Source of the DNA: a virus
Length of the DNA stretch: 43,245 nucleotides
IMG/VR virus record: IMGVR_UViG_3300013307_000027
Coordinates: 1 to 43,245 of that record
Strand: one strand, 5' to 3'
In this document: positions 1 to 43,245 of the stretch, piece by piece
How positions within the stretch are numbered: the stretch's first letter is position 1
How the letters are laid out: each line of letters opens with the position of its first letter
Made by a program: the position numbers and the translations under genes
The notes under the pieces: model-generated
The model's input: the letters and a program-made list of their open reading frames with translations, nothing else
Database searches by the model: none
What the model was told of the DNA's origin: nothing

Positions 1-43
1 GGATACCCTCGCACGAAAGAAGGCCTGCTTATCTGAAGAATGC

Positions 44-117
44 TGGATGCCCCGTGAGGATTCGAACCTCAATTGACGGAGTCAGAGTCCGTAGTCTTAC
101 CTTTAGACGACGGGGCA
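44..117 (-). tRNA. tRNA-Gln (anticodon CTG), prophage integration site
   Basis: Read on the minus strand, the sequence folds as a tRNA. It has a 7-bp acceptor stem (TGCCCCG with CGGGGCA), a 4-bp D stem, a 5-bp anticodon stem around the loop CTCTGAC, and a T arm with loop TTCGAAT. The anticodon is CTG, so glutamine; the U1-A72 first pair is usual for tRNA-Gln. CCA is encoded at 46-44. The discriminator base is U rather than the G known from E. coli tRNA-Gln. The first 22 nucleotides (117-96) lie inside the attL core. In the lysogen the 5' part and everything upstream are therefore phage-derived, while the rest is host. Confidence 0.95.
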
Positions 118-207
118 ACAGGCCCGGGCCTCTATGCCGCAGAAATCCTAGGGTCAAGGGGCTTGGCGAGCGCACCGTGCGACGGTGCTATCGTCGCATG
201 TGCGACG
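96..207. repeat. attL: 28-bp core (96-123) and imperfect 112-bp repeat arm
   Basis: Positions 96-123 are identical to 43123-43150. The alignment continues without a gap to 207 (43234 at the right end), with about 91 of 112 positions identical by my count. The conserved blocks are the core, a 26-bp stretch around 136-160 holding the -35 box of the tRNA promoter, and the two arms of a hairpin at 177-199. The hairpin loop differs between the copies. To the left of the crossover the DNA is host tRNA; to the right it is phage. Confidence 0.9.
129..157 (-). promoter_or_regulatory. Phage-supplied promoter of tRNA-Gln
   Basis: Reading leftwards there is a -35 box TTGACC (157-152), a 17-nt spacer and a -10-like box TAGAGG (134-129), 11 nt before the tRNA 5' end. 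The copy at attR has the same -35 box, the same spacer length and TAGGGG at the -10. Conservation of the pair while neighbouring bases differ supports a real promoter. Because this copy lies inside the prophage, the host tRNA is transcribed from phage DNA in the lysogen. Confidence 0.6.
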
Positions 208-272
208 CGAGCGATTCGCGGCCGAGTCGTTGGGCCCTTGTCGGGATAGTCCGCGCCGTGCACGAAAGCCGG

Positions 273-1349
273 ATGACGCAGCGGCTAAAACAGGGCTTCG
301 GGTTGATTGACGGTATGAGGGGGATCGCCGCGATCGCCGTCGCCTCGTTGCATTGGCAAGCGTTCAGTCAGCCCTGGCTCTTTGCAGCGAGCGGCGGCCT
401 GGCCGTGGATTTGTTCTTCCTGCTGAGCGGCATCGTCATCGCGCACGCCTATGACGATCGGATCGCGAGCGGCGAGCTGAACACAGCGCGCTTCATGCTT
501 ACCCGGATCATTCGCTTCTGGCCGCTCTACGCGCTGGGAACACTGCTAGGAGCAGCCGGCGCCGTCGCGGCGATGGCGACCGGTAGATCTAGCTATTACC
601 ACTCCTATAGCGAATTGGCGGCGGTCGTTGGGCTGACTTTCCTGTTCATACCGCAGCGCTATGGCGCCCTGTTCCAACTCAACACTCCTTTCTGGTCATT
701 GCTTTGGGAGCTAGTGGCCAATTTCGCCTTCGTGCTGTTCTGGCGCCAGCTATCGGTGAAGGTCTTGAGCGTGATCGTTGCCCTAGGCGCGCTGAGCGTC
801 ATCGCTACGGGGTTGGTGTACGGACATCTTCCGGCCGGCAGCTTGTGGGCGACCGCGCTGGCTGGCCCGGCGCGGGTCACGTTCTCATTCTTCATGGGCG
901 TCATCATCTATCGAACCGTTCCCCGAGGGCCATCGCGCTCGACGTGGATCGGCCCGGCGTGCGCGGCCGCGCTCGTCGTCCTGTTCGCAATCCACTCCGA
1001 CGCCTGGCAGCCATTCTACGATCTGGCCTGCGTGCTGGTGGTTTTCCCGGCCGCTGGCGTGCTCGTCATGCGTGTGGACGTCAGCGGCCCGACCGTGCCG
1101 GCATTCAAGGCGTTGGGCGATGCATCATACGGCGTCTATGTGCTGCATCTGCCGATGCTGATCTTTGTCAGTTGGGCCGCTAGCCATGCAGGCCTGGGCG
1201 GGCCGCCCGTGTTCCTCGTATCCTGCGTCGCGCTCGTTTGCGGAGTTCTTGCGCTTGACCGCTGGTTCGATCGGCCAGTTCGCAAATGGATGAGCGCGCG
1301 GATCGGCTTGAGGGCCAGGCGAACCGCGCCTGATCCGGAGCCGTTTTAG
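273..1349 (+). CDS. Acyltransferase family 3 membrane protein, probable lysogenic-conversion enzyme
   Basis: The 358-residue product has about ten hydrophobic segments and belongs to the OafA/YrhL acyltransferase-3 family. These enzymes transfer acetyl or related groups across the inner membrane to surface sugars such as O-antigen. The family signature R-x10-H is present at R16 and H27, followed by the VDLFFLLSG segment typical of the second helix. The length is normal for the family. ATG 273 gives a clean N-terminus; GTG 258 is an alternative, and neither has a strong ribosome site. It lies between attL and the integrase and faces the integrase gene, where phages often keep conversion genes. 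The inferred role is modification of the host LPS, blocking adsorption of related phages. The substrate cannot be read from sequence. Confidence 0.9.
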   Translation: MTQRLKQGFGLIDGMRGIAAIAVASLHWQAFSQPWLFAASGGLAVDLFFLLSGIVIAHAYDDRIASGELNTARFMLTRIIRFWPLYALGTLLGAAGAVAAMATGRSSYYHSYSELAAVVGLTFLFIPQRYGALFQLNTPFWSLLWELVANFAFVLFWRQLSVKVLSVIVALGALSVIATGLVYGHLPAGSLWATALAGPARVTFSFFMGVIIYRTVPRGPSRSTWIGPACAAALVVLFAIHSDAWQPFYDLACVLVVFPAAGVLVMRVDVSGPTVPAFKALGDASYGVYVLHLPMLIFVSWAASHAGLGGPPVFLVSCVALVCGVLALDRWFDRPVRKWMSARIGLRARRTAPDPEPF

Positions 1350-1365
1350 CGTCGCTACAGTGCGC

Positions 1366-2670
1366 TCATCCCTGCTCCTCCAAAGCGTCGGCCGCATCGC
1401 GTTCGGCTTGGCGGGTCACCGCCAGGGCCATGCCTTCCGCCGCGATGCGAATATCGCGGGGCATGTAGGTATCGAGGATCTTCGTGGTTTCCGCGATCGA
1501 GTGGCCGCTGATCGCTGCGATCATCGGGATCGAGGCGCCGAGGTCGCGCATCCAGCACATGCCCGACCGGCGCAGGTCGCGGAATTGGATTCCGTCGTAG
1601 CGTTTGGCGAGCTGGGTAAGCCGATCGGCCTCGTCATGCTCCTGGCGCAGCGTGGCAGTCTGAGCGCGCCAGCGCAGGTCCTTGACCAAATGTACCACTA
1701 CGGCCCTGAAATCGCGCTGGAAGCGCCATTCCGGGCATTCCAGGCCGGTTTGCGGGTCGGCGATGATGTGCGTTCCGCCGACGCGGCCGCGCCGCGGCGC
1801 CGATATGGCGTTGCGCACGGCTTCGCGCGCGATCGGCGCCAGCGGGATACCGACCGGCGTATCGGTCTTTTCCTGTTCCAGGAACAAGCCGACGACGTGG
1901 CCGCGCTCGTCGCCGAGCGCGCGGCGAGCGTCTCCGCTGATATCGTCGATCCCGCGCATGGTGAAGCTGGTGACCGCGAGCAGATCGCCTTCGCGCTGCA
2001 TCGTGTAGAAGCCGAGCACGCACCCGACCGACACGTGGCGATGGCCGAGCGCCAGCGCCGTGTCGACCAGCAACGGCAGTTCGTCGCGGAGCAGGCGCCG
2101 CTTGCGCGGCTTCGGGCTGGCGACGCGCAGGTTGCGCGCGGGATGGGCGGCGATGTGCCCCTTGTCCTCCGCATACTGCATCAGCACGCCCAGCATCGCG
2201 AGCAGCTGCTTGGTGCGCGTGCGCCGGGAGTCGACTTCGAGCACTTCGACCAGGTCCAGCACCATTTGCCGGTTGAGCTGGCTGAGCAGCAGCTTGCCAT
2301 CCTGTGCCCAGGTTTCGAGCATCCGGAGATAGGAGCTGTAGTTTTTCTGCGTCGACGGCGCGGCATCGGTGAAGCCGCTCGATGTCTTATACTTGCGCAC
2401 CAATTGGCCGAACGTCTCGATCCTGTCGCTGACCGGCGCTTCGATCACGGCCTGCGCCACGGTGCCGTCGACCAGCGCGGTGCGCGCGACGCACGCGGTC
2501 ACCACAGCGCCGGCATTGGCATCGGTGCCCAGCTCGAGGTTTTGCCAGCCGAGCCGGCGCAGGCGCGGGCTGGGCTTCCAATGGCCGACCCACTCGCCGC
2601 CATTCGCCTCCCGCCATTGCCAGGAGAGATAGGTCGCGTGGACGTTGGGTTTCTTGGTGCGGGGCTTCAT
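1366..2670 (-). CDS. int: Tyrosine-recombinase integrase
   Basis: This 434-residue protein catalyses site-specific recombination between attP and the tRNA-Gln attB. The catalytic residues are visible in order: R226 (in YTMQREGD), K268, R367 in the FRDLRRSG box (R364 where many relatives have His), H390 in SGHSIAETT and the nucleophile Y402 in DTYMPRD. Residues about 85-180 look like a core-binding SAM-like domain. The N-terminal 80 residues are probably the arm-binding region. It is the last gene of the leftward operon, 32 nt below the preceding stop, so it may be co-transcribed from the repressor-controlled promoter near 8725. It ends 16 bp from the convergent acyltransferase gene. Confidence 0.95.
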   Translation of the reverse strand: MKPRTKKPNVHATYLSWQWREANGGEWVGHWKPSPRLRRLGWQNLELGTDANAGAVVTACVARTALVDGTVAQAVIEAPVSDRIETFGQLVRKYKTSSGFTDAAPSTQKNYSSYLRMLETWAQDGKLLLSQLNRQMVLDLVEVLEVDSRRTRTKQLLAMLGVLMQYAEDKGHIAAHPARNLRVASPKPRKRRLLRDELPLLVDTALALGHRHVSVGCVLGFYTMQREGDLLAVTSFTMRGIDDISGDARRALGDERGHVVGLFLEQEKTDTPVGIPLAPIAREAVRNAISAPRRGRVGGTHIIADPQTGLECPEWRFQRDFRAVVVHLVKDLRWRAQTATLRQEHDEADRLTQLAKRYDGIQFRDLRRSGMCWMRDLGASIPMIAAISGHSIAETTKILDTYMPRDIRIAAEGMALAVTRQAERDAADALEEQG

Positions 2671-2702
2671 GGGGCGAATCCATAAGCGGGAGCGCGGGCT
2701 AG

Positions 2703-3155
2703 TCAGCCTGCGCCCGCGGGAGGGGCGGGGTCAATGGTGCGTGCAGCTGCGTCGCCAAACTGCGTTCTGCGCCAGAATACGACGCCGCCGCGCAAGTCAC
2801 TTTCGACCAAGCCTTTCGCTTTCAGACGGCGCGCAGACATTACATAGCGCTGCGCCCGGCCGGGCAGCTTTAGCTCCGCGAGCAACCGCCAATCGCTACC
2901 CAAGGCGACCAACAGAGCATCCATGCGGGGATCGGCCGGTGCCGGCGAATTGCTCAACAGATGGGTACAGAAGTCGAGCATGCCTGTGATATCGCTCATC
3001 TTGAGCGCGATCGGGCCACTTTCCACCTCGATCAGCACTGCCGATCGATCGAGGCTGGCGCAATTCGTCATGATCAGCCGCGCTTCCCCATCCGAAATCA
3101 ACAGCAATGACGCTTGGTCGAGTGCTCTGGAGCGCTCGTCACGCACGATCGTCAT
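2703..3155 (-). CDS. Hypothetical protein with possible C-terminal winged helix
   Basis: The product has 150 residues and no family I can name. The start is taken at ATG 3155 because it overlaps the TGA of the upstream gene as ATGA, the pattern used throughout this operon. The N-terminal half is a mixed alpha/beta region. Residues about 85-135 (LPGRAQRYVMSARRLKAKGL and onward, ending in a VVFWRR strand) resemble a recognition helix followed by a wing. DNA binding is a guess. The tail is rich in Pro and Ala. It sits directly before the integrase, where phages often place a directionality factor, but nothing in the sequence proves that role. Confidence 0.75.
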   Translation of the reverse strand: MTIVRDERSRALDQASLLLISDGEARLIMTNCASLDRSAVLIEVESGPIALKMSDITGMLDFCTHLLSNSPAPADPRMDALLVALGSDWRLLAELKLPGRAQRYVMSARRLKAKGLVESDLRGGVVFWRRTQFGDAAARTIDPAPPAGAG

Positions 3156-3421
3156 TGCCCGTACCCCATGCCGGTCAGCGCCTTGCCGACCAAGTTCCAC
3201 ACATGCTCGCGCAGCCGGGGATGGCCGAGCACCCGGCCTTCGCGCTGGATCGTGTTGGTCAGCATCGCACGGTGCAGCGCTTCCGCCGAACGGCCGCGCA
3301 TGGTGCGCGCGCGATAGTCGCCGAGCTGGACGGTGCCGCCGATATTGTCGATCGTCATGCGCGCAAGTTCCTGCACGTTCCCATCGACGGCCGACCAGAG
3401 TTCAACCTTGACGACGATCAT
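3152..3421 (-). CDS. Conserved small phage protein of unknown function
   Basis: This 89-residue protein starts MIVVKVELWSAVDG and ends HPRLREHVWNLVGKALTGMG. From memory, this pattern of an N-terminal strand plus an HPRL...VWNLV C-terminus recurs in small proteins of alphaproteobacterial phages. No function has been assigned that I know of. The predicted fold is a short beta-sheet followed by helices, with no membrane segment. It overlaps both neighbours by 4 nt (ATGA at 3418-3421 and at 3152-3155), which implies translational coupling inside the leftward operon. Confidence 0.8.
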   Translation of the reverse strand: MIVVKVELWSAVDGNVQELARMTIDNIGGTVQLGDYRARTMRGRSAEALHRAMLTNTIQREGRVLGHPRLREHVWNLVGKALTGMGYGQ

Positions 3422-3741
3422 GCCGTGCCTCCAAATTGATCAGTGGCAATTCGCAGCGCGCGGGCCTTGCCGACATCGATCCCTGTGCGAAAATTGCGCG
3501 CCATCGCTTCGACTGCGCGGCGCTTGTCCTTGTCGTCGGCCAGCCCGGCGATAATGCTCGTTCCGAATAGCGTGCCGGCGAACAGGATCGCGCCGGTCAT
3601 GGCTTCGGCTAGCGCATCGGTATCGTTGGGATCGCTGTTGGCAGTGAAGGCGAGGCGGAACGTCTCCGCCCAAAGCACCGTTTCCTCGTGCTTCTTGTCG
3701 CCGTGGCTGACCATGAACGTTTTGAACTCGTCATCGCTCAT
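3418..3741 (-). CDS. Hypothetical alpha-helical protein
   Basis: The product has 107 residues, starting at ATG 3741 inside an ATGA overlap with the stop of the gene above it. The sequence begins MSDDEFKTFMVSHGDKKHEE and is acidic and helical at first. A central segment rich in Gly, Ala and small hydrophobics (about residues 45-65, around ILFAGTLFGTSIIAGLA) could be a buried or membrane-associated helix. It ends with a basic helix. I do not recognise the family. It is cotranscribed with a two-helix membrane protein directly upstream, so a joint membrane role is possible but unsupported. Confidence 0.72.
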   Translation of the reverse strand: MSDDEFKTFMVSHGDKKHEETVLWAETFRLAFTANSDPNDTDALAEAMTGAILFAGTLFGTSIIAGLADDKDKRRAVEAMARNFRTGIDVGKARALRIATDQFGGTA

Positions 3742-3962
3742 CGTGAGCGTCCTGCTGCAATCTGCAGCATCGTGCCGATCGCGATCATCACGAGCAGCGC
3801 GGCGAATGCCGGCCACCACATGGCGAGCTTGATCCGGTCGCACAGATCGGCGCAGCTCGCGGCCGGGCCGTCGAGTCCGCGCACGAACGCCAGCGAGGCG
3901 CCCAGGCCGAGCAGATAGACGCCGATCGCGGCGCCGAGCGCGAGCAAGGTGGGCGACATCAT
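3738..3962 (-). CDS. Small two-helix membrane protein
   Basis: The 74-residue product has two clear hydrophobic stretches: residues about 5-27 (LLALGAAIGVYLLGLGASLA) and 47-68 (MWWPAFAALLVMIAIGTMLQ). They are joined by a loop with two cysteines and several charges. The size and topology would suit a holin, but the lysis genes are at the other end of the phage. An early inner-membrane or superinfection role is equally plausible. The start codons ATGATG at 3962 overlap the previous TGA. Function unknown. Confidence 0.75.
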   Translation of the reverse strand: MMSPTLLALGAAIGVYLLGLGASLAFVRGLDGPAASCADLCDRIKLAMWWPAFAALLVMIAIGTMLQIAAGRSR

Positions 3963-4282
3963 TGTGTCACCATCGCCTTATTCAGCGCGGCAACGACAGA
4001 TAGATTATCCATGCGCGTCGTCTCGCGTTCGAGTGCGACGTGCAATGCCTCGATCGTATCGAAACCTGTCGGTTCCGTCGTTGCGCGATTATTGATCGCG
4101 TGGCTTATCCGGTGGTGACCATCCTCCCAGAGCTGAACCGACAGCTGGCGATAGCCCAAGGTGGCCGCATCGGGATCGGTGCGCGACCATTCGTCGACGC
4201 GACCACCTCCTGCACGGCTCGACCAAGCTTTACGGAACCCAAGCCTGCGAAGCTCGGGTGCGAAGATCTGGAACGGGCTCAT
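3959..4282 (-). CDS. Hypothetical protein
   Basis: The 107-residue product begins MSPFQIFAPELRRLGFRKAW. A longer reading frame runs upstream, but it is the shadow of the methyltransferase gene. The true start is ATG 4282, which overlaps that gene's TGA as ATGA. The protein appears soluble. Its middle (GYRQLSVQLWEDGHHRISHA) reads like paired beta strands, and the C-terminal half (HVALERETTRMDNLSVVAAL) is helical. It resembles small phage proteins found next to methyltransferases, but I cannot assign a function. Confidence 0.75.
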   Translation of the reverse strand: MSPFQIFAPELRRLGFRKAWSSRAGGGRVDEWSRTDPDAATLGYRQLSVQLWEDGHHRISHAINNRATTEPTGFDTIEALHVALERETTRMDNLSVVAALNKAMVTQ

Positions 4283-4959
4283 AGCGTTGCTCCCAAGGTG
4301 AAAAGATCGGTACCCGGCGTCACGACGCCGTCGCGTTGCAGCAGGCACCAGCGGCCCATCATCTCGGGCCGGTTGCGGTCCCACACGAACCAGCTGCAGT
4401 TCATCGTCGACTGCCCGCCGCCGGTGAAATCGACGCGCCAGGTCATGTCGTATTTGAGCGGCGGGCCATAAGCGCGGTAGCGGCCGAGCTGGCCGCGCGT
4501 GTCGGTGTCGGTCGAGAAGAAGGTGCTCTTGAGCAGCAACGCCACGTAGGGCGCTTTCAGGCGGCCGAGCAGCACGTCGAGAATGCGGCCGGCGAGCGCG
4601 AACGGCGGATTGGTCAACGGAACGCCGAGCAGCTTGAGCGCGCGCAGCACGTCGAGTTGCGCGACAGCGTTGGCGGGATCCTCCACGATGTCGGTGGCGA
4701 TCACGTCGAAGTCGAATTGCGCCAGCACGGCGGCGATGGCGCCACCCCGGCCGCAGCATTCCCACACGGGCAAGGCGTGGCGGCGGATATGCTCGCCCTC
4801 CGCGAGCAGGAAGGCGCGCGTCGCGTCGAACGGCGTCGGGTAATAGTCCGCATCGCGCCGCGCCGTCTTATCGAGATTGAGCTTGCCCTTGCCGCCCGCC
4901 ATGGCGGTGCCAAGGCCGGTTGGCTGATCGGGAGCCAGGGCGCCAAGTAGGTCGGTCAC
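4279..4959 (-). CDS. Phage DNA N6-adenine-type methyltransferase
   Basis: This 226-residue SAM-dependent methyltransferase probably modifies adenine in DNA. The catalytic tetrapeptide NPPF lies within LTNPPFALA (about residues 117-125). A SAM-binding region precedes it: VWECCGRGGAIAAVL with Gly-rich turn, then the acidic strand VIATDIVEDP. It also carries YYPTPFDATRAFL near the N-terminus, as many stand-alone phage methylases do. The start is taken as GTG 4959 because GTGA overlaps the preceding stop; ATG 4902 would give a shorter form. No restriction partner is nearby. An orphan enzyme could protect phage DNA or alter host methylation-controlled genes. Recognition sequence unknown. Confidence 0.85.
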   Translation of the reverse strand: MTDLLGALAPDQPTGLGTAMAGGKGKLNLDKTARRDADYYPTPFDATRAFLLAEGEHIRRHALPVWECCGRGGAIAAVLAQFDFDVIATDIVEDPANAVAQLDVLRALKLLGVPLTNPPFALAGRILDVLLGRLKAPYVALLLKSTFFSTDTDTRGQLGRYRAYGPPLKYDMTWRVDFTGGGQSTMNCSWFVWDRNRPEMMGRWCLLQRDGVVTPGTDLFTLGATL

Positions 4960-5153
4960 TGGTCGAGCCGGAGCGCGGCCGCGACGATATCGAGCACCAG
5001 CCACGACGGGACCAGGCAGGCCTTGCCGTCGGCGATCCGCGCCGCGAGCCCGCGGCGGTAGTCCGAACTCTCACGATCGGGAGTGGCCGTGGCCGCGTTG
5101 ATCAGCGCCATGGCGACGAACGTGCGCGCCTGTTCGATGTTCTCATCCGGCAT
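4956..5153 (-). CDS. Small hypothetical protein
   Basis: The product has 65 residues, beginning MPDENIEQARTFVAMALINA at ATG 5153, 11 nt inside the end of the upstream gene. It appears as a pair of amphipathic helices joined by a polar stretch with DRESSDYRRG, then a hydrophobic C-terminal helix (VPSWLVLDIVAAALRLD). There are no cysteine motifs or signal peptide. The reading frame extends further upstream, but that part overlaps the next gene and is proline-rich noise. Function unknown. Confidence 0.7.
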   Translation of the reverse strand: MPDENIEQARTFVAMALINAATATPDRESSDYRRGLAARIADGKACLVPSWLVLDIVAAALRLDQ

Positions 5154-5598
5154 GGGAGGAGGCCTTGAGGGTGGCGCCGCGGGGCTTTCCGGCCGCCTCC
5201 CACGATGCCACAGCTTCCAACCAATCTTCCGCCTCATTGATCTGGTTGCGGCTGGCTTCGCTTTCGCTGTCGATCTCCGCGTCGCTCATTCCGTTGAAAT
5301 CGGCTTCGTATTTGCGCCATGCGTTATCCACGAACGTCCCGCTTACATCATCCCCCTGCGCGGCAACGGGGGTGCAGCGCGCCTCGATCATCGCCCAAAC
5401 CGGCTCGTATTCCGGCCAGTCGTGCTCCACGACGACACAATCGATCAGCCCAGCTTTTCCGGGTATGCGTCGCCAATCGATCGCTTCAAGGACCCTCGCC
5501 TTGATGGCGTTGGGCTGGTCGAAATGGCTGAGCTTGATAACGACGTAGCGCTCTTCGCGCTTGAATGTCGCAAGCGCCCGATCATCCACTTGGGTCAT
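5143..5598 (-). CDS. Hypothetical acidic protein
   Basis: This 151-residue protein starts MTQVDDRALATFKREERYVV at ATG 5598, whose ATGA overlaps the previous stop. The first 70 residues look like a compact alpha/beta domain (ERYVVIKLSHFD, then LIDCVVVEHDWPEYEPVW). The C-terminal part is acidic and helical (GMSDAEIDSESEASRNQINE) and carries several tryptophans. No catalytic motif is visible and I do not recognise the family. High negative charge and small size are common in phage inhibitor proteins, but that is only suggestive. Confidence 0.72.
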   Translation of the reverse strand: MTQVDDRALATFKREERYVVIKLSHFDQPNAIKARVLEAIDWRRIPGKAGLIDCVVVEHDWPEYEPVWAMIEARCTPVAAQGDDVSGTFVDNAWRKYEADFNGMSDAEIDSESEASRNQINEAEDWLEAVASWEAAGKPRGATLKASSHAG

Positions 5599-5870
5599 TG
5601 TGCGTTTTCCTCCAAAAGCTTCGCCGCCAGCACCGGCACGTCGAGCGCCAACACCAGGGCGTTGGCGACGTCATCGGCCTGCCAGTCGCGCACGAGGACG
5701 CGGCCGGTCGGATTGGTCAGCCGGGCGATGCCGCAGGCGCCGAGGGGCCAGGCGCGCAGGAACGCGACCAGTGGCGGACAGCGGTGCGCGTCGAGCCAGA
5801 TCAGGTCGCGGCCGACCGACAGCAGCACCGCTTTCTTGAGCGGCGAATAGACGGCGCGGGGCGCGTTCAT
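5595..5870 (-). CDS. Small hypothetical protein
   Basis: The product has 91 residues, beginning MNAPRAVYSPLKKAVLLSVG, with ATGA overlaps at both ends. The chain reads as a small mixed domain with hydrophobic strands (DLIWLDAHRCPPLVAFLRAW) and a C-terminal helix (DDVANALVLALDVPVLAAKL). It has no membrane segment long enough to be certain. Function unknown. Its neighbours suggest a role in early host takeover rather than in the virion. Confidence 0.7.
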   Translation of the reverse strand: MNAPRAVYSPLKKAVLLSVGRDLIWLDAHRCPPLVAFLRAWPLGACGIARLTNPTGRVLVRDWQADDVANALVLALDVPVLAAKLLEENAQ

Positions 5871-6262
5871 GCCTCCGCTTCCTCTGCGCGCGCGTCGCGG
5901 CGGGCGAGGGTGAGCAGCCGGCCGCGAATGCTGTTTTCCTTGCGACCCAACCGGCGCGCGATCACCGAAACCCTGAACCCCTGCATATCGAGAACTCGCA
6001 GCAGCACGTCATCGTCGGCCGTGTATGGGCGAACGACGTGGCCACCGCGGCGATATGGCTCGACCGGCTGCGTGCATATGCCACGGCGCTTCGGAGTGGT
6101 GTCGGCGCCATGTTTAAGGCACTGCCATGCGATTGATCCGGGACTGACGCGCGTGCCCGCCTCCGTAAAGTGCGCGGCGATCCGTTCGACCGGCCAACCC
6201 TTCTCGCGCAGCTCGCACATTTCCTCGATCTGCGCTTCGGACAAGATGCGTGCGCCGCCCAT
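5867..6262 (-). CDS. Two-HTH DNA-binding protein, GcrA/SANT-like
   Basis: The 131-residue product has two helix-turn-helix-like segments. The first is near residues 8-45 (LSEAQIEEMCELREKGWPVE, then RIAAHF). The second is near residues 80-118 (YTADDDVLLRVLDMQGFRVS, then VIARRLGRKENSIRGRL). The second closely follows the pattern D-x2-L-x3-G-x3-IARRLGR-x2-NSI-GR found in GcrA-type regulators of alphaproteobacteria and in other HTH families. It probably binds DNA and regulates phage or host transcription. Its ATG overlaps the upstream TGA by one base (TGATG). A nearby adenine methyltransferase in the same operon is notable because host GcrA responds to adenine methylation. Confidence 0.75.
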   Translation of the reverse strand: MGGARILSEAQIEEMCELREKGWPVERIAAHFTEAGTRVSPGSIAWQCLKHGADTTPKRRGICTQPVEPYRRGGHVVRPYTADDDVLLRVLDMQGFRVSVIARRLGRKENSIRGRLLTLARRDARAEEAEA

Positions 6263-6756
6263 CAGAACGGCACCTCGTCATGGCGTGCGGGCCGATAGGC
6301 CAGGTCGATGCGTCGCCCGAGCCAGCCCAACGACAGCACCCATCCCTCACGATCGGGCCAAAGCTCGTCCTCTACGACGCTCTCCGTCCACAATCTCGTG
6401 AACGGAAGGTGCTGATGCCGCCAGATTGCGCGATCCATGCGACCGCGCGCCCACCATTCGGCGATCCGGTCGCGCAACGTGATGCGCGGTGGCACGAAGC
6501 CGGGCGGGTCGTCGAAGCTGATCGGCTCGCCATTGAGCTTACGCACATTGAGCGCGTGTATGTCGCTCAGCGAGGCGCTGCAGATCACGTTCGGCCATAC
6601 AGGGTCCCATCCGGTGAACCGAACGTTGACCAGCCCGCCACCGCAGCGCGTGATGCGCAGCCGATCATGCGGGCACAGCACAGCGCGGGCGCGCTCGGTC
6701 GCGCGGCGGAACCTGCCCAGGCGCGACATTTCCGCCACGGAGGGCAAGCGCCTCAC
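6262..6756 (-). CDS. Hypothetical protein
   Basis: The 164-residue product starts at GTG 6756, chosen because GTGA overlaps the preceding stop; ATG 6729 is the alternative. The N-terminal 45 residues are basic (SRLGRFRRATERARAVLCPH). The central part has aromatic strands (VNVRFTGWDPVWPNVICSAS), and the C-terminus is rich in Trp and Arg (DREGWVLSLGWLGRRIDLAY). No family recognised. Base composition and codon use match its neighbours, so it is real but undescribed. A nucleic-acid-binding role would fit the charge, without proof. Confidence 0.72.
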   Translation of the reverse strand: MRRLPSVAEMSRLGRFRRATERARAVLCPHDRLRITRCGGGLVNVRFTGWDPVWPNVICSASLSDIHALNVRKLNGEPISFDDPPGFVPPRITLRDRIAEWWARGRMDRAIWRHQHLPFTRLWTESVVEDELWPDREGWVLSLGWLGRRIDLAYRPARHDEVPF

Positions 6757-7274
6757 GCGCTCGCGCCCTTGGGAAACGCGGCAAGGTGCCGGTCGGCCGG
6801 CAGCGAGCAAACCTTGTCGTCGCCGCTGTCGCGCGGGGCGTGATCGAGGCGATCGGCGAGCGCCCACATGATCGCAGCCGCCTTGATCGCGTTGGTCCGC
6901 GCATCGCGCGGGTTCCAGCTTTCGCGCTCGAACGGCCAGATCGACGGTTGCTGCATGGCGTCGGCGGCACCCATCAGCTGGCGCTGCGCGGTCAGGGCGT
7001 AGGATTCGGCGGCGCGCGCCAGCGCTTCGGGCGAATGGCCGAGATCGTGCTCGAGCGTGAAGCCGTGCTGTTCGACCTGATTGAGCCGTTCGGCGAGCAG
7101 ATCGCGGAGCGCCTGGCCGTCGAGCACGGCGGCGCCACCCGGCATCCAGGCGACACTCAGTTCCTCGAACTTGCAGACGCCGTCGAGAACGAGCATCACG
7201 CTCGCGGTGGGATTGCGCGCGTCGAGCGGCTTGGCGAATGCCGGCGCCATCGGGGCGCCCCCTGTACCTGTCAT
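6753..7274 (-). CDS. Conserved phage/plasmid protein with EHD and WNPRD motifs
   Basis: This 173-residue protein contains HGFTLEHDLGHSPEALARAA followed by a helix and then WPFERESWNPRDARTNAIKA. This pairing of an EHD box with a W-x-P-R/K-D box and a closing helix is one I recognise from many phage and plasmid hypothetical proteins. I know of no established activity. The conserved His, Asp and Glu could bind metal. It starts at ATG 7274 with a good ribosome site (AGGGGAG) seven bases upstream. There is an 18-nt gap to the previous gene, one of the few non-overlapping junctions in this operon. Confidence 0.8.
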   Translation of the reverse strand: MTGTGGAPMAPAFAKPLDARNPTASVMLVLDGVCKFEELSVAWMPGGAAVLDGQALRDLLAERLNQVEQHGFTLEHDLGHSPEALARAAESYALTAQRQLMGAADAMQQPSIWPFERESWNPRDARTNAIKAAAIMWALADRLDHAPRDSGDDKVCSLPADRHLAAFPKGASA

Positions 7275-7292
7275 GGAAAATCTCCCCTTGGG

Positions 7293-7529
7293 TTAGTCGT
7301 GGAAACCGTCAGCCGGCGGGCGGCCGTGGAGCCGTTCGAGCAGCTCGTTGCGTTTTTCCTCCACCGCGCGAATCTGTTGCGGCAGGTGGAAGGCGAGGTA
7401 GGCGCGGCGGCGGCGAAGTCTGAGCAGCCAGGCGCGGCTGGCGCCGTGCAGGCCGATCGTGCGTTCGACGCGCTCGACAATGGCGATTTGCGCGTCGATT
7501 TCGGGCAGCGTCGCCTTGCGAATGTCCAT
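7293..7529 (-). CDS. Small basic coiled-coil protein
   Basis: The product has 78 residues, starting MDIRKATLPEIDAQIAIVER at ATG 7529. The ATG shares a base with the TGA above it (TGATG). The whole chain is helical and Arg-rich (RAWLLRLRRRRAYLAF, then VEEKRNELLERLHG) with heptad-like leucines, suggesting a coiled coil that may contact nucleic acid. The upstream extension of the frame is the shadow of the next gene. Function unknown. Confidence 0.7.
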   Translation of the reverse strand: MDIRKATLPEIDAQIAIVERVERTIGLHGASRAWLLRLRRRRAYLAFHLPQQIRAVEEKRNELLERLHGRPPADGFHD

Positions 7530-7786
7530 CAGTCGCGCTCGCCCAGCATCGCGGCGGTGCGGGCGTAGGCCTGTTGCGCGGAAACCGCGGCGCCGCTGGC
7601 CTGGCGTGCCAGATGGGCCTTGGCTTCCTTCCTGGCGGCACGGTGCGCGGCGGATTCGCCCATCCGGTGCGCCGAGATCAGACGCCAACGGAGATCGTTG
7701 GGCAAGCTGTCGAAGCACAGGCCGCACAGCCTCTCGCGCGGCTTGCGGGGTTTGCCGCAGCAGTCGCAAGGATGCCGGCGCGCCAC
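7529..7786 (-). CDS. Small zinc-finger-like protein
   Basis: The 85-residue product starts at GTG 7786. The N-terminus has C-x2-C and a second C-x2-C (PCDCCGKPRKPRERLCGLCF), a four-cysteine arrangement typical of a zinc ribbon. The rest is an Ala/Arg-rich helix (HRAARKEAKAHLARQASGAA). Such mini zinc fingers in phage early regions are often transcription or nuclease inhibitors, but none is recognised here. It is separated from the preceding stop by only 4 nt. Confidence 0.72.
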   Translation of the reverse strand: MARRHPCDCCGKPRKPRERLCGLCFDSLPNDLRWRLISAHRMGESAAHRAARKEAKAHLARQASGAAVSAQQAYARTAAMLGERD

Positions 7787-7790
7787 CGCA

Positions 7791-7973
7791 TCAACCCGGA
7801 AAGGTTCCGGCGTGCCACGCCAGCGCGACGCGGACCGCCATCGTGACGAACAACGCGATCGTGACGATGACGATCGCGCGATCGATCAGCGGCGCCCGCT
7901 CAGTACGACGCGGCATCGCTGCCCGACGCGTCTGTTCGAGCGTTTCGTCCCAGGCGAACCAGCGCGGGCTCAT
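7791..7973 (-). CDS. Single-span membrane peptide
   Basis: The 60-residue product begins MSPRWFAWDETLEQTRRAAM. Its ATG at 7973 overlaps the previous stop as ATGA. One transmembrane helix lies at about residues 32-52 (AIVIVTIALFVTMAVRVALA), preceded by a charged, Arg-rich segment that should stay in the cytoplasm. The C-terminus is a short outer tail. Function unknown. It is one of three membrane peptides in the leftward operon. Confidence 0.7.
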   Translation of the reverse strand: MSPRWFAWDETLEQTRRAAMPRRTERAPLIDRAIVIVTIALFVTMAVRVALAWHAGTFPG

Positions 7974-8206
7974 CGCTCGTTTACCCTGCGGAACGACAAT
8001 GTATCGAATGCGTACCGAGCAACGTGCGGCCACTTAGCCGCGAGCGTTTGACCGTCGAGTGAGGTCAGCACGAGCACGTTACCGTTCGGCAGCTCTTCGT
8101 GTTCCTCCAAGCCGTCATGGACGCTATCGCAGCCGAAATGCCGGCGTAGCAATTCGCTGTTGTGGGTTTTGCCGCAGGCCTGAGGCCCGTGAACAATCGT
8201 CCTCAC
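7970..8206 (-). CDS. Mini P-loop NTPase-like protein
   Basis: The 78-residue product starts at GTG 8206, which overlaps the stop of the tiny gene above it (GTGA). It opens directly with a Walker A motif, HGPQACGKTHN at about residues 6-16, followed by a helix. It then has a short strand with VLVLTS that could stand in for a Walker B strand, without the expected acidic residue at its end. It is far shorter than any complete AAA or kinase fold. It may be a minimal nucleotide-binding protein or the remnant of a larger ATPase. Similar P-loop mini proteins occur among phage accessory genes, but no function is known to me. Confidence 0.7.
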   Translation of the reverse strand: MRTIVHGPQACGKTHNSELLRRHFGCDSVHDGLEEHEELPNGNVLVLTSLDGQTLAAKWPHVARYAFDTLSFRRVNER

Positions 8207-8301
8207 AGCCGGAACGCCATGGTCAGCAGCACGGAGCTGGCAATGCCGCCGAGCGCGATCGCGCTGCGCAGGACCGCATCGGGGCCGAGACGCGCGATCA
8301 T
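8203..8301 (-). CDS. 32-residue membrane peptide (very short gene)
   Basis: Reading leftwards from ATG 8301 the frame encodes MIARLGPDAV followed by LRSAIALGGIASSVLLTMAF and a short end, closing with TGA at 8205-8203. The start overlaps the TGA of the gene above (ATGA) and the stop overlaps the next start (GTGA). This exactly fills the gap between two coupled genes. Residues about 11-30 form one hydrophobic helix. The perfect fit into the coupling chain is the main evidence that it is translated. Confidence 0.6.
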   Translation of the reverse strand: MIARLGPDAVLRSAIALGGIASSVLLTMAFRL

Positions 8302-8696
8302 GCGATTGCGACCAGCGCTTGCGCGCGCCGAGCCAGATCGGCGCGCGTAACGGCCATCCGCTCGACCTTGCGGGCGGCGGCGACGGGGGGAGGGCTGTCG
8401 TTGTCGAGCCAGCGCAAGACATCGACCATCGGCCAGACGCTATCGCGGCAGACCGCATCCGCGCCCGACAGCGGATGGCCCCGGACGATCCGCTTGTTCT
8501 TGGGGGGTGGGAAGCCGGACTTGCGGATCAGCGCGCGGATATGCGCGGTGATCGAGCGGATCGGCCGATGCGCGACGCCCAGTTCATGAGCGACGCTGGC
8601 GAAATCGAGTTCGCCGATACCGCGCGAGCGCCCGACGATGGGCGGATCGGGCGGGGTCGGCGTACCGGGAAAGGCGAGAACTTTCGCGGATTGCAC
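8298..8696 (-). CDS. Putative excisionase/AlpA-like DNA-binding protein
   Basis: This is the first gene of the leftward operon, 132 residues. It starts at GTG 8696 with a strong ribosome site (GGGAGG at 8707-8702). The core contains GFPPPKNKRIVRGHPLSGAD, then a WPMVDVLRWLDND helix. A GFPPP turn followed by a substituted basic segment and a helix starting with tryptophan is typical of AlpA- and excisionase-like winged helices of alphaproteobacterial prophages. Inferred roles are control of integration direction or early regulation. The promoter 20-60 bp upstream carries repressor operators. Confidence 0.65.
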   Translation of the reverse strand: MQSAKVLAFPGTPTPPDPPIVGRSRGIGELDFASVAHELGVAHRPIRSITAHIRALIRKSGFPPPKNKRIVRGHPLSGADAVCRDSVWPMVDVLRWLDNDSPPPVAAARKVERMAVTRADLARRAQALVAIA

Positions 8697-8724
8697 AAAT
8701 ACCTCCCTGCTGAGTGGCAGGCAG

Positions 8725-8753
8725 GATTTAGCTATCTGCTAAGTTCGGCGCAA
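8725..8753 (-). promoter_or_regulatory. Leftward early promoter with operator A in its spacer
   Basis: On the minus strand there is TTGCGC (8753-8748), a 17-nt spacer and TAAATC (8730-8725). The 15-bp operator TTAGCTATCTGCTAA (8728-8742) fills the spacer and overlaps the -10. A bound repressor would therefore block RNA polymerase. The same 15-mer occurs exactly at 15253-15267. Transcription would start near 8718 and serve the run of genes from 8696 down to the integrase. Confidence 0.6.
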
Positions 8754-8761
8754 GCGGAAAT

Positions 8762-8776
8762 TTAGCAATTCGCTAA
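8762..8776. promoter_or_regulatory. Operator B
   Basis: TTAGCAATTCGCTAA is a perfect 5-5-5 inverted repeat (TTAGC and GCTAA). Its centre is 34 bp from operator A. A weak leftward promoter (TGGACG, 16 nt, TAAATT) would again have the operator in its spacer. Two operators at about three helical turns would allow cooperative binding. Confidence 0.6.
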
Positions 8777-8827
8777 CCGGCGTCCACGCGGGGCGTCCGA
8801 ATGTGGTGCGAATCGCTGGTGAAACGG

Positions 8828-9229
8828 TCAGGCGCGCTTGCGTTCCGGGGCGTGGCCGAACGTCGTAACGCTGTCGCGCAGGGCGTTGAAGCCGTGGCGC
8901 AGCTCCGGGCTGGCGGCGCGATAGGCGTCGATCAGTGCGCGCTGATCGGGGGTCAAGGCGCCGCTTGCCTGACTGGCGGGCAACAGGTCACCGGGCAGGA
9001 TATCGAGCGAGCGGCCATCGGGCAGATTGTTGAACGCCTGGGCCAGTGTCACCATCCAGGCCTGGGTTAGCTGGACGTGGCCGTTTTCGAGGTCGCTGAT
9101 CTGCACATTGCTCGTCCCGGCCAGCTCGGCCAGTTGGGCTTGGGTGAGCTTCGCGATTTTCCGCCATTCGCGAATGCGGTTGGGCGCTTCTTTGTCCATA
9201 GCGCGAAACGGTAAGATCACGGCGGTCAT
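8828..9229 (-). CDS. XRE-family immunity repressor (CI-like)
   Basis: The 133-residue product has an N-terminal helix-turn-helix of the XRE/Cro-CI type at about residues 18-75. KLTQAQLAELAGTSNVQISD includes the recognition helix, followed by LENGHVQLTQ. The C-terminal half (TPDQRALIDAYRAASPELRH) is helical and lacks a visible Ser-Lys LexA-like peptidase pair, so it is shorter than lambda CI. Release from lysogeny may need an antirepressor or another signal. It is divergent to the Cro-like gene, with operators between and beside them. It is the best candidate for the protein that binds the ten dispersed TTAGC-N5-GCTAA sites. ATG 9229 is preferred; ATG 9199 is possible. Confidence 0.9.
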   Translation of the reverse strand: MTAVILPFRAMDKEAPNRIREWRKIAKLTQAQLAELAGTSNVQISDLENGHVQLTQAWMVTLAQAFNNLPDGRSLDILPGDLLPASQASGALTPDQRALIDAYRAASPELRHGFNALRDSVTTFGHAPERKRA

Positions 9230-9236
9230 GTGTCGT

Positions 9237-9266
9237 TGGGCTATCGGCTAATTGTTTCGGGGGCAA
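9237..9266 (-). promoter_or_regulatory. Repressor promoter with degenerate operator D
   Basis: On the minus strand there is TTGCCC (9266-9261), 17 nt, then TAGCCC (9243-9238), and the ATG follows only 8 nt later at 9229. The overlapping 15-mer TGGGCTATCGGCTAA (9237-9251) keeps one perfect half-site and three of five bases in the other. A weak site here would suit autoregulation at high repressor level. No ribosome site fits between -10 and ATG, so the transcript is likely leaderless. Confidence 0.45.
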
Positions 9267-9269
9267 GGC

Positions 9270-9298
9270 TTGCACGAAATTTAGCGATTGGCTAAGTC
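9270..9298 (+). promoter_or_regulatory. Rightward early promoter with operator C in its spacer
   Basis: TTGCAC (9270-9275), a 17-nt spacer and TAAGTC (9293-9298) form a sigma70-like promoter. Operator TTAGCGATTGGCTAA (9281-9295) fills the spacer. The start codon of the Cro-like gene is at 9307, eight bases after the -10, so the message would be leaderless or have only one or two extra bases. The design matches the promoters at 8725 and 15766. Confidence 0.6.
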
Positions 9299-9306
9299 TC
9301 GCGGCC

Positions 9307-9618
9307 ATGGTTACCGAAACGCCCCTAGCCGCGTGGCGCAAGACGCAACGGCGGATCAGCCACCGGACCAAGGAACCGGAAACGCTCACTCAGGCGCGCG
9401 CCTGCCGCGAGTTCGGCGTGGCGCAACCCGTTTGGCGGGCGTGGGAAATGCAGCCCGGCTCGCCGGAGTTCAAGATGCCCGACCCGAGCAACATGGTGAA
9501 GATCTACATCTTCACGAAGGGACAGGTCCGGCCCGACCATTTCTACCGCTTGCCGCGCCTCCGCGATGGCGAAGGGAAATTCTTCAAGTCGCTGGTCGAC
9601 GCGGTGCCGGCGGAATGA
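9307..9618 (+). CDS. Cro-like HTH regulator
   Basis: The 103-residue product begins MVTETPLAAWRKTQRRISHR. It contains a helix-turn-helix-like stretch, TLTQARACREFGVAQPVWRA, at about residues 28-47. The C-terminal region (NMVKIYIFTKGQVRPDHFYR) has a strand and basic residues that could form a dimer or wing. It is the first rightward gene, divergent from the repressor, which is the usual place for Cro. No ribosome site precedes ATG 9307, agreeing with leaderless translation. It probably competes with the repressor for the TTAGC operators. Confidence 0.8.
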   Translation: MVTETPLAAWRKTQRRISHRTKEPETLTQARACREFGVAQPVWRAWEMQPGSPEFKMPDPSNMVKIYIFTKGQVRPDHFYRLPRLRDGEGKFFKSLVDAVPAE

Positions 9619-9776
9619 GGCCGGTTCACTGGCTCGCCGAATGTCACACCTGCGGCAAGGTCTGGCAGGAACGCAACGCGGTCGCAGTCGGCGCGCGACA
9701 CTCCAAGGCGTTCGGGCACGAAGTTTCCGCCGAAGTGGTGCTTTCAGGCCGTTGGATCGCCGGAGAAAAACGTTGA
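9615..9776 (+). CDS. 53-residue zinc-ribbon-like protein
   Basis: The frame starts at ATG 9615, overlapping the previous stop (ATGA). It encodes MRPVHWLAECHTCGKVWQER followed by about 33 residues with two His (HSKAFGHEV). The C-x2-C pair plus the two His could bind zinc. It is very short but bridges two coupled genes exactly. Function unknown; many phage early operons carry such single-finger proteins. Confidence 0.65.
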   Translation: MRPVHWLAECHTCGKVWQERNAVAVGARHSKAFGHEVSAEVVLSGRWIAGEKR

Positions 9777-10276
9777 AAACGCTGACCGTCTGGCAACCGT
9801 GGGCGTCACTGATCATCGCGGGAGCCAAGCCGTACGAGTTTCGCGGTTGGCGCTTCCCGCGTTCGCTGCTCGGCCAGCGCATCGTGATCCACGCGGCCGC
9901 GCGGAAATTGGACCGAGCGGAAACCTTTTACCTCATGGCGGTGTTGCGCGATCGCGAAGCCCGGCCGGAATCCGCCGCCAAAACTTGCTTGATCGCCGAC
10001 AAGGCGCTGCCGGTGTTAGCCGAGGCGCTTAGCGGTGCCGGCTTGCCGATGGCGGCGGGCATCGGCACCGTCGTGCTCGGCGGTCCGAAGATCGGTACCG
10101 CGATCGCCGAGGAATTCGGCGTGCCACGCGCGAACGACAGCCACCGCGATGAGCATGCCAATTGGGGTTGGCCGATGCTCGACATTGAAGCTTGGCCCGA
10201 GCCGATCCCGATGCGCGGCGCACAGGGTTTCTGGAATTGGCCCACGCCGGGCGACACGATCGATCTGACAGGCTGA
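9773..10276 (+). CDS. ASCH-domain protein
   Basis: The 167-residue product starts at TTG 9773 with GGAG seven bases upstream and a 4-nt overlap with the stop before it. The opening LKTLTVWQPWASLIIAGAKP is the classic ASCH signature (W-Q-P-W-A then G-x-K), followed by YEFRGWRFP and VIHAAARKL. ASCH domains are beta-barrel, PUA-like folds thought to bind RNA or modified bases; some members hydrolyse modified nucleosides. The residues that would define activity cannot be judged by eye. It leads the replication module, so a role with nucleic acid during takeover is reasonable. Confidence 0.88.
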   Translation: MKTLTVWQPWASLIIAGAKPYEFRGWRFPRSLLGQRIVIHAAARKLDRAETFYLMAVLRDREARPESAAKTCLIADKALPVLAEALSGAGLPMAAGIGTVVLGGPKIGTAIAEEFGVPRANDSHRDEHANWGWPMLDIEAWPEPIPMRGAQGFWNWPTPGDTIDLTG

Positions 10277-10280
10277 CACC

Positions 10281-11414
10281 ATGTCCGGGGGGATCAGCGA
10301 AGCCGAAATCGCCACGGCGCTAAACGCGCGCGTCGACACCGTTGTGCCGAAGCTGTTGAGCGCGGCGCGGTGCGATCGGCGTTTCTGGCTGATCGGGTCG
10401 GTCGACAACGATCCGGGGCAAAGCCTCAAGGTCAACCGCACCGGGCACAATCAGGGGCTATGGACCGACTTTTCGGCTCCGGACGGCACCGACGAACGTG
10501 GCGGCGACCTGATCAAGCTGGTTTGCATGGTGCTATTCGGCGGTTGGTCGCGCGGCAAGGATGCGCGGTCGCAGGCCTTCGCCTGGGCGAAATCGTTCCT
10601 GGGCTTCGACGATTTGCCGCCCGAGCGGCTCAAGACGGTGCAGCGCGATATCGCCGAGCGCCAGGCCAAGGCGATCGACGACGCCGCGCGCGAGGAAGCC
10701 GCCAAGCGCGACCGCGCGTGGCAATTGTGGCGCGACGCGGACGGAATCCCCCGCACCCCGGCCGCATCCTACCTGCAGGGGCGCGGCATCGACCTCGAGC
10801 AATTGGGCAAGGCGCCGGGCTCGCTGCGCTATCGCCCCGACGTGTGGTGCGCCGAGCGGCGCGCCAAGGTGCCGGCGATGCTGGCAGCAATCATCCGCGA
10901 TGGTGTGCATGTCGGGACGCACCGCACCTATCTGGACATTTCGGGCTGGTCGCACCGCGACAAGAGCGGCCCGGTCAAGGTGGTGAAGATCCGCGACCCG
11001 TCGAACGGCAAGCTCAAATCGCACAAATCGTCGCTCGGCCGCTTTTCTGGCGGACATATCCCGCTGTGGAAAGGCGACCGCGCCGAGACGCTGCACAAGC
11101 TGGCGCCGGGCACGCCCGTTTATCTGTCGGAAGGGATCGAGGACGGGCTGTCGATCGCGTTCAAGCGGCCGACCTTGCGCGTCGTCGCGGGCGTGTCGCT
11201 GGGCAATATGGGCGGGCTGGTGCTGCCGGACGGGATGGGGCCGCTGGTGTTGATCGGGCAGAACGACGACAGCGACAGCCCGGCGATCGCGGCGTTCGAG
11301 CGCGTGGTGCAGCGGCAGCAGGAAGCGGGCCGGCACGTCCAGACGATTTTCCCGCCGGCCGAGTTCAAGGATTTCAACGATTGGCTTTGCGGGAAGCCGA
11401 AGGGGGTGGCGTGA
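10281..11414 (+). CDS. Toprim-domain DNA primase
   Basis: This 377-residue primase likely makes RNA primers at the phage origin. The Toprim core is at the C-terminal side: YLSEGIEDGLSIA holds the conserved Glu (about residues 281-293) and VLIGQNDDSDSPA holds the acidic D-x-D region (about 324-336). The middle (residues 140-230) matches the DUF7146-type linker of phage primases (YLQGRGIDL, then LRYRPDVW). I see no convincing zinc-ribbon at the N-terminus, although such primases often have one. A helicase-like ATPase is encoded two genes downstream, so the two may act together. Confidence 0.88.
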   Translation: MSGGISEAEIATALNARVDTVVPKLLSAARCDRRFWLIGSVDNDPGQSLKVNRTGHNQGLWTDFSAPDGTDERGGDLIKLVCMVLFGGWSRGKDARSQAFAWAKSFLGFDDLPPERLKTVQRDIAERQAKAIDDAAREEAAKRDRAWQLWRDADGIPRTPAASYLQGRGIDLEQLGKAPGSLRYRPDVWCAERRAKVPAMLAAIIRDGVHVGTHRTYLDISGWSHRDKSGPVKVVKIRDPSNGKLKSHKSSLGRFSGGHIPLWKGDRAETLHKLAPGTPVYLSEGIEDGLSIAFKRPTLRVVAGVSLGNMGGLVLPDGMGPLVLIGQNDDSDSPAIAAFERVVQRQQEAGRHVQTIFPPAEFKDFNDWLCGKPKGVA

Positions 11415-11806
11415 GTACTGCGGCGAGCATCATGACCAGCGCGCAGCGCCGCGCATATATCGACACGTCCCGGCGGTCCCAGCCGATAGAAGAATTGGAG
11501 CGCAAAGCCGCCAAGGCGAAGCGTCGCAATCGTTCAGCCGGCATGGAAGGCGCCGACCTGTCGCTTGCCGTCGACCACGCGCGGACCTCGGCATGGTATC
11601 GGCGCGAGTTTACATGGCTCCCAATCGTCTTTTGCTCGCTTTGCAGCGCGTTCGGTCGCGGGCCCTGGAACGAGGCTACAAAACGATATCTCCTGCCGCC
11701 ATTGCACCAGCCGCGTTGCCCCCACGCATGGACCGACGACGGTCCTTACCCCGGATGGAGCGCGGTTTCATCGCCGCTCCAAAGCAACGCAGCTAAAGCA
11801 GCATGA
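11411..11806 (+). CDS. Hypothetical protein between primase and helicase
   Basis: The 131-residue product starts at GTG 11411, which overlaps the primase stop (GTGA), and ends in an ATGA overlap with the helicase. The first 60 residues are charged and helical (RRAYIDTSRRSQPIEELERK). The second half has FCSLCSAFGRGPW and, later, RCPHAWTDD, so three Cys and a His could form a zinc site. I do not recognise it. Placement suggests an accessory replication factor, for instance a loader or a single-strand binding aid. Confidence 0.75.
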   Translation: MSTAASIMTSAQRRAYIDTSRRSQPIEELERKAAKAKRRNRSAGMEGADLSLAVDHARTSAWYRREFTWLPIVFCSLCSAFGRGPWNEATKRYLLPPLHQPRCPHAWTDDGPYPGWSAVSSPLQSNAAKAA

Positions 11807-13707
11807 ACGGCGACGACGATATCGGTGCCGCGATCGACGCACCGCATGACGCACCGGACTTTCGCGCGCCCGATGGCGAGCCCGGCGCCGAGTATGACGT
11901 CAAGGGACCACCCAAGGATTGCCCGATCGAGCCGCTCGGCTTCCTCAAACAGCGCACCTATTTCCTCGACCATGCCAAGCAGCTGATCGAGCTGGGCACC
12001 GAGATGCGCAAGGGCGAGGTGATGGCGCTGTTCGGCACGCGCCAGCATTGGCTCAACGCGAAATGGCCGACCAAGAAACAGGTGACCGACAAGAAAACCG
12101 GCGAGATCGAATGGGTCATCACCGGCTTCGACCAGAAGGAGTCGCAGCGCGACCTGATCGTATGGTGCGCGCGCAAAGGATTGTTCGACCCGCAAGGCAA
12201 GGTGCGCGGCCGCGGCGCGCATCGCGGTCCGGATGGCGAACTGATCCTGCATTGCGGGTCGACCATCCTGATCGGCGGCAAGCGCGGCACGCGGAACAAC
12301 GTGCTCAAGAGCCAGTTTTTCCAGCCGGGGCTGATCGGCGGTTATGTGTATCCGGCGCACCCCGAGCTGGCGCGGCCCGACGACAACCCCGCGCCGATCC
12401 ATGTCGGCGAACAGGTGCTCGCGCTGCTCAACACGTGGCGCTGGCGCAACGGCGACACTGACGGCTGGCTGTTGCTGTGCTGGATCGCGGCGGCGACCTT
12501 GGGCGGCGCGATCCGTCACCGGCCACACGTGTGGATCACCGGGCCGAGCGGCGCCGGCAAGACGACGCTGCAGCAATTCCTGCGCGAAGTGATGGGCGAT
12601 TGGGGCGTGTTCACCGAGGACGCGACCGAGGCAGGCGTGCGTCAGCTGCTCGACCAGGACACGCTGGCGGTGATGTTCGACGAAATCGAGCCCGACGAAG
12701 CGAACGGCGAAGCGCATATGAAGATCGTCAAGCTGGCGCGGCTGGCCTATTCGGGCGGCGGCGCGATGCGCGGGAGCCAGGACCACAAGGCCAAGCAATT
12801 CGTTGCGCGATCGTGCTTCCTGTTCTCATCGATCCACCATCACGAGCTGCCGGCGCAGGATCGCAACCGCATGGCGATCCTCAATCTCCGCGAGTTTCCG
12901 CCCAAGACCAAGTCGCTGATGTTGCCCAGCACGCTCAAGGCATGGGGCAACCAGCTGCGGCGTCGCATGATCGAGCAATGGCATCGCTATGACGCGACCC
13001 TGGCCGCGTATCAGGCGGCGATGCTGACGCAGGGGTATAACGGCCGCGAGCAGGATACCTATGGCACGCTGCTGGCGTGCGGCGACCTGTTGCTGCACGA
13101 TCAGGCGCCGGCGCATCCCAACGAGATGAGCCCCGACCCGGTGACGGACGAGGATTTGCGCTGCATCACGCGCGTGCGGGACCTCAGCACGATCCTGCAC
13201 CGGGCGCGCGCCGAGGCCGAGGATACGACCGAACGCTGCCTGAAATGGCTGACCAGCGCCACGCTGACCGCCAAGCCCGGCGAGCATCAGATGAACGTCG
13301 GCCGTTGGGTGACGCGCGCGCTGATCGACCTGCGCAACGGCACCGACAGCGGCGCCAAGGCCAAGCTGCGCACGCACGGCTTGCGTATCGTCGGGCTGGC
13401 GCCCGATCATGAGAAGGATAACGGTGCTGGCGGGATCCTTGACCGCCCGCCATCGGTCGAAAGGGCTTTCCTGTCGGTCGCCAACAAATCGAACCAAGCC
13501 ATGCTCAGCCTGTTCGACAAGTCGACCTGGCGCAGCGGCACATGGAACCAGGCGTTGGCGCTGGTGCCCGGCGCCGTCGGGCGCAAGAAGGTGCGCTATG
13601 ACGGGCCGGGCGAGTGGTCGGTGGTGGTGCCGATCGGCGTCGTCATCGACGTGCCGGCGGCGATCGAGGAAGCCGAACAGCTGATCCTGCCGGGTGTTAC
13701 CGGCTAG
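11803..13707 (+). CDS. Phage replicative P-loop ATPase/helicase
   Basis: The 634-residue protein has a clear Walker A motif GPSGAGKTT (residues 247-255) after the strand PHVWIT. A Walker B strand LAVMFDEIEPDE follows near residues 288-299, and a sensor-like stretch FLFSSIHHHELPAQDRNRMA near 345-364 with an arginine pair. The order resembles superfamily-3/DUF927-type ATPase cores of phage primase-helicases. The N-terminal 240 residues and the C-terminal 230 residues are not recognised. Together with the upstream primase it gives the phage a primosome while leaving polymerisation to the host; no DNA polymerase gene is present. Confidence 0.82.
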   Translation: MNGDDDIGAAIDAPHDAPDFRAPDGEPGAEYDVKGPPKDCPIEPLGFLKQRTYFLDHAKQLIELGTEMRKGEVMALFGTRQHWLNAKWPTKKQVTDKKTGEIEWVITGFDQKESQRDLIVWCARKGLFDPQGKVRGRGAHRGPDGELILHCGSTILIGGKRGTRNNVLKSQFFQPGLIGGYVYPAHPELARPDDNPAPIHVGEQVLALLNTWRWRNGDTDGWLLLCWIAAATLGGAIRHRPHVWITGPSGAGKTTLQQFLREVMGDWGVFTEDATEAGVRQLLDQDTLAVMFDEIEPDEANGEAHMKIVKLARLAYSGGGAMRGSQDHKAKQFVARSCFLFSSIHHHELPAQDRNRMAILNLREFPPKTKSLMLPSTLKAWGNQLRRRMIEQWHRYDATLAAYQAAMLTQGYNGREQDTYGTLLACGDLLLHDQAPAHPNEMSPDPVTDEDLRCITRVRDLSTILHRARAEAEDTTERCLKWLTSATLTAKPGEHQMNVGRWVTRALIDLRNGTDSGAKAKLRTHGLRIVGLAPDHEKDNGAGGILDRPPSVERAFLSVANKSNQAMLSLFDKSTWRSGTWNQALALVPGAVGRKKVRYDGPGEWSVVVPIGVVIDVPAAIEEAEQLILPGVTG

Positions 13708-13918
13708 CGTTGCTGCGGCGGCGATCGGCCAGATAATGGACGTCGGCGTGGCGCGGCGAGGTTATGCTTAGCGCGACGTTGAGGAATGCCAGAAACGTGC
13801 TTCGTTCCATCACGTGCGTGACGACGCGACCGTCTATCTCGTTCGTCAAGTGGATCATGCCGCCCTTAGGCTCGATTAGCGGCACAGCGGCGCAAAAGTA
13901 GGTGCGCGTCGCCTTCAT
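13697..13918 (-). CDS. Small hypothetical protein, convergent to helicase
   Basis: The 73-residue product begins MKATRTYFCAAVPLIEPKGG. It has a strong ribosome site, GGGGAGGGG, ending six bases before ATG 13918. Its last codons overlap the end of the helicase gene by 11 bp on the other strand. The sequence alternates strands and short helices (MIHLTNEIDGRVVTHVMERS) and ends basic. Function unknown. No operator is visible upstream, so it may be expressed outside the repressor circuit. The 96 bp between it and the next gene (13919-14014) hold nothing else I can name. Confidence 0.65.
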   Translation of the reverse strand: MKATRTYFCAAVPLIEPKGGMIHLTNEIDGRVVTHVMERSTFLAFLNVALSITSPRHADVHYLADRRRSNASR

Positions 13919-14014
13919 GCTTGTCCCCTCCCCATAGCTCGTCCGGATTCAGTCCGTATTGAGCATTATCAAGGGGATAGTGTTGGAAAGCGGTTACCAC
14001 CCGATTTGATGATA

Positions 14015-14500
14015 TCAGTCATCGTAGAGGCCCAGGCGAACGCGGACCTCCATATAGGTCGGCCATTCCATGCGGCCGGCCTCGCGATCATCATCGCGGA
14101 ATTGCTGGATCAGCTGATGCTTCTTGCGGGCGGCGCGCTTGCCCGCCTCACGTGCCTCAGGCGTGCCGCGCGTGCCGTTGCGGGTGATATAGGCGGTCAT
14201 CGCGAAGGAGGTCAGAACGCGGCCGCGCACGGTCTGGCGGTTGCTCCACGCGGTATTGTGCTCGGACGTGCAGAATAGCTGATTGCGCCTGTTGGGCTCA
14301 AAGAGCTTCATGCACTCCGGGCACTGCCGGGGTGCCCAGCCGCCCGCCTGTTGACCGGGTGGGCGGTTGTGGCCGATCTGAGAGCACCCTTGTAACGAGG
14401 GTGGCTTGTCGCTTTCGGCGTCACTCATAACGACGCCGGCCGCCGACCGGCCTTGCACGTCATCCAGGCACAGCGCGAAGATGCGCAAAGCGGCAGTCAT
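14015..14500 (-). CDS. Zinc-finger protein, HNH-like cysteine layout
   Basis: The 161-residue product starts at ATG 14500 in an ATGA overlap; ATG 14428 is an alternative inside. Residues about 59-83 hold CPECMKLFEPNRRNQLFCTS followed by EH, giving a C-x2-C...C-x3-H zinc site of the type often found near HNH or FCS-type fingers. The C-terminal region is helical and basic (GKRAARKKHQLIQQFRDDDR). No catalytic HNH triad is evident. It likely binds nucleic acid. It is the last gene of the second leftward cluster. Confidence 0.72.
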   Translation of the reverse strand: MTAALRIFALCLDDVQGRSAAGVVMSDAESDKPPSLQGCSQIGHNRPPGQQAGGWAPRQCPECMKLFEPNRRNQLFCTSEHNTAWSNRQTVRGRVLTSFAMTAYITRNGTRGTPEAREAGKRAARKKHQLIQQFRDDDREAGRMEWPTYMEVRVRLGLYDD

Positions 14501-14925
14501 CGTGACGTCGATGCGTCGCGCAATTGCGCGAGCCGCCCGCCCATGATCGCAAACACCCGCTCGACTTGCCAAGGCGCGGCGTTCCACAGCCAATCGCCGA
14601 TCGCGTCGATATCGTCGCCCTTGGCCAGCTGCTCGGCCGCGCGAGCCGTGCGCGCGCATTTCGGGCAGGCGTTAGGATCGATGCGCGGTGCGGGCGGTGT
14701 CGGCGGTTCGCCGTTGCCGCCGTCGCAGTCGCCCCGACCCGTGTCGACTGACAGATTGTTCGCCGGCAGTTCCAGCGACGCCAGCGCGCGGCCGGCGTTG
14801 AGAAAGGCGAGCAATCCCGGCTTATCGGTCGGCACGTCGACCTCGTCCCAAGCCTTGCCCGCGAGTGCCCGAGCATCGGCCTGAGTGCCGGCCCACTGGC
14901 CGGCAGCGGTGCGATAGAGCCTCAT
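14497..14925 (-). CDS. Hypothetical protein with CxxC motif
   Basis: This 142-residue protein starts MRLYRTAAGQWAGTQADARA, which reads like a small beta domain (common in phage proteins that open with MRLYRT). It continues with a Pro/Gly linker, then NACPKCARTARAAEQLAKGD, where a single C-x2-C occurs. It ends in a helical segment (IGDWLWNAAPWQVERVFAIM). The ATG at 14925 overlaps the upstream stop, and its own stop overlaps the next start. Function unknown. Confidence 0.72.
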   Translation of the reverse strand: MRLYRTAAGQWAGTQADARALAGKAWDEVDVPTDKPGLLAFLNAGRALASLELPANNLSVDTGRGDCDGGNGEPPTPPAPRIDPNACPKCARTARAAEQLAKGDDIDAIGDWLWNAAPWQVERVFAIMGGRLAQLRDASTSR

Positions 14926-15215
14926 GCGCGTTCTACCAGCGAAAGATTGAGTGGGATGAGCGTGTCGTCACGCCCGAGCACCGCGTACCGAGCGTAACAT
15001 TGCCCATCGCGCTCGGCGTAATGAGCATAGACGGCGCCGCGCTCATCGCCGGTGATGCACTCGCCGACCAAGAAACCGCCGGTGACGTAGATCGGCGGGA
15101 CGCAATCGAGCATTTCCTCAAGCTCGTCCGCGCTCACCGGCGTTGCGAGGGTATAGGGATCGTTCGCTTCATCGCGGATTGCCGCATAATCGTTGCGGCC
15201 TGTCTGATATGCCAT
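14922..15215 (-). CDS. Hypothetical acidic protein, first gene of second leftward cluster
   Basis: The 97-residue product begins MAYQTGRNDYAAIRDEANDP. It is acidic, with a pattern of helix (VSADELEEMLDCVPPIYVTG) followed by strands (GAVYAHYAERDGQCYARYAV). A ribosome site, GGAGG, lies six bases before ATG 15215. About 40-80 bp upstream sit two repressor operators and a TTGACA box. Expression should therefore rise when the repressor leaves. Function unknown; early position and acidity would suit an inhibitor of a host DNA-binding protein. Confidence 0.72.
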   Translation of the reverse strand: MAYQTGRNDYAAIRDEANDPYTLATPVSADELEEMLDCVPPIYVTGGFLVGECITGDERGAVYAHYAERDGQCYARYAVLGRDDTLIPLNLSLVERA

Positions 15216-15252
15216 GTCGGCCTCCGTTCACGATAAACTGACAGCCAATTAT

Positions 15253-15299
15253 TTAGCTATCTGCTAAGTTCTCTAACTTAGCGATATGCTAAATGTCAA
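15253..15299 (-). promoter_or_regulatory. Leftward promoter with operators E and F
   Basis: Two operators lie 25 bp apart centre to centre: E TTAGCTATCTGCTAA (15253-15267, identical to operator A) and F TTAGCGATATGCTAA (15278-15292). A perfect -35 box TTGACA (15299-15294, minus strand) is followed by a 17-nt spacer containing F and a weak -10, TTAGAG (15276-15271). TAAATA over E is another possible -10, but spacing is less clear. The promoter would drive the genes from 15215 down to 14015. Confidence 0.6.
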
Positions 15300-15489
15300 T
15301 GCTTATCATCCGAAGCGATTACAACCGCTTGACCAAAATTAACGCTCGCGCCCAGGTGCGCCCGCAGGGCGCGCCGACCGGGGCGCGATCATCATCAATC
15401 CTTTCTTTCCGCGCCGCTTTTCTCACCCCGACCCAATCCAATCGAGCAAGTTTCAGCCCGGATTTTGCCTGCGATTTTGGGTCGGGGGT

Positions 15490-15751
15490 GTTCCGTTGGT
15501 GCCGGGCTGTTCCATGGCGTTTGGAACACGTATGCTGTTGATATATCGTGTTAATTCAGCGCGTTCCATATGTTCCGATCGGAGCGGCTTGGATCGGTGA
15601 TGCACGCGCGCGCGATCCGCGACGCATGCGCGCGAAAGCGCGGAACATATGGAACACACCTAGGCGTCGCTTCGTAAGGTATTGATAGAGCGCGGTTTTG
15701 CTGTTCCGTTGAGGCGTTCCAAGCGGGCAATTGGAGCGGTACGAAAGGAAC
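15490..15751. repeat. Cluster of ten GTTCC/GGAAC words with AT-rich patch, possible origin
   Basis: GTTCC or its complement occurs at 15490, 15509, 15523, 15563, 15572, 15642, 15651, 15703, 15716 and 15747 (first base of each). Chance would give about one in this length. Several form palindromes: TGTTCCA-N7-TGGAACA (15508-15528) and a 14-bp perfect inverted repeat, GTTCCATATGTTCC at 15563-15576 with its complement at 15642-15655. An AT-rich stretch (about 15531-15560, with TTGATATATCG) lies between. This layout fits a protein-binding array such as a replication origin. No convincing gene covers it. Confidence 0.5.
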
Positions 15752-15765
15752 ATCGGGCCGCGCTC

Positions 15766-15795
15766 TTGCGCTGTGACTTCGCGATACGCTAAGTC
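15766..15795 (+). promoter_or_regulatory. Rightward promoter with operator G
   Basis: TTGCGC (15766-15771), an 18-nt spacer and TAAGTC (15790-15795) surround operator TTCGCGATACGCTAA (15778-15792), which has one mismatch to the perfect palindrome. The -10 matches the one at 9293. An ATG follows nine bases later at 15805, again suggesting a leaderless message. It could also supply transcripts reaching the terminase genes 0.75 kb downstream. Confidence 0.5.
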
Positions 15796-15804
15796 GCTGA
15801 CCCC

Positions 15805-16539
15805 ATGGGGCGGGATCAGTCGAGCATTTGCGCTGCAGCGCTTCGCGATCCGAATAAAATAGGGGGCGGATATGTCGCGCCCGCGTCTCAATGCCCCTTC
15901 GTCGCGAGGGGCGCGGCGTTCCTGGGGGATTTTCTAGCGCGATCGGCGTCGGCGGGTGCAGCTGCGCTGCTGCAGCGCGCCGAGCTGGGCGAGGGATTCG
16001 GCCAGGCGCATCAGATCCCGCGCATCGTGGAATATCAGGCACTTAGCCGCTCTGACGTGGTGACCGTCGCATGGCGCCCGTCGCACAGCAGGGCTCAAGC
16101 CTCTGATAACTGGCCGAAATGGCCTGCCTGTCGTCTAATCGCCAATTTGACCGGTGGCCGGCTGGGAGCGATCGAGGTCGGCGCCGGTCGCGCGCGCCGG
16201 ACGATTCGCCAAGGCCCCCCGGCTCCCCCCTTTGGCCCGCGACCCAAACCTATGACCGTCGCGTCCGGCAGACCCAGCCCTAGCGAAAATTGTCTTCCGT
16301 TCTCGACCCGTTCCGCTTGCGTGACCGAGCGAGGCGGCGAACTTTCATTTGGGCGCATGGGGTCGGGGGTTTGGGCCGCGCTGGCGCGCGATCAGCGTTC
16401 AGGCGTTGGCCTGGGCCGAAAGGGCTTGGTGCTGATCAACGGGGTCGGGGGTTGGCAACCGCTCGGGGTCCGACGTGAGAGGGCGAATCCGGCCAAGCTG
16501 CTCGCGATCGGCGCGGCTGTCAACGGGGTGGCGCGATGA
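15805..16539 (+). CDS. Uncertain open frame before the terminase genes
   Basis: A 244-codon frame runs from ATG 15805, just after the operator-G promoter, to a TGA that overlaps the terminase start (ATGA). Both junctions look natural. The inside does not: much of residues 120-190 is low-complexity Pro/Ser/Arg text, and third-codon-position G+C is below that of the neighbours. A shorter version from ATG 16357 (60 residues) has better codon use. It may be partly an untranslated leader. The whole interval 15216-16535 has no other strong gene candidate except the small minus-strand frame listed separately. Confidence 0.3.
   Translation: MGRDQSSICAAALRDPNKIGGGYVAPASQCPFVARGAAFLGDFLARSASAGAAALLQRAELGEGFGQAHQIPRIVEYQALSRSDVVTVAWRPSHSRAQASDNWPKWPACRLIANLTGGRLGAIEVGAGRARRTIRQGPPAPPFGPRPKPMTVASGRPSPSENCLPFSTRSACVTERGGELSFGRMGSGVWAALARDQRSGVGLGRKGLVLINGVGGWQPLGVRRERANPAKLLAIGAAVNGVAR
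15934..16086 (-). CDS. Small minus-strand frame, possible 50-residue protein
   Basis: From GTG 16086 to TAG 15934 the minus strand encodes VRRAPCDGHHVRAAKCLIFH followed by a leucine-rich amphipathic helix (DLMRLAESLAQLGALQQRSC) and an Arg-rich tail. Codon third positions are about 80 percent G or C, as in the real genes here and unlike the overlapping plus frame. The Cys/His-rich start (C-D-G-H-H then C) could bind metal. No ribosome site is visible, and the direction opposes the downstream operon. It is a candidate only. Confidence 0.4.
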   Translation of the reverse strand: MRRAPCDGHHVRAAKCLIFHDARDLMRLAESLAQLGALQQRSCTRRRRSR

Positions 16540-17297
16540 GCGAACCCGCCGGCAGCATGGAAAAGGCCTTTCGCGAGGTCACCAGCGGCGCGGTGGTTGG
16601 CGTTGCGGCAGATCCGCAGCAGCTCGATCTGCTACGCGACGAACAGGGCAAGCTGCCGCCCGACGTGTTTCGCCGGCTTCGCGCCGAGCAGCGCGGGCGC
16701 GGGCGTCCGGCCGGCGCGGGGAACCGGCGCAACAAGAAGCTCGCCCAGCTCATCTGCGAGAAACACGGCGACCCGGTGATCTTCATGGCGGGCGTGTATG
16801 ACATGCCGCTCGACCAGCTGGTCGAGCTGCTCCGCATCGCCGACAATTCGCACGAGCGCGAAGCCCAGATGATGGCGCTGGCCGGGCGGTTCGAGGATCA
16901 CATCAAGAAGCTCACCGATCGCGGCACGATGGCGACCAAGGCCGAGTGGCAGCAGATCGAGCGCGTCCTAGACCGGCTGATCGACGTGTCGAAGATGATC
17001 CAGTTCAAGCCGGGCGACCTCGCCGCCAAGGCGCTGATGACCCAGCTCGCGGCCGCGAAGGAAGTCGGGCCGTACGTCCACGGCAAACAGCCGATTTCTG
17101 TCGAGGTCACCAGTAAGGCCGACCTCGTCGTGTTCGCGCCGGAAATCCTCAAGCAACACGGGCTCGACCCCGAAGCGGTGCAGGCGGCGATCGCCAAACA
17201 TGGGCTCGAGGCTTTCGACCCCGACACGATGACGCTGCAGCTGCCGGCGCCCGAGGAAGGCGAGTTCGAGGAAGTTGGGGAGGGCAGCGATGACTAA
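16536..17297 (+). CDS. Terminase small subunit (probable)
   Basis: The 253-residue product lies two genes before the large terminase, the usual place. It contains GRGRPAGAGNRRNKKLAQLI (about residues 54-73), a Gly/Arg-rich hinge followed by a helix that resembles the DNA-binding start of some phage small terminases. A helical middle follows (QLVELLRIADNSHEREAQMM), and then an acidic C-terminus (PAPEEGEFEEVGEGSDD) suited to contact the large subunit. It would recognise the packaging site and recruit the motor. The assignment rests on position and general features, so it is less certain than for the large subunit. Confidence 0.7.
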   Translation: MSEPAGSMEKAFREVTSGAVVGVAADPQQLDLLRDEQGKLPPDVFRRLRAEQRGRGRPAGAGNRRNKKLAQLICEKHGDPVIFMAGVYDMPLDQLVELLRIADNSHEREAQMMALAGRFEDHIKKLTDRGTMATKAEWQQIERVLDRLIDVSKMIQFKPGDLAAKALMTQLAAAKEVGPYVHGKQPISVEVTSKADLVVFAPEILKQHGLDPEAVQAAIAKHGLEAFDPDTMTLQLPAPEEGEFEEVGEGSDD

Positions 17298-17721
17298 TCA
17301 GGGCGCGACCGGGCCACAACTTTACGTGCCGGGCCGCGGACGCTGCGCCAAATGCGGTTTCGAACTTAACTCCGTGATCCTGAATGTAATCGATGGCTCG
17401 GCGGTCGCTGGCAACACCATTGGGGAGAAGTGTCCGAACGATGGTGCGCCGCTCTGGCGCGTGTCATACGAGGACGCTTATCGCGAGCTGTTCGAGCATT
17501 CCGAAAAGCCGTTCGTTATCATGGCAATTGTTGATCGCCTCCGTGAAGAAGAAGGGGCGACGGTCGCGTTTTGCTGTGACAATCCAGACTTTAACGGCCT
17601 GCCGAACTGCTGTGTGATCTATAACGGATCAGCGACGGACTGGCAGGATGAGCACTTCCGCGCCGACAGCCTGATCGAGTGCCTCGAATTGGCGGAAGCC
17701 CGGAAGCGCGGCCGCGAATGA
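17290..17721 (+). CDS. Zinc-ribbon hypothetical protein within the terminase operon
   Basis: This 143-residue protein starts MTNQGATGPQLYVPGRGRCA at ATG 17290, with ribosome site GGGGAGGG and an 8-nt overlap with the small terminase gene. A zinc-ribbon-like pair is visible: C-x2-C near residue 19 (RCAKCGFEL) and a further Cys near 49 (KCPNDGAPLW). The rest is an acidic alpha/beta domain with several Cys (VAFCCDNPDF, PNCCVIYNG). Unusual in sitting between the terminase genes. A packaging or nuclease accessory role is possible. Not recognised. Confidence 0.75.
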   Translation: MTNQGATGPQLYVPGRGRCAKCGFELNSVILNVIDGSAVAGNTIGEKCPNDGAPLWRVSYEDAYRELFEHSEKPFVIMAIVDRLREEEGATVAFCCDNPDFNGLPNCCVIYNGSATDWQDEHFRADSLIECLELAEARKRGRE

Positions 17722-19283
17722 ACATGCTCGCGCACGAATTCGACGGTTCGGAAGGCAATTCCAAGATCGTCACGTTCAAGCCGGTCGGACCGGTGGCGCG
17801 CGCGTTCATCAACGACAGGATTTTTATCTCGTCGATCATGGGGCCGTACGGCTCGGCCAAGACGACAAGTTGCTTTCAGAAGATCCTCAACGCCGCGATC
17901 TGGCAGAACCCGGATTCGGAGGGAATTCGCCGCATCCGCGTGTGCGTCATCCGCGCGACCTATGCCCAGCTGCAGACCAACGTCATGGCGGACTGGTTCA
18001 GCTGGTTCCCGAAAACGGACAAGAACTGGAACGGTGAGCAGATGAAGCACACCGTGACGATCGACCTGCCCGGCCTAGGCCGACTGGTGATCGAGATGCT
18101 GTTTCGCGCGCTCGGCGACCTGAAAGCCGAAGAGGTTTTCAAGGGCATGGCGCTGACCCTGCTGTGGCTCAACGAAGTCGACACGCTGGATATGTCGGTG
18201 CTCAAGTTCGGCTTGCCGCGCGTCGGCCGCTTTCCGGGCTCGAAAGACGGCGGTTGCGCCTGGTCGGGCATCATCGCCGACTTCAACGCACCCGACGTCG
18301 ACAATTGGGTCTACGATTTCCTGGTCAACAAGGATTTCGGCGAGGACATGGCCGATATGGTCGCGCAGCTGCGCGAGATCTACGGCCCGCTGTTCGACAT
18401 CAGCTTTCACCGCCAGCCGGGCGGGCGCGAGCCGAATGCCGAAAACCTCGATAACCTGCCGGCCGGTTACTATCAGCGCATGCTGATCGGCCTCAACGAC
18501 AATGAGGTTCGGCGGTTCGTCGACAACGAATTCGGCGCGGTGAGCAACGGCCAGCCGGTCTATCCCGAGTATAACGACAGCTTCCATTGCAAGACGAGCG
18601 GGCTCGCGGTGTTGCCCGGCAAGCCGATCCATATCGGGTTGGACGGTGGCAGCACGCCCGCGGCGGTGTTCGGCCAGGAAGACGAAGACGGCCAAATCCG
18701 CGTGCTCGGCGAGCTGGTGGTGATGAACCCCGACGCGACCAAGCAACTCGCCAAGCTCGGCCCGACCAGCTTCGCGCGCGAGTGCCGCGCGTTCCTCGAT
18801 CGCAATTGGCCGCGCGCCAGGGTCGGCGACGTGTGGGGCGACCCCGCGATGTTCTATGGCGGCGACGACGAAGACCTGAGCTGGGCGATGCTGTTCGGCA
18901 AGGAATTCAAGGTCAAGGTCAAGCCGGCGCCCGCGAAGGGCAACCGGTTGACCGTGCGGCTGGAAACGGTGCGCAAGTGCCTGACCATCAACGTCGGGTC
19001 GAAACCGGGCATCGTGATCGCCGACAGCTGCCGCCATCTGCGGCGCGGCTTCAACAACGGCTATGTCATCCAGCGGGTGAAGTTCTCTGACGGCAGCGGC
19101 CGCTGGAAAGACGAACCGAACAAGAACGATTTCAGCCACGTCCACGACGCGCTGCAATACCTCGTCTGCGGACTGCGCAAGCGGGGCCAGGTCAGTGATG
19201 ATCTCGACGCGCGCGACGATCGGCGCCGCGCCCGACCAACCAAGGTCAGTTACGGCAAGAGCTATTTCGCAGGAGGGCGGTGA
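17718..19283 (+). CDS. terL: Terminase large subunit (packaging ATPase-nuclease)
   Basis: The 521-residue product powers DNA packaging into the prohead and cuts concatemers. The N-terminal ATPase has Walker A GPYGSAKT (residues 42-49) and Walker B LTLLWLNE (about 146-153, with E153 as catalytic base), with Q-motif-like residues before it. The C-terminal RNase-H-like nuclease has IHIGLDGGSTPAAV with D309, D375 in VWGDPAMF and D477 in HVHDALQYL, giving three acidic residues. The start is ATG 17718 because ATGA overlaps the previous stop; upstream codons belong to shadow sequence. Length and layout are standard for podoviruses. Confidence 0.95.
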   Translation: MNMLAHEFDGSEGNSKIVTFKPVGPVARAFINDRIFISSIMGPYGSAKTTSCFQKILNAAIWQNPDSEGIRRIRVCVIRATYAQLQTNVMADWFSWFPKTDKNWNGEQMKHTVTIDLPGLGRLVIEMLFRALGDLKAEEVFKGMALTLLWLNEVDTLDMSVLKFGLPRVGRFPGSKDGGCAWSGIIADFNAPDVDNWVYDFLVNKDFGEDMADMVAQLREIYGPLFDISFHRQPGGREPNAENLDNLPAGYYQRMLIGLNDNEVRRFVDNEFGAVSNGQPVYPEYNDSFHCKTSGLAVLPGKPIHIGLDGGSTPAAVFGQEDEDGQIRVLGELVVMNPDATKQLAKLGPTSFARECRAFLDRNWPRARVGDVWGDPAMFYGGDDEDLSWAMLFGKEFKVKVKPAPAKGNRLTVRLETVRKCLTINVGSKPGIVIADSCRHLRRGFNNGYVIQRVKFSDGSGRWKDEPNKNDFSHVHDALQYLVCGLRKRGQVSDDLDARDDRRRARPTKVSYGKSYFAGGR

Positions 19284-19528
19284 TGGGTTTCATACCAGCA
19301 TTATTGGGCGGTGGATTGGTCGGCGGCGCCGTCAGCCTGCTGACCGGCAAGAAGAAGGACGCCCCGGCCGCACCGGCGGCGCCACTGGTCCCGACGCGCA
19401 ACGCGGCGATGGACGCGGCGCGGCGCGATGACGTGCTGCGTCGACGTCGTGGCGCGGGTGCGAACGAACTGACGGGCGGGGGCGCGGAAGCGTCGACCGG
19501 CGGCGGCAAGACGCTGCTCGGGCAGTAA
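19283..19528 (+). CDS. Small structural/assembly protein between terminase and portal
   Basis: The 81-residue product has a glycine-rich hydrophobic N-terminus (MGFIPALLGGGLVGGAVSLL), an Ala/Pro linker and a C-terminus RRRRGAGANELTGGGAEAST ending in GKTLLGQ. From memory, small proteins with a similar Gly-rich ending that closes in T-x-LLG occur next to the portal gene in podoviruses and related phages, with no firm function. The ribosome site AGGAGGG is excellent. Its ATG shares a base with the terminase stop (TGATG). The N-terminal segment could be a membrane or hydrophobic anchor. Confidence 0.75.
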   Translation: MGFIPALLGGGLVGGAVSLLTGKKKDAPAAPAAPLVPTRNAAMDAARRDDVLRRRRGAGANELTGGGAEASTGGGKTLLGQ

Positions 19529-19545
19529 CCAAAAGGAGCGAGACG

Positions 19546-20421
19546 ATGGAAAATACTAAGCCAGCGGATAAGACTTCCGCAAACAAAAGAACGCCAAGTC
19601 AGCCATTTAGCGCTGACGAAGTAAAAAATATTTTGGGTGTGTTGTTGCCGGAAATGCTCGCTGCCGCGTTGCCCGACGCATTGTCGGTAGCACTTCCCGA
19701 CGCGCTTGTCATCGTGCTGCCGGATGCGATGGCCGCTGAGTTCGAAAAGTCACCGCCGAAGATCAACGTTGACGAACTCAGCGCTATTCTCCGCGAGAAT
19801 CTTACCGGCGTGATCAGAGAAGTGATGCCCGACATCCTGCCGGACATGCTCGCGGCGCAGCTGCCGGGCGCGCTGGCCGACGAACGCAGCGCCCAGGCGG
19901 CAAGCGTGGAACTCGACAGCGAGCAAAAGGCGCAGGCCGATGCGGATGCCCGTGCAGCGGCCCAGGCAGAGGCCCAGGCGCGCCTGGCCGCACAGGAAAA
20001 GGCCGACGCGGCCGCAGCCAGGGCGGCGGTCAAGAAGCGCGAGGAAGGACATCGCGAGGCCGCTGGTGCCTATGCCGACGCCAACACGGCGCGCGAGCTG
20101 GGCGAGGCGGCGAAGCCGGCGGATGGCGCATGCGTTATCCGCTTTTCGGACGGATCGACTTTCTACACCGGGCGATCGCCGATCGTCACGCAGCCCGAGC
20201 ATTTCACCTTGAACGGCGGCGGTGCGGTCTTTGGCGGTGCAATCACGTTCGATTCCACCGCGGATCAGGCCAAGCTGACCGAGGCGTGGCTGATCGACGA
20301 AGACGGCGGCGCCACGCGGTGCATGCTGGGCAGCGCGCTTGTGGTCGGCGGCGGTCAGGATGCGCTGATCCCCGCCAATCATCTGCTGTTCAGGCCCGAG
20401 CCGGCCCAGCCGAGCACGTAA
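19546..20421 (+). CDS. Repeat-containing Ala-rich protein, possible moron or head protein
   Basis: This 291-residue protein has three parts. Residues about 30-65 and 90-112 repeat LPDAL-like units (LPEMLAAALPDALSVALPDA and MPDILPDMLAAQLPGAL). Residues 115-190 are a long Ala/Gln/Glu/Arg coiled coil. Residues 195-290 look like a beta-rich domain (VIRFSDGSTFYTGRS and onward). The first 30 codons are unusually A+T-rich (AAT, ACT, AAA) for this element. It has its own ribosome site (AAGGAG) and is followed at once by an intrinsic terminator. This is typical of a late-acquired insert (moron), but a head-related role is equally possible. Not recognised. Confidence 0.8.
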   Translation: MENTKPADKTSANKRTPSQPFSADEVKNILGVLLPEMLAAALPDALSVALPDALVIVLPDAMAAEFEKSPPKINVDELSAILRENLTGVIREVMPDILPDMLAAQLPGALADERSAQAASVELDSEQKAQADADARAAAQAEAQARLAAQEKADAAAARAAVKKREEGHREAAGAYADANTARELGEAAKPADGACVIRFSDGSTFYTGRSPIVTQPEHFTLNGGGAVFGGAITFDSTADQAKLTEAWLIDEDGGATRCMLGSALVVGGGQDALIPANHLLFRPEPAQPST

Positions 20422-20429
20422 CATCGTTC

Positions 20430-20461
20430 GCGCGGGCCGTTTGGAGCGGCCCGCGCCTTTT
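20430..20461 (+). terminator. Intrinsic terminator between the repeat protein and the portal gene
   Basis: A perfect 10-bp G+C stem (20430-20439 pairs with 20447-20456) with a 7-nt loop is followed by C and TTTT (20458-20461). This is a strong rho-independent terminator placed inside the packaging-head gene run, 14 nt before the portal start. Late transcription must read through it, or a further promoter lies downstream. Confidence 0.75.
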
Positions 20462-20474
20462 CCGGGGGTGACCA

Positions 20475-22145
20475 ATGGCCGATGTCGACACGATCCTGCG
20501 CCGCCAAGCGCGCATGGAGAGCGATCGGGCCAATTTCGAGGCGCTTTGGGGCGAGGTCGCCGACGTCCTGTTGCCGCGTCAGGCCGATTTCATCGGATCG
20601 TCGGGATCCTACACGCAAGGCGCGCGCCGGACCGAGCGGATCTATGACGAAACCGCGATGCTGGCGCTCGACCATGGCGTTTCGGCGTTCGAGGGGGAGG
20701 TCATTCCGCAGGGCGGGCAGTGGCAAAAGCTCACCACGCGGCACCCCGATTTGCTCAAGTCCCAGGCCGTGCGCCTGTGGCTGGAACAAAAGACCGATCT
20801 GCTGTTTTCGCTGCGCAATTCGCCGTTTTCGGGCTTCGGCAACCAGTCGCATGAGTCGATCGCGAGCCTGTTGGCGTTCGGCTTGCAGGGCATGTGGCCC
20901 GACGTGCGGCGCGGACCCGATGGCCGGTCGGTCGGGCTGACCTATCAGAGCCGTCATATCGGCCAGCTATACATTCGCGAGAATGTTGCCGGGTTGGTCG
21001 ACACGGTGCATCGCAAATTTCGGCTGTCGCATCGGCAGGCCTACCAGCAATGGGGCGACGCGGCGCCCGAAGCGGTCAAGAAGGGCCTGCGCGACCAGCG
21101 GCCCGACGACGAAGCCGAGTATCTCCACGTCATCGAGCCCAATAGCGACTATGACGTCACCCGGATCGACGCCAAGGGCAAGCGCATCGCGAGCTGCTAT
21201 GTCGGCCTGCAAGATAAGGTGATTTTCGCCGAGGGCGGCTATCGCGCTATGCCGCTGATTGTGTCGCGGTTCGAGAAATCGCCGACCGAAACCTATGGGC
21301 GGGGTCCGGGCATCAATATCCTGCCCGCGGTGAAGGCCGCCCAGGTGATGATGCGCGATCTGATCGCCGCGACCGAGCTGGAATTGCGCCCTCCGCTGAT
21401 CACGCATGACGACATGCAGGACGTGATGATCTTCTTCGAGCCCGATGGGGTGACCTATGGCGGGCTCGACGATCGCGGTCAGCCGACCGTGCGCAAGATG
21501 CTCGATTCGCCGACCATGGAGCCGGTGTTGCTGCTGCAGGAACGGACGCGGCAGATCATCGAGCGGGCGTTCTACGTCGATCTCTATCAGGTGCGCCAGG
21601 AACAGAAGACCCATATCTCCGCGACCGAGATCATGCAGCGCCAGGCCGAAAAGGGCGTGCTGCTCGCGCCGCTGCTGCGCCAGCAAGACGAGTGGTTCAC
21701 GCCGATGGCCGAGCGCGAACTCGACATCATGGCCGAAATGGGCCTGCTCGACGACATGCCGCCCGAACTGGTCGAAGCCGGCGGCGTCGTCGAGATCGTG
21801 TACGAAAACCCGCTGGCCCGCGCGCGTAAGGCCGACGAAGCGGCGGGATTCTTCCAGATGATCCAGGGCATTTCGCCGCTCGGCCAAGTCGATCAATCGT
21901 GGCTGCAGGCGCTGACGCGCCGCTACAACCCCGACAAGGTGATCGGCGGCCTCGCCTATATCGGCAACGTCCCGACCAGCTGGGAAAATGACGAAGACGA
22001 AAAGCAACAGATCGACGCGCAGCGCGATGCGTCGATCAAGCTGGATACCTTGCTCAACGCGGGCGACCGCGCCGGCATGATCGCCAAGAATTTCGCCCAG
22101 GCCGGTGCGGCGCAAGCGGGTCAGGAGTCTGCCGGTGTCGCTTGA
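20475..22145 (+). CDS. Portal protein (T7-type head-tail connector)
   Basis: The 556-residue protein forms the dodecameric ring through which DNA is packed and ejected. It opens with MADVDTILRRQARMESDRAN and WGEVADVLLPRQ, the hallmark of the T7 gp8-like head-tail connector family. Further family text appears at IYDETAMLALDHGVSAFEGE, AAQVMMRDLIAATELELRPP and QKTHISATEIMQRQAEKGVL. The length (about 540 residues in T7) agrees. The ribosome site GGGGGTG lies just before ATG 20475. It overlaps the next gene by 11 nt. Confidence 0.93.
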   Translation: MADVDTILRRQARMESDRANFEALWGEVADVLLPRQADFIGSSGSYTQGARRTERIYDETAMLALDHGVSAFEGEVIPQGGQWQKLTTRHPDLLKSQAVRLWLEQKTDLLFSLRNSPFSGFGNQSHESIASLLAFGLQGMWPDVRRGPDGRSVGLTYQSRHIGQLYIRENVAGLVDTVHRKFRLSHRQAYQQWGDAAPEAVKKGLRDQRPDDEAEYLHVIEPNSDYDVTRIDAKGKRIASCYVGLQDKVIFAEGGYRAMPLIVSRFEKSPTETYGRGPGINILPAVKAAQVMMRDLIAATELELRPPLITHDDMQDVMIFFEPDGVTYGGLDDRGQPTVRKMLDSPTMEPVLLLQERTRQIIERAFYVDLYQVRQEQKTHISATEIMQRQAEKGVLLAPLLRQQDEWFTPMAERELDIMAEMGLLDDMPPELVEAGGVVEIVYENPLARARKADEAAGFFQMIQGISPLGQVDQSWLQALTRRYNPDKVIGGLAYIGNVPTSWENDEDEKQQIDAQRDASIKLDTLLNAGDRAGMIAKNFAQAGAAQAGQESAGVA

Positions 22146-22476
22146 TGACGATATTCGCCGCCTGAGGTTCGACGCGATGAAGGTCGCATCGAAAGCGCGG
22201 GCCGTCGTGGCGCGCGCCATTAGGCGGTTCGTGCTGTCGAAGCGGCTGTTTCGCGACGACAAGGGGCAGTTGACCCCCGAAGCCATCGAATGGGGCGATT
22301 TGCTCGCCAAACGCTACCACGTGACGCGCACGGCCTTCCACGCCGACCCCTATGTTTCCGCGTTTCGCGAGGGACAGCGCGCCGTGGTGCTCGACATTCT
22401 CAACATGATGCGGCTCGACCCGGCCAAGCTCGACCGGGCGCGCCGCCAGCTAGCGGAGGTAATCGACGATGACTGA
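22135..22476 (+). CDS. Bbp19-like phage head-module protein
   Basis: This 113-residue basic protein starts at GTG 22135 with AGGAG seven bases upstream. The body has RLFRDDKGQLTPEAIEWGDL, then RTAFHADPYVSAFREGQRAV and a closing LDILNMMRLD helix. The pair of an F-x-D-x-G block and an FREGQR-VVLDILNM block is the pattern I associate with the Bordetella phage Bbp19-type family, which also lies between portal and scaffold. Function is not established. Position suggests a head assembly factor. Confidence 0.75.
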   Translation: MSLDDDIRRLRFDAMKVASKARAVVARAIRRFVLSKRLFRDDKGQLTPEAIEWGDLLAKRYHVTRTAFHADPYVSAFREGQRAVVLDILNMMRLDPAKLDRARRQLAEVIDDD

Positions 22477-23311
22477 CGGAACGGGCGCAGGCGGGGGCGA
22501 AGGCGGTGGTGCGGCCGCGGGTGGCGGTGCCGGCGGCGAAGGTGCGCCGCCCGCATGGATGGCGCAGAGCGGCTTGCCAGCCGATTTGATGAGCGATGCG
22601 AATCTGATGCGGACGCCCGATGTGCCGACGCTGGCGCGCCGGTTCATCGAGAGCAACAGCAAGATCGGCGACCTTGGCCGCGAGATGGAGGGCCGGCTGG
22701 CGGTCCCGGCGGTCGATGCCGGTCCCGAAGCGTGGGCACCGGTGTTCGATAAGCTCGGGCGGCCGAAAGACCCGACGGCGTACGAACTGCCGACGCCCGA
22801 TGGCAAGGACACGGCGATGACGTCGGCGTTCCGGCCGATCGCGCACCAGCTCGGCCTGCTTCCAGCCCAGGCGAAGGGCATCGCCGAATTCTACAATACG
22901 CAGATGCAGGGTGCGCAGGACGCCCATTACCAAAAGGGCAATGATGAAATCGCTGCCTTGAAGGCCGAGATGGGCGCGCGATACGAACCCGCGAAGGAAG
23001 CCGCCAAGCGCGTCTATGAGAAGCTCGGCTTGCCGCCCGAATTCGCCGATGAACTCGACAATAAGGTTGGCAGCGGCGCGCTGCTCAAGGGGTTCATGCA
23101 GCTTGCCCGGCAGACCGGCGAACTGCAAATGGTCGACGGCGATGATCCCGGCGCATTCGGTGGCGTCGCCGACAAGGACGCCGATGCCACGCTTGAGGCC
23201 AGGATGGCCGACAAGGCATGGCGCGAAAAGTACCTGGCCGGCGACACCGCGACCGTCAACGAATACAAAAGGCTGCTCGGCCAGGCGCAAAAGCATGCCC
23301 AAAAGGGTTGA
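22469..23311 (+). CDS. Capsid scaffolding protein (probable)
   Basis: The 280-residue product lies directly before the major capsid gene. The N-terminus is a flexible Gly/Ala-rich tail. The rest is charged and alpha-helical, with a central GRPKDPTAYELPTPDGKDTA stretch, a coiled region (DEIAALKAEMGARYEPAKEA) and a basic C-terminal helix (VNEYKRLLGQAQKHAQKG). An acidic, helical body with a basic tail that binds the coat is the usual scaffold design. The GRP.DP..Y text recurs in podovirus scaffolds as I remember them. ATG 22469 follows GGAGGTAA and overlaps the previous gene by 8 nt. Confidence 0.8.
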   Translation: MTDGTGAGGGEGGGAAAGGGAGGEGAPPAWMAQSGLPADLMSDANLMRTPDVPTLARRFIESNSKIGDLGREMEGRLAVPAVDAGPEAWAPVFDKLGRPKDPTAYELPTPDGKDTAMTSAFRPIAHQLGLLPAQAKGIAEFYNTQMQGAQDAHYQKGNDEIAALKAEMGARYEPAKEAAKRVYEKLGLPPEFADELDNKVGSGALLKGFMQLARQTGELQMVDGDDPGAFGGVADKDADATLEARMADKAWREKYLAGDTATVNEYKRLLGQAQKHAQKG

Positions 23312-23368
23312 CGTCTTCGCGATGCGCTAAAAATCACGTTGACAACCTAGCGTATCGCGAAATATCAA
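23308..23368 (+). promoter_or_regulatory. Late promoter region with operators H and I
   Basis: Two similar units occur in tandem. TTGACG (23308-23313) is followed after 2 nt by operator H, TTCGCGATGCGCTAA (23316-23330). TTGACA (23339-23344) is followed after 2 nt by operator I, CTAGCGTATCGCGAA (23347-23361), then the -10-like TATCAA (23363-23368, 18-nt spacer). The second is the better promoter. Repressor on H and I would block transcription of the capsid gene and beyond. The rest of the 285-bp gap to the capsid gene holds the terminator at 23395 and a structured leader. Confidence 0.6.
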
Positions 23369-23394
23369 CGACCCCGGCAATGGAGATGCTCCTA

Positions 23395-23431
23395 GGGGGG
23401 AGAGGTGTCGTAGATGCCGCTCCCCCTTTTT
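23395..23431 (+). terminator. Intrinsic terminator just downstream of the late promoter
   Basis: GGGGGAG (23396-23402) pairs with CTCCCCC (23420-23426). Inside that stem, GGTGTC (23404-23409) pairs with GATGCC (23413-23418) using two wobble pairs, leaving a 3-nt loop. TTTTT follows (23427-23431). The hairpin is long and stable. It begins about 20-25 nt after the expected start of the promoter at 23339, so most transcripts should stop unless antiterminated. It could also end transcripts from the scaffold gene. Confidence 0.75.
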
Positions 23432-23596
23432 GCAGCCTGAGCCGTCCCGACATCCCCGCCCAGCCGGGCGGCGCCGGGTGCAGACCGCGAAAGAAGCGGC
23501 GGGTAGCGGCCCCGTAAACCGTCAGACCGGCGCCGGCCAAGGCCGACTTCCCCGTTCGAACCAGTCCAATTTTCAGGTTCTAACGGGGGATATATC

Positions 23597-24541
23597 ATGA
23601 CGGTTCCCGGTACTCCGGACGCAATCGAAACGCTCCGCACAGTCTCGTACACCAAGGCAGTTGGTTTCCAGCTCGCCGAAATGCCCGGCAAGTTGCGCCC
23701 GCTCACCGCGCGCATCACCAGCCTGACCGACAAGTCGATCCAGATCGAGGATCGTTTCGACGATCTGCAGGTTTCGGAGATTGTCGGCCGCCACACCGAC
23801 ACGGTCCATACCGACGCCGACATCGAGCGCCGCTGGATTCACAAGCCGCGCCCGCAGCGCGTATCGGTCCTGCTCAGCAAGGACGATATGGCGGCGACCG
23901 AGATCGATCCGAAGGCGCCGATCGCGCGCCAATCGGCAGTCGCGGTGCGGCGTGCGCACGACGATCGCTGGCTGCAGGGCTTTTACGGCAACGCCTATAC
24001 CGGCGAAACCGGCACCACGGCGGTACCGTTCAAGTCGGCGAACATCATGGCGGTCAACACCGGCGAAGCCGCCCCTGCGGGCATCACGCTCAACAAGCTG
24101 ATCGCGATGCAGGAAACGATGCGCCGTAATCTGGTCGATACCGAGATCGAGAAGCCGGTTGCGGTCATCACGGCCAAGCAAATCACGGACCTGCTCAAGA
24201 TCAATCAGCTGCAGAACCGCGATTACAATCCGCAGCTCGAAACCGCGCTGCAGAGCGGCCGGCCGATGGACTTCATGGGCTTTACCTGGGTGCCGTCCGA
24301 GATCGGCAACTCCAAGGCCTATCCGATCGGTTCGACGCTGTCGGTCGATGGCAGCGGCTATCGGCGCGTGCCGTTCCTCGTCGCATCGGGGATGTACGGG
24401 AATATGTGGGAAGAGTTCTTCGCCCGCATCACCGAGGAGTCGACCAAGGAATTCGACTGGCAGGTCTATGCGCGGACCACGGCGGCCTTCACGCGGCTGA
24501 ACGAGGACAAGTGCTACCAGATGCTCTGTCTGGAAAGCTGA
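23597..24541 (+). CDS. Major capsid protein
   Basis: This 314-residue protein, found directly after the scaffold, is the main coat protein. It opens MTVPGTPDAIETLRTVSYTK and contains blocks typical of a HK97-like coat in podoviruses of the BPP-1 kind. These include SIQIEDRFDDLQVSEIVGRH, HTDADIERRWIHKPRPQRVS, the ARQSAVAVRRAHDDRWLQGF helix with FYGNAYTGETG, and a C-terminal FDWQVYARTTAAFTRLNEDK. The ribosome site GGGGGAT precedes ATG 23597 by six bases. It is preceded by a 230-nt leader holding a promoter, operators and a terminator. Confidence 0.9.
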   Translation: MTVPGTPDAIETLRTVSYTKAVGFQLAEMPGKLRPLTARITSLTDKSIQIEDRFDDLQVSEIVGRHTDTVHTDADIERRWIHKPRPQRVSVLLSKDDMAATEIDPKAPIARQSAVAVRRAHDDRWLQGFYGNAYTGETGTTAVPFKSANIMAVNTGEAAPAGITLNKLIAMQETMRRNLVDTEIEKPVAVITAKQITDLLKINQLQNRDYNPQLETALQSGRPMDFMGFTWVPSEIGNSKAYPIGSTLSVDGSGYRRVPFLVASGMYGNMWEEFFARITEESTKEFDWQVYARTTAAFTRLNEDKCYQMLCLES

Positions 24542-24549
24542 TCGGGGGC

Positions 24550-24573
24550 GGGGCCGCTCATCCGGGCGGCCCC
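24550..24573 (+). terminator. Hairpin after the major capsid gene
   Basis: GGGGCCGC (24550-24557) pairs perfectly with GCGGCCCC (24566-24573) around an 8-nt loop. Only a weak TGAAATTT run follows, so termination may be partial. It may instead protect the capsid mRNA 3' end and set capsid expression above that of tail genes. A similar U-less hairpin follows the next gene at 25083-25109. Confidence 0.5.
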
Positions 24574-24615
24574 TGAAATTTCGCGGCGCCAGGCGCGCCG
24601 ATTGGGAGACGGTTC

Positions 24616-25065
24616 ATGACTACGGGTTATTCCAAGGAAACGGTCGGCGTCCTCGACGGTACGCTCAACGTCGCCGCCAAGCACAACGGCATTTTCGAGC
24701 AGGCCAAGGTGCGCGTTTTCGTCGCGACCTTCGACCTGTCGCTGGCGACGGTCGCCAAGAATAGCGGCGATACGAACGTCTGCTTTCGCATCCCGCGCAG
24801 TCACAAGGTGCTCTATGGTTATCTTCTCGCGTCGGTCACGATGGGCGCCTCCGCGACGATCGCGGTCGGCAATGCCACCACGGCGGGCAAGTATCGTGCG
24901 GCTGCGGTGCAGACCGGCACCGATGCGCCCGCCTTCTTCATGCTGTCGGCGGCCGAACAGGCGGACCCGCTCACGGCGCATGAAGACGTTCTCATCACGA
25001 TCGGCACGGCGAACCTGCCCAGCACGGGGATCCTGCAAGTCGTGATGTTCGCTTCGGCTCGCTGA
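24616..25065 (+). CDS. Probable capsid-associated (decoration-type) structural protein
   Basis: The 149-residue product begins MTTGYSKETVGVLDGTLNVA. It contains repeated small-residue beta strands: KVLYGYLLASVTMGASATIA, then VGNATTAGKYRAAA and LTAHEDVLITIGTANLPSTG. From memory, a protein with similar SATIAVGNA-x2-AKY text and a closing IGTA-LP-SG-L strand follows the coat gene in several podoviruses. I know of no proven role. Position and all-beta composition suggest a decoration or head-surface protein. Confidence 0.75.
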   Translation: MTTGYSKETVGVLDGTLNVAAKHNGIFEQAKVRVFVATFDLSLATVAKNSGDTNVCFRIPRSHKVLYGYLLASVTMGASATIAVGNATTAGKYRAAAVQTGTDAPAFFMLSAAEQADPLTAHEDVLITIGTANLPSTGILQVVMFASAR

Positions 25066-25082
25066 CGCGAGCCGGCGCAGGC

Positions 25083-25109
25083 GCGGCCGGGGGCGAGAAT
25101 CCCGGCCGC
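25083..25109 (+). terminator. Stable hairpin without T-tract
   Basis: GCGGCCGGG (25083-25091) pairs with CCCGGCCGC (25101-25109), nine base pairs around a 9-nt loop, in the gap between the capsid-associated protein and the tail adaptor gene. No T-run follows. It may be an mRNA-stabilising element rather than a true terminator. Confidence 0.4.
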
Positions 25110-25179
25110 ACCCGGCCCGCGGCGATGGAGGGGGCGAATCCGACCGTCGTCGCGGGCCAATCTGTAAGGGGGCGGGTCA

Positions 25180-25776
25180 GTGGCATTTTCGCGAACAGGC
25201 ATCGTCAACGATGTGCTCGCCCTGCTCGGCTCGCTCACTCGCATCACCAGCTTCGACAGCGCCGAACCCTATGCGGTGACGGCGCGTGAGCTTTGGGACC
25301 GCGCGCTGCAAGCCGCGTTGGCGGAACACCCATGGAAATTCGCGATCCGCCGGCAGTCGGTCGGCAGCGCGGCCGATTACGTTTCGGCCGGCGAGAATTC
25401 CTACCTTTATGCCTATGAACTGCCGGCCGACAATTTGCGCTGGCTTCCATGGGATAGCGACGACGCCAATTTCTTCGAGGGCGAGCAGGAGGGCAATTAC
25501 ATCCTGAGCGACGCCGATGCGCCGTTGCTTATCCGCTACATCGCCAAGGTCGACGAAGTGGCGCGCTGGTCGCCGGGATTCCTTGAAGCCTTCACCTTCA
25601 AGCTTGCATGGTTCATGGCCAAGCCGGTCACCGGCCATGGCAGCATGATGGACCGGATGGACGCGCTCTATCAGGCGGCGCTCCCGGTCGCGAAGCGCGG
25701 GAACGGCCTGTCGACCGGCCGGCGCCGCCAGGGCGTGTCGCGCCGTAGCAACTGGCTCGCTGCGCGGAATCGCTGA
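25180..25776 (+). CDS. Tail tubular protein A-like adaptor
   Basis: This 198-residue protein, starting at GTG 25180 after a G-rich ribosome site, resembles the T7 gp11/tail tubular A family that joins portal to tail nozzle. Family-like text includes MAFSRTGIVNDVLALLGSLT, then ARELWDRALQAALAEHPWKF (an arriving helix pair with the conserved W-x-F) and YLYAYELPADNLRWLPW. A C-terminal region follows with RYIAKVDEVARWSPGFLEAF and a helical FKLAWFMAKPVTG. Length and placement before a gp12-like gene support the call. Confidence 0.88.
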   Translation: MAFSRTGIVNDVLALLGSLTRITSFDSAEPYAVTARELWDRALQAALAEHPWKFAIRRQSVGSAADYVSAGENSYLYAYELPADNLRWLPWDSDDANFFEGEQEGNYILSDADAPLLIRYIAKVDEVARWSPGFLEAFTFKLAWFMAKPVTGHGSMMDRMDALYQAALPVAKRGNGLSTGRRRQGVSRRSNWLAARNR

Positions 25777-28001
25777 TGGCCGACGCGGTCACCACGATCA
25801 CGACCAGCTTTAACGCAGGCGAAATCTCGCCCCGGCTGCACGGGCGGGTCGACCAGTCGATCTACGGCATCGCCGCAACGGAAATGCTCGGCTGGCTTCC
25901 CACTGTCGATGGGCCGGCGGTGGCGGCCCCGGGCACGATCTTCGCGGGCGCGGCCGGCGGCGAGTTCATCCCGATCCCGTTCGAATACAATGTCACCCAG
26001 GGCTATGTGATCGAGGCGCTCCCCTTCGCCTTCCGCTTCTGGACCAACGACGCGCGGATCGAGACGGCGCCGGGCGTGCCGTACGAGGTTGAGCACGATT
26101 GGGATATCGACGCGCTCAAATCGCTCTACTGGCACCAAAGCGCGGACGTGCTCTATCTCGCCAGCGGACTCGCGGCCGATGGCGGCAAACCGTTGATGGC
26201 GCTCGAACGCCTCACGGCCGAGACGTTCCAGTTGGTCGAATATGAATTGCGCAATGGCCCGATCGACGATCCCAACAATGACGAAAGCAAGTCGATCCTT
26301 GCCGATGCTGTGACCGGCACGATCACGATTACATCGAACGCCGAGCTTTTCGCCAGCGGCGACGTGGGTGGACTGTTCGAGATCGAGGCAGCCGATTACA
26401 GCGATATCCACTCGTGGGAAGCCGGCATGACGGTGACCGCGGGCGACAAATGCACGTGGGATGCGCGCGTCTTTCAGGCCGTGGCCAATGGCCGTACAGG
26501 GCAGAATCCTCCCGAGCATGACGCCGGGACCGAATGGGATGGCCTGCTCGGCACCGACATCAACAGCAAGGGACCGTACGGCGTCCAGTGGACGTTCCTC
26601 TATAGCCGCTTTGGGCTGGTCAGGATGACGGCCTTTATCGACGCGTACAATGTCACGGCGACGGTCATTAACCGCCTGCCCGACAGCATCGTAAGTGTCC
26701 CGACCTGGCGCTGGGCGTTCGGCGTGTTCAGCGATCGGCGCGGTCACCCGGAAACGGTGTTCGAGTGGAATCAATGTCTCGGCCTGACCAAGAAAAGCCG
26801 GACCTTCACCAGCACGATCGGCGGCTATGACGATTTCGGCGCGCGAGATACGAGCGGCGATTTCCAGCACGATCTGGCGGGATCCTACAAGCTGCCGAAG
26901 CCGGACCCGATCCTATGGTCGGTTGCCGACAGCACGCTGGTCCAAGGCACGACGAAGGTAGAGGCCACGGTCGACCGCGTGCTGACCAATACCGGCGTCG
27001 CCGGTCCGCCCGTCTTCGACGTTGGCGTACCGTCCAAGGCCGGCAGCGCGCCGATCCGGCCGCTCGAAGCCGACAACATCCTGTTCGTCCAGCGCGCCCG
27101 GCGCAAATTGCTCGAGCTGGTCTATTCGGTCGAGTCGAACAAGATGACGACGCGCGACACGACGCGGCTCGCCGACCATATCACCATTCCCGGATTTACC
27201 GGGATGGCATGGGTGAGAGAGCCTGAGCGCCTCGTTTGGTGCGCGATGGGCGACGGCACCCTGGCGGCGCTGACCTATAATCCGGCCGAGCAAGTCCAGG
27301 GCTGGGCGCGGCGCCAGCTCGGTGGCGGGTTGGTCGTGGGGGATCGCGGCATCTGCACGATCACCGACCCGAGCGGCGAGCGCGACCAAGTGTGGATCGC
27401 GGCGCACCGGCCGAGCGACGATGCATGGTTCCTGCTGCGCATGGACAAGGTTTGGGAGACGGGCGACGACGCGACGCGGGCGGTCTATCTCGACGCGGCG
27501 TTGAGCTATGACGGCGCGGCGACCGACCATGGCACCGGCGCCGACCATCTGGCCGGCGCGACGGTCGGCGTGTGGGCGGACGGCCGGGCGCATCGCGACA
27601 TCACGATCGGTGCCGGCGGCGAATGGGCGTTGGACTATCCGGCCAGCGTCGTGACGCTGGGCTATCATTTCCCGGCGCGGCTGACGCCGTTGCCGCTCGA
27701 CGCTGGACAGAGCGAGGGCACCGCGCAAGGCAAGATCAAGCGGGTTCCCAATCTCGTGCTCAAGCTGCTCGACGCGACCGGGCTGCAAATCCGCTTGCCG
27801 GGGTATCCGACGCCGATGCCGGTCGAGACGCGCGTCGCGGCCGATCCGATCGATCATGCCGACCCGCTCTATTCGGGCGACTTCGCGGTTGGGCTGGTGG
27901 GCACCTATTCGGCCAACGCCCAGGTGACCATCGAGCGCTATCAGCCCGGCCCGGCGACCTTGCTGGCGATCGTCTATTCGGTGGAGGTCGGCGAGCTATG
28001 A
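25776..28001 (+). CDS. Tail tubular protein B-like nozzle protein with a carbohydrate-binding-like insert
   Basis: The 741-residue product fits the T7 gp12 nozzle role. It begins ADAVTTITTSFNAGEISPRL with the conserved FNAGEISPR box, and repeated blade-like strands follow. DVLYLASG and KMTTRDTTRLADHITIPGFT recall the beta-propeller of other podovirus nozzles. Residues about 212-255 (SWEAGMTVTAGDKCTWDARV then FQAVANGRTGQNPP and TEWDG) match the W-x-G-x2-Y/V-x-GD-V pattern of small carbohydrate-binding modules, inserted in the nozzle body. Such an insert could help grip the cell surface. It overlaps the next gene by 4 nt (ATGA). Confidence 0.88.
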   Translation: MADAVTTITTSFNAGEISPRLHGRVDQSIYGIAATEMLGWLPTVDGPAVAAPGTIFAGAAGGEFIPIPFEYNVTQGYVIEALPFAFRFWTNDARIETAPGVPYEVEHDWDIDALKSLYWHQSADVLYLASGLAADGGKPLMALERLTAETFQLVEYELRNGPIDDPNNDESKSILADAVTGTITITSNAELFASGDVGGLFEIEAADYSDIHSWEAGMTVTAGDKCTWDARVFQAVANGRTGQNPPEHDAGTEWDGLLGTDINSKGPYGVQWTFLYSRFGLVRMTAFIDAYNVTATVINRLPDSIVSVPTWRWAFGVFSDRRGHPETVFEWNQCLGLTKKSRTFTSTIGGYDDFGARDTSGDFQHDLAGSYKLPKPDPILWSVADSTLVQGTTKVEATVDRVLTNTGVAGPPVFDVGVPSKAGSAPIRPLEADNILFVQRARRKLLELVYSVESNKMTTRDTTRLADHITIPGFTGMAWVREPERLVWCAMGDGTLAALTYNPAEQVQGWARRQLGGGLVVGDRGICTITDPSGERDQVWIAAHRPSDDAWFLLRMDKVWETGDDATRAVYLDAALSYDGAATDHGTGADHLAGATVGVWADGRAHRDITIGAGGEWALDYPASVVTLGYHFPARLTPLPLDAGQSEGTAQGKIKRVPNLVLKLLDATGLQIRLPGYPTPMPVETRVAADPIDHADPLYSGDFAVGLVGTYSANAQVTIERYQPGPATLLAIVYSVEVGEL

Positions 28002-28426
28002 TCGCGGTCATCGCCTTCGAGCCCGCGCATCTTCGCGCGATCGAGCTGCGTCCTGAGCAAGCCGGTGAGGTTCCTACGCAGGGCGTCGGCAGCGGCGCGC
28101 AGCATGGCCCGGCCTTCACCGTGCTGGATGAATCCGGCCGGGTCGTGACGATCGCGGGCCTCGCCGAGATCCATGACGGCTATGCGTCGGCTTGGGCGAT
28201 GATCGGCGTGAGCGCGCGGCGGCACATGCCGCAGATCGTGCGCGCCATGCGCGGCGTGCTCGAAAGCGCCCGTTATGCGCGCGTCGACATGGCCGTGCGT
28301 GCCGATTGGCAACAGGCCCATTTGCTCGCGCGCCGGCTGGGCTTCGAGAGCGCCGGACTGCAGCGCAAATTCTGGCCGGATGGCGGCGACGCCGTGATCT
28401 ATGCGCGCATCAGGGAGGATACATAA
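27998..28426 (+). CDS. GNAT-like protein of the internal virion cluster
   Basis: The 142-residue product starts MIAVIAFEPAHLRAIELRPE at ATG 27998. It shows a GNAT acetyltransferase plan: the strand TVLDESGRVVTIAGLAEI, the helix RHMPQIVRAMRGVLESARYA, and the C-terminal WQQAHLLARRLGFESAGLQR, where the LGF turn is typical. The Q/R-x2-G-x-G/A acetyl-CoA loop is not clear, so enzyme activity may be lost. In many T7-like podoviruses a similar protein (the gp13 position) sits between nozzle and internal virion genes. Confidence 0.75.
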   Translation: MIAVIAFEPAHLRAIELRPEQAGEVPTQGVGSGAQHGPAFTVLDESGRVVTIAGLAEIHDGYASAWAMIGVSARRHMPQIVRAMRGVLESARYARVDMAVRADWQQAHLLARRLGFESAGLQRKFWPDGGDAVIYARIREDT

Positions 28427-28956
28427 TGAGCGCCGACCCCGTCTCGATCGGGCTGATGGCGGTGAAGGCCGTTGGCGGCGTCTTTCAGGGCATCACGCAG
28501 CAGAATGCCTATAACGCGGCCGCGAAGGTCGACGACCAGAACGCCAACAACGCGCTGACCGGCGGTGCGTTCGACCAGCTCGACATCGAGCACAAGTTGC
28601 GTGCAACCCAGGGCGAGGCGCTGGCGGCGACCGCGGCGAACGGCGTCGCGGTCGGCACCGGCTCGGCGCTCGACCTGCTCAGGCAGAATGCGGTCAATGC
28701 GCAGATGGATATATTGTCGCGCAAATACGAAGCGACGATGACGGCCAAATCCTATAGCGACAAGGCGGCCGGCGAGCGCAAGGCGGCCAAGGGCGCGTTG
28801 TTCGGCGGCATCCTCAATGCCGGCGCGTCCATCCTGACCGGCATGCAGGGAATTGGCGACCAGAGCGCCGAAAGCGCCGCAGCGGACCGCCAGTATATGG
28901 CCCAGCGACAACAGCCAGGCGGGATCGCATTGTCGATCCCGATGGTGCGCAGCTGA
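28426..28956 (+). CDS. Internal virion protein, gp14-like
   Basis: This 176-residue protein starts at ATG 28426, which overlaps the preceding TAA by one base, after ribosome site GGAGG. It is Ala/Gly-rich, with a hydrophobic start (MSADPVSIGLMAVKAVGGVF), a helical middle that includes LAATAANGVAVGTGSALDLL, and a second hydrophobic patch (GALFGGILNAGASILTGMQG). Size, order and membrane-prone helices match the smallest T7 ejection protein (gp14), which forms the outer-membrane channel during infection. Confidence 0.75.
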   Translation: MSADPVSIGLMAVKAVGGVFQGITQQNAYNAAAKVDDQNANNALTGGAFDQLDIEHKLRATQGEALAATAANGVAVGTGSALDLLRQNAVNAQMDILSRKYEATMTAKSYSDKAAGERKAAKGALFGGILNAGASILTGMQGIGDQSAESAAADRQYMAQRQQPGGIALSIPMVRS

Positions 28957-31016
28957 TGGCTTTGCCCCCGACCTATCAGCCGCAGGGCGGCCCGCGCACG
29001 ATCGCGCTGCCGACGCCCGATCCCAACGCATCCGGCGTCGGGCTGGCGAACGACGTCGCCCAGGCCGGTGATCAGCTGTTCCGATCGCGCATGGCGCATC
29101 TCGACAGCGAGCAGCGCGTCACCCAGATCGAACATCAGACGCAGCTGATCAAGGATCAGCAGCAGGATTTGTCGGAAGGCGCGGCGCTCGCGGCCGGGCT
29201 TGCCAAGCTCGAAGCCGATACGAAGGTGTATGGCGCCAGCCAGCTGGCGTCGAGCAGCGAAGCCGGTGCCCAGGGCTATGCGAAGTCGGTCAGCGACTAT
29301 TGGGATAAGGGCGTCGACACGCTGATGGCGGGCGTCACCAGCCCGCGCGTTCGGACCCGCGCGATCGCGCAGATCGCCGAACCGCAGTCGCGCATCCTCG
29401 GCGATGCCCAGCTGACCGAGCTTAGCGCCGGCATCAGCCGGATGCAGAACGATGCCAGCACGGCGGTCGACACCCAGGCCGCACTGGCGCGCGCGGACGG
29501 ACTGACCGGCGGCAAGGGCGACGCGCTGATCGGGCGGCTCAAGGAATTGCGGACGACCGTCGCCAATCTGCCCGGCGGCGAGGACTGGCAGAACAAGGCC
29601 TATCAGGAATGGTCCGGCACGGTGGTGCGCTCCTATGTGCAGGGCGTCACCGAACGCAATCCCGATGAGGCAATGGCGATCGCGCGCGATCCGACCTTTG
29701 CCACCATTCTCGGCCCGAAGGTGTCCGACGCGTTGATTGGCGAAGCGCAGGCCGAAAAGAACCGGCAGGCGGCGGCGGCGCGGGCGGCGGAAGCGACGCA
29801 ACGCGCGGCGACCAAGGAATCGCTGGCGACGGTCAAGGCCAATCTCGATACCGGCGCCGGCTCGCCGGGCGATTGGGAAGCGCTGGCACAGGGCTATGAG
29901 AAAGTCGGCGATACGTCGTCGGCGGCGACGGCGCGCGCGAAGGGCACCGAAATGTCGGCGGCGCTGCAATATCGCAACCTGCCATTGCCGCAGCTCGATC
30001 AGCAGATCGCCGATTTGCAGGCGGTCGGCGCCAAGGGCGCGCTGACCCCGAAACAAGCATCGACCCTCAATGGGCTCAAGGATTTGCGGCAGCAAAGCGC
30101 GGAACGGCTCAACTCGCCGGGCGGGGCGCTCAAGCAATATGTGTTCGCGACCGGCCAGGCGCTTCCGCCGCTCGATCTCACCGATCCCGCTTCGATGAAG
30201 GCGCGGGCGCAGCTCGCCGCTGGCGCGGCGCGCAGCTATGGCCGGTTCACCGTCGAGCCGCTGACCGACGCCGAAGTGCCTGGCCTGCAGGCGATGATGA
30301 AGGGCGACACGACGCAGAAACTGAAAGCGCTGTCGGTCATCAGCGAATTCGGCGACCCGCGCGCGATCGAGGGAGCGGCGCGTCAAATCGCGGGGAACGA
30401 CGATCGCGGGTTCCGTGTGGCCGCAGCCTATTACACGCTGCCCGGTGGGCACGATGCCGCGCGCGACATCCTGCGCGGCCCCGAGGCGCTCAAGGCCAAT
30501 CCCAAGGTCTTTTCCGATGCACCGGCCAAACGAATCTTCGGCGAGTATCTCAACTCAGCGGTCGGCATGCCGCCCGATTATGCGGCTGATCGGCTGGAAG
30601 CGGCCAAGGATATCTATGCGGCACGGATGACAGCGGCCGGTCGGACGCAATGGGATGAAACCGAGTTCCGCAAGGCAGTCGAAGCGGCGAACGGCAGCTA
30701 TACGCAGAACGGCATTACTTATAGCGGCACCGCCACATTCAAGGGGCAGCGCGTCATCCTGCCGCCAGGCTGGACGGGTGAAGGCCTGTTCAAGCGGCTG
30801 GCGCGGGCGACACCGCAGGATTGGAACAAGGCGAGCCTCACCGGCACGCCGATCTGGCCGGGCGGCGCTCCCGTCACGCTCGATCAAATCCGCGACCTCG
30901 TACCCGTCAGCGTGGGCGGCACGCGCTACGTGCTGCGTCTGCCCAGCGGCAACTATCTGCCCTCGAACAAGAGCGACAAGTTCGTGTTCGATGCGCAGCG
31001 GGTGCCGTGGCGATGA
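28956..31016 (+). CDS. Internal virion (ejection) protein, gp15-like
   Basis: The 686-residue product begins MALPPTYQPQGGPRTIALPT, a proline-rich start common among second ejection proteins. The rest is almost wholly alpha-helical (DSEQRVTQIEHQTQLIKDQQ; PLPQLDQQIADLQAVGAKGA) with a closing beta-like segment (GQRVILPPGWTGEGLF and SVGGTRYVLRLPSGNYLPSN). It would lie inside the capsid along the core and leave with the DNA to build the periplasmic tunnel. Start and stop overlap the flanking genes. Confidence 0.8.
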   Translation: MALPPTYQPQGGPRTIALPTPDPNASGVGLANDVAQAGDQLFRSRMAHLDSEQRVTQIEHQTQLIKDQQQDLSEGAALAAGLAKLEADTKVYGASQLASSSEAGAQGYAKSVSDYWDKGVDTLMAGVTSPRVRTRAIAQIAEPQSRILGDAQLTELSAGISRMQNDASTAVDTQAALARADGLTGGKGDALIGRLKELRTTVANLPGGEDWQNKAYQEWSGTVVRSYVQGVTERNPDEAMAIARDPTFATILGPKVSDALIGEAQAEKNRQAAAARAAEATQRAATKESLATVKANLDTGAGSPGDWEALAQGYEKVGDTSSAATARAKGTEMSAALQYRNLPLPQLDQQIADLQAVGAKGALTPKQASTLNGLKDLRQQSAERLNSPGGALKQYVFATGQALPPLDLTDPASMKARAQLAAGAARSYGRFTVEPLTDAEVPGLQAMMKGDTTQKLKALSVISEFGDPRAIEGAARQIAGNDDRGFRVAAAYYTLPGGHDAARDILRGPEALKANPKVFSDAPAKRIFGEYLNSAVGMPPDYAADRLEAAKDIYAARMTAAGRTQWDETEFRKAVEAANGSYTQNGITYSGTATFKGQRVILPPGWTGEGLFKRLARATPQDWNKASLTGTPIWPGGAPVTLDQIRDLVPVSVGGTRYVLRLPSGNYLPSNKSDKFVFDAQRVPWR

Positions 31017-33688
31017 GCGGCCCGAACGGCCAGGCACGGTCACTCGGCGACTTCTACGATACCAGCGACCTGTCGGCATTGCCGACCGCGACGGCGGCGG
31101 ACCAGCCTGCCACGACCAGTGAAATCTGGGCCGCCTCGCGTGTCGCCGCGTCGGGGGATCGCGAGGATACGTATCGCCAGCGGATCGACAGGATGTACGG
31201 CCCGATCGTCGAGAAGCTGAACGACGGCAAATGGTGGTTTCAGAAGGTCTATAACCCATCGGTCGAGCTGGACACGGCCGACGGCGAAAAGCGCGTCTGG
31301 TACATGATCGACCAGGCGCGAAAGACCGATCCGAATTTCCTGCAGGATGTGGCCGGCAAGGATCGCGACGATCTCTATGCCAGGGCGCTCGACCGCGACA
31401 AGGTGAGCATCGCCAAAGCGCAGGAAACGATGGCCCGCGGCCGTGGCCTCTTGCAAGGGACGGTCGGATTTCTGGGCGGCGCGTACGAGCAGGGCATTGC
31501 CCCCGTTCTTGCGGGCGATGCGCCGACATCGACGGCGGGGCTGTTCGCGGGCGGGCTGGGTGGCCGCACGGTGGTTGGACGGATCCTGAGCGAAGGCGCG
31601 GTGAACATGGGGGTGACCGCCGCGCTGCAACCGCAGATCGCGGCGAACCGCGCCGAGCTGGGCCAGACCATGACGGCCGGCGAGATCGCCGCCAATATCG
31701 GTTTGGCCGGGGTGATCGGCGCCGGTGTGCAGGGCGGTATCGAAGGGGTCGGCGCGGCCTTCCGCGCCCGCGTCCCCATCACGGCGATGACCGAAGCGGA
31801 GCGGGGCGCGGTCGACATGGCGGCACGGGACGCGGCGGTCGATGCCGTTAATCCGTTCGGGCCGGGCGCCGGCAGCGACGCGCATTTCGCCCGGATGGAC
31901 GCGACGCTGAAAGCGGCCGAACTCGGCGCGCCGGTCGGCAGCTTGCCGGATATGCCGGTCGCCGCCACGCGCGCGCCGGACGCCGCCAATCCCGCGATGG
32001 CGCCCCGCGAGCAAGTCAAGAGCCTGATCCGATCGGCCGAGTCCGCCGGCAACGATAGCGCGGGCGCCACCACGTCGACCGCGTATGGGCGCTATCAATT
32101 CACCAAGGGGACGTGGAAGCGGCTGTACCTGCAGCGGTTCGGGCGCGGCGGCCTGACCGACGCCGATATCTACGCCAAGCGCGGCGTGGGCCAGACGCAG
32201 GAAACGCTGATGGATGACCTGTTGCGCGAGAATTCGAACGCGCTCGCGCGCAACGGCATCCGGCAGACGTCGGGCAATCTCTATCTGCTCCATTTCGCGG
32301 GCGAGGCGGACGGCATCAAGCTGCTCACCGCATCGCGCGACGCGCCGATCGAAACCGTCATGCATGCAGGATCGATCAAGGCCAATCCCGCGCTGTTCGG
32401 CCCGAACGCCAAGAACCGGATCACGACAGTTGGCGAGCTGATCGACTGGGCGGATCGCAAGATGGGCGGCAGCGGCGGCAATGCCGGTCCGATGCTCGAT
32501 CGCGGCAGCTTCGCGACCGATGACGAATGGCGCACGGCGCAGGCGCAAGTCGACGCCGACGAAGCGACCCGCGCGATCGTCGCCCGCAAGAATGCCGAAA
32601 TCAGCGGGCCGGAAGGCCCTGACTTCGCGGAGGTCACCGGCAGCGAAGCGCGCCGCGGCGAACCCGACGCACCCTTGACGCCGTGGGAGGCGAGTCCGCC
32701 GTCGACCATCGACCCGCCCTTATTGCCCGACCTTGCCCCGGCGCCGCGCCGTGGTGCGCGTGCGCTACCGGTGCGGACCCAACCGAGCGATGTGGTCGAG
32801 TTCCTCGCCGATCGCGGCGGCATCGCCGACAATGAAGGGCACGCGCTCGGCCGCAGCGGCCAGGGCGGCCGCGCGATGGGCGATGCGTTCGCCTATGGAT
32901 CGGGGCGGCTCGTCCGCAAATCGGGCATGTCGATCGACGCGGCGGGCGAGCTGTTGCACGAAGCCGGTTATTTCACCGATCGCCCCACCACAGCCGATGT
33001 GCTCGACCTGTTGGAGCGCGCGGTCAACGGACGCGAGAAGATCTATCCGTTGGCCGACCATGCCGACATGGTCGAGCGCGCCCGCGTGCGCCAGATGGCC
33101 GACGACACCGGCTATGCCGCGCGTACGGCCGAGGGGCTGGGCATCGACCCTCAGACGGAACCGGAATTGTTCGACGATGTGATCGCGCGCATAAGCGACG
33201 GCGCCGAGCCATGGGATGCGTTCGAACAGGCGATCTATGCGCGCCACGATGCGACGCTGGCGCGCGCGGCACAGGAAGGCGGGAAACCCTATGAGCACAC
33301 AATCGACTATGTCCCCGGCTTTGGCGACGAAGAAGCGCACGGGGTTTCGCGGCGACCTGTTGACGAAAGCGGCGGCGGACTCGACCCTGAGCCAGCCCAT
33401 CCGGGACTCGGCGGAACAGACCTTGCGCTGGAAAGCGCTGCTGGACGCGAATCGCCCGGCCTGAAAGCGTTCGATCAGCCGCACCAGGGCGAAGGCGCCG
33501 AACGGACAATCGAGAGCCTGCGCCACGACATCGACATGCGGATCGAACACGAGCCGGACGCGCTCTATTCGCCCGCGACCGATGAAACGCCGGCACGCAC
33601 TATCCGCGAAGTGCTGGACGATATCGACGCCGACAAGGCCGCGATCGAGGCGGCACGCCGTTGCATGGTGCCAGGGGGTGGCGAGTGA
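31013..33688 (+). CDS. Internal virion protein with lytic transglycosylase domain
   Basis: The 891-residue product probably cuts peptidoglycan during DNA entry. ATG 31013 is chosen because ATGA overlaps the previous stop. Residues about 328-490 form a lysozyme-like transglycosylase: SLIRSAESAGNDSAGATTST holds the catalytic Glu (near 342), followed by AYGRYQFTKGTWKRLYLQRF and a later NLYLLHFAGEADGIKLLTAS. The N-terminal tail carries ARSLGDFYDTSDLSALP (residues 8-24), which recurs in the opposite-strand gene at 36186. The C-terminal 400 residues are low in recognised domains and include a helical, acidic end. It combines the roles of T7 gp16-type proteins. Confidence 0.85.
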   Translation: MSGPNGQARSLGDFYDTSDLSALPTATAADQPATTSEIWAASRVAASGDREDTYRQRIDRMYGPIVEKLNDGKWWFQKVYNPSVELDTADGEKRVWYMIDQARKTDPNFLQDVAGKDRDDLYARALDRDKVSIAKAQETMARGRGLLQGTVGFLGGAYEQGIAPVLAGDAPTSTAGLFAGGLGGRTVVGRILSEGAVNMGVTAALQPQIAANRAELGQTMTAGEIAANIGLAGVIGAGVQGGIEGVGAAFRARVPITAMTEAERGAVDMAARDAAVDAVNPFGPGAGSDAHFARMDATLKAAELGAPVGSLPDMPVAATRAPDAANPAMAPREQVKSLIRSAESAGNDSAGATTSTAYGRYQFTKGTWKRLYLQRFGRGGLTDADIYAKRGVGQTQETLMDDLLRENSNALARNGIRQTSGNLYLLHFAGEADGIKLLTASRDAPIETVMHAGSIKANPALFGPNAKNRITTVGELIDWADRKMGGSGGNAGPMLDRGSFATDDEWRTAQAQVDADEATRAIVARKNAEISGPEGPDFAEVTGSEARRGEPDAPLTPWEASPPSTIDPPLLPDLAPAPRRGARALPVRTQPSDVVEFLADRGGIADNEGHALGRSGQGGRAMGDAFAYGSGRLVRKSGMSIDAAGELLHEAGYFTDRPTTADVLDLLERAVNGREKIYPLADHADMVERARVRQMADDTGYAARTAEGLGIDPQTEPELFDDVIARISDGAEPWDAFEQAIYARHDATLARAAQEGGKPYEHTIDYVPGFGDEEAHGVSRRPVDESGGGLDPEPAHPGLGGTDLALESAAGRESPGLKAFDQPHQGEGAERTIESLRHDIDMRIEHEPDALYSPATDETPARTIREVLDDIDADKAAIEAARRCMVPGGGE

Positions 33689-36189
33689 GCCTGAAGAACT
33701 GCATTCCGGGCATGGTCGAGCGCGGCGAGATCGACAAGGCGCGTGCGGCGCGGATGGGGAAATTGTTCGACCAGCTCGAACGCCATTATCGGATGAGCAT
33801 GGCGCCAGCCGCGGCGACCGCGCAAGCGAGCGAAAGCACGCTGGTGCAGCTCGCGGCCGAGGCGGCATTGAAGGAACGCCAGACCTTGCTGTCGGTCGCG
33901 GCGCGCGATCGGGCCGTTACCGACCTCACCCGGTACAAGGGCAAGTCGACCTATGCCGGTATCCGCGCAATGCTCGACGACGATCTGCGCGCGCCCTATG
34001 AGAATATCACGCGGCGCACCGAACAGGTCGAATTTCAGGCGCAGGCGCGGATCAGCGACTTCATCCAGCGCCATCGCCGCACCTTCCTTGGCACCGCGAG
34101 CGACAAGGCCGGGATGCTCGACATCGTGCGCGAGATGCATGGCGAAAGTACCGGCAACCCGCGCGCGGCCACCTTTGCCGGCGCGATCGCCGACGTGTTC
34201 GAGGATCTCCGCTTGCGCTTCAACGCGGCCGGCGGGGCGATCGGCAAGCTCGACAATTACTTTCCGCACCGCTGGAACACGGCCAAGGTCCGCGCGCTCG
34301 GCCAGGGCGAGGCGGGATATCAGGCGTTCCGCGCCCTCATGCTGCCCGAACTCGACGTTGCCCGGATGCGCGATCCGATCAGCGGCGGCGAGCTGACCGC
34401 CGAGCGGCTCGAGGAAGCGATGCACGCGACCTATGAGAATATCCGCACCGGTGGGCTGACCGGAGAGGCGACCGGCGGTTTCAGCGCGGGCGGGATGCTG
34501 GCCAATCAGCGCGCCGAAACCCGGTTCCTCCATTTCAAGGACGCCGAGGCCTGGCTGCGCGTCCACGATCAGATCGGCGAGGGCGACCCGTTCAGCGCGA
34601 TCATGCATCACATTCGCGGCATGGCGGACGATATCGCCACGATGGAACGGCTCGGGCCGAACCCGGACGCGACGATGCGCTATCTGCTCGATCACGCCGA
34701 TCGCGGCGCCGCCCAGGCCGATACCAAAGTGTCGCGCGCGGCGACCGGCACGAGCGGCGATCGTTGGGCGACCGAGCAATTGTGGCGGTTCAAGCGCGGC
34801 GACCTCAACACGCCGGTCGAGTCCGAAAGCTGGCTGGCGGGGCCACCGGTGGCCGTCACCAAGACGCTGCAGGGCACGCGCAACCTGATCACCGCGTCGA
34901 TGCTGGGATCGGCGCCGCTGTCGGCGATTAGCGATACCTATACCCAGATCATGGCGCGGCGCATGGCAGGCCTGCCGACCAGCAAGGTGATGATGAGCTA
35001 TCTGCGCCAGCTCAACCCGCTGTCGGCGGCGGATCGCGACTTGGCGGTGCGGCTTGAACTCGGCGCGCGCAATGCAAGCCATACGCTGCTTGCCGCGTCG
35101 CGCTATTTCGGTTCGCTGGCCGACAAGCCCGGCTGGACGGCGGTCGTCGCCGACGACGTTCTGCGGCTGTCGGGGCTCAACGCCTTGACCGAAGGCGGGC
35201 AGCGCGCGCTCGGCGTCGACTTCCTGGGCGAGCTGGGCGCCAATCGCGACGTCGCGTTCGCCGCGCTCGACAAGAATTTGCGCGGCAAGATGGAAGAGGC
35301 CGGGCTGACATCGGCGATGTGGGATACGATCCGCAAGGCGGAACCGGAGAAAGCGCGCGGCGTGGCGTTCGTGTCGCCACCCAATGTCCGCGCGGCCGAT
35401 CGGGAAGCCGGCGAGCGGCTGATGGACCTGGTGCTGCGCACCACGGCCATGGCGGTGCCCGAGGCGACCGCGACGACGCGGGCGCTATTCACCGGCGGCG
35501 CGCGGCCGGGGACATGGGCGCGCGAGGTGCTGACCAATTCGGTACAGTTCCGGTCGTTCTCGGTTGGGTTGATGATGCAGCAGGCGCAGCAGATCGCGCT
35601 GTTGCCAAACCTGTCGAACAAGCTCGCCTATGGCGCACGCTTCTTCATCGGCTTGACGATGTTCGGCGCCCTGACGATCCAATTGCGCGAGCTGGCAAAG
35701 GGTCGCGACCCGGTGCCGATGGACCAAAAGGATTTCTGGGAAAAGGCCGCCCTGCAAGGCGGCGGCATCGGGATCATCGGCGACCTGCTCAACTCAGCGA
35801 CCGATAGCCGGATCGGCAGCATCGGCGAGTTCTTCGGCGGGCCGATGGTCAGCGTCGGCAGCGACGTCAAAAGCGCAGTCACCAGTGCCTTGCCGCACAC
35901 CAGCCCGAACGGCGATGTGCGCCCAGGCAATCCCGGCGCGGCGATCGTCAAGCTCGGCAAGCGCTACACGCCGGGCACGAACCTCTGGTACTGGCGCGCA
36001 GCGTTCGAGCATATGGTCATGGATCAGCTCGCGCACGAGATCGACCCGGATTATTCCCAGCGCGAAGAGCGCGTGCGGCAATGGGCAGCGCAGAACGGAC
36101 AGGGGCTGTGGTGGGAGCCGGGCAATCCCACGCCGACCCGCGCGCCGAATGCGTCGAATGCGTTGGGAGCGGAGAACCGGGCGCCCTAG
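33685..36189 (+). CDS. Large internal virion (ejection) protein
   Basis: The 834-residue product starts at GTG 33685, overlapping the previous stop (GTGA). It opens VSLKNCIPGMVERGEIDKAR. Long helical stretches follow, with a conserved-looking YFPHRWN segment near residue 192 and a hydrophobic region (SNKLAYGARFFIGLTMFGAL, about 652-671) that could span a membrane. The C-terminus (YTPGTNLWYWRAAFEHMVMD) is the pattern I know from the very large ejection proteins that end in YxPG-x-LWYxR. The neighbours make it the third internal virion protein. Confidence 0.83.
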   Translation: MSLKNCIPGMVERGEIDKARAARMGKLFDQLERHYRMSMAPAAATAQASESTLVQLAAEAALKERQTLLSVAARDRAVTDLTRYKGKSTYAGIRAMLDDDLRAPYENITRRTEQVEFQAQARISDFIQRHRRTFLGTASDKAGMLDIVREMHGESTGNPRAATFAGAIADVFEDLRLRFNAAGGAIGKLDNYFPHRWNTAKVRALGQGEAGYQAFRALMLPELDVARMRDPISGGELTAERLEEAMHATYENIRTGGLTGEATGGFSAGGMLANQRAETRFLHFKDAEAWLRVHDQIGEGDPFSAIMHHIRGMADDIATMERLGPNPDATMRYLLDHADRGAAQADTKVSRAATGTSGDRWATEQLWRFKRGDLNTPVESESWLAGPPVAVTKTLQGTRNLITASMLGSAPLSAISDTYTQIMARRMAGLPTSKVMMSYLRQLNPLSAADRDLAVRLELGARNASHTLLAASRYFGSLADKPGWTAVVADDVLRLSGLNALTEGGQRALGVDFLGELGANRDVAFAALDKNLRGKMEEAGLTSAMWDTIRKAEPEKARGVAFVSPPNVRAADREAGERLMDLVLRTTAMAVPEATATTRALFTGGARPGTWAREVLTNSVQFRSFSVGLMMQQAQQIALLPNLSNKLAYGARFFIGLTMFGALTIQLRELAKGRDPVPMDQKDFWEKAALQGGGIGIIGDLLNSATDSRIGSIGEFFGGPMVSVGSDVKSAVTSALPHTSPNGDVRPGNPGAAIVKLGKRYTPGTNLWYWRAAFEHMVMDQLAHEIDPDYSQREERVRQWAAQNGQGLWWEPGNPTPTRAPNASNALGAENRAP

Positions 36190-36428
36190 CCGCGGGCGCG
36201 CAGCCAGAAGATCAGGCAGCAAATGAACAGGAGTGCGCCCATTCCGCCAATCGCTGCGGGCGGCATTAACGGCTGCGGCTGTGGTTTGTCAGCCACGGTG
36301 GCCAGTGGAAGCGCCGACAAATCGCTTGTGTCATAGGAATCACTAAGACTTCGAGCTTTTGAGATAGGCGTCGGCGTAGCTGCTGGCGTAACGCCGCAAC
36401 CTCCAAGCTGGGTACATTCGTCGCCCAT
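36186..36428 (-). CDS. Small tail-anchored membrane protein sharing a peptide with an ejection protein
   Basis: The 80-residue product starts at ATG 36428, with AGGGGGTG seven bases upstream; the longer forms lack a ribosome site. Residues 25-49 contain ARSLSDSYDTSDLSALP and continue similarly, 20 of 25 identical to residues 8-32 of the transglycosylase internal virion protein. The DNA has diverged, so the peptide seems selected. Residues about 57-76 form one C-terminal membrane helix (AIGGMGALLFICCLIFWLRA), leaving the peptide in the cytoplasm or periplasm. It is convergent with the ejection gene (4-bp overlap of stops). Inferred role: a lysogen or early protein that mimics the ejection protein, perhaps for superinfection exclusion. 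Confidence 0.7.
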   Translation of the reverse strand: MGDECTQLGGCGVTPAATPTPISKARSLSDSYDTSDLSALPLATVADKPQPQPLMPPAAIGGMGALLFICCLIFWLRARG

Positions 36429-36484
36429 CTTCACCCCCTTCGTTCCGCTGGGCGGCATATCATAGCGCCGCCGCGAAATCACAT

Positions 36485-36499
36485 TTAGCGCATCGCGAA
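36485..36499. promoter_or_regulatory. Operator J
   Basis: TTAGCGCATCGCGAA is the exact reverse complement of operator H, 13 kb away. It lies between the small minus-strand gene and the tail-spike gene. No clear promoter box flanks it in either direction (only a weak minus-strand TAAATG). It may therefore work as a roadblock to transcription rather than a promoter switch, or control the small gene at 36428. The stretch 36429-36611 holds nothing else clear. Confidence 0.55.
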
Positions 36500-36611
36500 A
36501 TCGCTTGCCGATAATTGACGGATTCGGCTAAGTAGGCGCCGATCAGACAGCCGGCGACTTCGCCCCCGTCCGCTGTCCGCACGGCGCCATGCGTCATGAT
36601 GGGGGCGGGGA

Positions 36612-39600
36612 ATGACGGTAGCGACGTCGAGCATCGACGCGATCACGGCGTGTAACGGCGCCACCACCGTCTTTCCGGTCAGCTTCCCGCTGATCCTGCC
36701 GAGCGACCTAAAAGTCTATCTGCTCACGTCGGCGGTACCGGACCTCACCGGCTTGACGCCGCTCGTGCTGGGCGACGACTATACGCTGTCGGGCGATTAT
36801 AGCGCCGGCACCGCGTCGATCACGACGTTGACCACATACCCGGCCGGCCGCTGGCTGTACCGTATCCGCGCCACGCCGGTGGTCCAGCCGGTCGACGTCC
36901 AGAGCAACAACATCCAGGCGAAGCCGCTTGAGTCCGGGCTCGATCGCCCGATCCTCATCCTGCAGGAATTGTGGTCGGCGCTCGGCCGGCTCACTGCGCG
37001 GGCGTTACTGTTCCCGGCGAACGAAAGCGGCGCCACGCTGCCGTCGGCCGCGGCGCGGGCGAACACGCTGCTCGGCTTCGACGCGTTCGGCGCGATTAAG
37101 ACCTATACCCTGGCCCTGTTCAAGGGCGACAAGGGCGATCCCGGCGCGAACATCATGGCCGTGGGGCCGTGGTCGACGTTCGAAGGGCTCACGATCCCGA
37201 TCGGCACCGACATGGTGCAGACGTCCGACAGCCTGGCGGCCGGATCGAGCACCGGCACGGCGTCGGCGAAGTACAAGCTTGATCCGGAGCAGACGCAGTA
37301 CACGGCGAAGATGCAGGCCTATATCAGTGCCGCTGTCACGCCGGGCAACCCTATCGCCAATGCTCAGGCTTCCATGGACGCGCTGCAACGCTATTGGCGC
37401 CGCAAGAGCGCCAACGGCCGGTGGTTCACGCTGTGCGAGCCGGAGCCGTGGTCGAGCATGTTCGGCACGCCCGGCGATGGCGGCCAGGCCTATGACAACA
37501 GCATGTCGGGCACGGACGTCTGGGCCAACCTGCAGGCGTTCATCGACTATTGCTGCTACTTCCAGAAGTGCAAGGGGCGCATCTCGGCCGGTACGCACCG
37601 CGTGTCGCGCGGATTGCAGCACGGCTATGGTCAGGGCGGCTATGTCGGCGGCGTGTTCGAAGGCGCTGGGCAGGCCTATTCCGGCGGCTCGGCCTTCCCC
37701 GGAACCACGATCGTCTGCGATACCGATCAGGACCCGATCCTGAATATCAGCGGCGACCGCGATGTGGTTTGGGAAGGCGTGTCGTTCGTCGGCAAGCTGT
37801 CCAAATGGTTGCTCGAAAAGACGATCGCCTACCCATCGTCGGCGCCGGTGGCGGGATACGATTCGCTCGACCCGCAAGCGTGGGTCGCCGATTATCTCCG
37901 CCCCTCGCAGGATGGGCAGTACAATCCGTACGCATGCGTGACGCTCGGCGCCTATGACGGCGCCAAGCCCAGTTCCGGCCTGTGGGCGCAAAGCACCGGT
38001 TACGGCGTCGGCGGGAAATATCGGGCAAACGGCAATGTCTATATGTGCGTCCAGTCCGGGACGTCGGCTGCCACCGGAACCGGACCATCCGGCACCGGCT
38101 CCGCGATCGTGGATGGCACGGCCGCCTGGCGCTATCTCGGCGCCTGGGATGGAGTCGATGGCGGCCTCTACGTCGCCTATCGCCAGCCCTACCGCCCGGC
38201 CTGGCTGATGGACCCAGGGCCGGAAGCTTATGGCAATTTCTATTACGGCAGCTTTGCGACCTTCAAGCATTGCACGTTCCGCGGCGCGCATGTCGGGCTG
38301 ATGATGAAACCCGGCACCAATCCTTCGCAGGATGATTTCCTGTCGTTGGAGCGGTGCAACTTCGTCGAGTGCGCGTTCGGCTTCAGTGCCGGCAACCACC
38401 AGCTTCGCAGCCTCAACATCCAATCGTGCAATTTCGGCATCCTGCAATGCGCGATCACGAACAACACGCACGGAATACAGTCCGGAAGCTTCAAGGCGGG
38501 CCACATCAATGCCTGCGGTTTCGGCGCATCGGTCGACGTGTTCCGCACCGACAGCTCCTATGGCGAGCCGCTCGTGTTCACGGCCTGCTATTCGGAAGGG
38601 CAATTCCGTCTCGGCCAAATCTTCGGCAGCGCCGCCTATGTGGAAGGCTTTTCGCCTTTATTCCAAAGCTGCGAATGGTCGTTCTCCGGCGTCAACATTG
38701 CGAGAGGCCGCGCGCCACGACAGCTTTATAACTACTTTGACGGCGATCCGAACGTCAATGAAACGAGCGCAAGCGGTAGCCCCGGCGGGCCGCTGTTCAT
38801 CAATTGCCGGATCAACGTCGACGGCGTGTTCGGATGCTTTGTCGAGGGCGCGAAGTTCATCAATTCGCAGATCTACAATTACGACAACGGCACCGGGACA
38901 ATCGACCCTTATCTCGCCGCCTTCGACAATGCGTGCGCGGGCGGTCTGATCGTGACGGGTTTGGAATATCGCCATCAGGATCAAAACCTGAGGTTCCTTG
39001 CCCGCGATCTCGATACCGGTGTTCCGATCAGGGGCTGTTTCACGGCGCCTGGCTATCGCTGGAGCGACCGACAAACGGGCATTCCAGCCATGGTGCAGAC
39101 CGTACGAGCGAAGAGCGGCGTCGCCTATGAGGAATTCGCCGTCCCGCAAGAGGGGGCGTACCTTCTGTCGAAGGCGAGCGGCGTGCCGAGTTTCGTCAGC
39201 GCGGACCCGACCGAGATCAAGATTGTCTTTGCCGGGTCGACCCAGACCACCAATGCCGATCTTAACGGCTTCGGACCGGGCTCGATCCTGCTCGAAAGCA
39301 CAACGGGCACGGTGTTCGCCGTGCGCTACTATGACGACGCGACCGACACGCTCTATGCGGTGGCGCGGAACAATTACAAAATCGTCGGCGGGGTCAAGAG
39401 CTTCGTCTTCCCGATCTCCTTGACAGTCGGAAACTTCGCCTTCCTGCACGCGCGCAATTACACGCCGGCCACGCCGTTGTTCGGCGATTTTCAGGCGAAC
39501 GTGACGGCGACGGGCACCAATGGCTCCCCGAACCTGACCGCCGTTACCGGGACGTTGACGCCCGGCATGGCGCTCACCCATGCCAATATTCCGGCGGGCA

Positions 39601-39923
39601 CAACCGTGCTCAGTGTCAACGGCAATACGGCGGTGATGACGGCGAACGCCACGGGCGCCGTCTCGGGATCGATCACGGCGCCGACGACGATCGCCAATGT
39701 CGGCCGGAGCGACGGCGCCGGCGCCACCATCACGGGCAGCATCGCCGTCGGTGATTATCTCGTTAGCCCGCCCGAGTTGCGGGCGTACGCGCCGACAACG
39801 ACCAAGGTCACGGCGCGGGCCAACGGAAATCCCGGATCGATCACGATCGATCAGAACGCGGCGATGACGATCAATCGCACGCGTCTGCAATTTTTCCGGC
39901 GTCCGACGCCGGCCAACGTGTGA
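36612..39923 (+). CDS. Tail spike/fibre with beta-helix domain
   Basis: The 1103-residue product is the main receptor-binding protein. Its first 140 residues (TVFPVSFPLILPSDLKVYLL; GDYTLSGDYSAG-like strands; PILILQELWSALGRL) match the virion-attachment domain common to podovirus spikes. A short collagen-like KGDKGDPGA (about 171-179) follows. Residues about 285-800 fold as a right-handed parallel beta-helix (many short N-x-G-type strands; CTFRGAHVGLMMKPG), interrupted at about 445-512 by a carbohydrate-binding-like insert (YRANGNVYMCVQSGTSAATG; TAAWRYLG). The last 300 residues are beta-rich. Such spikes often cut capsular or O-antigen polysaccharide, but catalytic residues cannot be named. 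A G-rich ribosome site precedes ATG 36612. Confidence 0.88.
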   Translation: MTVATSSIDAITACNGATTVFPVSFPLILPSDLKVYLLTSAVPDLTGLTPLVLGDDYTLSGDYSAGTASITTLTTYPAGRWLYRIRATPVVQPVDVQSNNIQAKPLESGLDRPILILQELWSALGRLTARALLFPANESGATLPSAAARANTLLGFDAFGAIKTYTLALFKGDKGDPGANIMAVGPWSTFEGLTIPIGTDMVQTSDSLAAGSSTGTASAKYKLDPEQTQYTAKMQAYISAAVTPGNPIANAQASMDALQRYWRRKSANGRWFTLCEPEPWSSMFGTPGDGGQAYDNSMSGTDVWANLQAFIDYCCYFQKCKGRISAGTHRVSRGLQHGYGQGGYVGGVFEGAGQAYSGGSAFPGTTIVCDTDQDPILNISGDRDVVWEGVSFVGKLSKWLLEKTIAYPSSAPVAGYDSLDPQAWVADYLRPSQDGQYNPYACVTLGAYDGAKPSSGLWAQSTGYGVGGKYRANGNVYMCVQSGTSAATGTGPSGTGSAIVDGTAAWRYLGAWDGVDGGLYVAYRQPYRPAWLMDPGPEAYGNFYYGSFATFKHCTFRGAHVGLMMKPGTNPSQDDFLSLERCNFVECAFGFSAGNHQLRSLNIQSCNFGILQCAITNNTHGIQSGSFKAGHINACGFGASVDVFRTDSSYGEPLVFTACYSEGQFRLGQIFGSAAYVEGFSPLFQSCEWSFSGVNIARGRAPRQLYNYFDGDPNVNETSASGSPGGPLFINCRINVDGVFGCFVEGAKFINSQIYNYDNGTGTIDPYLAAFDNACAGGLIVTGLEYRHQDQNLRFLARDLDTGVPIRGCFTAPGYRWSDRQTGIPAMVQTVRAKSGVAYEEFAVPQEGAYLLSKASGVPSFVSADPTEIKIVFAGSTQTTNADLNGFGPGSILLESTTGTVFAVRYYDDATDTLYAVARNNYKIVGGVKSFVFPISLTVGNFAFLHARNYTPATPLFGDFQANVTATGTNGSPNLTAVTGTLTPGMALTHANIPAGTTVLSVNGNTAVMTANATGAVSGSITAPTTIANVGRSDGAGATITGSIAVGDYLVSPPELRAYAPTTTKVTARANGNPGSITIDQNAAMTINRTRLQFFRRPTPANV

Positions 39924-39930
39924 GGCACTT

Positions 39931-40095
39931 ATGTCTTTTCTGACCGGCTACATGGAAGTGATGCTGGCGGCGGCGACCGACCCGCAGGAGATCGAGCTGC
40001 GGCGCCAGGTGCTGGACGATCAACGCGCGATGCAGGCCGAACTGCGCGAGAAAGCGGCCGAGGCCGCCGCAATTCTTGGGGAGCCGACAGAATGA
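39931..40095 (+). CDS. 54-residue helical protein between spike genes
   Basis: From ATG 39931 to TGA 40095 the frame encodes MSFLTGYMEVMLAAATDPQE followed by a charged helix (ELRRQVLDDQRAMQAELREK) and a short Ala-rich end. Its stop overlaps the next start (ATGA at 40092). The tight coupling and coding-like codon use make it real. It may be a chaperone or small assembly helper for the spike. Not recognised. Confidence 0.6.
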   Translation: MSFLTGYMEVMLAAATDPQEIELRRQVLDDQRAMQAELREKAAEAAAILGEPTE

Positions 40096-40352
40096 CCGAT
40101 CAATTCGCGGTGCAAACCGACACGCAATCGACGCCCGCACGCTTTGGCGCCAACGTCACCAAGTCGGACAGTACAGCGCTCGACCCGCTGCCCAAGGCGA
40201 TCTATGTCGGCACCGCCGGTGACGTCGTAGTGCGCTTCGGCACCGGCAGCGATGTGACGTTCAAGAACGTTCCGGCCGGGGCAATCTTGCCGATCCGGCC
40301 ATTGTATATCCGTACGGCCTCGACCGCGTCCGACTTCGTCACGCTCAACTGA
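40092..40352 (+). CDS. Conserved small phage structural protein
   Basis: The 86-residue product contains AIYVGTAGDVVVRFGTGSDV followed by TFKNVPAGAILPIRPLYIRT. This pattern of a GTAGD strand pair, then FKNVPAG-LP-R, is one I know from many short phage proteins (spike- or virion-associated). Function remains unknown. All-beta composition suggests a structural role on the tail. It overlaps both neighbours. Confidence 0.78.
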   Translation: MTDQFAVQTDTQSTPARFGANVTKSDSTALDPLPKAIYVGTAGDVVVRFGTGSDVTFKNVPAGAILPIRPLYIRTASTASDFVTLN

Positions 40353-41008
40353 TGATCGGCCTTGGGCTCTCCATTCCGCAAGTAGCGGTTCGGCAGCGCT
40401 TCGGCCCGTCTTCGCCGATCCGCGGCGCTACCTCTGTTTTCGTAAACCTTGCCGCCGCGGCTAACATTCCGTTCCCCGTCGGCGCGGCTGTTGGCGACAG
40501 TTTGGCAATCTCGGTTGGTCATAGCTGGCCGTTGAACGGCTTGGTGTGGACCGGCGCCAATGTCGGCATCTGGAACCTGCAAGGGCCGAACTATAACGGC
40601 TTGTCTTACTATGGCTCGCTCGCTGCTGCCGACGTCGCCCGCGGCTATATCGGCTTTGCGTGGGGCGGCTCCGGCTATGGCATCGTCTCCTTGGTCTGTT
40701 TCCGCGGGGCGAAAACCTATCTGGACTCGGGCGGTACGCGCCAAAGCGCTGGTGCTCCAAGCCGAACGGTATCAACGGCTGGCGCGGTCGCCGCCGGATC
40801 AACCCTGCTGCTGATGGGCAGCGCGTACCTCGCGACCGATGCAACCTCTGCGTCGCTATCGGCAGACCTCATCCACAATCCAAACGCCAATGCTTCCGGC
40901 GTGTGCCGGTTTGGCCTGGCGGGTGCGGCAGGCGTCCAATCGGGAACCGTCGATTATGCGGGGGCGCCGGGCGGTGACTATCAAGTGATCATGGCGTTTG
41001 CGCCATGA
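40352..41008 (+). CDS. Probable virion-associated beta-rich protein
   Basis: This 218-residue protein starts MIGLGLSIPQVAVRQRFGPS, a start like that of small phage tail proteins. A Gly/Ala/Ser-rich domain of beta strands follows (PVGAAVGDSLAISVGHSWPL; YYGSLAAADVARGYIGFAWG; SLVCFRGAKTYLDSGG). It could be a second receptor-binding or spike-tip protein. No catalytic residues stand out and I cannot name the family. It shares one base with the upstream stop and is followed by the lysis genes. Confidence 0.75.
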   Translation: MIGLGLSIPQVAVRQRFGPSSPIRGATSVFVNLAAAANIPFPVGAAVGDSLAISVGHSWPLNGLVWTGANVGIWNLQGPNYNGLSYYGSLAAADVARGYIGFAWGGSGYGIVSLVCFRGAKTYLDSGGTRQSAGAPSRTVSTAGAVAAGSTLLLMGSAYLATDATSASLSADLIHNPNANASGVCRFGLAGAAGVQSGTVDYAGAPGGDYQVIMAFAP

Positions 41009-41051
41009 GAGCGCCCAGCCTTTCCACAGAATCCGTCAGCGGCGATGCGTG

Positions 41052-41432
41052 ATGGATACAATCGCAATAACAGCAAACCAGGCAGGGGGTGGTTTGGTGA
41101 GTAACCCGGATTTTTTCGGTGCCGATGGCGGCCGAATGGCGCTGGCGTTCGGCGCCGGCTGCGCGGCGACATGGGGGTTCATCTCCAAATTCGTCGCCGC
41201 GCCGACGCGCAAGGCACTCGACAAGCGGATCGAGGAGCTTGAGCAGTCGCACAGCCGTTGCGAGGAACGCGCGCTGCGCCTCGAAACCATGCTGTGGATG
41301 CACGGCCCGCAGCAGCTGCGTCAGGACATTCAACGCGTCATCTCCGAAGAACATATGGAGATGCGCGCCCGGATCGTGCGCGGGGAGGGCGCGCACGTGA
41401 TGATCGACTCAGGGAAGGGGGAACAGCAATGA
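41052..41432 (+). CDS. Single-span membrane protein with coiled coil, holin-like
   Basis: The 126-residue product starts at ATG 41052; GTG 41097, with a better ribosome site (AGGGGG), would give a 111-residue form. One hydrophobic segment, MALAFGAGCAATWGFISKFV (about residues 29-48), is followed by a long charged coiled coil (RKALDKRIEELEQSHSRCEE). The neighbour encodes the endolysin, so a role in lysis or lysis timing is likely. The topology also fits phage membrane-tethered proteins of unknown role. Confidence 0.7.
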   Translation: MDTIAITANQAGGGLVSNPDFFGADGGRMALAFGAGCAATWGFISKFVAAPTRKALDKRIEELEQSHSRCEERALRLETMLWMHGPQQLRQDIQRVISEEHMEMRARIVRGEGAHVMIDSGKGEQQ

Positions 41433-41893
41433 CGACGCAGTTGAGCGAGAATTTCACCCTGGAAGAGCTGACGCACTCGGATACGGCTGAGCGATACAAG
41501 ATCGCCAACACGCCAGCCCCGGAGCATCTGGCGAACATCGAACGCTACCTAGTTCCCGGGCTGGAGCAGGTGCGGCAAATTTGCGGCAATCGCCCGATCC
41601 ATGTCCACGACGCTTATCGCAATCCCGAGGTGAACCGGCGCGTCGGCGGCACGGCGACCAGCGCCCATCCGTTGGGCTATGCGGCCGATATCGATGTTCC
41701 TGGCCAGACGCCGCAGGAAACGGCTCGCCTGATCGCGCAGGCCATGAAGCAAGGGAAAATCAAGGTAGACCAGCTCATCTTCGAGAGCGGCCGGTTGACT
41801 GTGCATGTCAGCTTCGACCCGCGCGCGCGCGGGATGATGGGTCGCCAGCCAAAAGGGCCGGGGACACCGATCGATTGGACTTACTTCCAATGA
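41429..41893 (+). CDS. Endolysin: zinc D-Ala-D-Ala peptidase (M15A family)
   Basis: This 154-residue enzyme probably cleaves peptidoglycan cross-bridges at the end of the lytic cycle. It opens with LSENFTLEELTHSDTAERYK, the usual phage M15A start. Zinc ligands are visible: H80 and D87 in SAHPLGYAADIDV and H126 in LTVHVSFD, with the catalytic Glu near 119 (LIFESGRL). No signal peptide is present, so it depends on a holin for export. ATG 41429 overlaps the previous stop. Confidence 0.92.
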   Translation: MTTQLSENFTLEELTHSDTAERYKIANTPAPEHLANIERYLVPGLEQVRQICGNRPIHVHDAYRNPEVNRRVGGTATSAHPLGYAADIDVPGQTPQETARLIAQAMKQGKIKVDQLIFESGRLTVHVSFDPRARGMMGRQPKGPGTPIDWTYFQ

Positions 41894-42078
41894 CCGCGAT
41901 CAGGGCAGCGCTCGGGTTCCTGAAAGCGCGGATCGGCGAGCGATCGACATGGGTCGGCATCGGCGTGGCAGCGGGCGCCGCGGCGGTGCTGCCGACGCCT
42001 TGGAACGCGATCTCGTTCGGGGTCGGCACGATCGCCGCGCTGATCCCCGACGCCAAGGTTGGCGGGGGCAATCCGTGA
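41890..42078 (+). CDS. Small holin-like membrane protein
   Basis: The 62-residue product begins MTAIRAALGFLKARIGERST and contains WVGIGVAAGAAAVLPTPWNA and FGVGTIAALIP, two hydrophobic segments separated by a short turn. Size, position after the endolysin and membrane-prone composition point to a holin. Its start overlaps the endolysin stop (ATGA). Confidence 0.75.
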   Translation: MTAIRAALGFLKARIGERSTWVGIGVAAGAAAVLPTPWNAISFGVGTIAALIPDAKVGGGNP

Positions 42079-42170
42079 TTGCCTGGTATCAGCGAAACGG
42101 AGCGTGGGTGCTCGGTGCGGGCGCGGCGTTGTCGCTGCTCGCGGCCGCGTGCCTCGCCTTCACGCAATGA
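42075..42170 (+). CDS. 31-residue membrane peptide in the lysis cassette
   Basis: A GTG at 42075 overlaps the TGA of the preceding gene. The frame encodes VIAWYQRNGAWVLGAGAALS followed by LLAAACLAFTQ and ends at TGA 42170, overlapping the next start (ATGA). It is one hydrophobic helix with a short polar front. It could tune holin function. The stop/start chain on both sides supports it. Confidence 0.6.
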   Translation: MIAWYQRNGAWVLGAGAALSLLAAACLAFTQ

Positions 42171-42619
42171 GCGAGCTGGTCGACCTCGCCGAAAAGGCGA
42201 TCGATCGCGCCGTGCCGCAGGCGCGCTTCGCCCGGATCGCCGCGTGGGCGATCGTCGCGATCGTCGCGATCGGCATCGTCGGCTTCGCAATGTGGTGGCT
42301 ATTCTTGCGGCCGATCGAGGCACAGCGCGCGGCCGCCCAGGCCAAGGTCGACGCCCAGCTCGGCACCGCGACCGGCGCCGCCGCCACGCATGCCATCCCG
42401 ATCATCACCGACGCCGGCCGGCAAAAGGTCGAAGTCGACGTCAAGGTATCGAAAGGAACTGCCGATGTGCGCGCCGCTCCAGACGCGGGGGTTGAGGTTC
42501 GGGGGGTTAGCGATGCTCTGCGTCGCAACCTGTGCCTGTATGACGTCTATGCAGCTGACCACGCCTGCCAGTCCCTGCATGAAGATCCTGCTGGCATCGG
42601 GCCTGCTCGACCAAACTGA
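42167..42619 (+). CDS. Rz-like inner-membrane spanin candidate
   Basis: The 150-residue product starts MSELVDLAEKAIDRAVPQAR. It has one strong membrane helix (IAAWAIVAIVAIGIVGFAMW, about residues 24-43) followed by a charged, Ala/Gln-rich periplasmic stretch (RPIEAQRAAAQAKVDAQLGT) that could form a coiled coil. This is the layout of an i-spanin, which acts with an outer-membrane partner to break the envelope. A second reading frame with a signal-like N-terminus starts inside it at 42465, as in Rz/Rz1 pairs. Confidence 0.7.
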   Translation: MSELVDLAEKAIDRAVPQARFARIAAWAIVAIVAIGIVGFAMWWLFLRPIEAQRAAAQAKVDAQLGTATGAAATHAIPIITDAGRQKVEVDVKVSKGTADVRAAPDAGVEVRGVSDALRRNLCLYDVYAADHACQSLHEDPAGIGPARPN

Positions 42620-42812
42620 CCCGGCGCCGCTCGGTCTGATCGATGGCACGGCAGGCGGACTCGGCGCGCACGACGCTGCCCAGACCGGCCAGCTGGTCAA
42701 GGCGAACATCGACAAGGCGACCGCCAAGAAGGTCGGCACGTCGTGCGATCAGGAATGGGATGCAGCGTTGAAGTCGGCGAAGCCCAGGCGTTGGTGGCAG
42801 TTCTGGAAATGA
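42465..42812 (+). CDS. Rz1-like outer-membrane lipoprotein spanin candidate, frame-overlapping
   Basis: ATG 42465 has a good ribosome site (AAGGAA) and lies within the i-spanin gene, shifted +1 in frame, overlapping it by 155 nt. The 115-residue product has a basic start, then a hydrophobic core with cysteines (GGLAMLCVATCACMTS) that could be a lipoprotein signal. The lipobox is imperfect: VATC or TCAC rather than the usual LAGC. The mature part is longer than lambda Rz1 and not Pro-rich, ending KPRRWWQFWK. Spanin identity comes mainly from the overlapping arrangement. Confidence 0.6.
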   Translation: MCAPLQTRGLRFGGLAMLCVATCACMTSMQLTTPASPCMKILLASGLLDQTDPAPLGLIDGTAGGLGAHDAAQTGQLVKANIDKATAKKVGTSCDQEWDAALKSAKPRRWWQFWK

Positions 42813-43039
42813 GGCAGCGGTCCTATCCTTCACAGAAGGCCGCAAGGCTGGTCGCGCGCGTGACGATCGCCACCACCCAGGCCGCGGTGCAGGGCGCCAG
42901 TGCGGCCGCAGCGGTGACTGAGGCGGTCGACGAAACCGTCGCCGATGCCGTCGCCGGCGATCTGACGACGACCAACCCATATATTTCCGCGAAGTTGGCC
43001 GACCTCCAACAGCAGATCGACAATCTAACGCCACCCTGA
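42809..43039 (+). CDS. Small Ala-rich hypothetical protein at the right end
   Basis: The 76-residue product starts MRQRSYPSQKAARLVARVTI at ATG 42809, which overlaps the spanin stop (ATGA). The chain is Ala/Val/Thr-rich (ATTQAAVQGASAAAAVTEAV) and ends in a polar helix (SAKLADLQQQIDNL). It may be a soluble helical protein or a weak membrane binder. It is the last gene before attR. The 83 bp between it and the repeat carry only an inverted repeat (GTGCGAC 43042-43048, GTCGCAC 43071-43077) and a half operator (GCTAAGT near 43090). Confidence 0.65.
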   Translation: MRQRSYPSQKAARLVARVTIATTQAAVQGASAAAAVTEAVDETVADAVAGDLTTTNPYISAKLADLQQQIDNLTPP

Positions 43040-43122
43040 CCGTGCGACGCACCGCTGGGTTTCGTGCAAAGTCGCACAAACTCTACAGGCTAAGTCGTTG
43101 AAATCTATCACCCACAGGTAAC

Positions 43123-43234
43123 CTTACCTTTAGACGACGGGGCAACAGGCGGTGGCCCCTAAGCCGCAGAAATCCTAGGGTCAAGGGCCATCAGGACAGC
43201 GCTGTGCGACGACCTTGCCGTCGCACGTGCGACG
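43123..43234. repeat. attR: 28-bp core (43123-43150), orphan tRNA 5' end and native host promoter
   Basis: The core copies 96-123. It contains only the first 22 nucleotides of tRNA-Gln (43144-43123, minus strand), so no complete tRNA is here. The -35 box TTGACC (43184-43179) and -10-like TAGGGG (43161-43156) are the original host tRNA promoter. In the lysogen it is cut off and would transcribe leftward into the prophage. A hairpin (43204-43211 with 43219-43226) and a further GTGCGACG (43227-43234) match the copies at 177-207. Confidence 0.88.
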
Positions 43235-43245
43235 GAGCGTCTAAA

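Follow-up and report, generated by a model that had tools for sequence, protein, structure and literature searches.

On the whole, our analysis points to a phage that integrates at the 5' end of a host tRNA-Gln(CTG) gene and carries, in the P' arm of its attachment site, a promoter-like site that stands in for the original one, with a right flank that likely stems from a second prophage, whether still present or left as a remnant; we hold this model as a whole with good confidence. At the level of sequence comparison, it is carried by the anatomy of the attachment sites, the limits of the core, the recurrence in about ten phage lineages, the conserved arms, the promoter pattern, and the shift of the native upstream gene to the far end of the prophage in the three occupied genomes. 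The window, that is, the whole stretch of DNA analysed, comprises the 43,245 bases of a virus record. Its sole tRNA gene, as detected by ARAGORN, is the tRNA-Gln(CTG) gene at 44-117 on the minus strand, located at attL, with a 3' part that belongs to the host and its first 22 nt (96-117) within the core shared by both ends. A gap-free direct repeat of 117 nt with 80% identity joins 91-207 to 43118-43234 (81% by BLAST, E 5e-27), and in this way the first 22 nt of the tRNA are found again together with the upstream DNA at 43123-43234. This confirms the repeat of about 112 gap-free bases at about 81% that a sequence-only reading of the window had reported, and the comparison of cores together with ARAGORN likewise bears out its claim of an intact tRNA at the left with the 5' 22 nt in the core. 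The exact core has 28 nt, the attL copy at 96-123 being identical to the attR copy at 43123-43150 (both on the minus strand), and consists of tRNA nt 1-22, which form the stub at attR, and 6 leader nt. The identity of the repeat is uneven, with 20 of 20 positions in the 20-nt windows 101-120 and 141-160, and 11-15 of 20 in those from 151 onward, where mainly GTCGCAC motifs are in common. The record stops 11 nt beyond the right repeat, about 95 nt past the right core. Since the tRNA 3' part lies on the host side and the shared core is tRNA nt 1-22, the element is not of the kind that restores the 3' end; it brings the 5' part and the upstream DNA, and the tRNA stays whole. The crossover probably lies within tRNA nt 1-22, where the 7-nt D-loop (98-104) with a small dyad would be a candidate. 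For the 43 nt to the left of the tRNA, a good match was found in none of 50 native tRNA-Gln loci.

The element is confirmed as a phage by its head, tail and lysis families, which include head-tail adaptor, tail, virion structural and endolysin proteins. A tyrosine integrase of 434 aa (1366-2670, minus strand; phrog_1 integrase, 5.4e-26), with relatives beside tRNA-Gln 5' ends, adjoins the att site and is intact, the attL core at 96-123 lying outside the gene. Its residues R226, R367, R368, H390 and Y402, which we take to be the catalytic residues of a tyrosine recombinase, are among the columns invariant across eight relatives. Between attL and the integrase there is an acyltransferase gene on the plus strand (291-1349, start putative; PF01757, 3.7e-25), likely a surface-modifying cargo gene at the prophage edge. 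The window also has a DNA methyltransferase family match at 4279-5004 on the minus strand (phrog_799, 1.1e-27).

The origin of the DNA upstream of the tRNA is shown by a related phage, IMGVR_UViG_3300047445_000240, with an integrase 87% identical to that of the window. In this contig the core lies in the middle, and the stretch examined has no tRNA gene. The left arm of its attP matches the left side of the window attR and the right arm the right side of the window attL, with the attP-attL match extending through the promoter on to the arm. Therefore the DNA upstream of the window tRNA (about 118-239) derives from the phage, as the earlier reading had proposed and as this un-integrated attP (L005/L099) now supports, and a chance origin of the repeat is excluded by the near-identical attP.

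Occupied host genomes give the same picture. In Stakelama pacifica DSM 25059 (G001), tRNA-Gln(CTG) comes after an integrase 46% identical to that of the window, and the stub, together with the former upstream DNA, is found 42 kb away. Two further genomes from its family, G039 and G343, likewise carry an integrase next to the 5' end of tRNA-Gln(CTG), with stub copies at 22 and 41 kb respectively. The gene on the far side is the upstream gene of tRNA-Gln in unoccupied loci, in 28 of 30 such loci for G001, 27 of 30 for G039, and 28 of 30 for G343, where the 30 native loci are the best tRNA-Gln matches. In Stakelama this displaced gene is divergent from the tRNA, and we take it by its sequence to be of the Ppx/GppA type. 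The comparison with uninfected loci that had been suggested is thus available in relatives, and places the native upstream gene at the far end of the prophage in all three occupied genomes; the synteny, along with the attP of L005/L099, well supports the claim of integration at the tRNA 5' end. As for the target itself, the tRNA-Gln gene has one match in 177 of the 183 genomes with a match, and so looks single-copy in most.

The DNA supplied by the phage includes a promoter-like site, TTGACC-16-ATAGAG, at 130-157 on the minus strand (TTGACC at 152-157, ATAGAG at 130-135), 12 nt before the tRNA, and this site is also present in the related attP (L099). The TTGACC hexamer had been noticed correctly; the proposed 17-nt spacing with TAGRGG is the same site shifted by one base, which we read as 16 nt and ATAGAG. 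The attP and the synteny support the idea that the phage replaces the promoter of the tRNA and does not destroy it, as far as a promoter-like site goes. The pattern TTGACN-(16-18)-NTANNN upstream of the tRNA is found in 30 of 30 native loci and 11 of 12 phage sites (the one without the strict pattern being L111), compared with about 1% of shuffles, and also in 20 of 20 further native loci, which were hand-picked and hence non-random (9 for long matches, 11 others). The 12 phage sites hold two related pairs (window/L099 and L102/L103) and were cut to ten lineages for the comparison of spacers, and L076, L077, L078 and L101, coming from the same records or prophages as L107, L110, L102 and L006, were counted once. 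The 17-nt spacers of these ten lineages share on average 9.9 pairwise identities versus 5.5 for random sets of ten from a pool of 60, and none of 20,000 draws reached the value of the phage set. Native spacers have 5.4 identities, both with the phages and among themselves, and the spacer of G001 is an outlier among the phages (6.6/17). This likeness shows the phage promoter as a family cassette, so the earlier view of it as a copy of the host's promoter does not stand in general, yet in G001 and G039 the phage and far-side promoters are 96-98% alike. In these two genomes the direction of copying is not readable from such an identity. In G343, the near and far promoters are little alike beyond a 24-nt core and both keep TTGAC-16-NTA, indicating that the phage need not copy the host promoter.

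Between the -35 and -10 hexamers the phages conserve a motif, approximately CCGCAGAWWTCYGC, which recurs without TTGAC upstream of a relative targeting tRNA-Gly; it may be bound by a protein of recombination or of phage regulation. Several other assignments of the motif gained no support. As an IHF site it gives similar mismatch counts in phages and natives, and as a dispersed phage operator it has 9 hits in the window when up to 3 mismatches are allowed, with 8.7 expected. As a general host promoter feature it was found in 0 of 8 genomes, a weak test, as the pattern also missed the phage copies of G001, G039 and G343. Three of the 50 unoccupied tRNA-Gln loci (L137, L016, L131) have phage-like spacers and no palindrome, and may be remnants or sources. 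Among the relatives at tRNA-Gly (G218, G087, G126) a clear TTGAC promoter was not seen before the tRNA, and G087 carries the phage spacer motif as CCGCAGATTTCCGC.

On both sides of the core the arms are conserved as well. The P' arm of the window has a half-site GTGCGAC (177-183) and a palindrome GTCGCATGTGCGAC (193-206), together 177-206, and the P arm has half-sites at 43042-43048 and 43071-43077, which are +74 and +45 from the core end, and an IHF-like site TTTCAACGACTTA at 43091-43103 on the minus strand, +19 from the core end, scored with what we assume to be the IHF consensus. With at most one mismatch, GTCGCAC[AG]TGCGAC precedes the tRNA by 87-89 nt in 9 of the 12 phage sites; a tenth has it at 134 nt, and this search missed variants in L112 and L115. 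On the P side all nine sites compared have a GTCGCA half-site 72-74 nt from the core, and six of them also have GTGCGAC at 43-45 nt; the IHF-like site begins at +19 in all nine, with at most one mismatch in eight (the shuffled mean is 0.02 of 9). The palindrome is present in phages with integrases that resemble that of the window at only 31-46%, and in none of 50 native tRNA-Gln upstream regions. Relatives at tRNA-Gly have different palindromes at the same place (GTTGGAATTCCAAC, GTCAGAATTCTGAC) and a similar P arm. The hairpin had been regarded as part of the host promoter design. We rejected this, as the palindrome is missing in the native loci, GTCGCAC half-sites flank the core at fixed spots on either side, and in relatives that target other tRNAs a different palindrome stands in this place. 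The half-sites and palindrome are instead probable arm-type sites of the integrase, and attP looks like a standard two-armed site whose P' arm contains the promoter.

The integrase family extends well beyond the window. Among 24 viral relatives a tRNA-Gln 5' site is found in nine (L099, L101, L102, L103, L107, L110, L111, L112, L115); among the remaining 15 is L108, an integrase relative which has the GTCGCAC palindrome and a half-site at 5916-6070, directly ahead of tRNA-Thr(tgt). By its arrangement, tRNA-Thr appears to be an additional target in the family. Integrase relatives are present in 11 of 397 family genomes, of which three are at tRNA-Gln 5' ends, three (L085, L086 and L087, in G218, G087 and G126) at tRNA-Gly, its 5' end turned to the integrase, four at tRNAs whose 3' end is turned to it, and one without a nearby tRNA. 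The far copies of G087 and G126 span tRNA nt 1-40, so that more than one core is in use for restoring tRNA 5' parts across the wider family. More distant relatives (L049, L051, L052, L055) are at tRNAs with the 3' end toward the integrase, and therefore one broad integrase family holds both the 5' and the 3' modes. Among annotated phages only two relatives were found, at 25-27% identity. Overall, 5'-end integration with a phage promoter-like site recurs in about ten lineages, phages of sphingomonad-like bacteria.

The right flank of the window needs its own discussion. A displaced promoter-like site, TTGACC-16-TTAGGG, is seen at 43157-43184 on the minus strand by comparison of hexamers and spacer, followed by a second block resembling the P' arm (43204-43233) with a half-site at 43204-43210 and a palindrome GTCGCACGTGCGAC at 43220-43233. 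The palindrome stands at 89 nt as on the phage side, and the spacer is identical to that of the phage, which argues that this flank is probably not a native promoter. Most likely it is the P' arm of a second related prophage in tandem, or a remnant of one. Against the 397 family genomes the right flank gave nothing beyond a weak 34-nt match. For comparison, six queries against the far sides of G001, G039 and G343, over about 19 kb each, turned up no integrase relative, hence no tandem prophage was seen there. On the far side of G039 (L088/L082) a single GTCGCAC half-site stands close to where the phages have theirs, and the promoter spacer is of phage type; with no second integrase within about 19 kb, this side would fit a remnant of an older integration.

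The sequence-only reading took the right flank as the native host promoter, from which the phage would have copied promoter and upstream hairpin of the window's own host. The core, hexamers and spacer common to both copies agree with this, as do the 96-98% identical promoters of G001 and G039, which a capture from the host would yield. Nevertheless, a palindrome absent from 50 native loci and shared by phages with such distant integrases, half-sites that keep constant distances from the core on either side, and a spacer that is a feature of the phage family make a native origin unlikely and the claim most likely wrong. It may also be supposed that a misassembly joined two phage variants at the right end of the record, given a virus record with only about 95 nt beyond the right core; we find this very unlikely, as the flank is only about 80% identical to the left copy, hence no duplicate, and the exact 32-nt arm sequence has no match in the other viral contigs searched. 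No more probable is the thought that the likeness to a promoter is a by-product of long homology between attB and attP, the phage sequence not being maintained as a promoter: identity blocks do span from about -35 through tRNA nt 22 in G001 and G039, but in G343 hexamers and spacing are kept where homology is gone, and the pattern is retained in 11 of 12 phage sites.

In the model that we prefer, of 5'-end integration with a phage promoter-like P' arm, the tyrosine integrase would recombine within the first 22 nt of tRNA-Gln(CTG), and attP would carry these 22 nt and a complete sigma70-type promoter-like site on the P' side. With this content, integration would leave a full tRNA gene behind the phage promoter, and the former promoter, on the 22-nt stub, would be moved to the far end of the prophage. 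The P' arm would act with the GTCGCAC palindrome and half-site, the P arm with the IHF-like site and two half-sites. We further infer that the phage promoter would be active in the lysogen, that the integrase would bind GTCGCAC, and that IHF would be used. Most likely the purpose is to integrate without harm, as the 5' equivalent of the common restoration of tRNA 3' ends. That the phage tunes the tRNA-Gln(CUG) level of the lysogen by its own promoter and to its own advantage is rather doubtful, and on tuning the sequence-only reading overstepped the evidence: the promoter belongs to the phage DNA and has a spacer specific to phages, and nine large ORFs of the window use 187 CAG versus 59 CAA for Gln, but dominance of CAG is expected anyway in GC-rich DNA, and tuning is not needed for restored expression. 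Likewise rather doubtful is that the P' arm is a dual-use DNA of 90 bp, both recombination half-site and tRNA promoter, coupled to the phage state, with promoters swapped by successive integrations. In that case RNA polymerase would face competition at the tRNA promoter from intasome assembly or from a phage regulator, tRNA-Gln(CUG) transcription would be coupled to the phage state, and successive integrations would exchange promoters, phage ones remaining as the host's own.

Accounts of tRNA-targeting phages mostly explain how the 3' end is restored and assume the original promoter, and here a whole family keeps the mirror-image solution. A conserved promoter-like cassette means that the promoter of a mostly single-copy tRNA gene is exchangeable by phage turnover. 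It is also a warning that a "native" tRNA promoter may be a phage remnant, and a direct test of prophage control over a host tRNA becomes possible.

As far as the consulted parts of the literature go, one close comparison is with the usual 3'-end integrases, which share the tyrosine integrase, the restored tRNA and, probably, the two-armed attP (PMC8371274). However, they restore the 3' part and the original promoter stays (PMC8371274), whereas in the window both the tRNA 5' part and its promoter-like site derive from the phage; a review of archaeal tyrosine recombinases states that restored bacterial tRNA genes retain their original promoter with very few exceptions (PMC8371274). In the tRNA-dependent lysogeny of actinobacteriophages the phage likewise takes charge of the host tRNA at attB, but in that case a phage tRNA substitutes for the destroyed host tRNA (PMC10865867), while in the window the host tRNA stays and has its promoter replaced. 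Integration also rewires transcription at a tRNA gene in ICEKp1 of Klebsiella, where the host tRNA promoter drives the element integrase (PMC13023037); in the window the element promoter would drive the host tRNA. The pTN3-like integrases of Thermococcales are alike in that the elements integrate at the tRNA 5' half as attB and sever the original promoter, the restored tRNA being reportedly expressed from the element side (PMC8371274, PMC5495485). They are archaeal, and their attP is part of the integrase gene, so that integration splits this gene (PMC8371274, PMC5495485), unlike the whole integrase of the window and its separate bacterial-type promoter-like site in the P' arm. Among phage-related elements of Sinorhizobium meliloti, 9 of 88 match the tRNA 5' end and keep the tRNA whole; that text never uses the word promoter, nor was a promoter cassette or arm anatomy found there (PMC11476347). 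Our literature search, within the excerpts it covered, found no description in bacteria of a phage-carried tRNA promoter cassette in an attP arm. From the pTN3-like (PMC8371274) and Sinorhizobium meliloti (PMC11476347) cases, 5' integration is a known, uncommon kind. 5'-end integration itself is already known and only partly documented, and the new part would be the conserved promoter cassette in the attP arm.

Follow-up and report, generated by a model that had tools for sequence, protein, structure and literature searches.

Why would a temperate phage carry, in a small gene that reads against its late operon, a second version of a peptide from its own ejection protein? The question is raised by the window, meaning here the whole stretch of 43,245 nucleotides that was analysed, a 43-kb virus held in IMG/VR as record IMGVR_UViG_3300013307_000027. 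Residues 8–32 of its internal virion protein (IVP) and residues 25–49 of a small putative membrane protein are identical at 20 of 25 positions. Coordinates, residue numbers and this count had been given in a preliminary description of the DNA, and all were correct on recheck. The same pair is present in a sister phage, IMGVR_UViG_3300047445_000240, which is collinear with the window and about 85% identical to it in the DNA of the late region. The pair is real, conserved and rare, and the following sections consider what it could be for.

The phage and its internal virion protein

The window phage is a temperate podovirus. Profile matches identify an integrase (1366..2670, minus strand), 87% identical in the sister phage and marking the temperate lifestyle, a helix-turn-helix repressor (8828..9229, minus strand), a head–tail adaptor, a PHROG 376 tail protein, a PHROG 418 internal virion protein, the transglycosylase IVP and a PHROG 684 protein. 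The latter is encoded by the last ejection-type structural gene (33685..36189, plus strand) and is related to its counterparts in phiV10, SPN1S and BcepC6B, its nearest relatives being those of two faecal phages and of Sphingomonas and Sphingopyxis prophages. Judging from these relatives, the host is probably a sphingomonad. Further downstream lies a large tail fibre/spike-like gene (36612..39923, plus strand), for which no Pfam match was found. At the other end of the genome, a tRNA-Gln gene occupies positions 44–117, near the record end and close to the integrase gene; DNA at 96–239 is common to the sister phage, and an attachment site possibly lies near this tRNA gene.

The IVP itself (891 aa; 31013..33688, plus strand) possesses a transglycosylase domain, as its residues 340–524 match PHROG 4067 (E = 6e-17) and its residues 315–448 match solved phage lytic transglycosylase structures (gp144, 3bkh; E = 1e-11). 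Its family and its gene order with the PHROG 418 and PHROG 684 genes point to a role in ejection.

Sequence comparison delimits the N-terminal peptide of the IVP, ARSLGDFYDTSDLSALPTATAADQP, at residues 8–32 (31034..31108, plus strand). The motif FY[DE]..LP.A..D.P is common to the IVPs of Sphingomonas and Sphingopyxis prophages, with FYDLDGPPTLPIADRPEDMP at the same place in a Sphingomonas turrisvirgatae prophage (L044) and FYELEGPPALPVAQDVDDMP in a Sphingopyxis italica prophage (L045). The residues Y, LP, A, D and P do not vary among the six peptides compared, and more distant IVPs keep little beyond the prolines at the place of the motif, where the alignment is uncertain. No copy of the motif outside the IVP was found in the L044 and L045 prophage loci. 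As these two other sphingomonad IVPs have the motif without a copy, it is in the IVP that the motif has its original task. The predicted IVP structure is a poor model (mean pLDDT 55) in which residues 1–26 score below 50 almost throughout, and this N-terminus is probably an exposed, disordered tail. Between the sister phages, the IVP motif (L004 6605–6679 against window 31034–31108) has 10 of 25 codons identical, compared with 10.3 expected if independent; the motif codons are no closer than chance, whereas the DNA on either side is about 85% identical.

A likeness held at the level of the peptide

In the small protein the copied peptide reads ARSLSDSYDTSDLSALPLATVADKP, and sequence comparison places it at 36282..36356 on the minus strand. 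A chance match is ruled out both by the sister phage and by shuffling, the Smith–Waterman score being 103 and that of 2000 shuffles of the small protein at most 59. When 30 residues of the small protein were used as a query against the window record, only two places matched, and the IVP copy had an E-value of 2.8e-9. It had been proposed that the two coding DNAs differ strongly and that the likeness is held at the peptide level, and this is borne out: 46 of 75 nucleotides, six of 25 third positions and three of 25 codons are identical, whereas about 8.9 identical codons would be expected from independent draws of the phage's codon usage.

Pairwise comparisons extend this picture, identical codons at matched residues being mostly at or below independence, except that the sister copy slightly exceeds it (10 identical codons where 7.9 are expected, and 9 where 8.3 are expected). 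With so few identical codons, close to or below the number from independent draws, there is no support for gene conversion or a recent copying event. Synonymous sites keep almost no trace of shared ancestry between the peptide copies, and because these sites are near-random while the residues are kept, the peptide itself is apparently under selection. The small proteins agree with the IVPs at 17–21 of 25 positions and with each other at 16 of 25; that they are at least as close to the IVPs as to one another is what an IVP serving as reference would produce.

The sister pair consists of an IVP with ARSISDFYDTSDLSALPTATVADQP and a small protein in which ANDLSSFYDTNDLSALPTATASDVPRPASIM is followed by a helix and RRGR. 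This small-protein homologue (L003 3323–3511) has diverged from that of the window, the peptide being identical at 16 of 25 residues and the rest at 10 of 36 (P = 0.008). It nonetheless keeps FYDTNDLSALPTAT, the C-terminal membrane helix and the Arg-rich tail, and in both small proteins 16 residues separate SALP in the peptide from the helix.

A small putative membrane protein on the opposite strand

The small gene (36186..36428, minus strand) starts with ATG at 36428 and encodes a putative single-helix membrane protein of 80 aa. The sequence AGGGGG, resembling a ribosome-binding site, lies upstream of the ATG (36434..36439, minus strand) and also precedes the TTG start of the sister gene. The gene is directly convergent with the PHROG 684 gene, and in both phages its stop codon overlaps the ejection-protein stop (CTAG). 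Its conservation in the sister phage argues for the reality of the gene, which a codon model trained on the window phage does not recognise because of its atypical codon use. The GC3 is 0.60 for the window gene, 0.84 for the sister gene and 0.81 for the IVP, which suggests that the window copy may have come from a phage outside the known set. The small protein has no family match in PHROGs, Pfam, NCBIfam or PADLOC, and no sequence similarity to SieA or to any described exclusion or defence family was found for it. An LGGC near its N-terminus could be read as a lipoprotein signal, a reading that was rejected since there is no hydrophobic signal stretch.

Near the C-terminus, residues 58–76 form a predicted membrane helix, AAIGGMGALLFICCLIFWL (36201..36257, minus strand), followed by RARG. 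Helix hydropathy is 2.34 in the window and 2.61 in the sister phage; the N-terminal tail holds three positive and six negative charges in the window and one and six in the sister, and the C-terminal tail two and three positive charges, respectively. In each of the two homologues, the sequence thus predicts one strong C-terminal helix with a charge bias. By the positive-inside rule, the acidic N-tail and the Arg-bearing C-tail predict an N-out/C-in orientation in which the copied peptide would face the periplasm. The protein had previously been called tail-anchored, which is apt for the C-terminal position of the helix, but the charges predict an orientation other than the usual cytoplasmic N-domain.

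Operators and regulation

As previously noted, the small gene reads antisense to the late operon and sits next to an operator, now seen as a pair upstream of the gene. A repressor-type operator of the TTTAGCN5GCTAAA family, TTTAGCGCATCGCGAAA (36484..36500, no strand assigned), is conserved in the sister phage, and a second, weaker operator-like site with the right half GGCTAAG (36516..36532, no strand assigned) lies 32 bp from it; the pair and its spacing are kept in both phages. Altogether the window contains 15 TTTAGCN5GCTAAA-like sites where 5.5 are expected, a number reached in none of 100 shuffles. Several of them flank the repressor gene, whose product is the likely reader of the operators. 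The pair may govern the small gene, the oppositely oriented tail gene, or both. A sigma-70 scan, which covers alphaproteobacterial promoters poorly, found no promoter for the small gene.

Sites of the same type occur elsewhere in the window. At 23315–23362, a pair overlaps a promoter-like sequence, TTGACA-N18-TATCAA, upstream of the gene at 23597–24541, which suggests that the repressor may directly control this late structural gene. Others, at 15252–15293 and 15777–15793, lie between minus-strand genes ending near 14922 and a plus-strand gene at 15805.

A cargo slot behind the last ejection-protein gene

The small gene occupies a slot that is bounded by the last ejection-protein gene on one side and by the tail gene on the other. 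Aligned with blastn, the window and its sister show similarity up to 36203 and again from 36476, the gap being the small gene. With conserved flanks, such a gap means that the small gene was replaced or diverged fast, and its presence amid a late region of about 85% identity is what a cargo gene open to exchange would show.

Related phages and prophages, compared at their corresponding loci, mostly lack the small gene. In 48 of 86 scored loci fewer than 200 bp separate the PHROG 684 gene from the next large gene, and the other 38 have a gap of 200–1500 bp; in 19 of these 38 the gap contains a frame that encodes a helix or a lipobox, a rough tally made without proper gene calling in which some short-frame matches are doubtful. 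Membrane proteins are clearly present in L046, L055, L062, L065 and L068, as are lipoproteins in L050, L055, L060 and L070. Slot coordinates are 12491–12913 in L046, 12490–13060 in L055, 12494–12916 in L065, 12507–12878 in L062 and 12443–12880 in L050. In alphaproteobacterial prophages, the small membrane proteins and lipoproteins of the slot are varied and mostly without a family, the L055 lipoprotein matching Cor very weakly (E = 0.08). Taken together, the slot genes resemble a reservoir from which candidates for exclusion could be drawn.

Distribution of the pair

A search of the databases for the same pair in other phages, as had been suggested, yielded one, the sister phage. Three peptide searches of IMG/VR returned this phage only, plus one unrelated stretch, and pattern scans of IMG/VR likewise gave the sister phage and unrelated stretches, one of which reads YDTIDLSALPAP in a different context. 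With tblastn, the small protein had no match in 50,697 phage records and the IVP peptide none in 72,556 plasmid records. Among 398 genomes of the family of a Sphingomonas prophage host, one strong match was obtained, the L044 IVP; weak matches of alignments A2 and A6 in these genomes were taken as noise, nothing being there in the four weak A6 matches inspected. A genome-contig collection was also scanned with the PHROG 684 protein, a scan covering prophages in which a PHROG 684 gene can be recognised. When all reading frames within about 150 related loci were searched against one another, the window and the sister phage were the only two with the pair.

The pair is accordingly known from two genomes, both in the virus contig collection. 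The null phage and plasmid searches and the IMG/VR scans reject the idea of a widespread low-complexity peptide, which would have spoken against the preliminary interpretation; so would a homologue of the small protein without the peptide, and the sole homologue found keeps it. Nor was there a sign of a general copying habit in this phage group, no other convincing pair of an ejection protein and a small frame being found in the loci, in P22 SieA or in phiV10.

What the copied peptide could do

We give even chances to the reading that the prophage expresses the 80-aa protein as a superinfection-exclusion factor, encoded in a sieA-type slot and mimicking a docking motif of the ejection protein. 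The fuller claim, that a prophage blocks the DNA entry of its kin through a membrane-anchored copy of its own ejection protein's docking motif, is held somewhat more tentatively. The small protein would insert N-out in the inner membrane and hold the copy of the IVP motif about 16 residues above it. The ejection protein of an injecting relative would dock, through the same motif, on a periplasmic or inner-membrane partner, perhaps a membrane protein of the host or a second ejection protein. If the prophage copy already filled the docking site, the conduit would stay unassembled and DNA entry would fail. That the motif is a docking site is suggested by its conservation at a probably exposed N-terminus, and expression of the small protein in lysogens, its partner and exclusion itself would be parts of the same proposal. 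Mimicry for exclusion explains together the copy, the membrane anchor, its predicted side, the slot and the operators. The preliminary description had offered a decoy and the binding of a common partner as separate ideas; they are close to one mechanism and draw partial, indirect support from the sister pair, the constrained peptide, the predicted periplasmic side and the sieA-type slot with its repressor-type operators in a temperate phage.

The main rival is that the peptide is a cytoplasmic assembly tag by which both proteins bind the same phage part (portal, core or other internal protein), the small protein being a minor virion component or an assembly factor. The probable exposure of the motif at the N-terminus of an internal virion protein and the location of both genes in or beside the late region speak for it. 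We nevertheless consider it unlikely, since the small gene is antisense to the late operon and behind repressor-type operators, the N-out charge bias would put the peptide on the wrong side for assembly, and related phages and prophages do without the gene. The same absence from most relatives, together with the position of the peptide outside the catalytic domain, makes it rather improbable that the small protein helps the phage in the producing or the receiving cell, as a membrane landing site recruiting the partner of the ejection protein or as an inner-membrane tether of the transglycosylase that, for example, regulates its lysis activity, even though placing a transglycosylase-linked motif at the membrane would fit a role in lysis or entry.

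Exclusion might also proceed by self-association, the peptide binding the incoming ejection protein and poisoning an oligomeric conduit instead of blocking a partner from the host or elsewhere. The evidence for mimicry serves this version equally and work on P22 SieA favours direct interference with the ejection-protein conduit, but no sign of self-association was seen here and the motif is short and probably disordered, so that we regard it as very improbable. Least credible is a chance duplication of the 5' end of the IVP gene, fused to a membrane helix and leaving a functionless peptide. The restriction of the pair to two phages and the atypical codon use of the window copy would suit such an accident; against it, synonymous sites are randomised while residues are kept, and the sister version has diverged elsewhere but retains core, spacing and helix.

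Little is known of the way in which short-tailed phages pass their DNA across the periplasm and the inner membrane, or of where their ejection proteins dock. If mimicry for exclusion is true, the motif would mark on the map where an ejection protein docks at the inner membrane, and the copied peptide could serve as a direct probe and ready-made competitor for finding the partner. Should kin be excluded in this way, it would constitute a minimal, new form of superinfection exclusion.

Comparison with known systems

In the epsilon15-like phage phiV10, opposite-strand genes also lie between a PHROG 684-type gene and the tail fibre gene. They differ in their products, hypothetical proteins and one with a Bro-N domain, among which no convincing copy of a peptide was seen. 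HK97 gp15 and Ltp of the Streptococcus thermophilus phage TP-J34 are prophage-encoded superinfection-exclusion morons, a membrane protein and a lipoprotein that target an injected conduit protein. To our knowledge, neither carries a copied peptide of its target. Unlike the protein proposed here, they act on tape measure proteins of long-tailed phages; Ltp-type proteins are described in PMC3952083 and HK97 gp15 is cited in PMC13190303. SNIPE is likewise a membrane protein at the injection site, associating with host entry proteins and the tape measure protein (PMC13190303), but it is a membrane-bound nuclease with a large recognition domain, which the window small protein does not have.

A parallel in gene position is P22 SieA. 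SieA has 164 aa whereas the window protein has 80 aa and a single helix, no family match joins them, and exclusion, which has been shown for SieA, is a proposal for the window protein. No peptide common to SieA and gp16, or to SieA and the examined part of gp20, was found, and mimicry is thus without precedent in SieA. What the two systems share is the arrangement: in a temperate podovirus, the gene for a small membrane protein, predicted in the window to sit in the inner membrane, is encoded on the opposite strand and follows the last ejection-protein gene directly, with the tail gene (the tail spike gene in P22) beyond it (window 36186–36428, P22 sieA 13336–13830); sieA starts its slot 22 bp from gene 16. 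SieA acts through the ejection proteins to block the injection of DNA, and the authors of that work weigh direct interference with the conduit and, as an alternative, occlusion of a host inner-membrane partner (PMC10883804).
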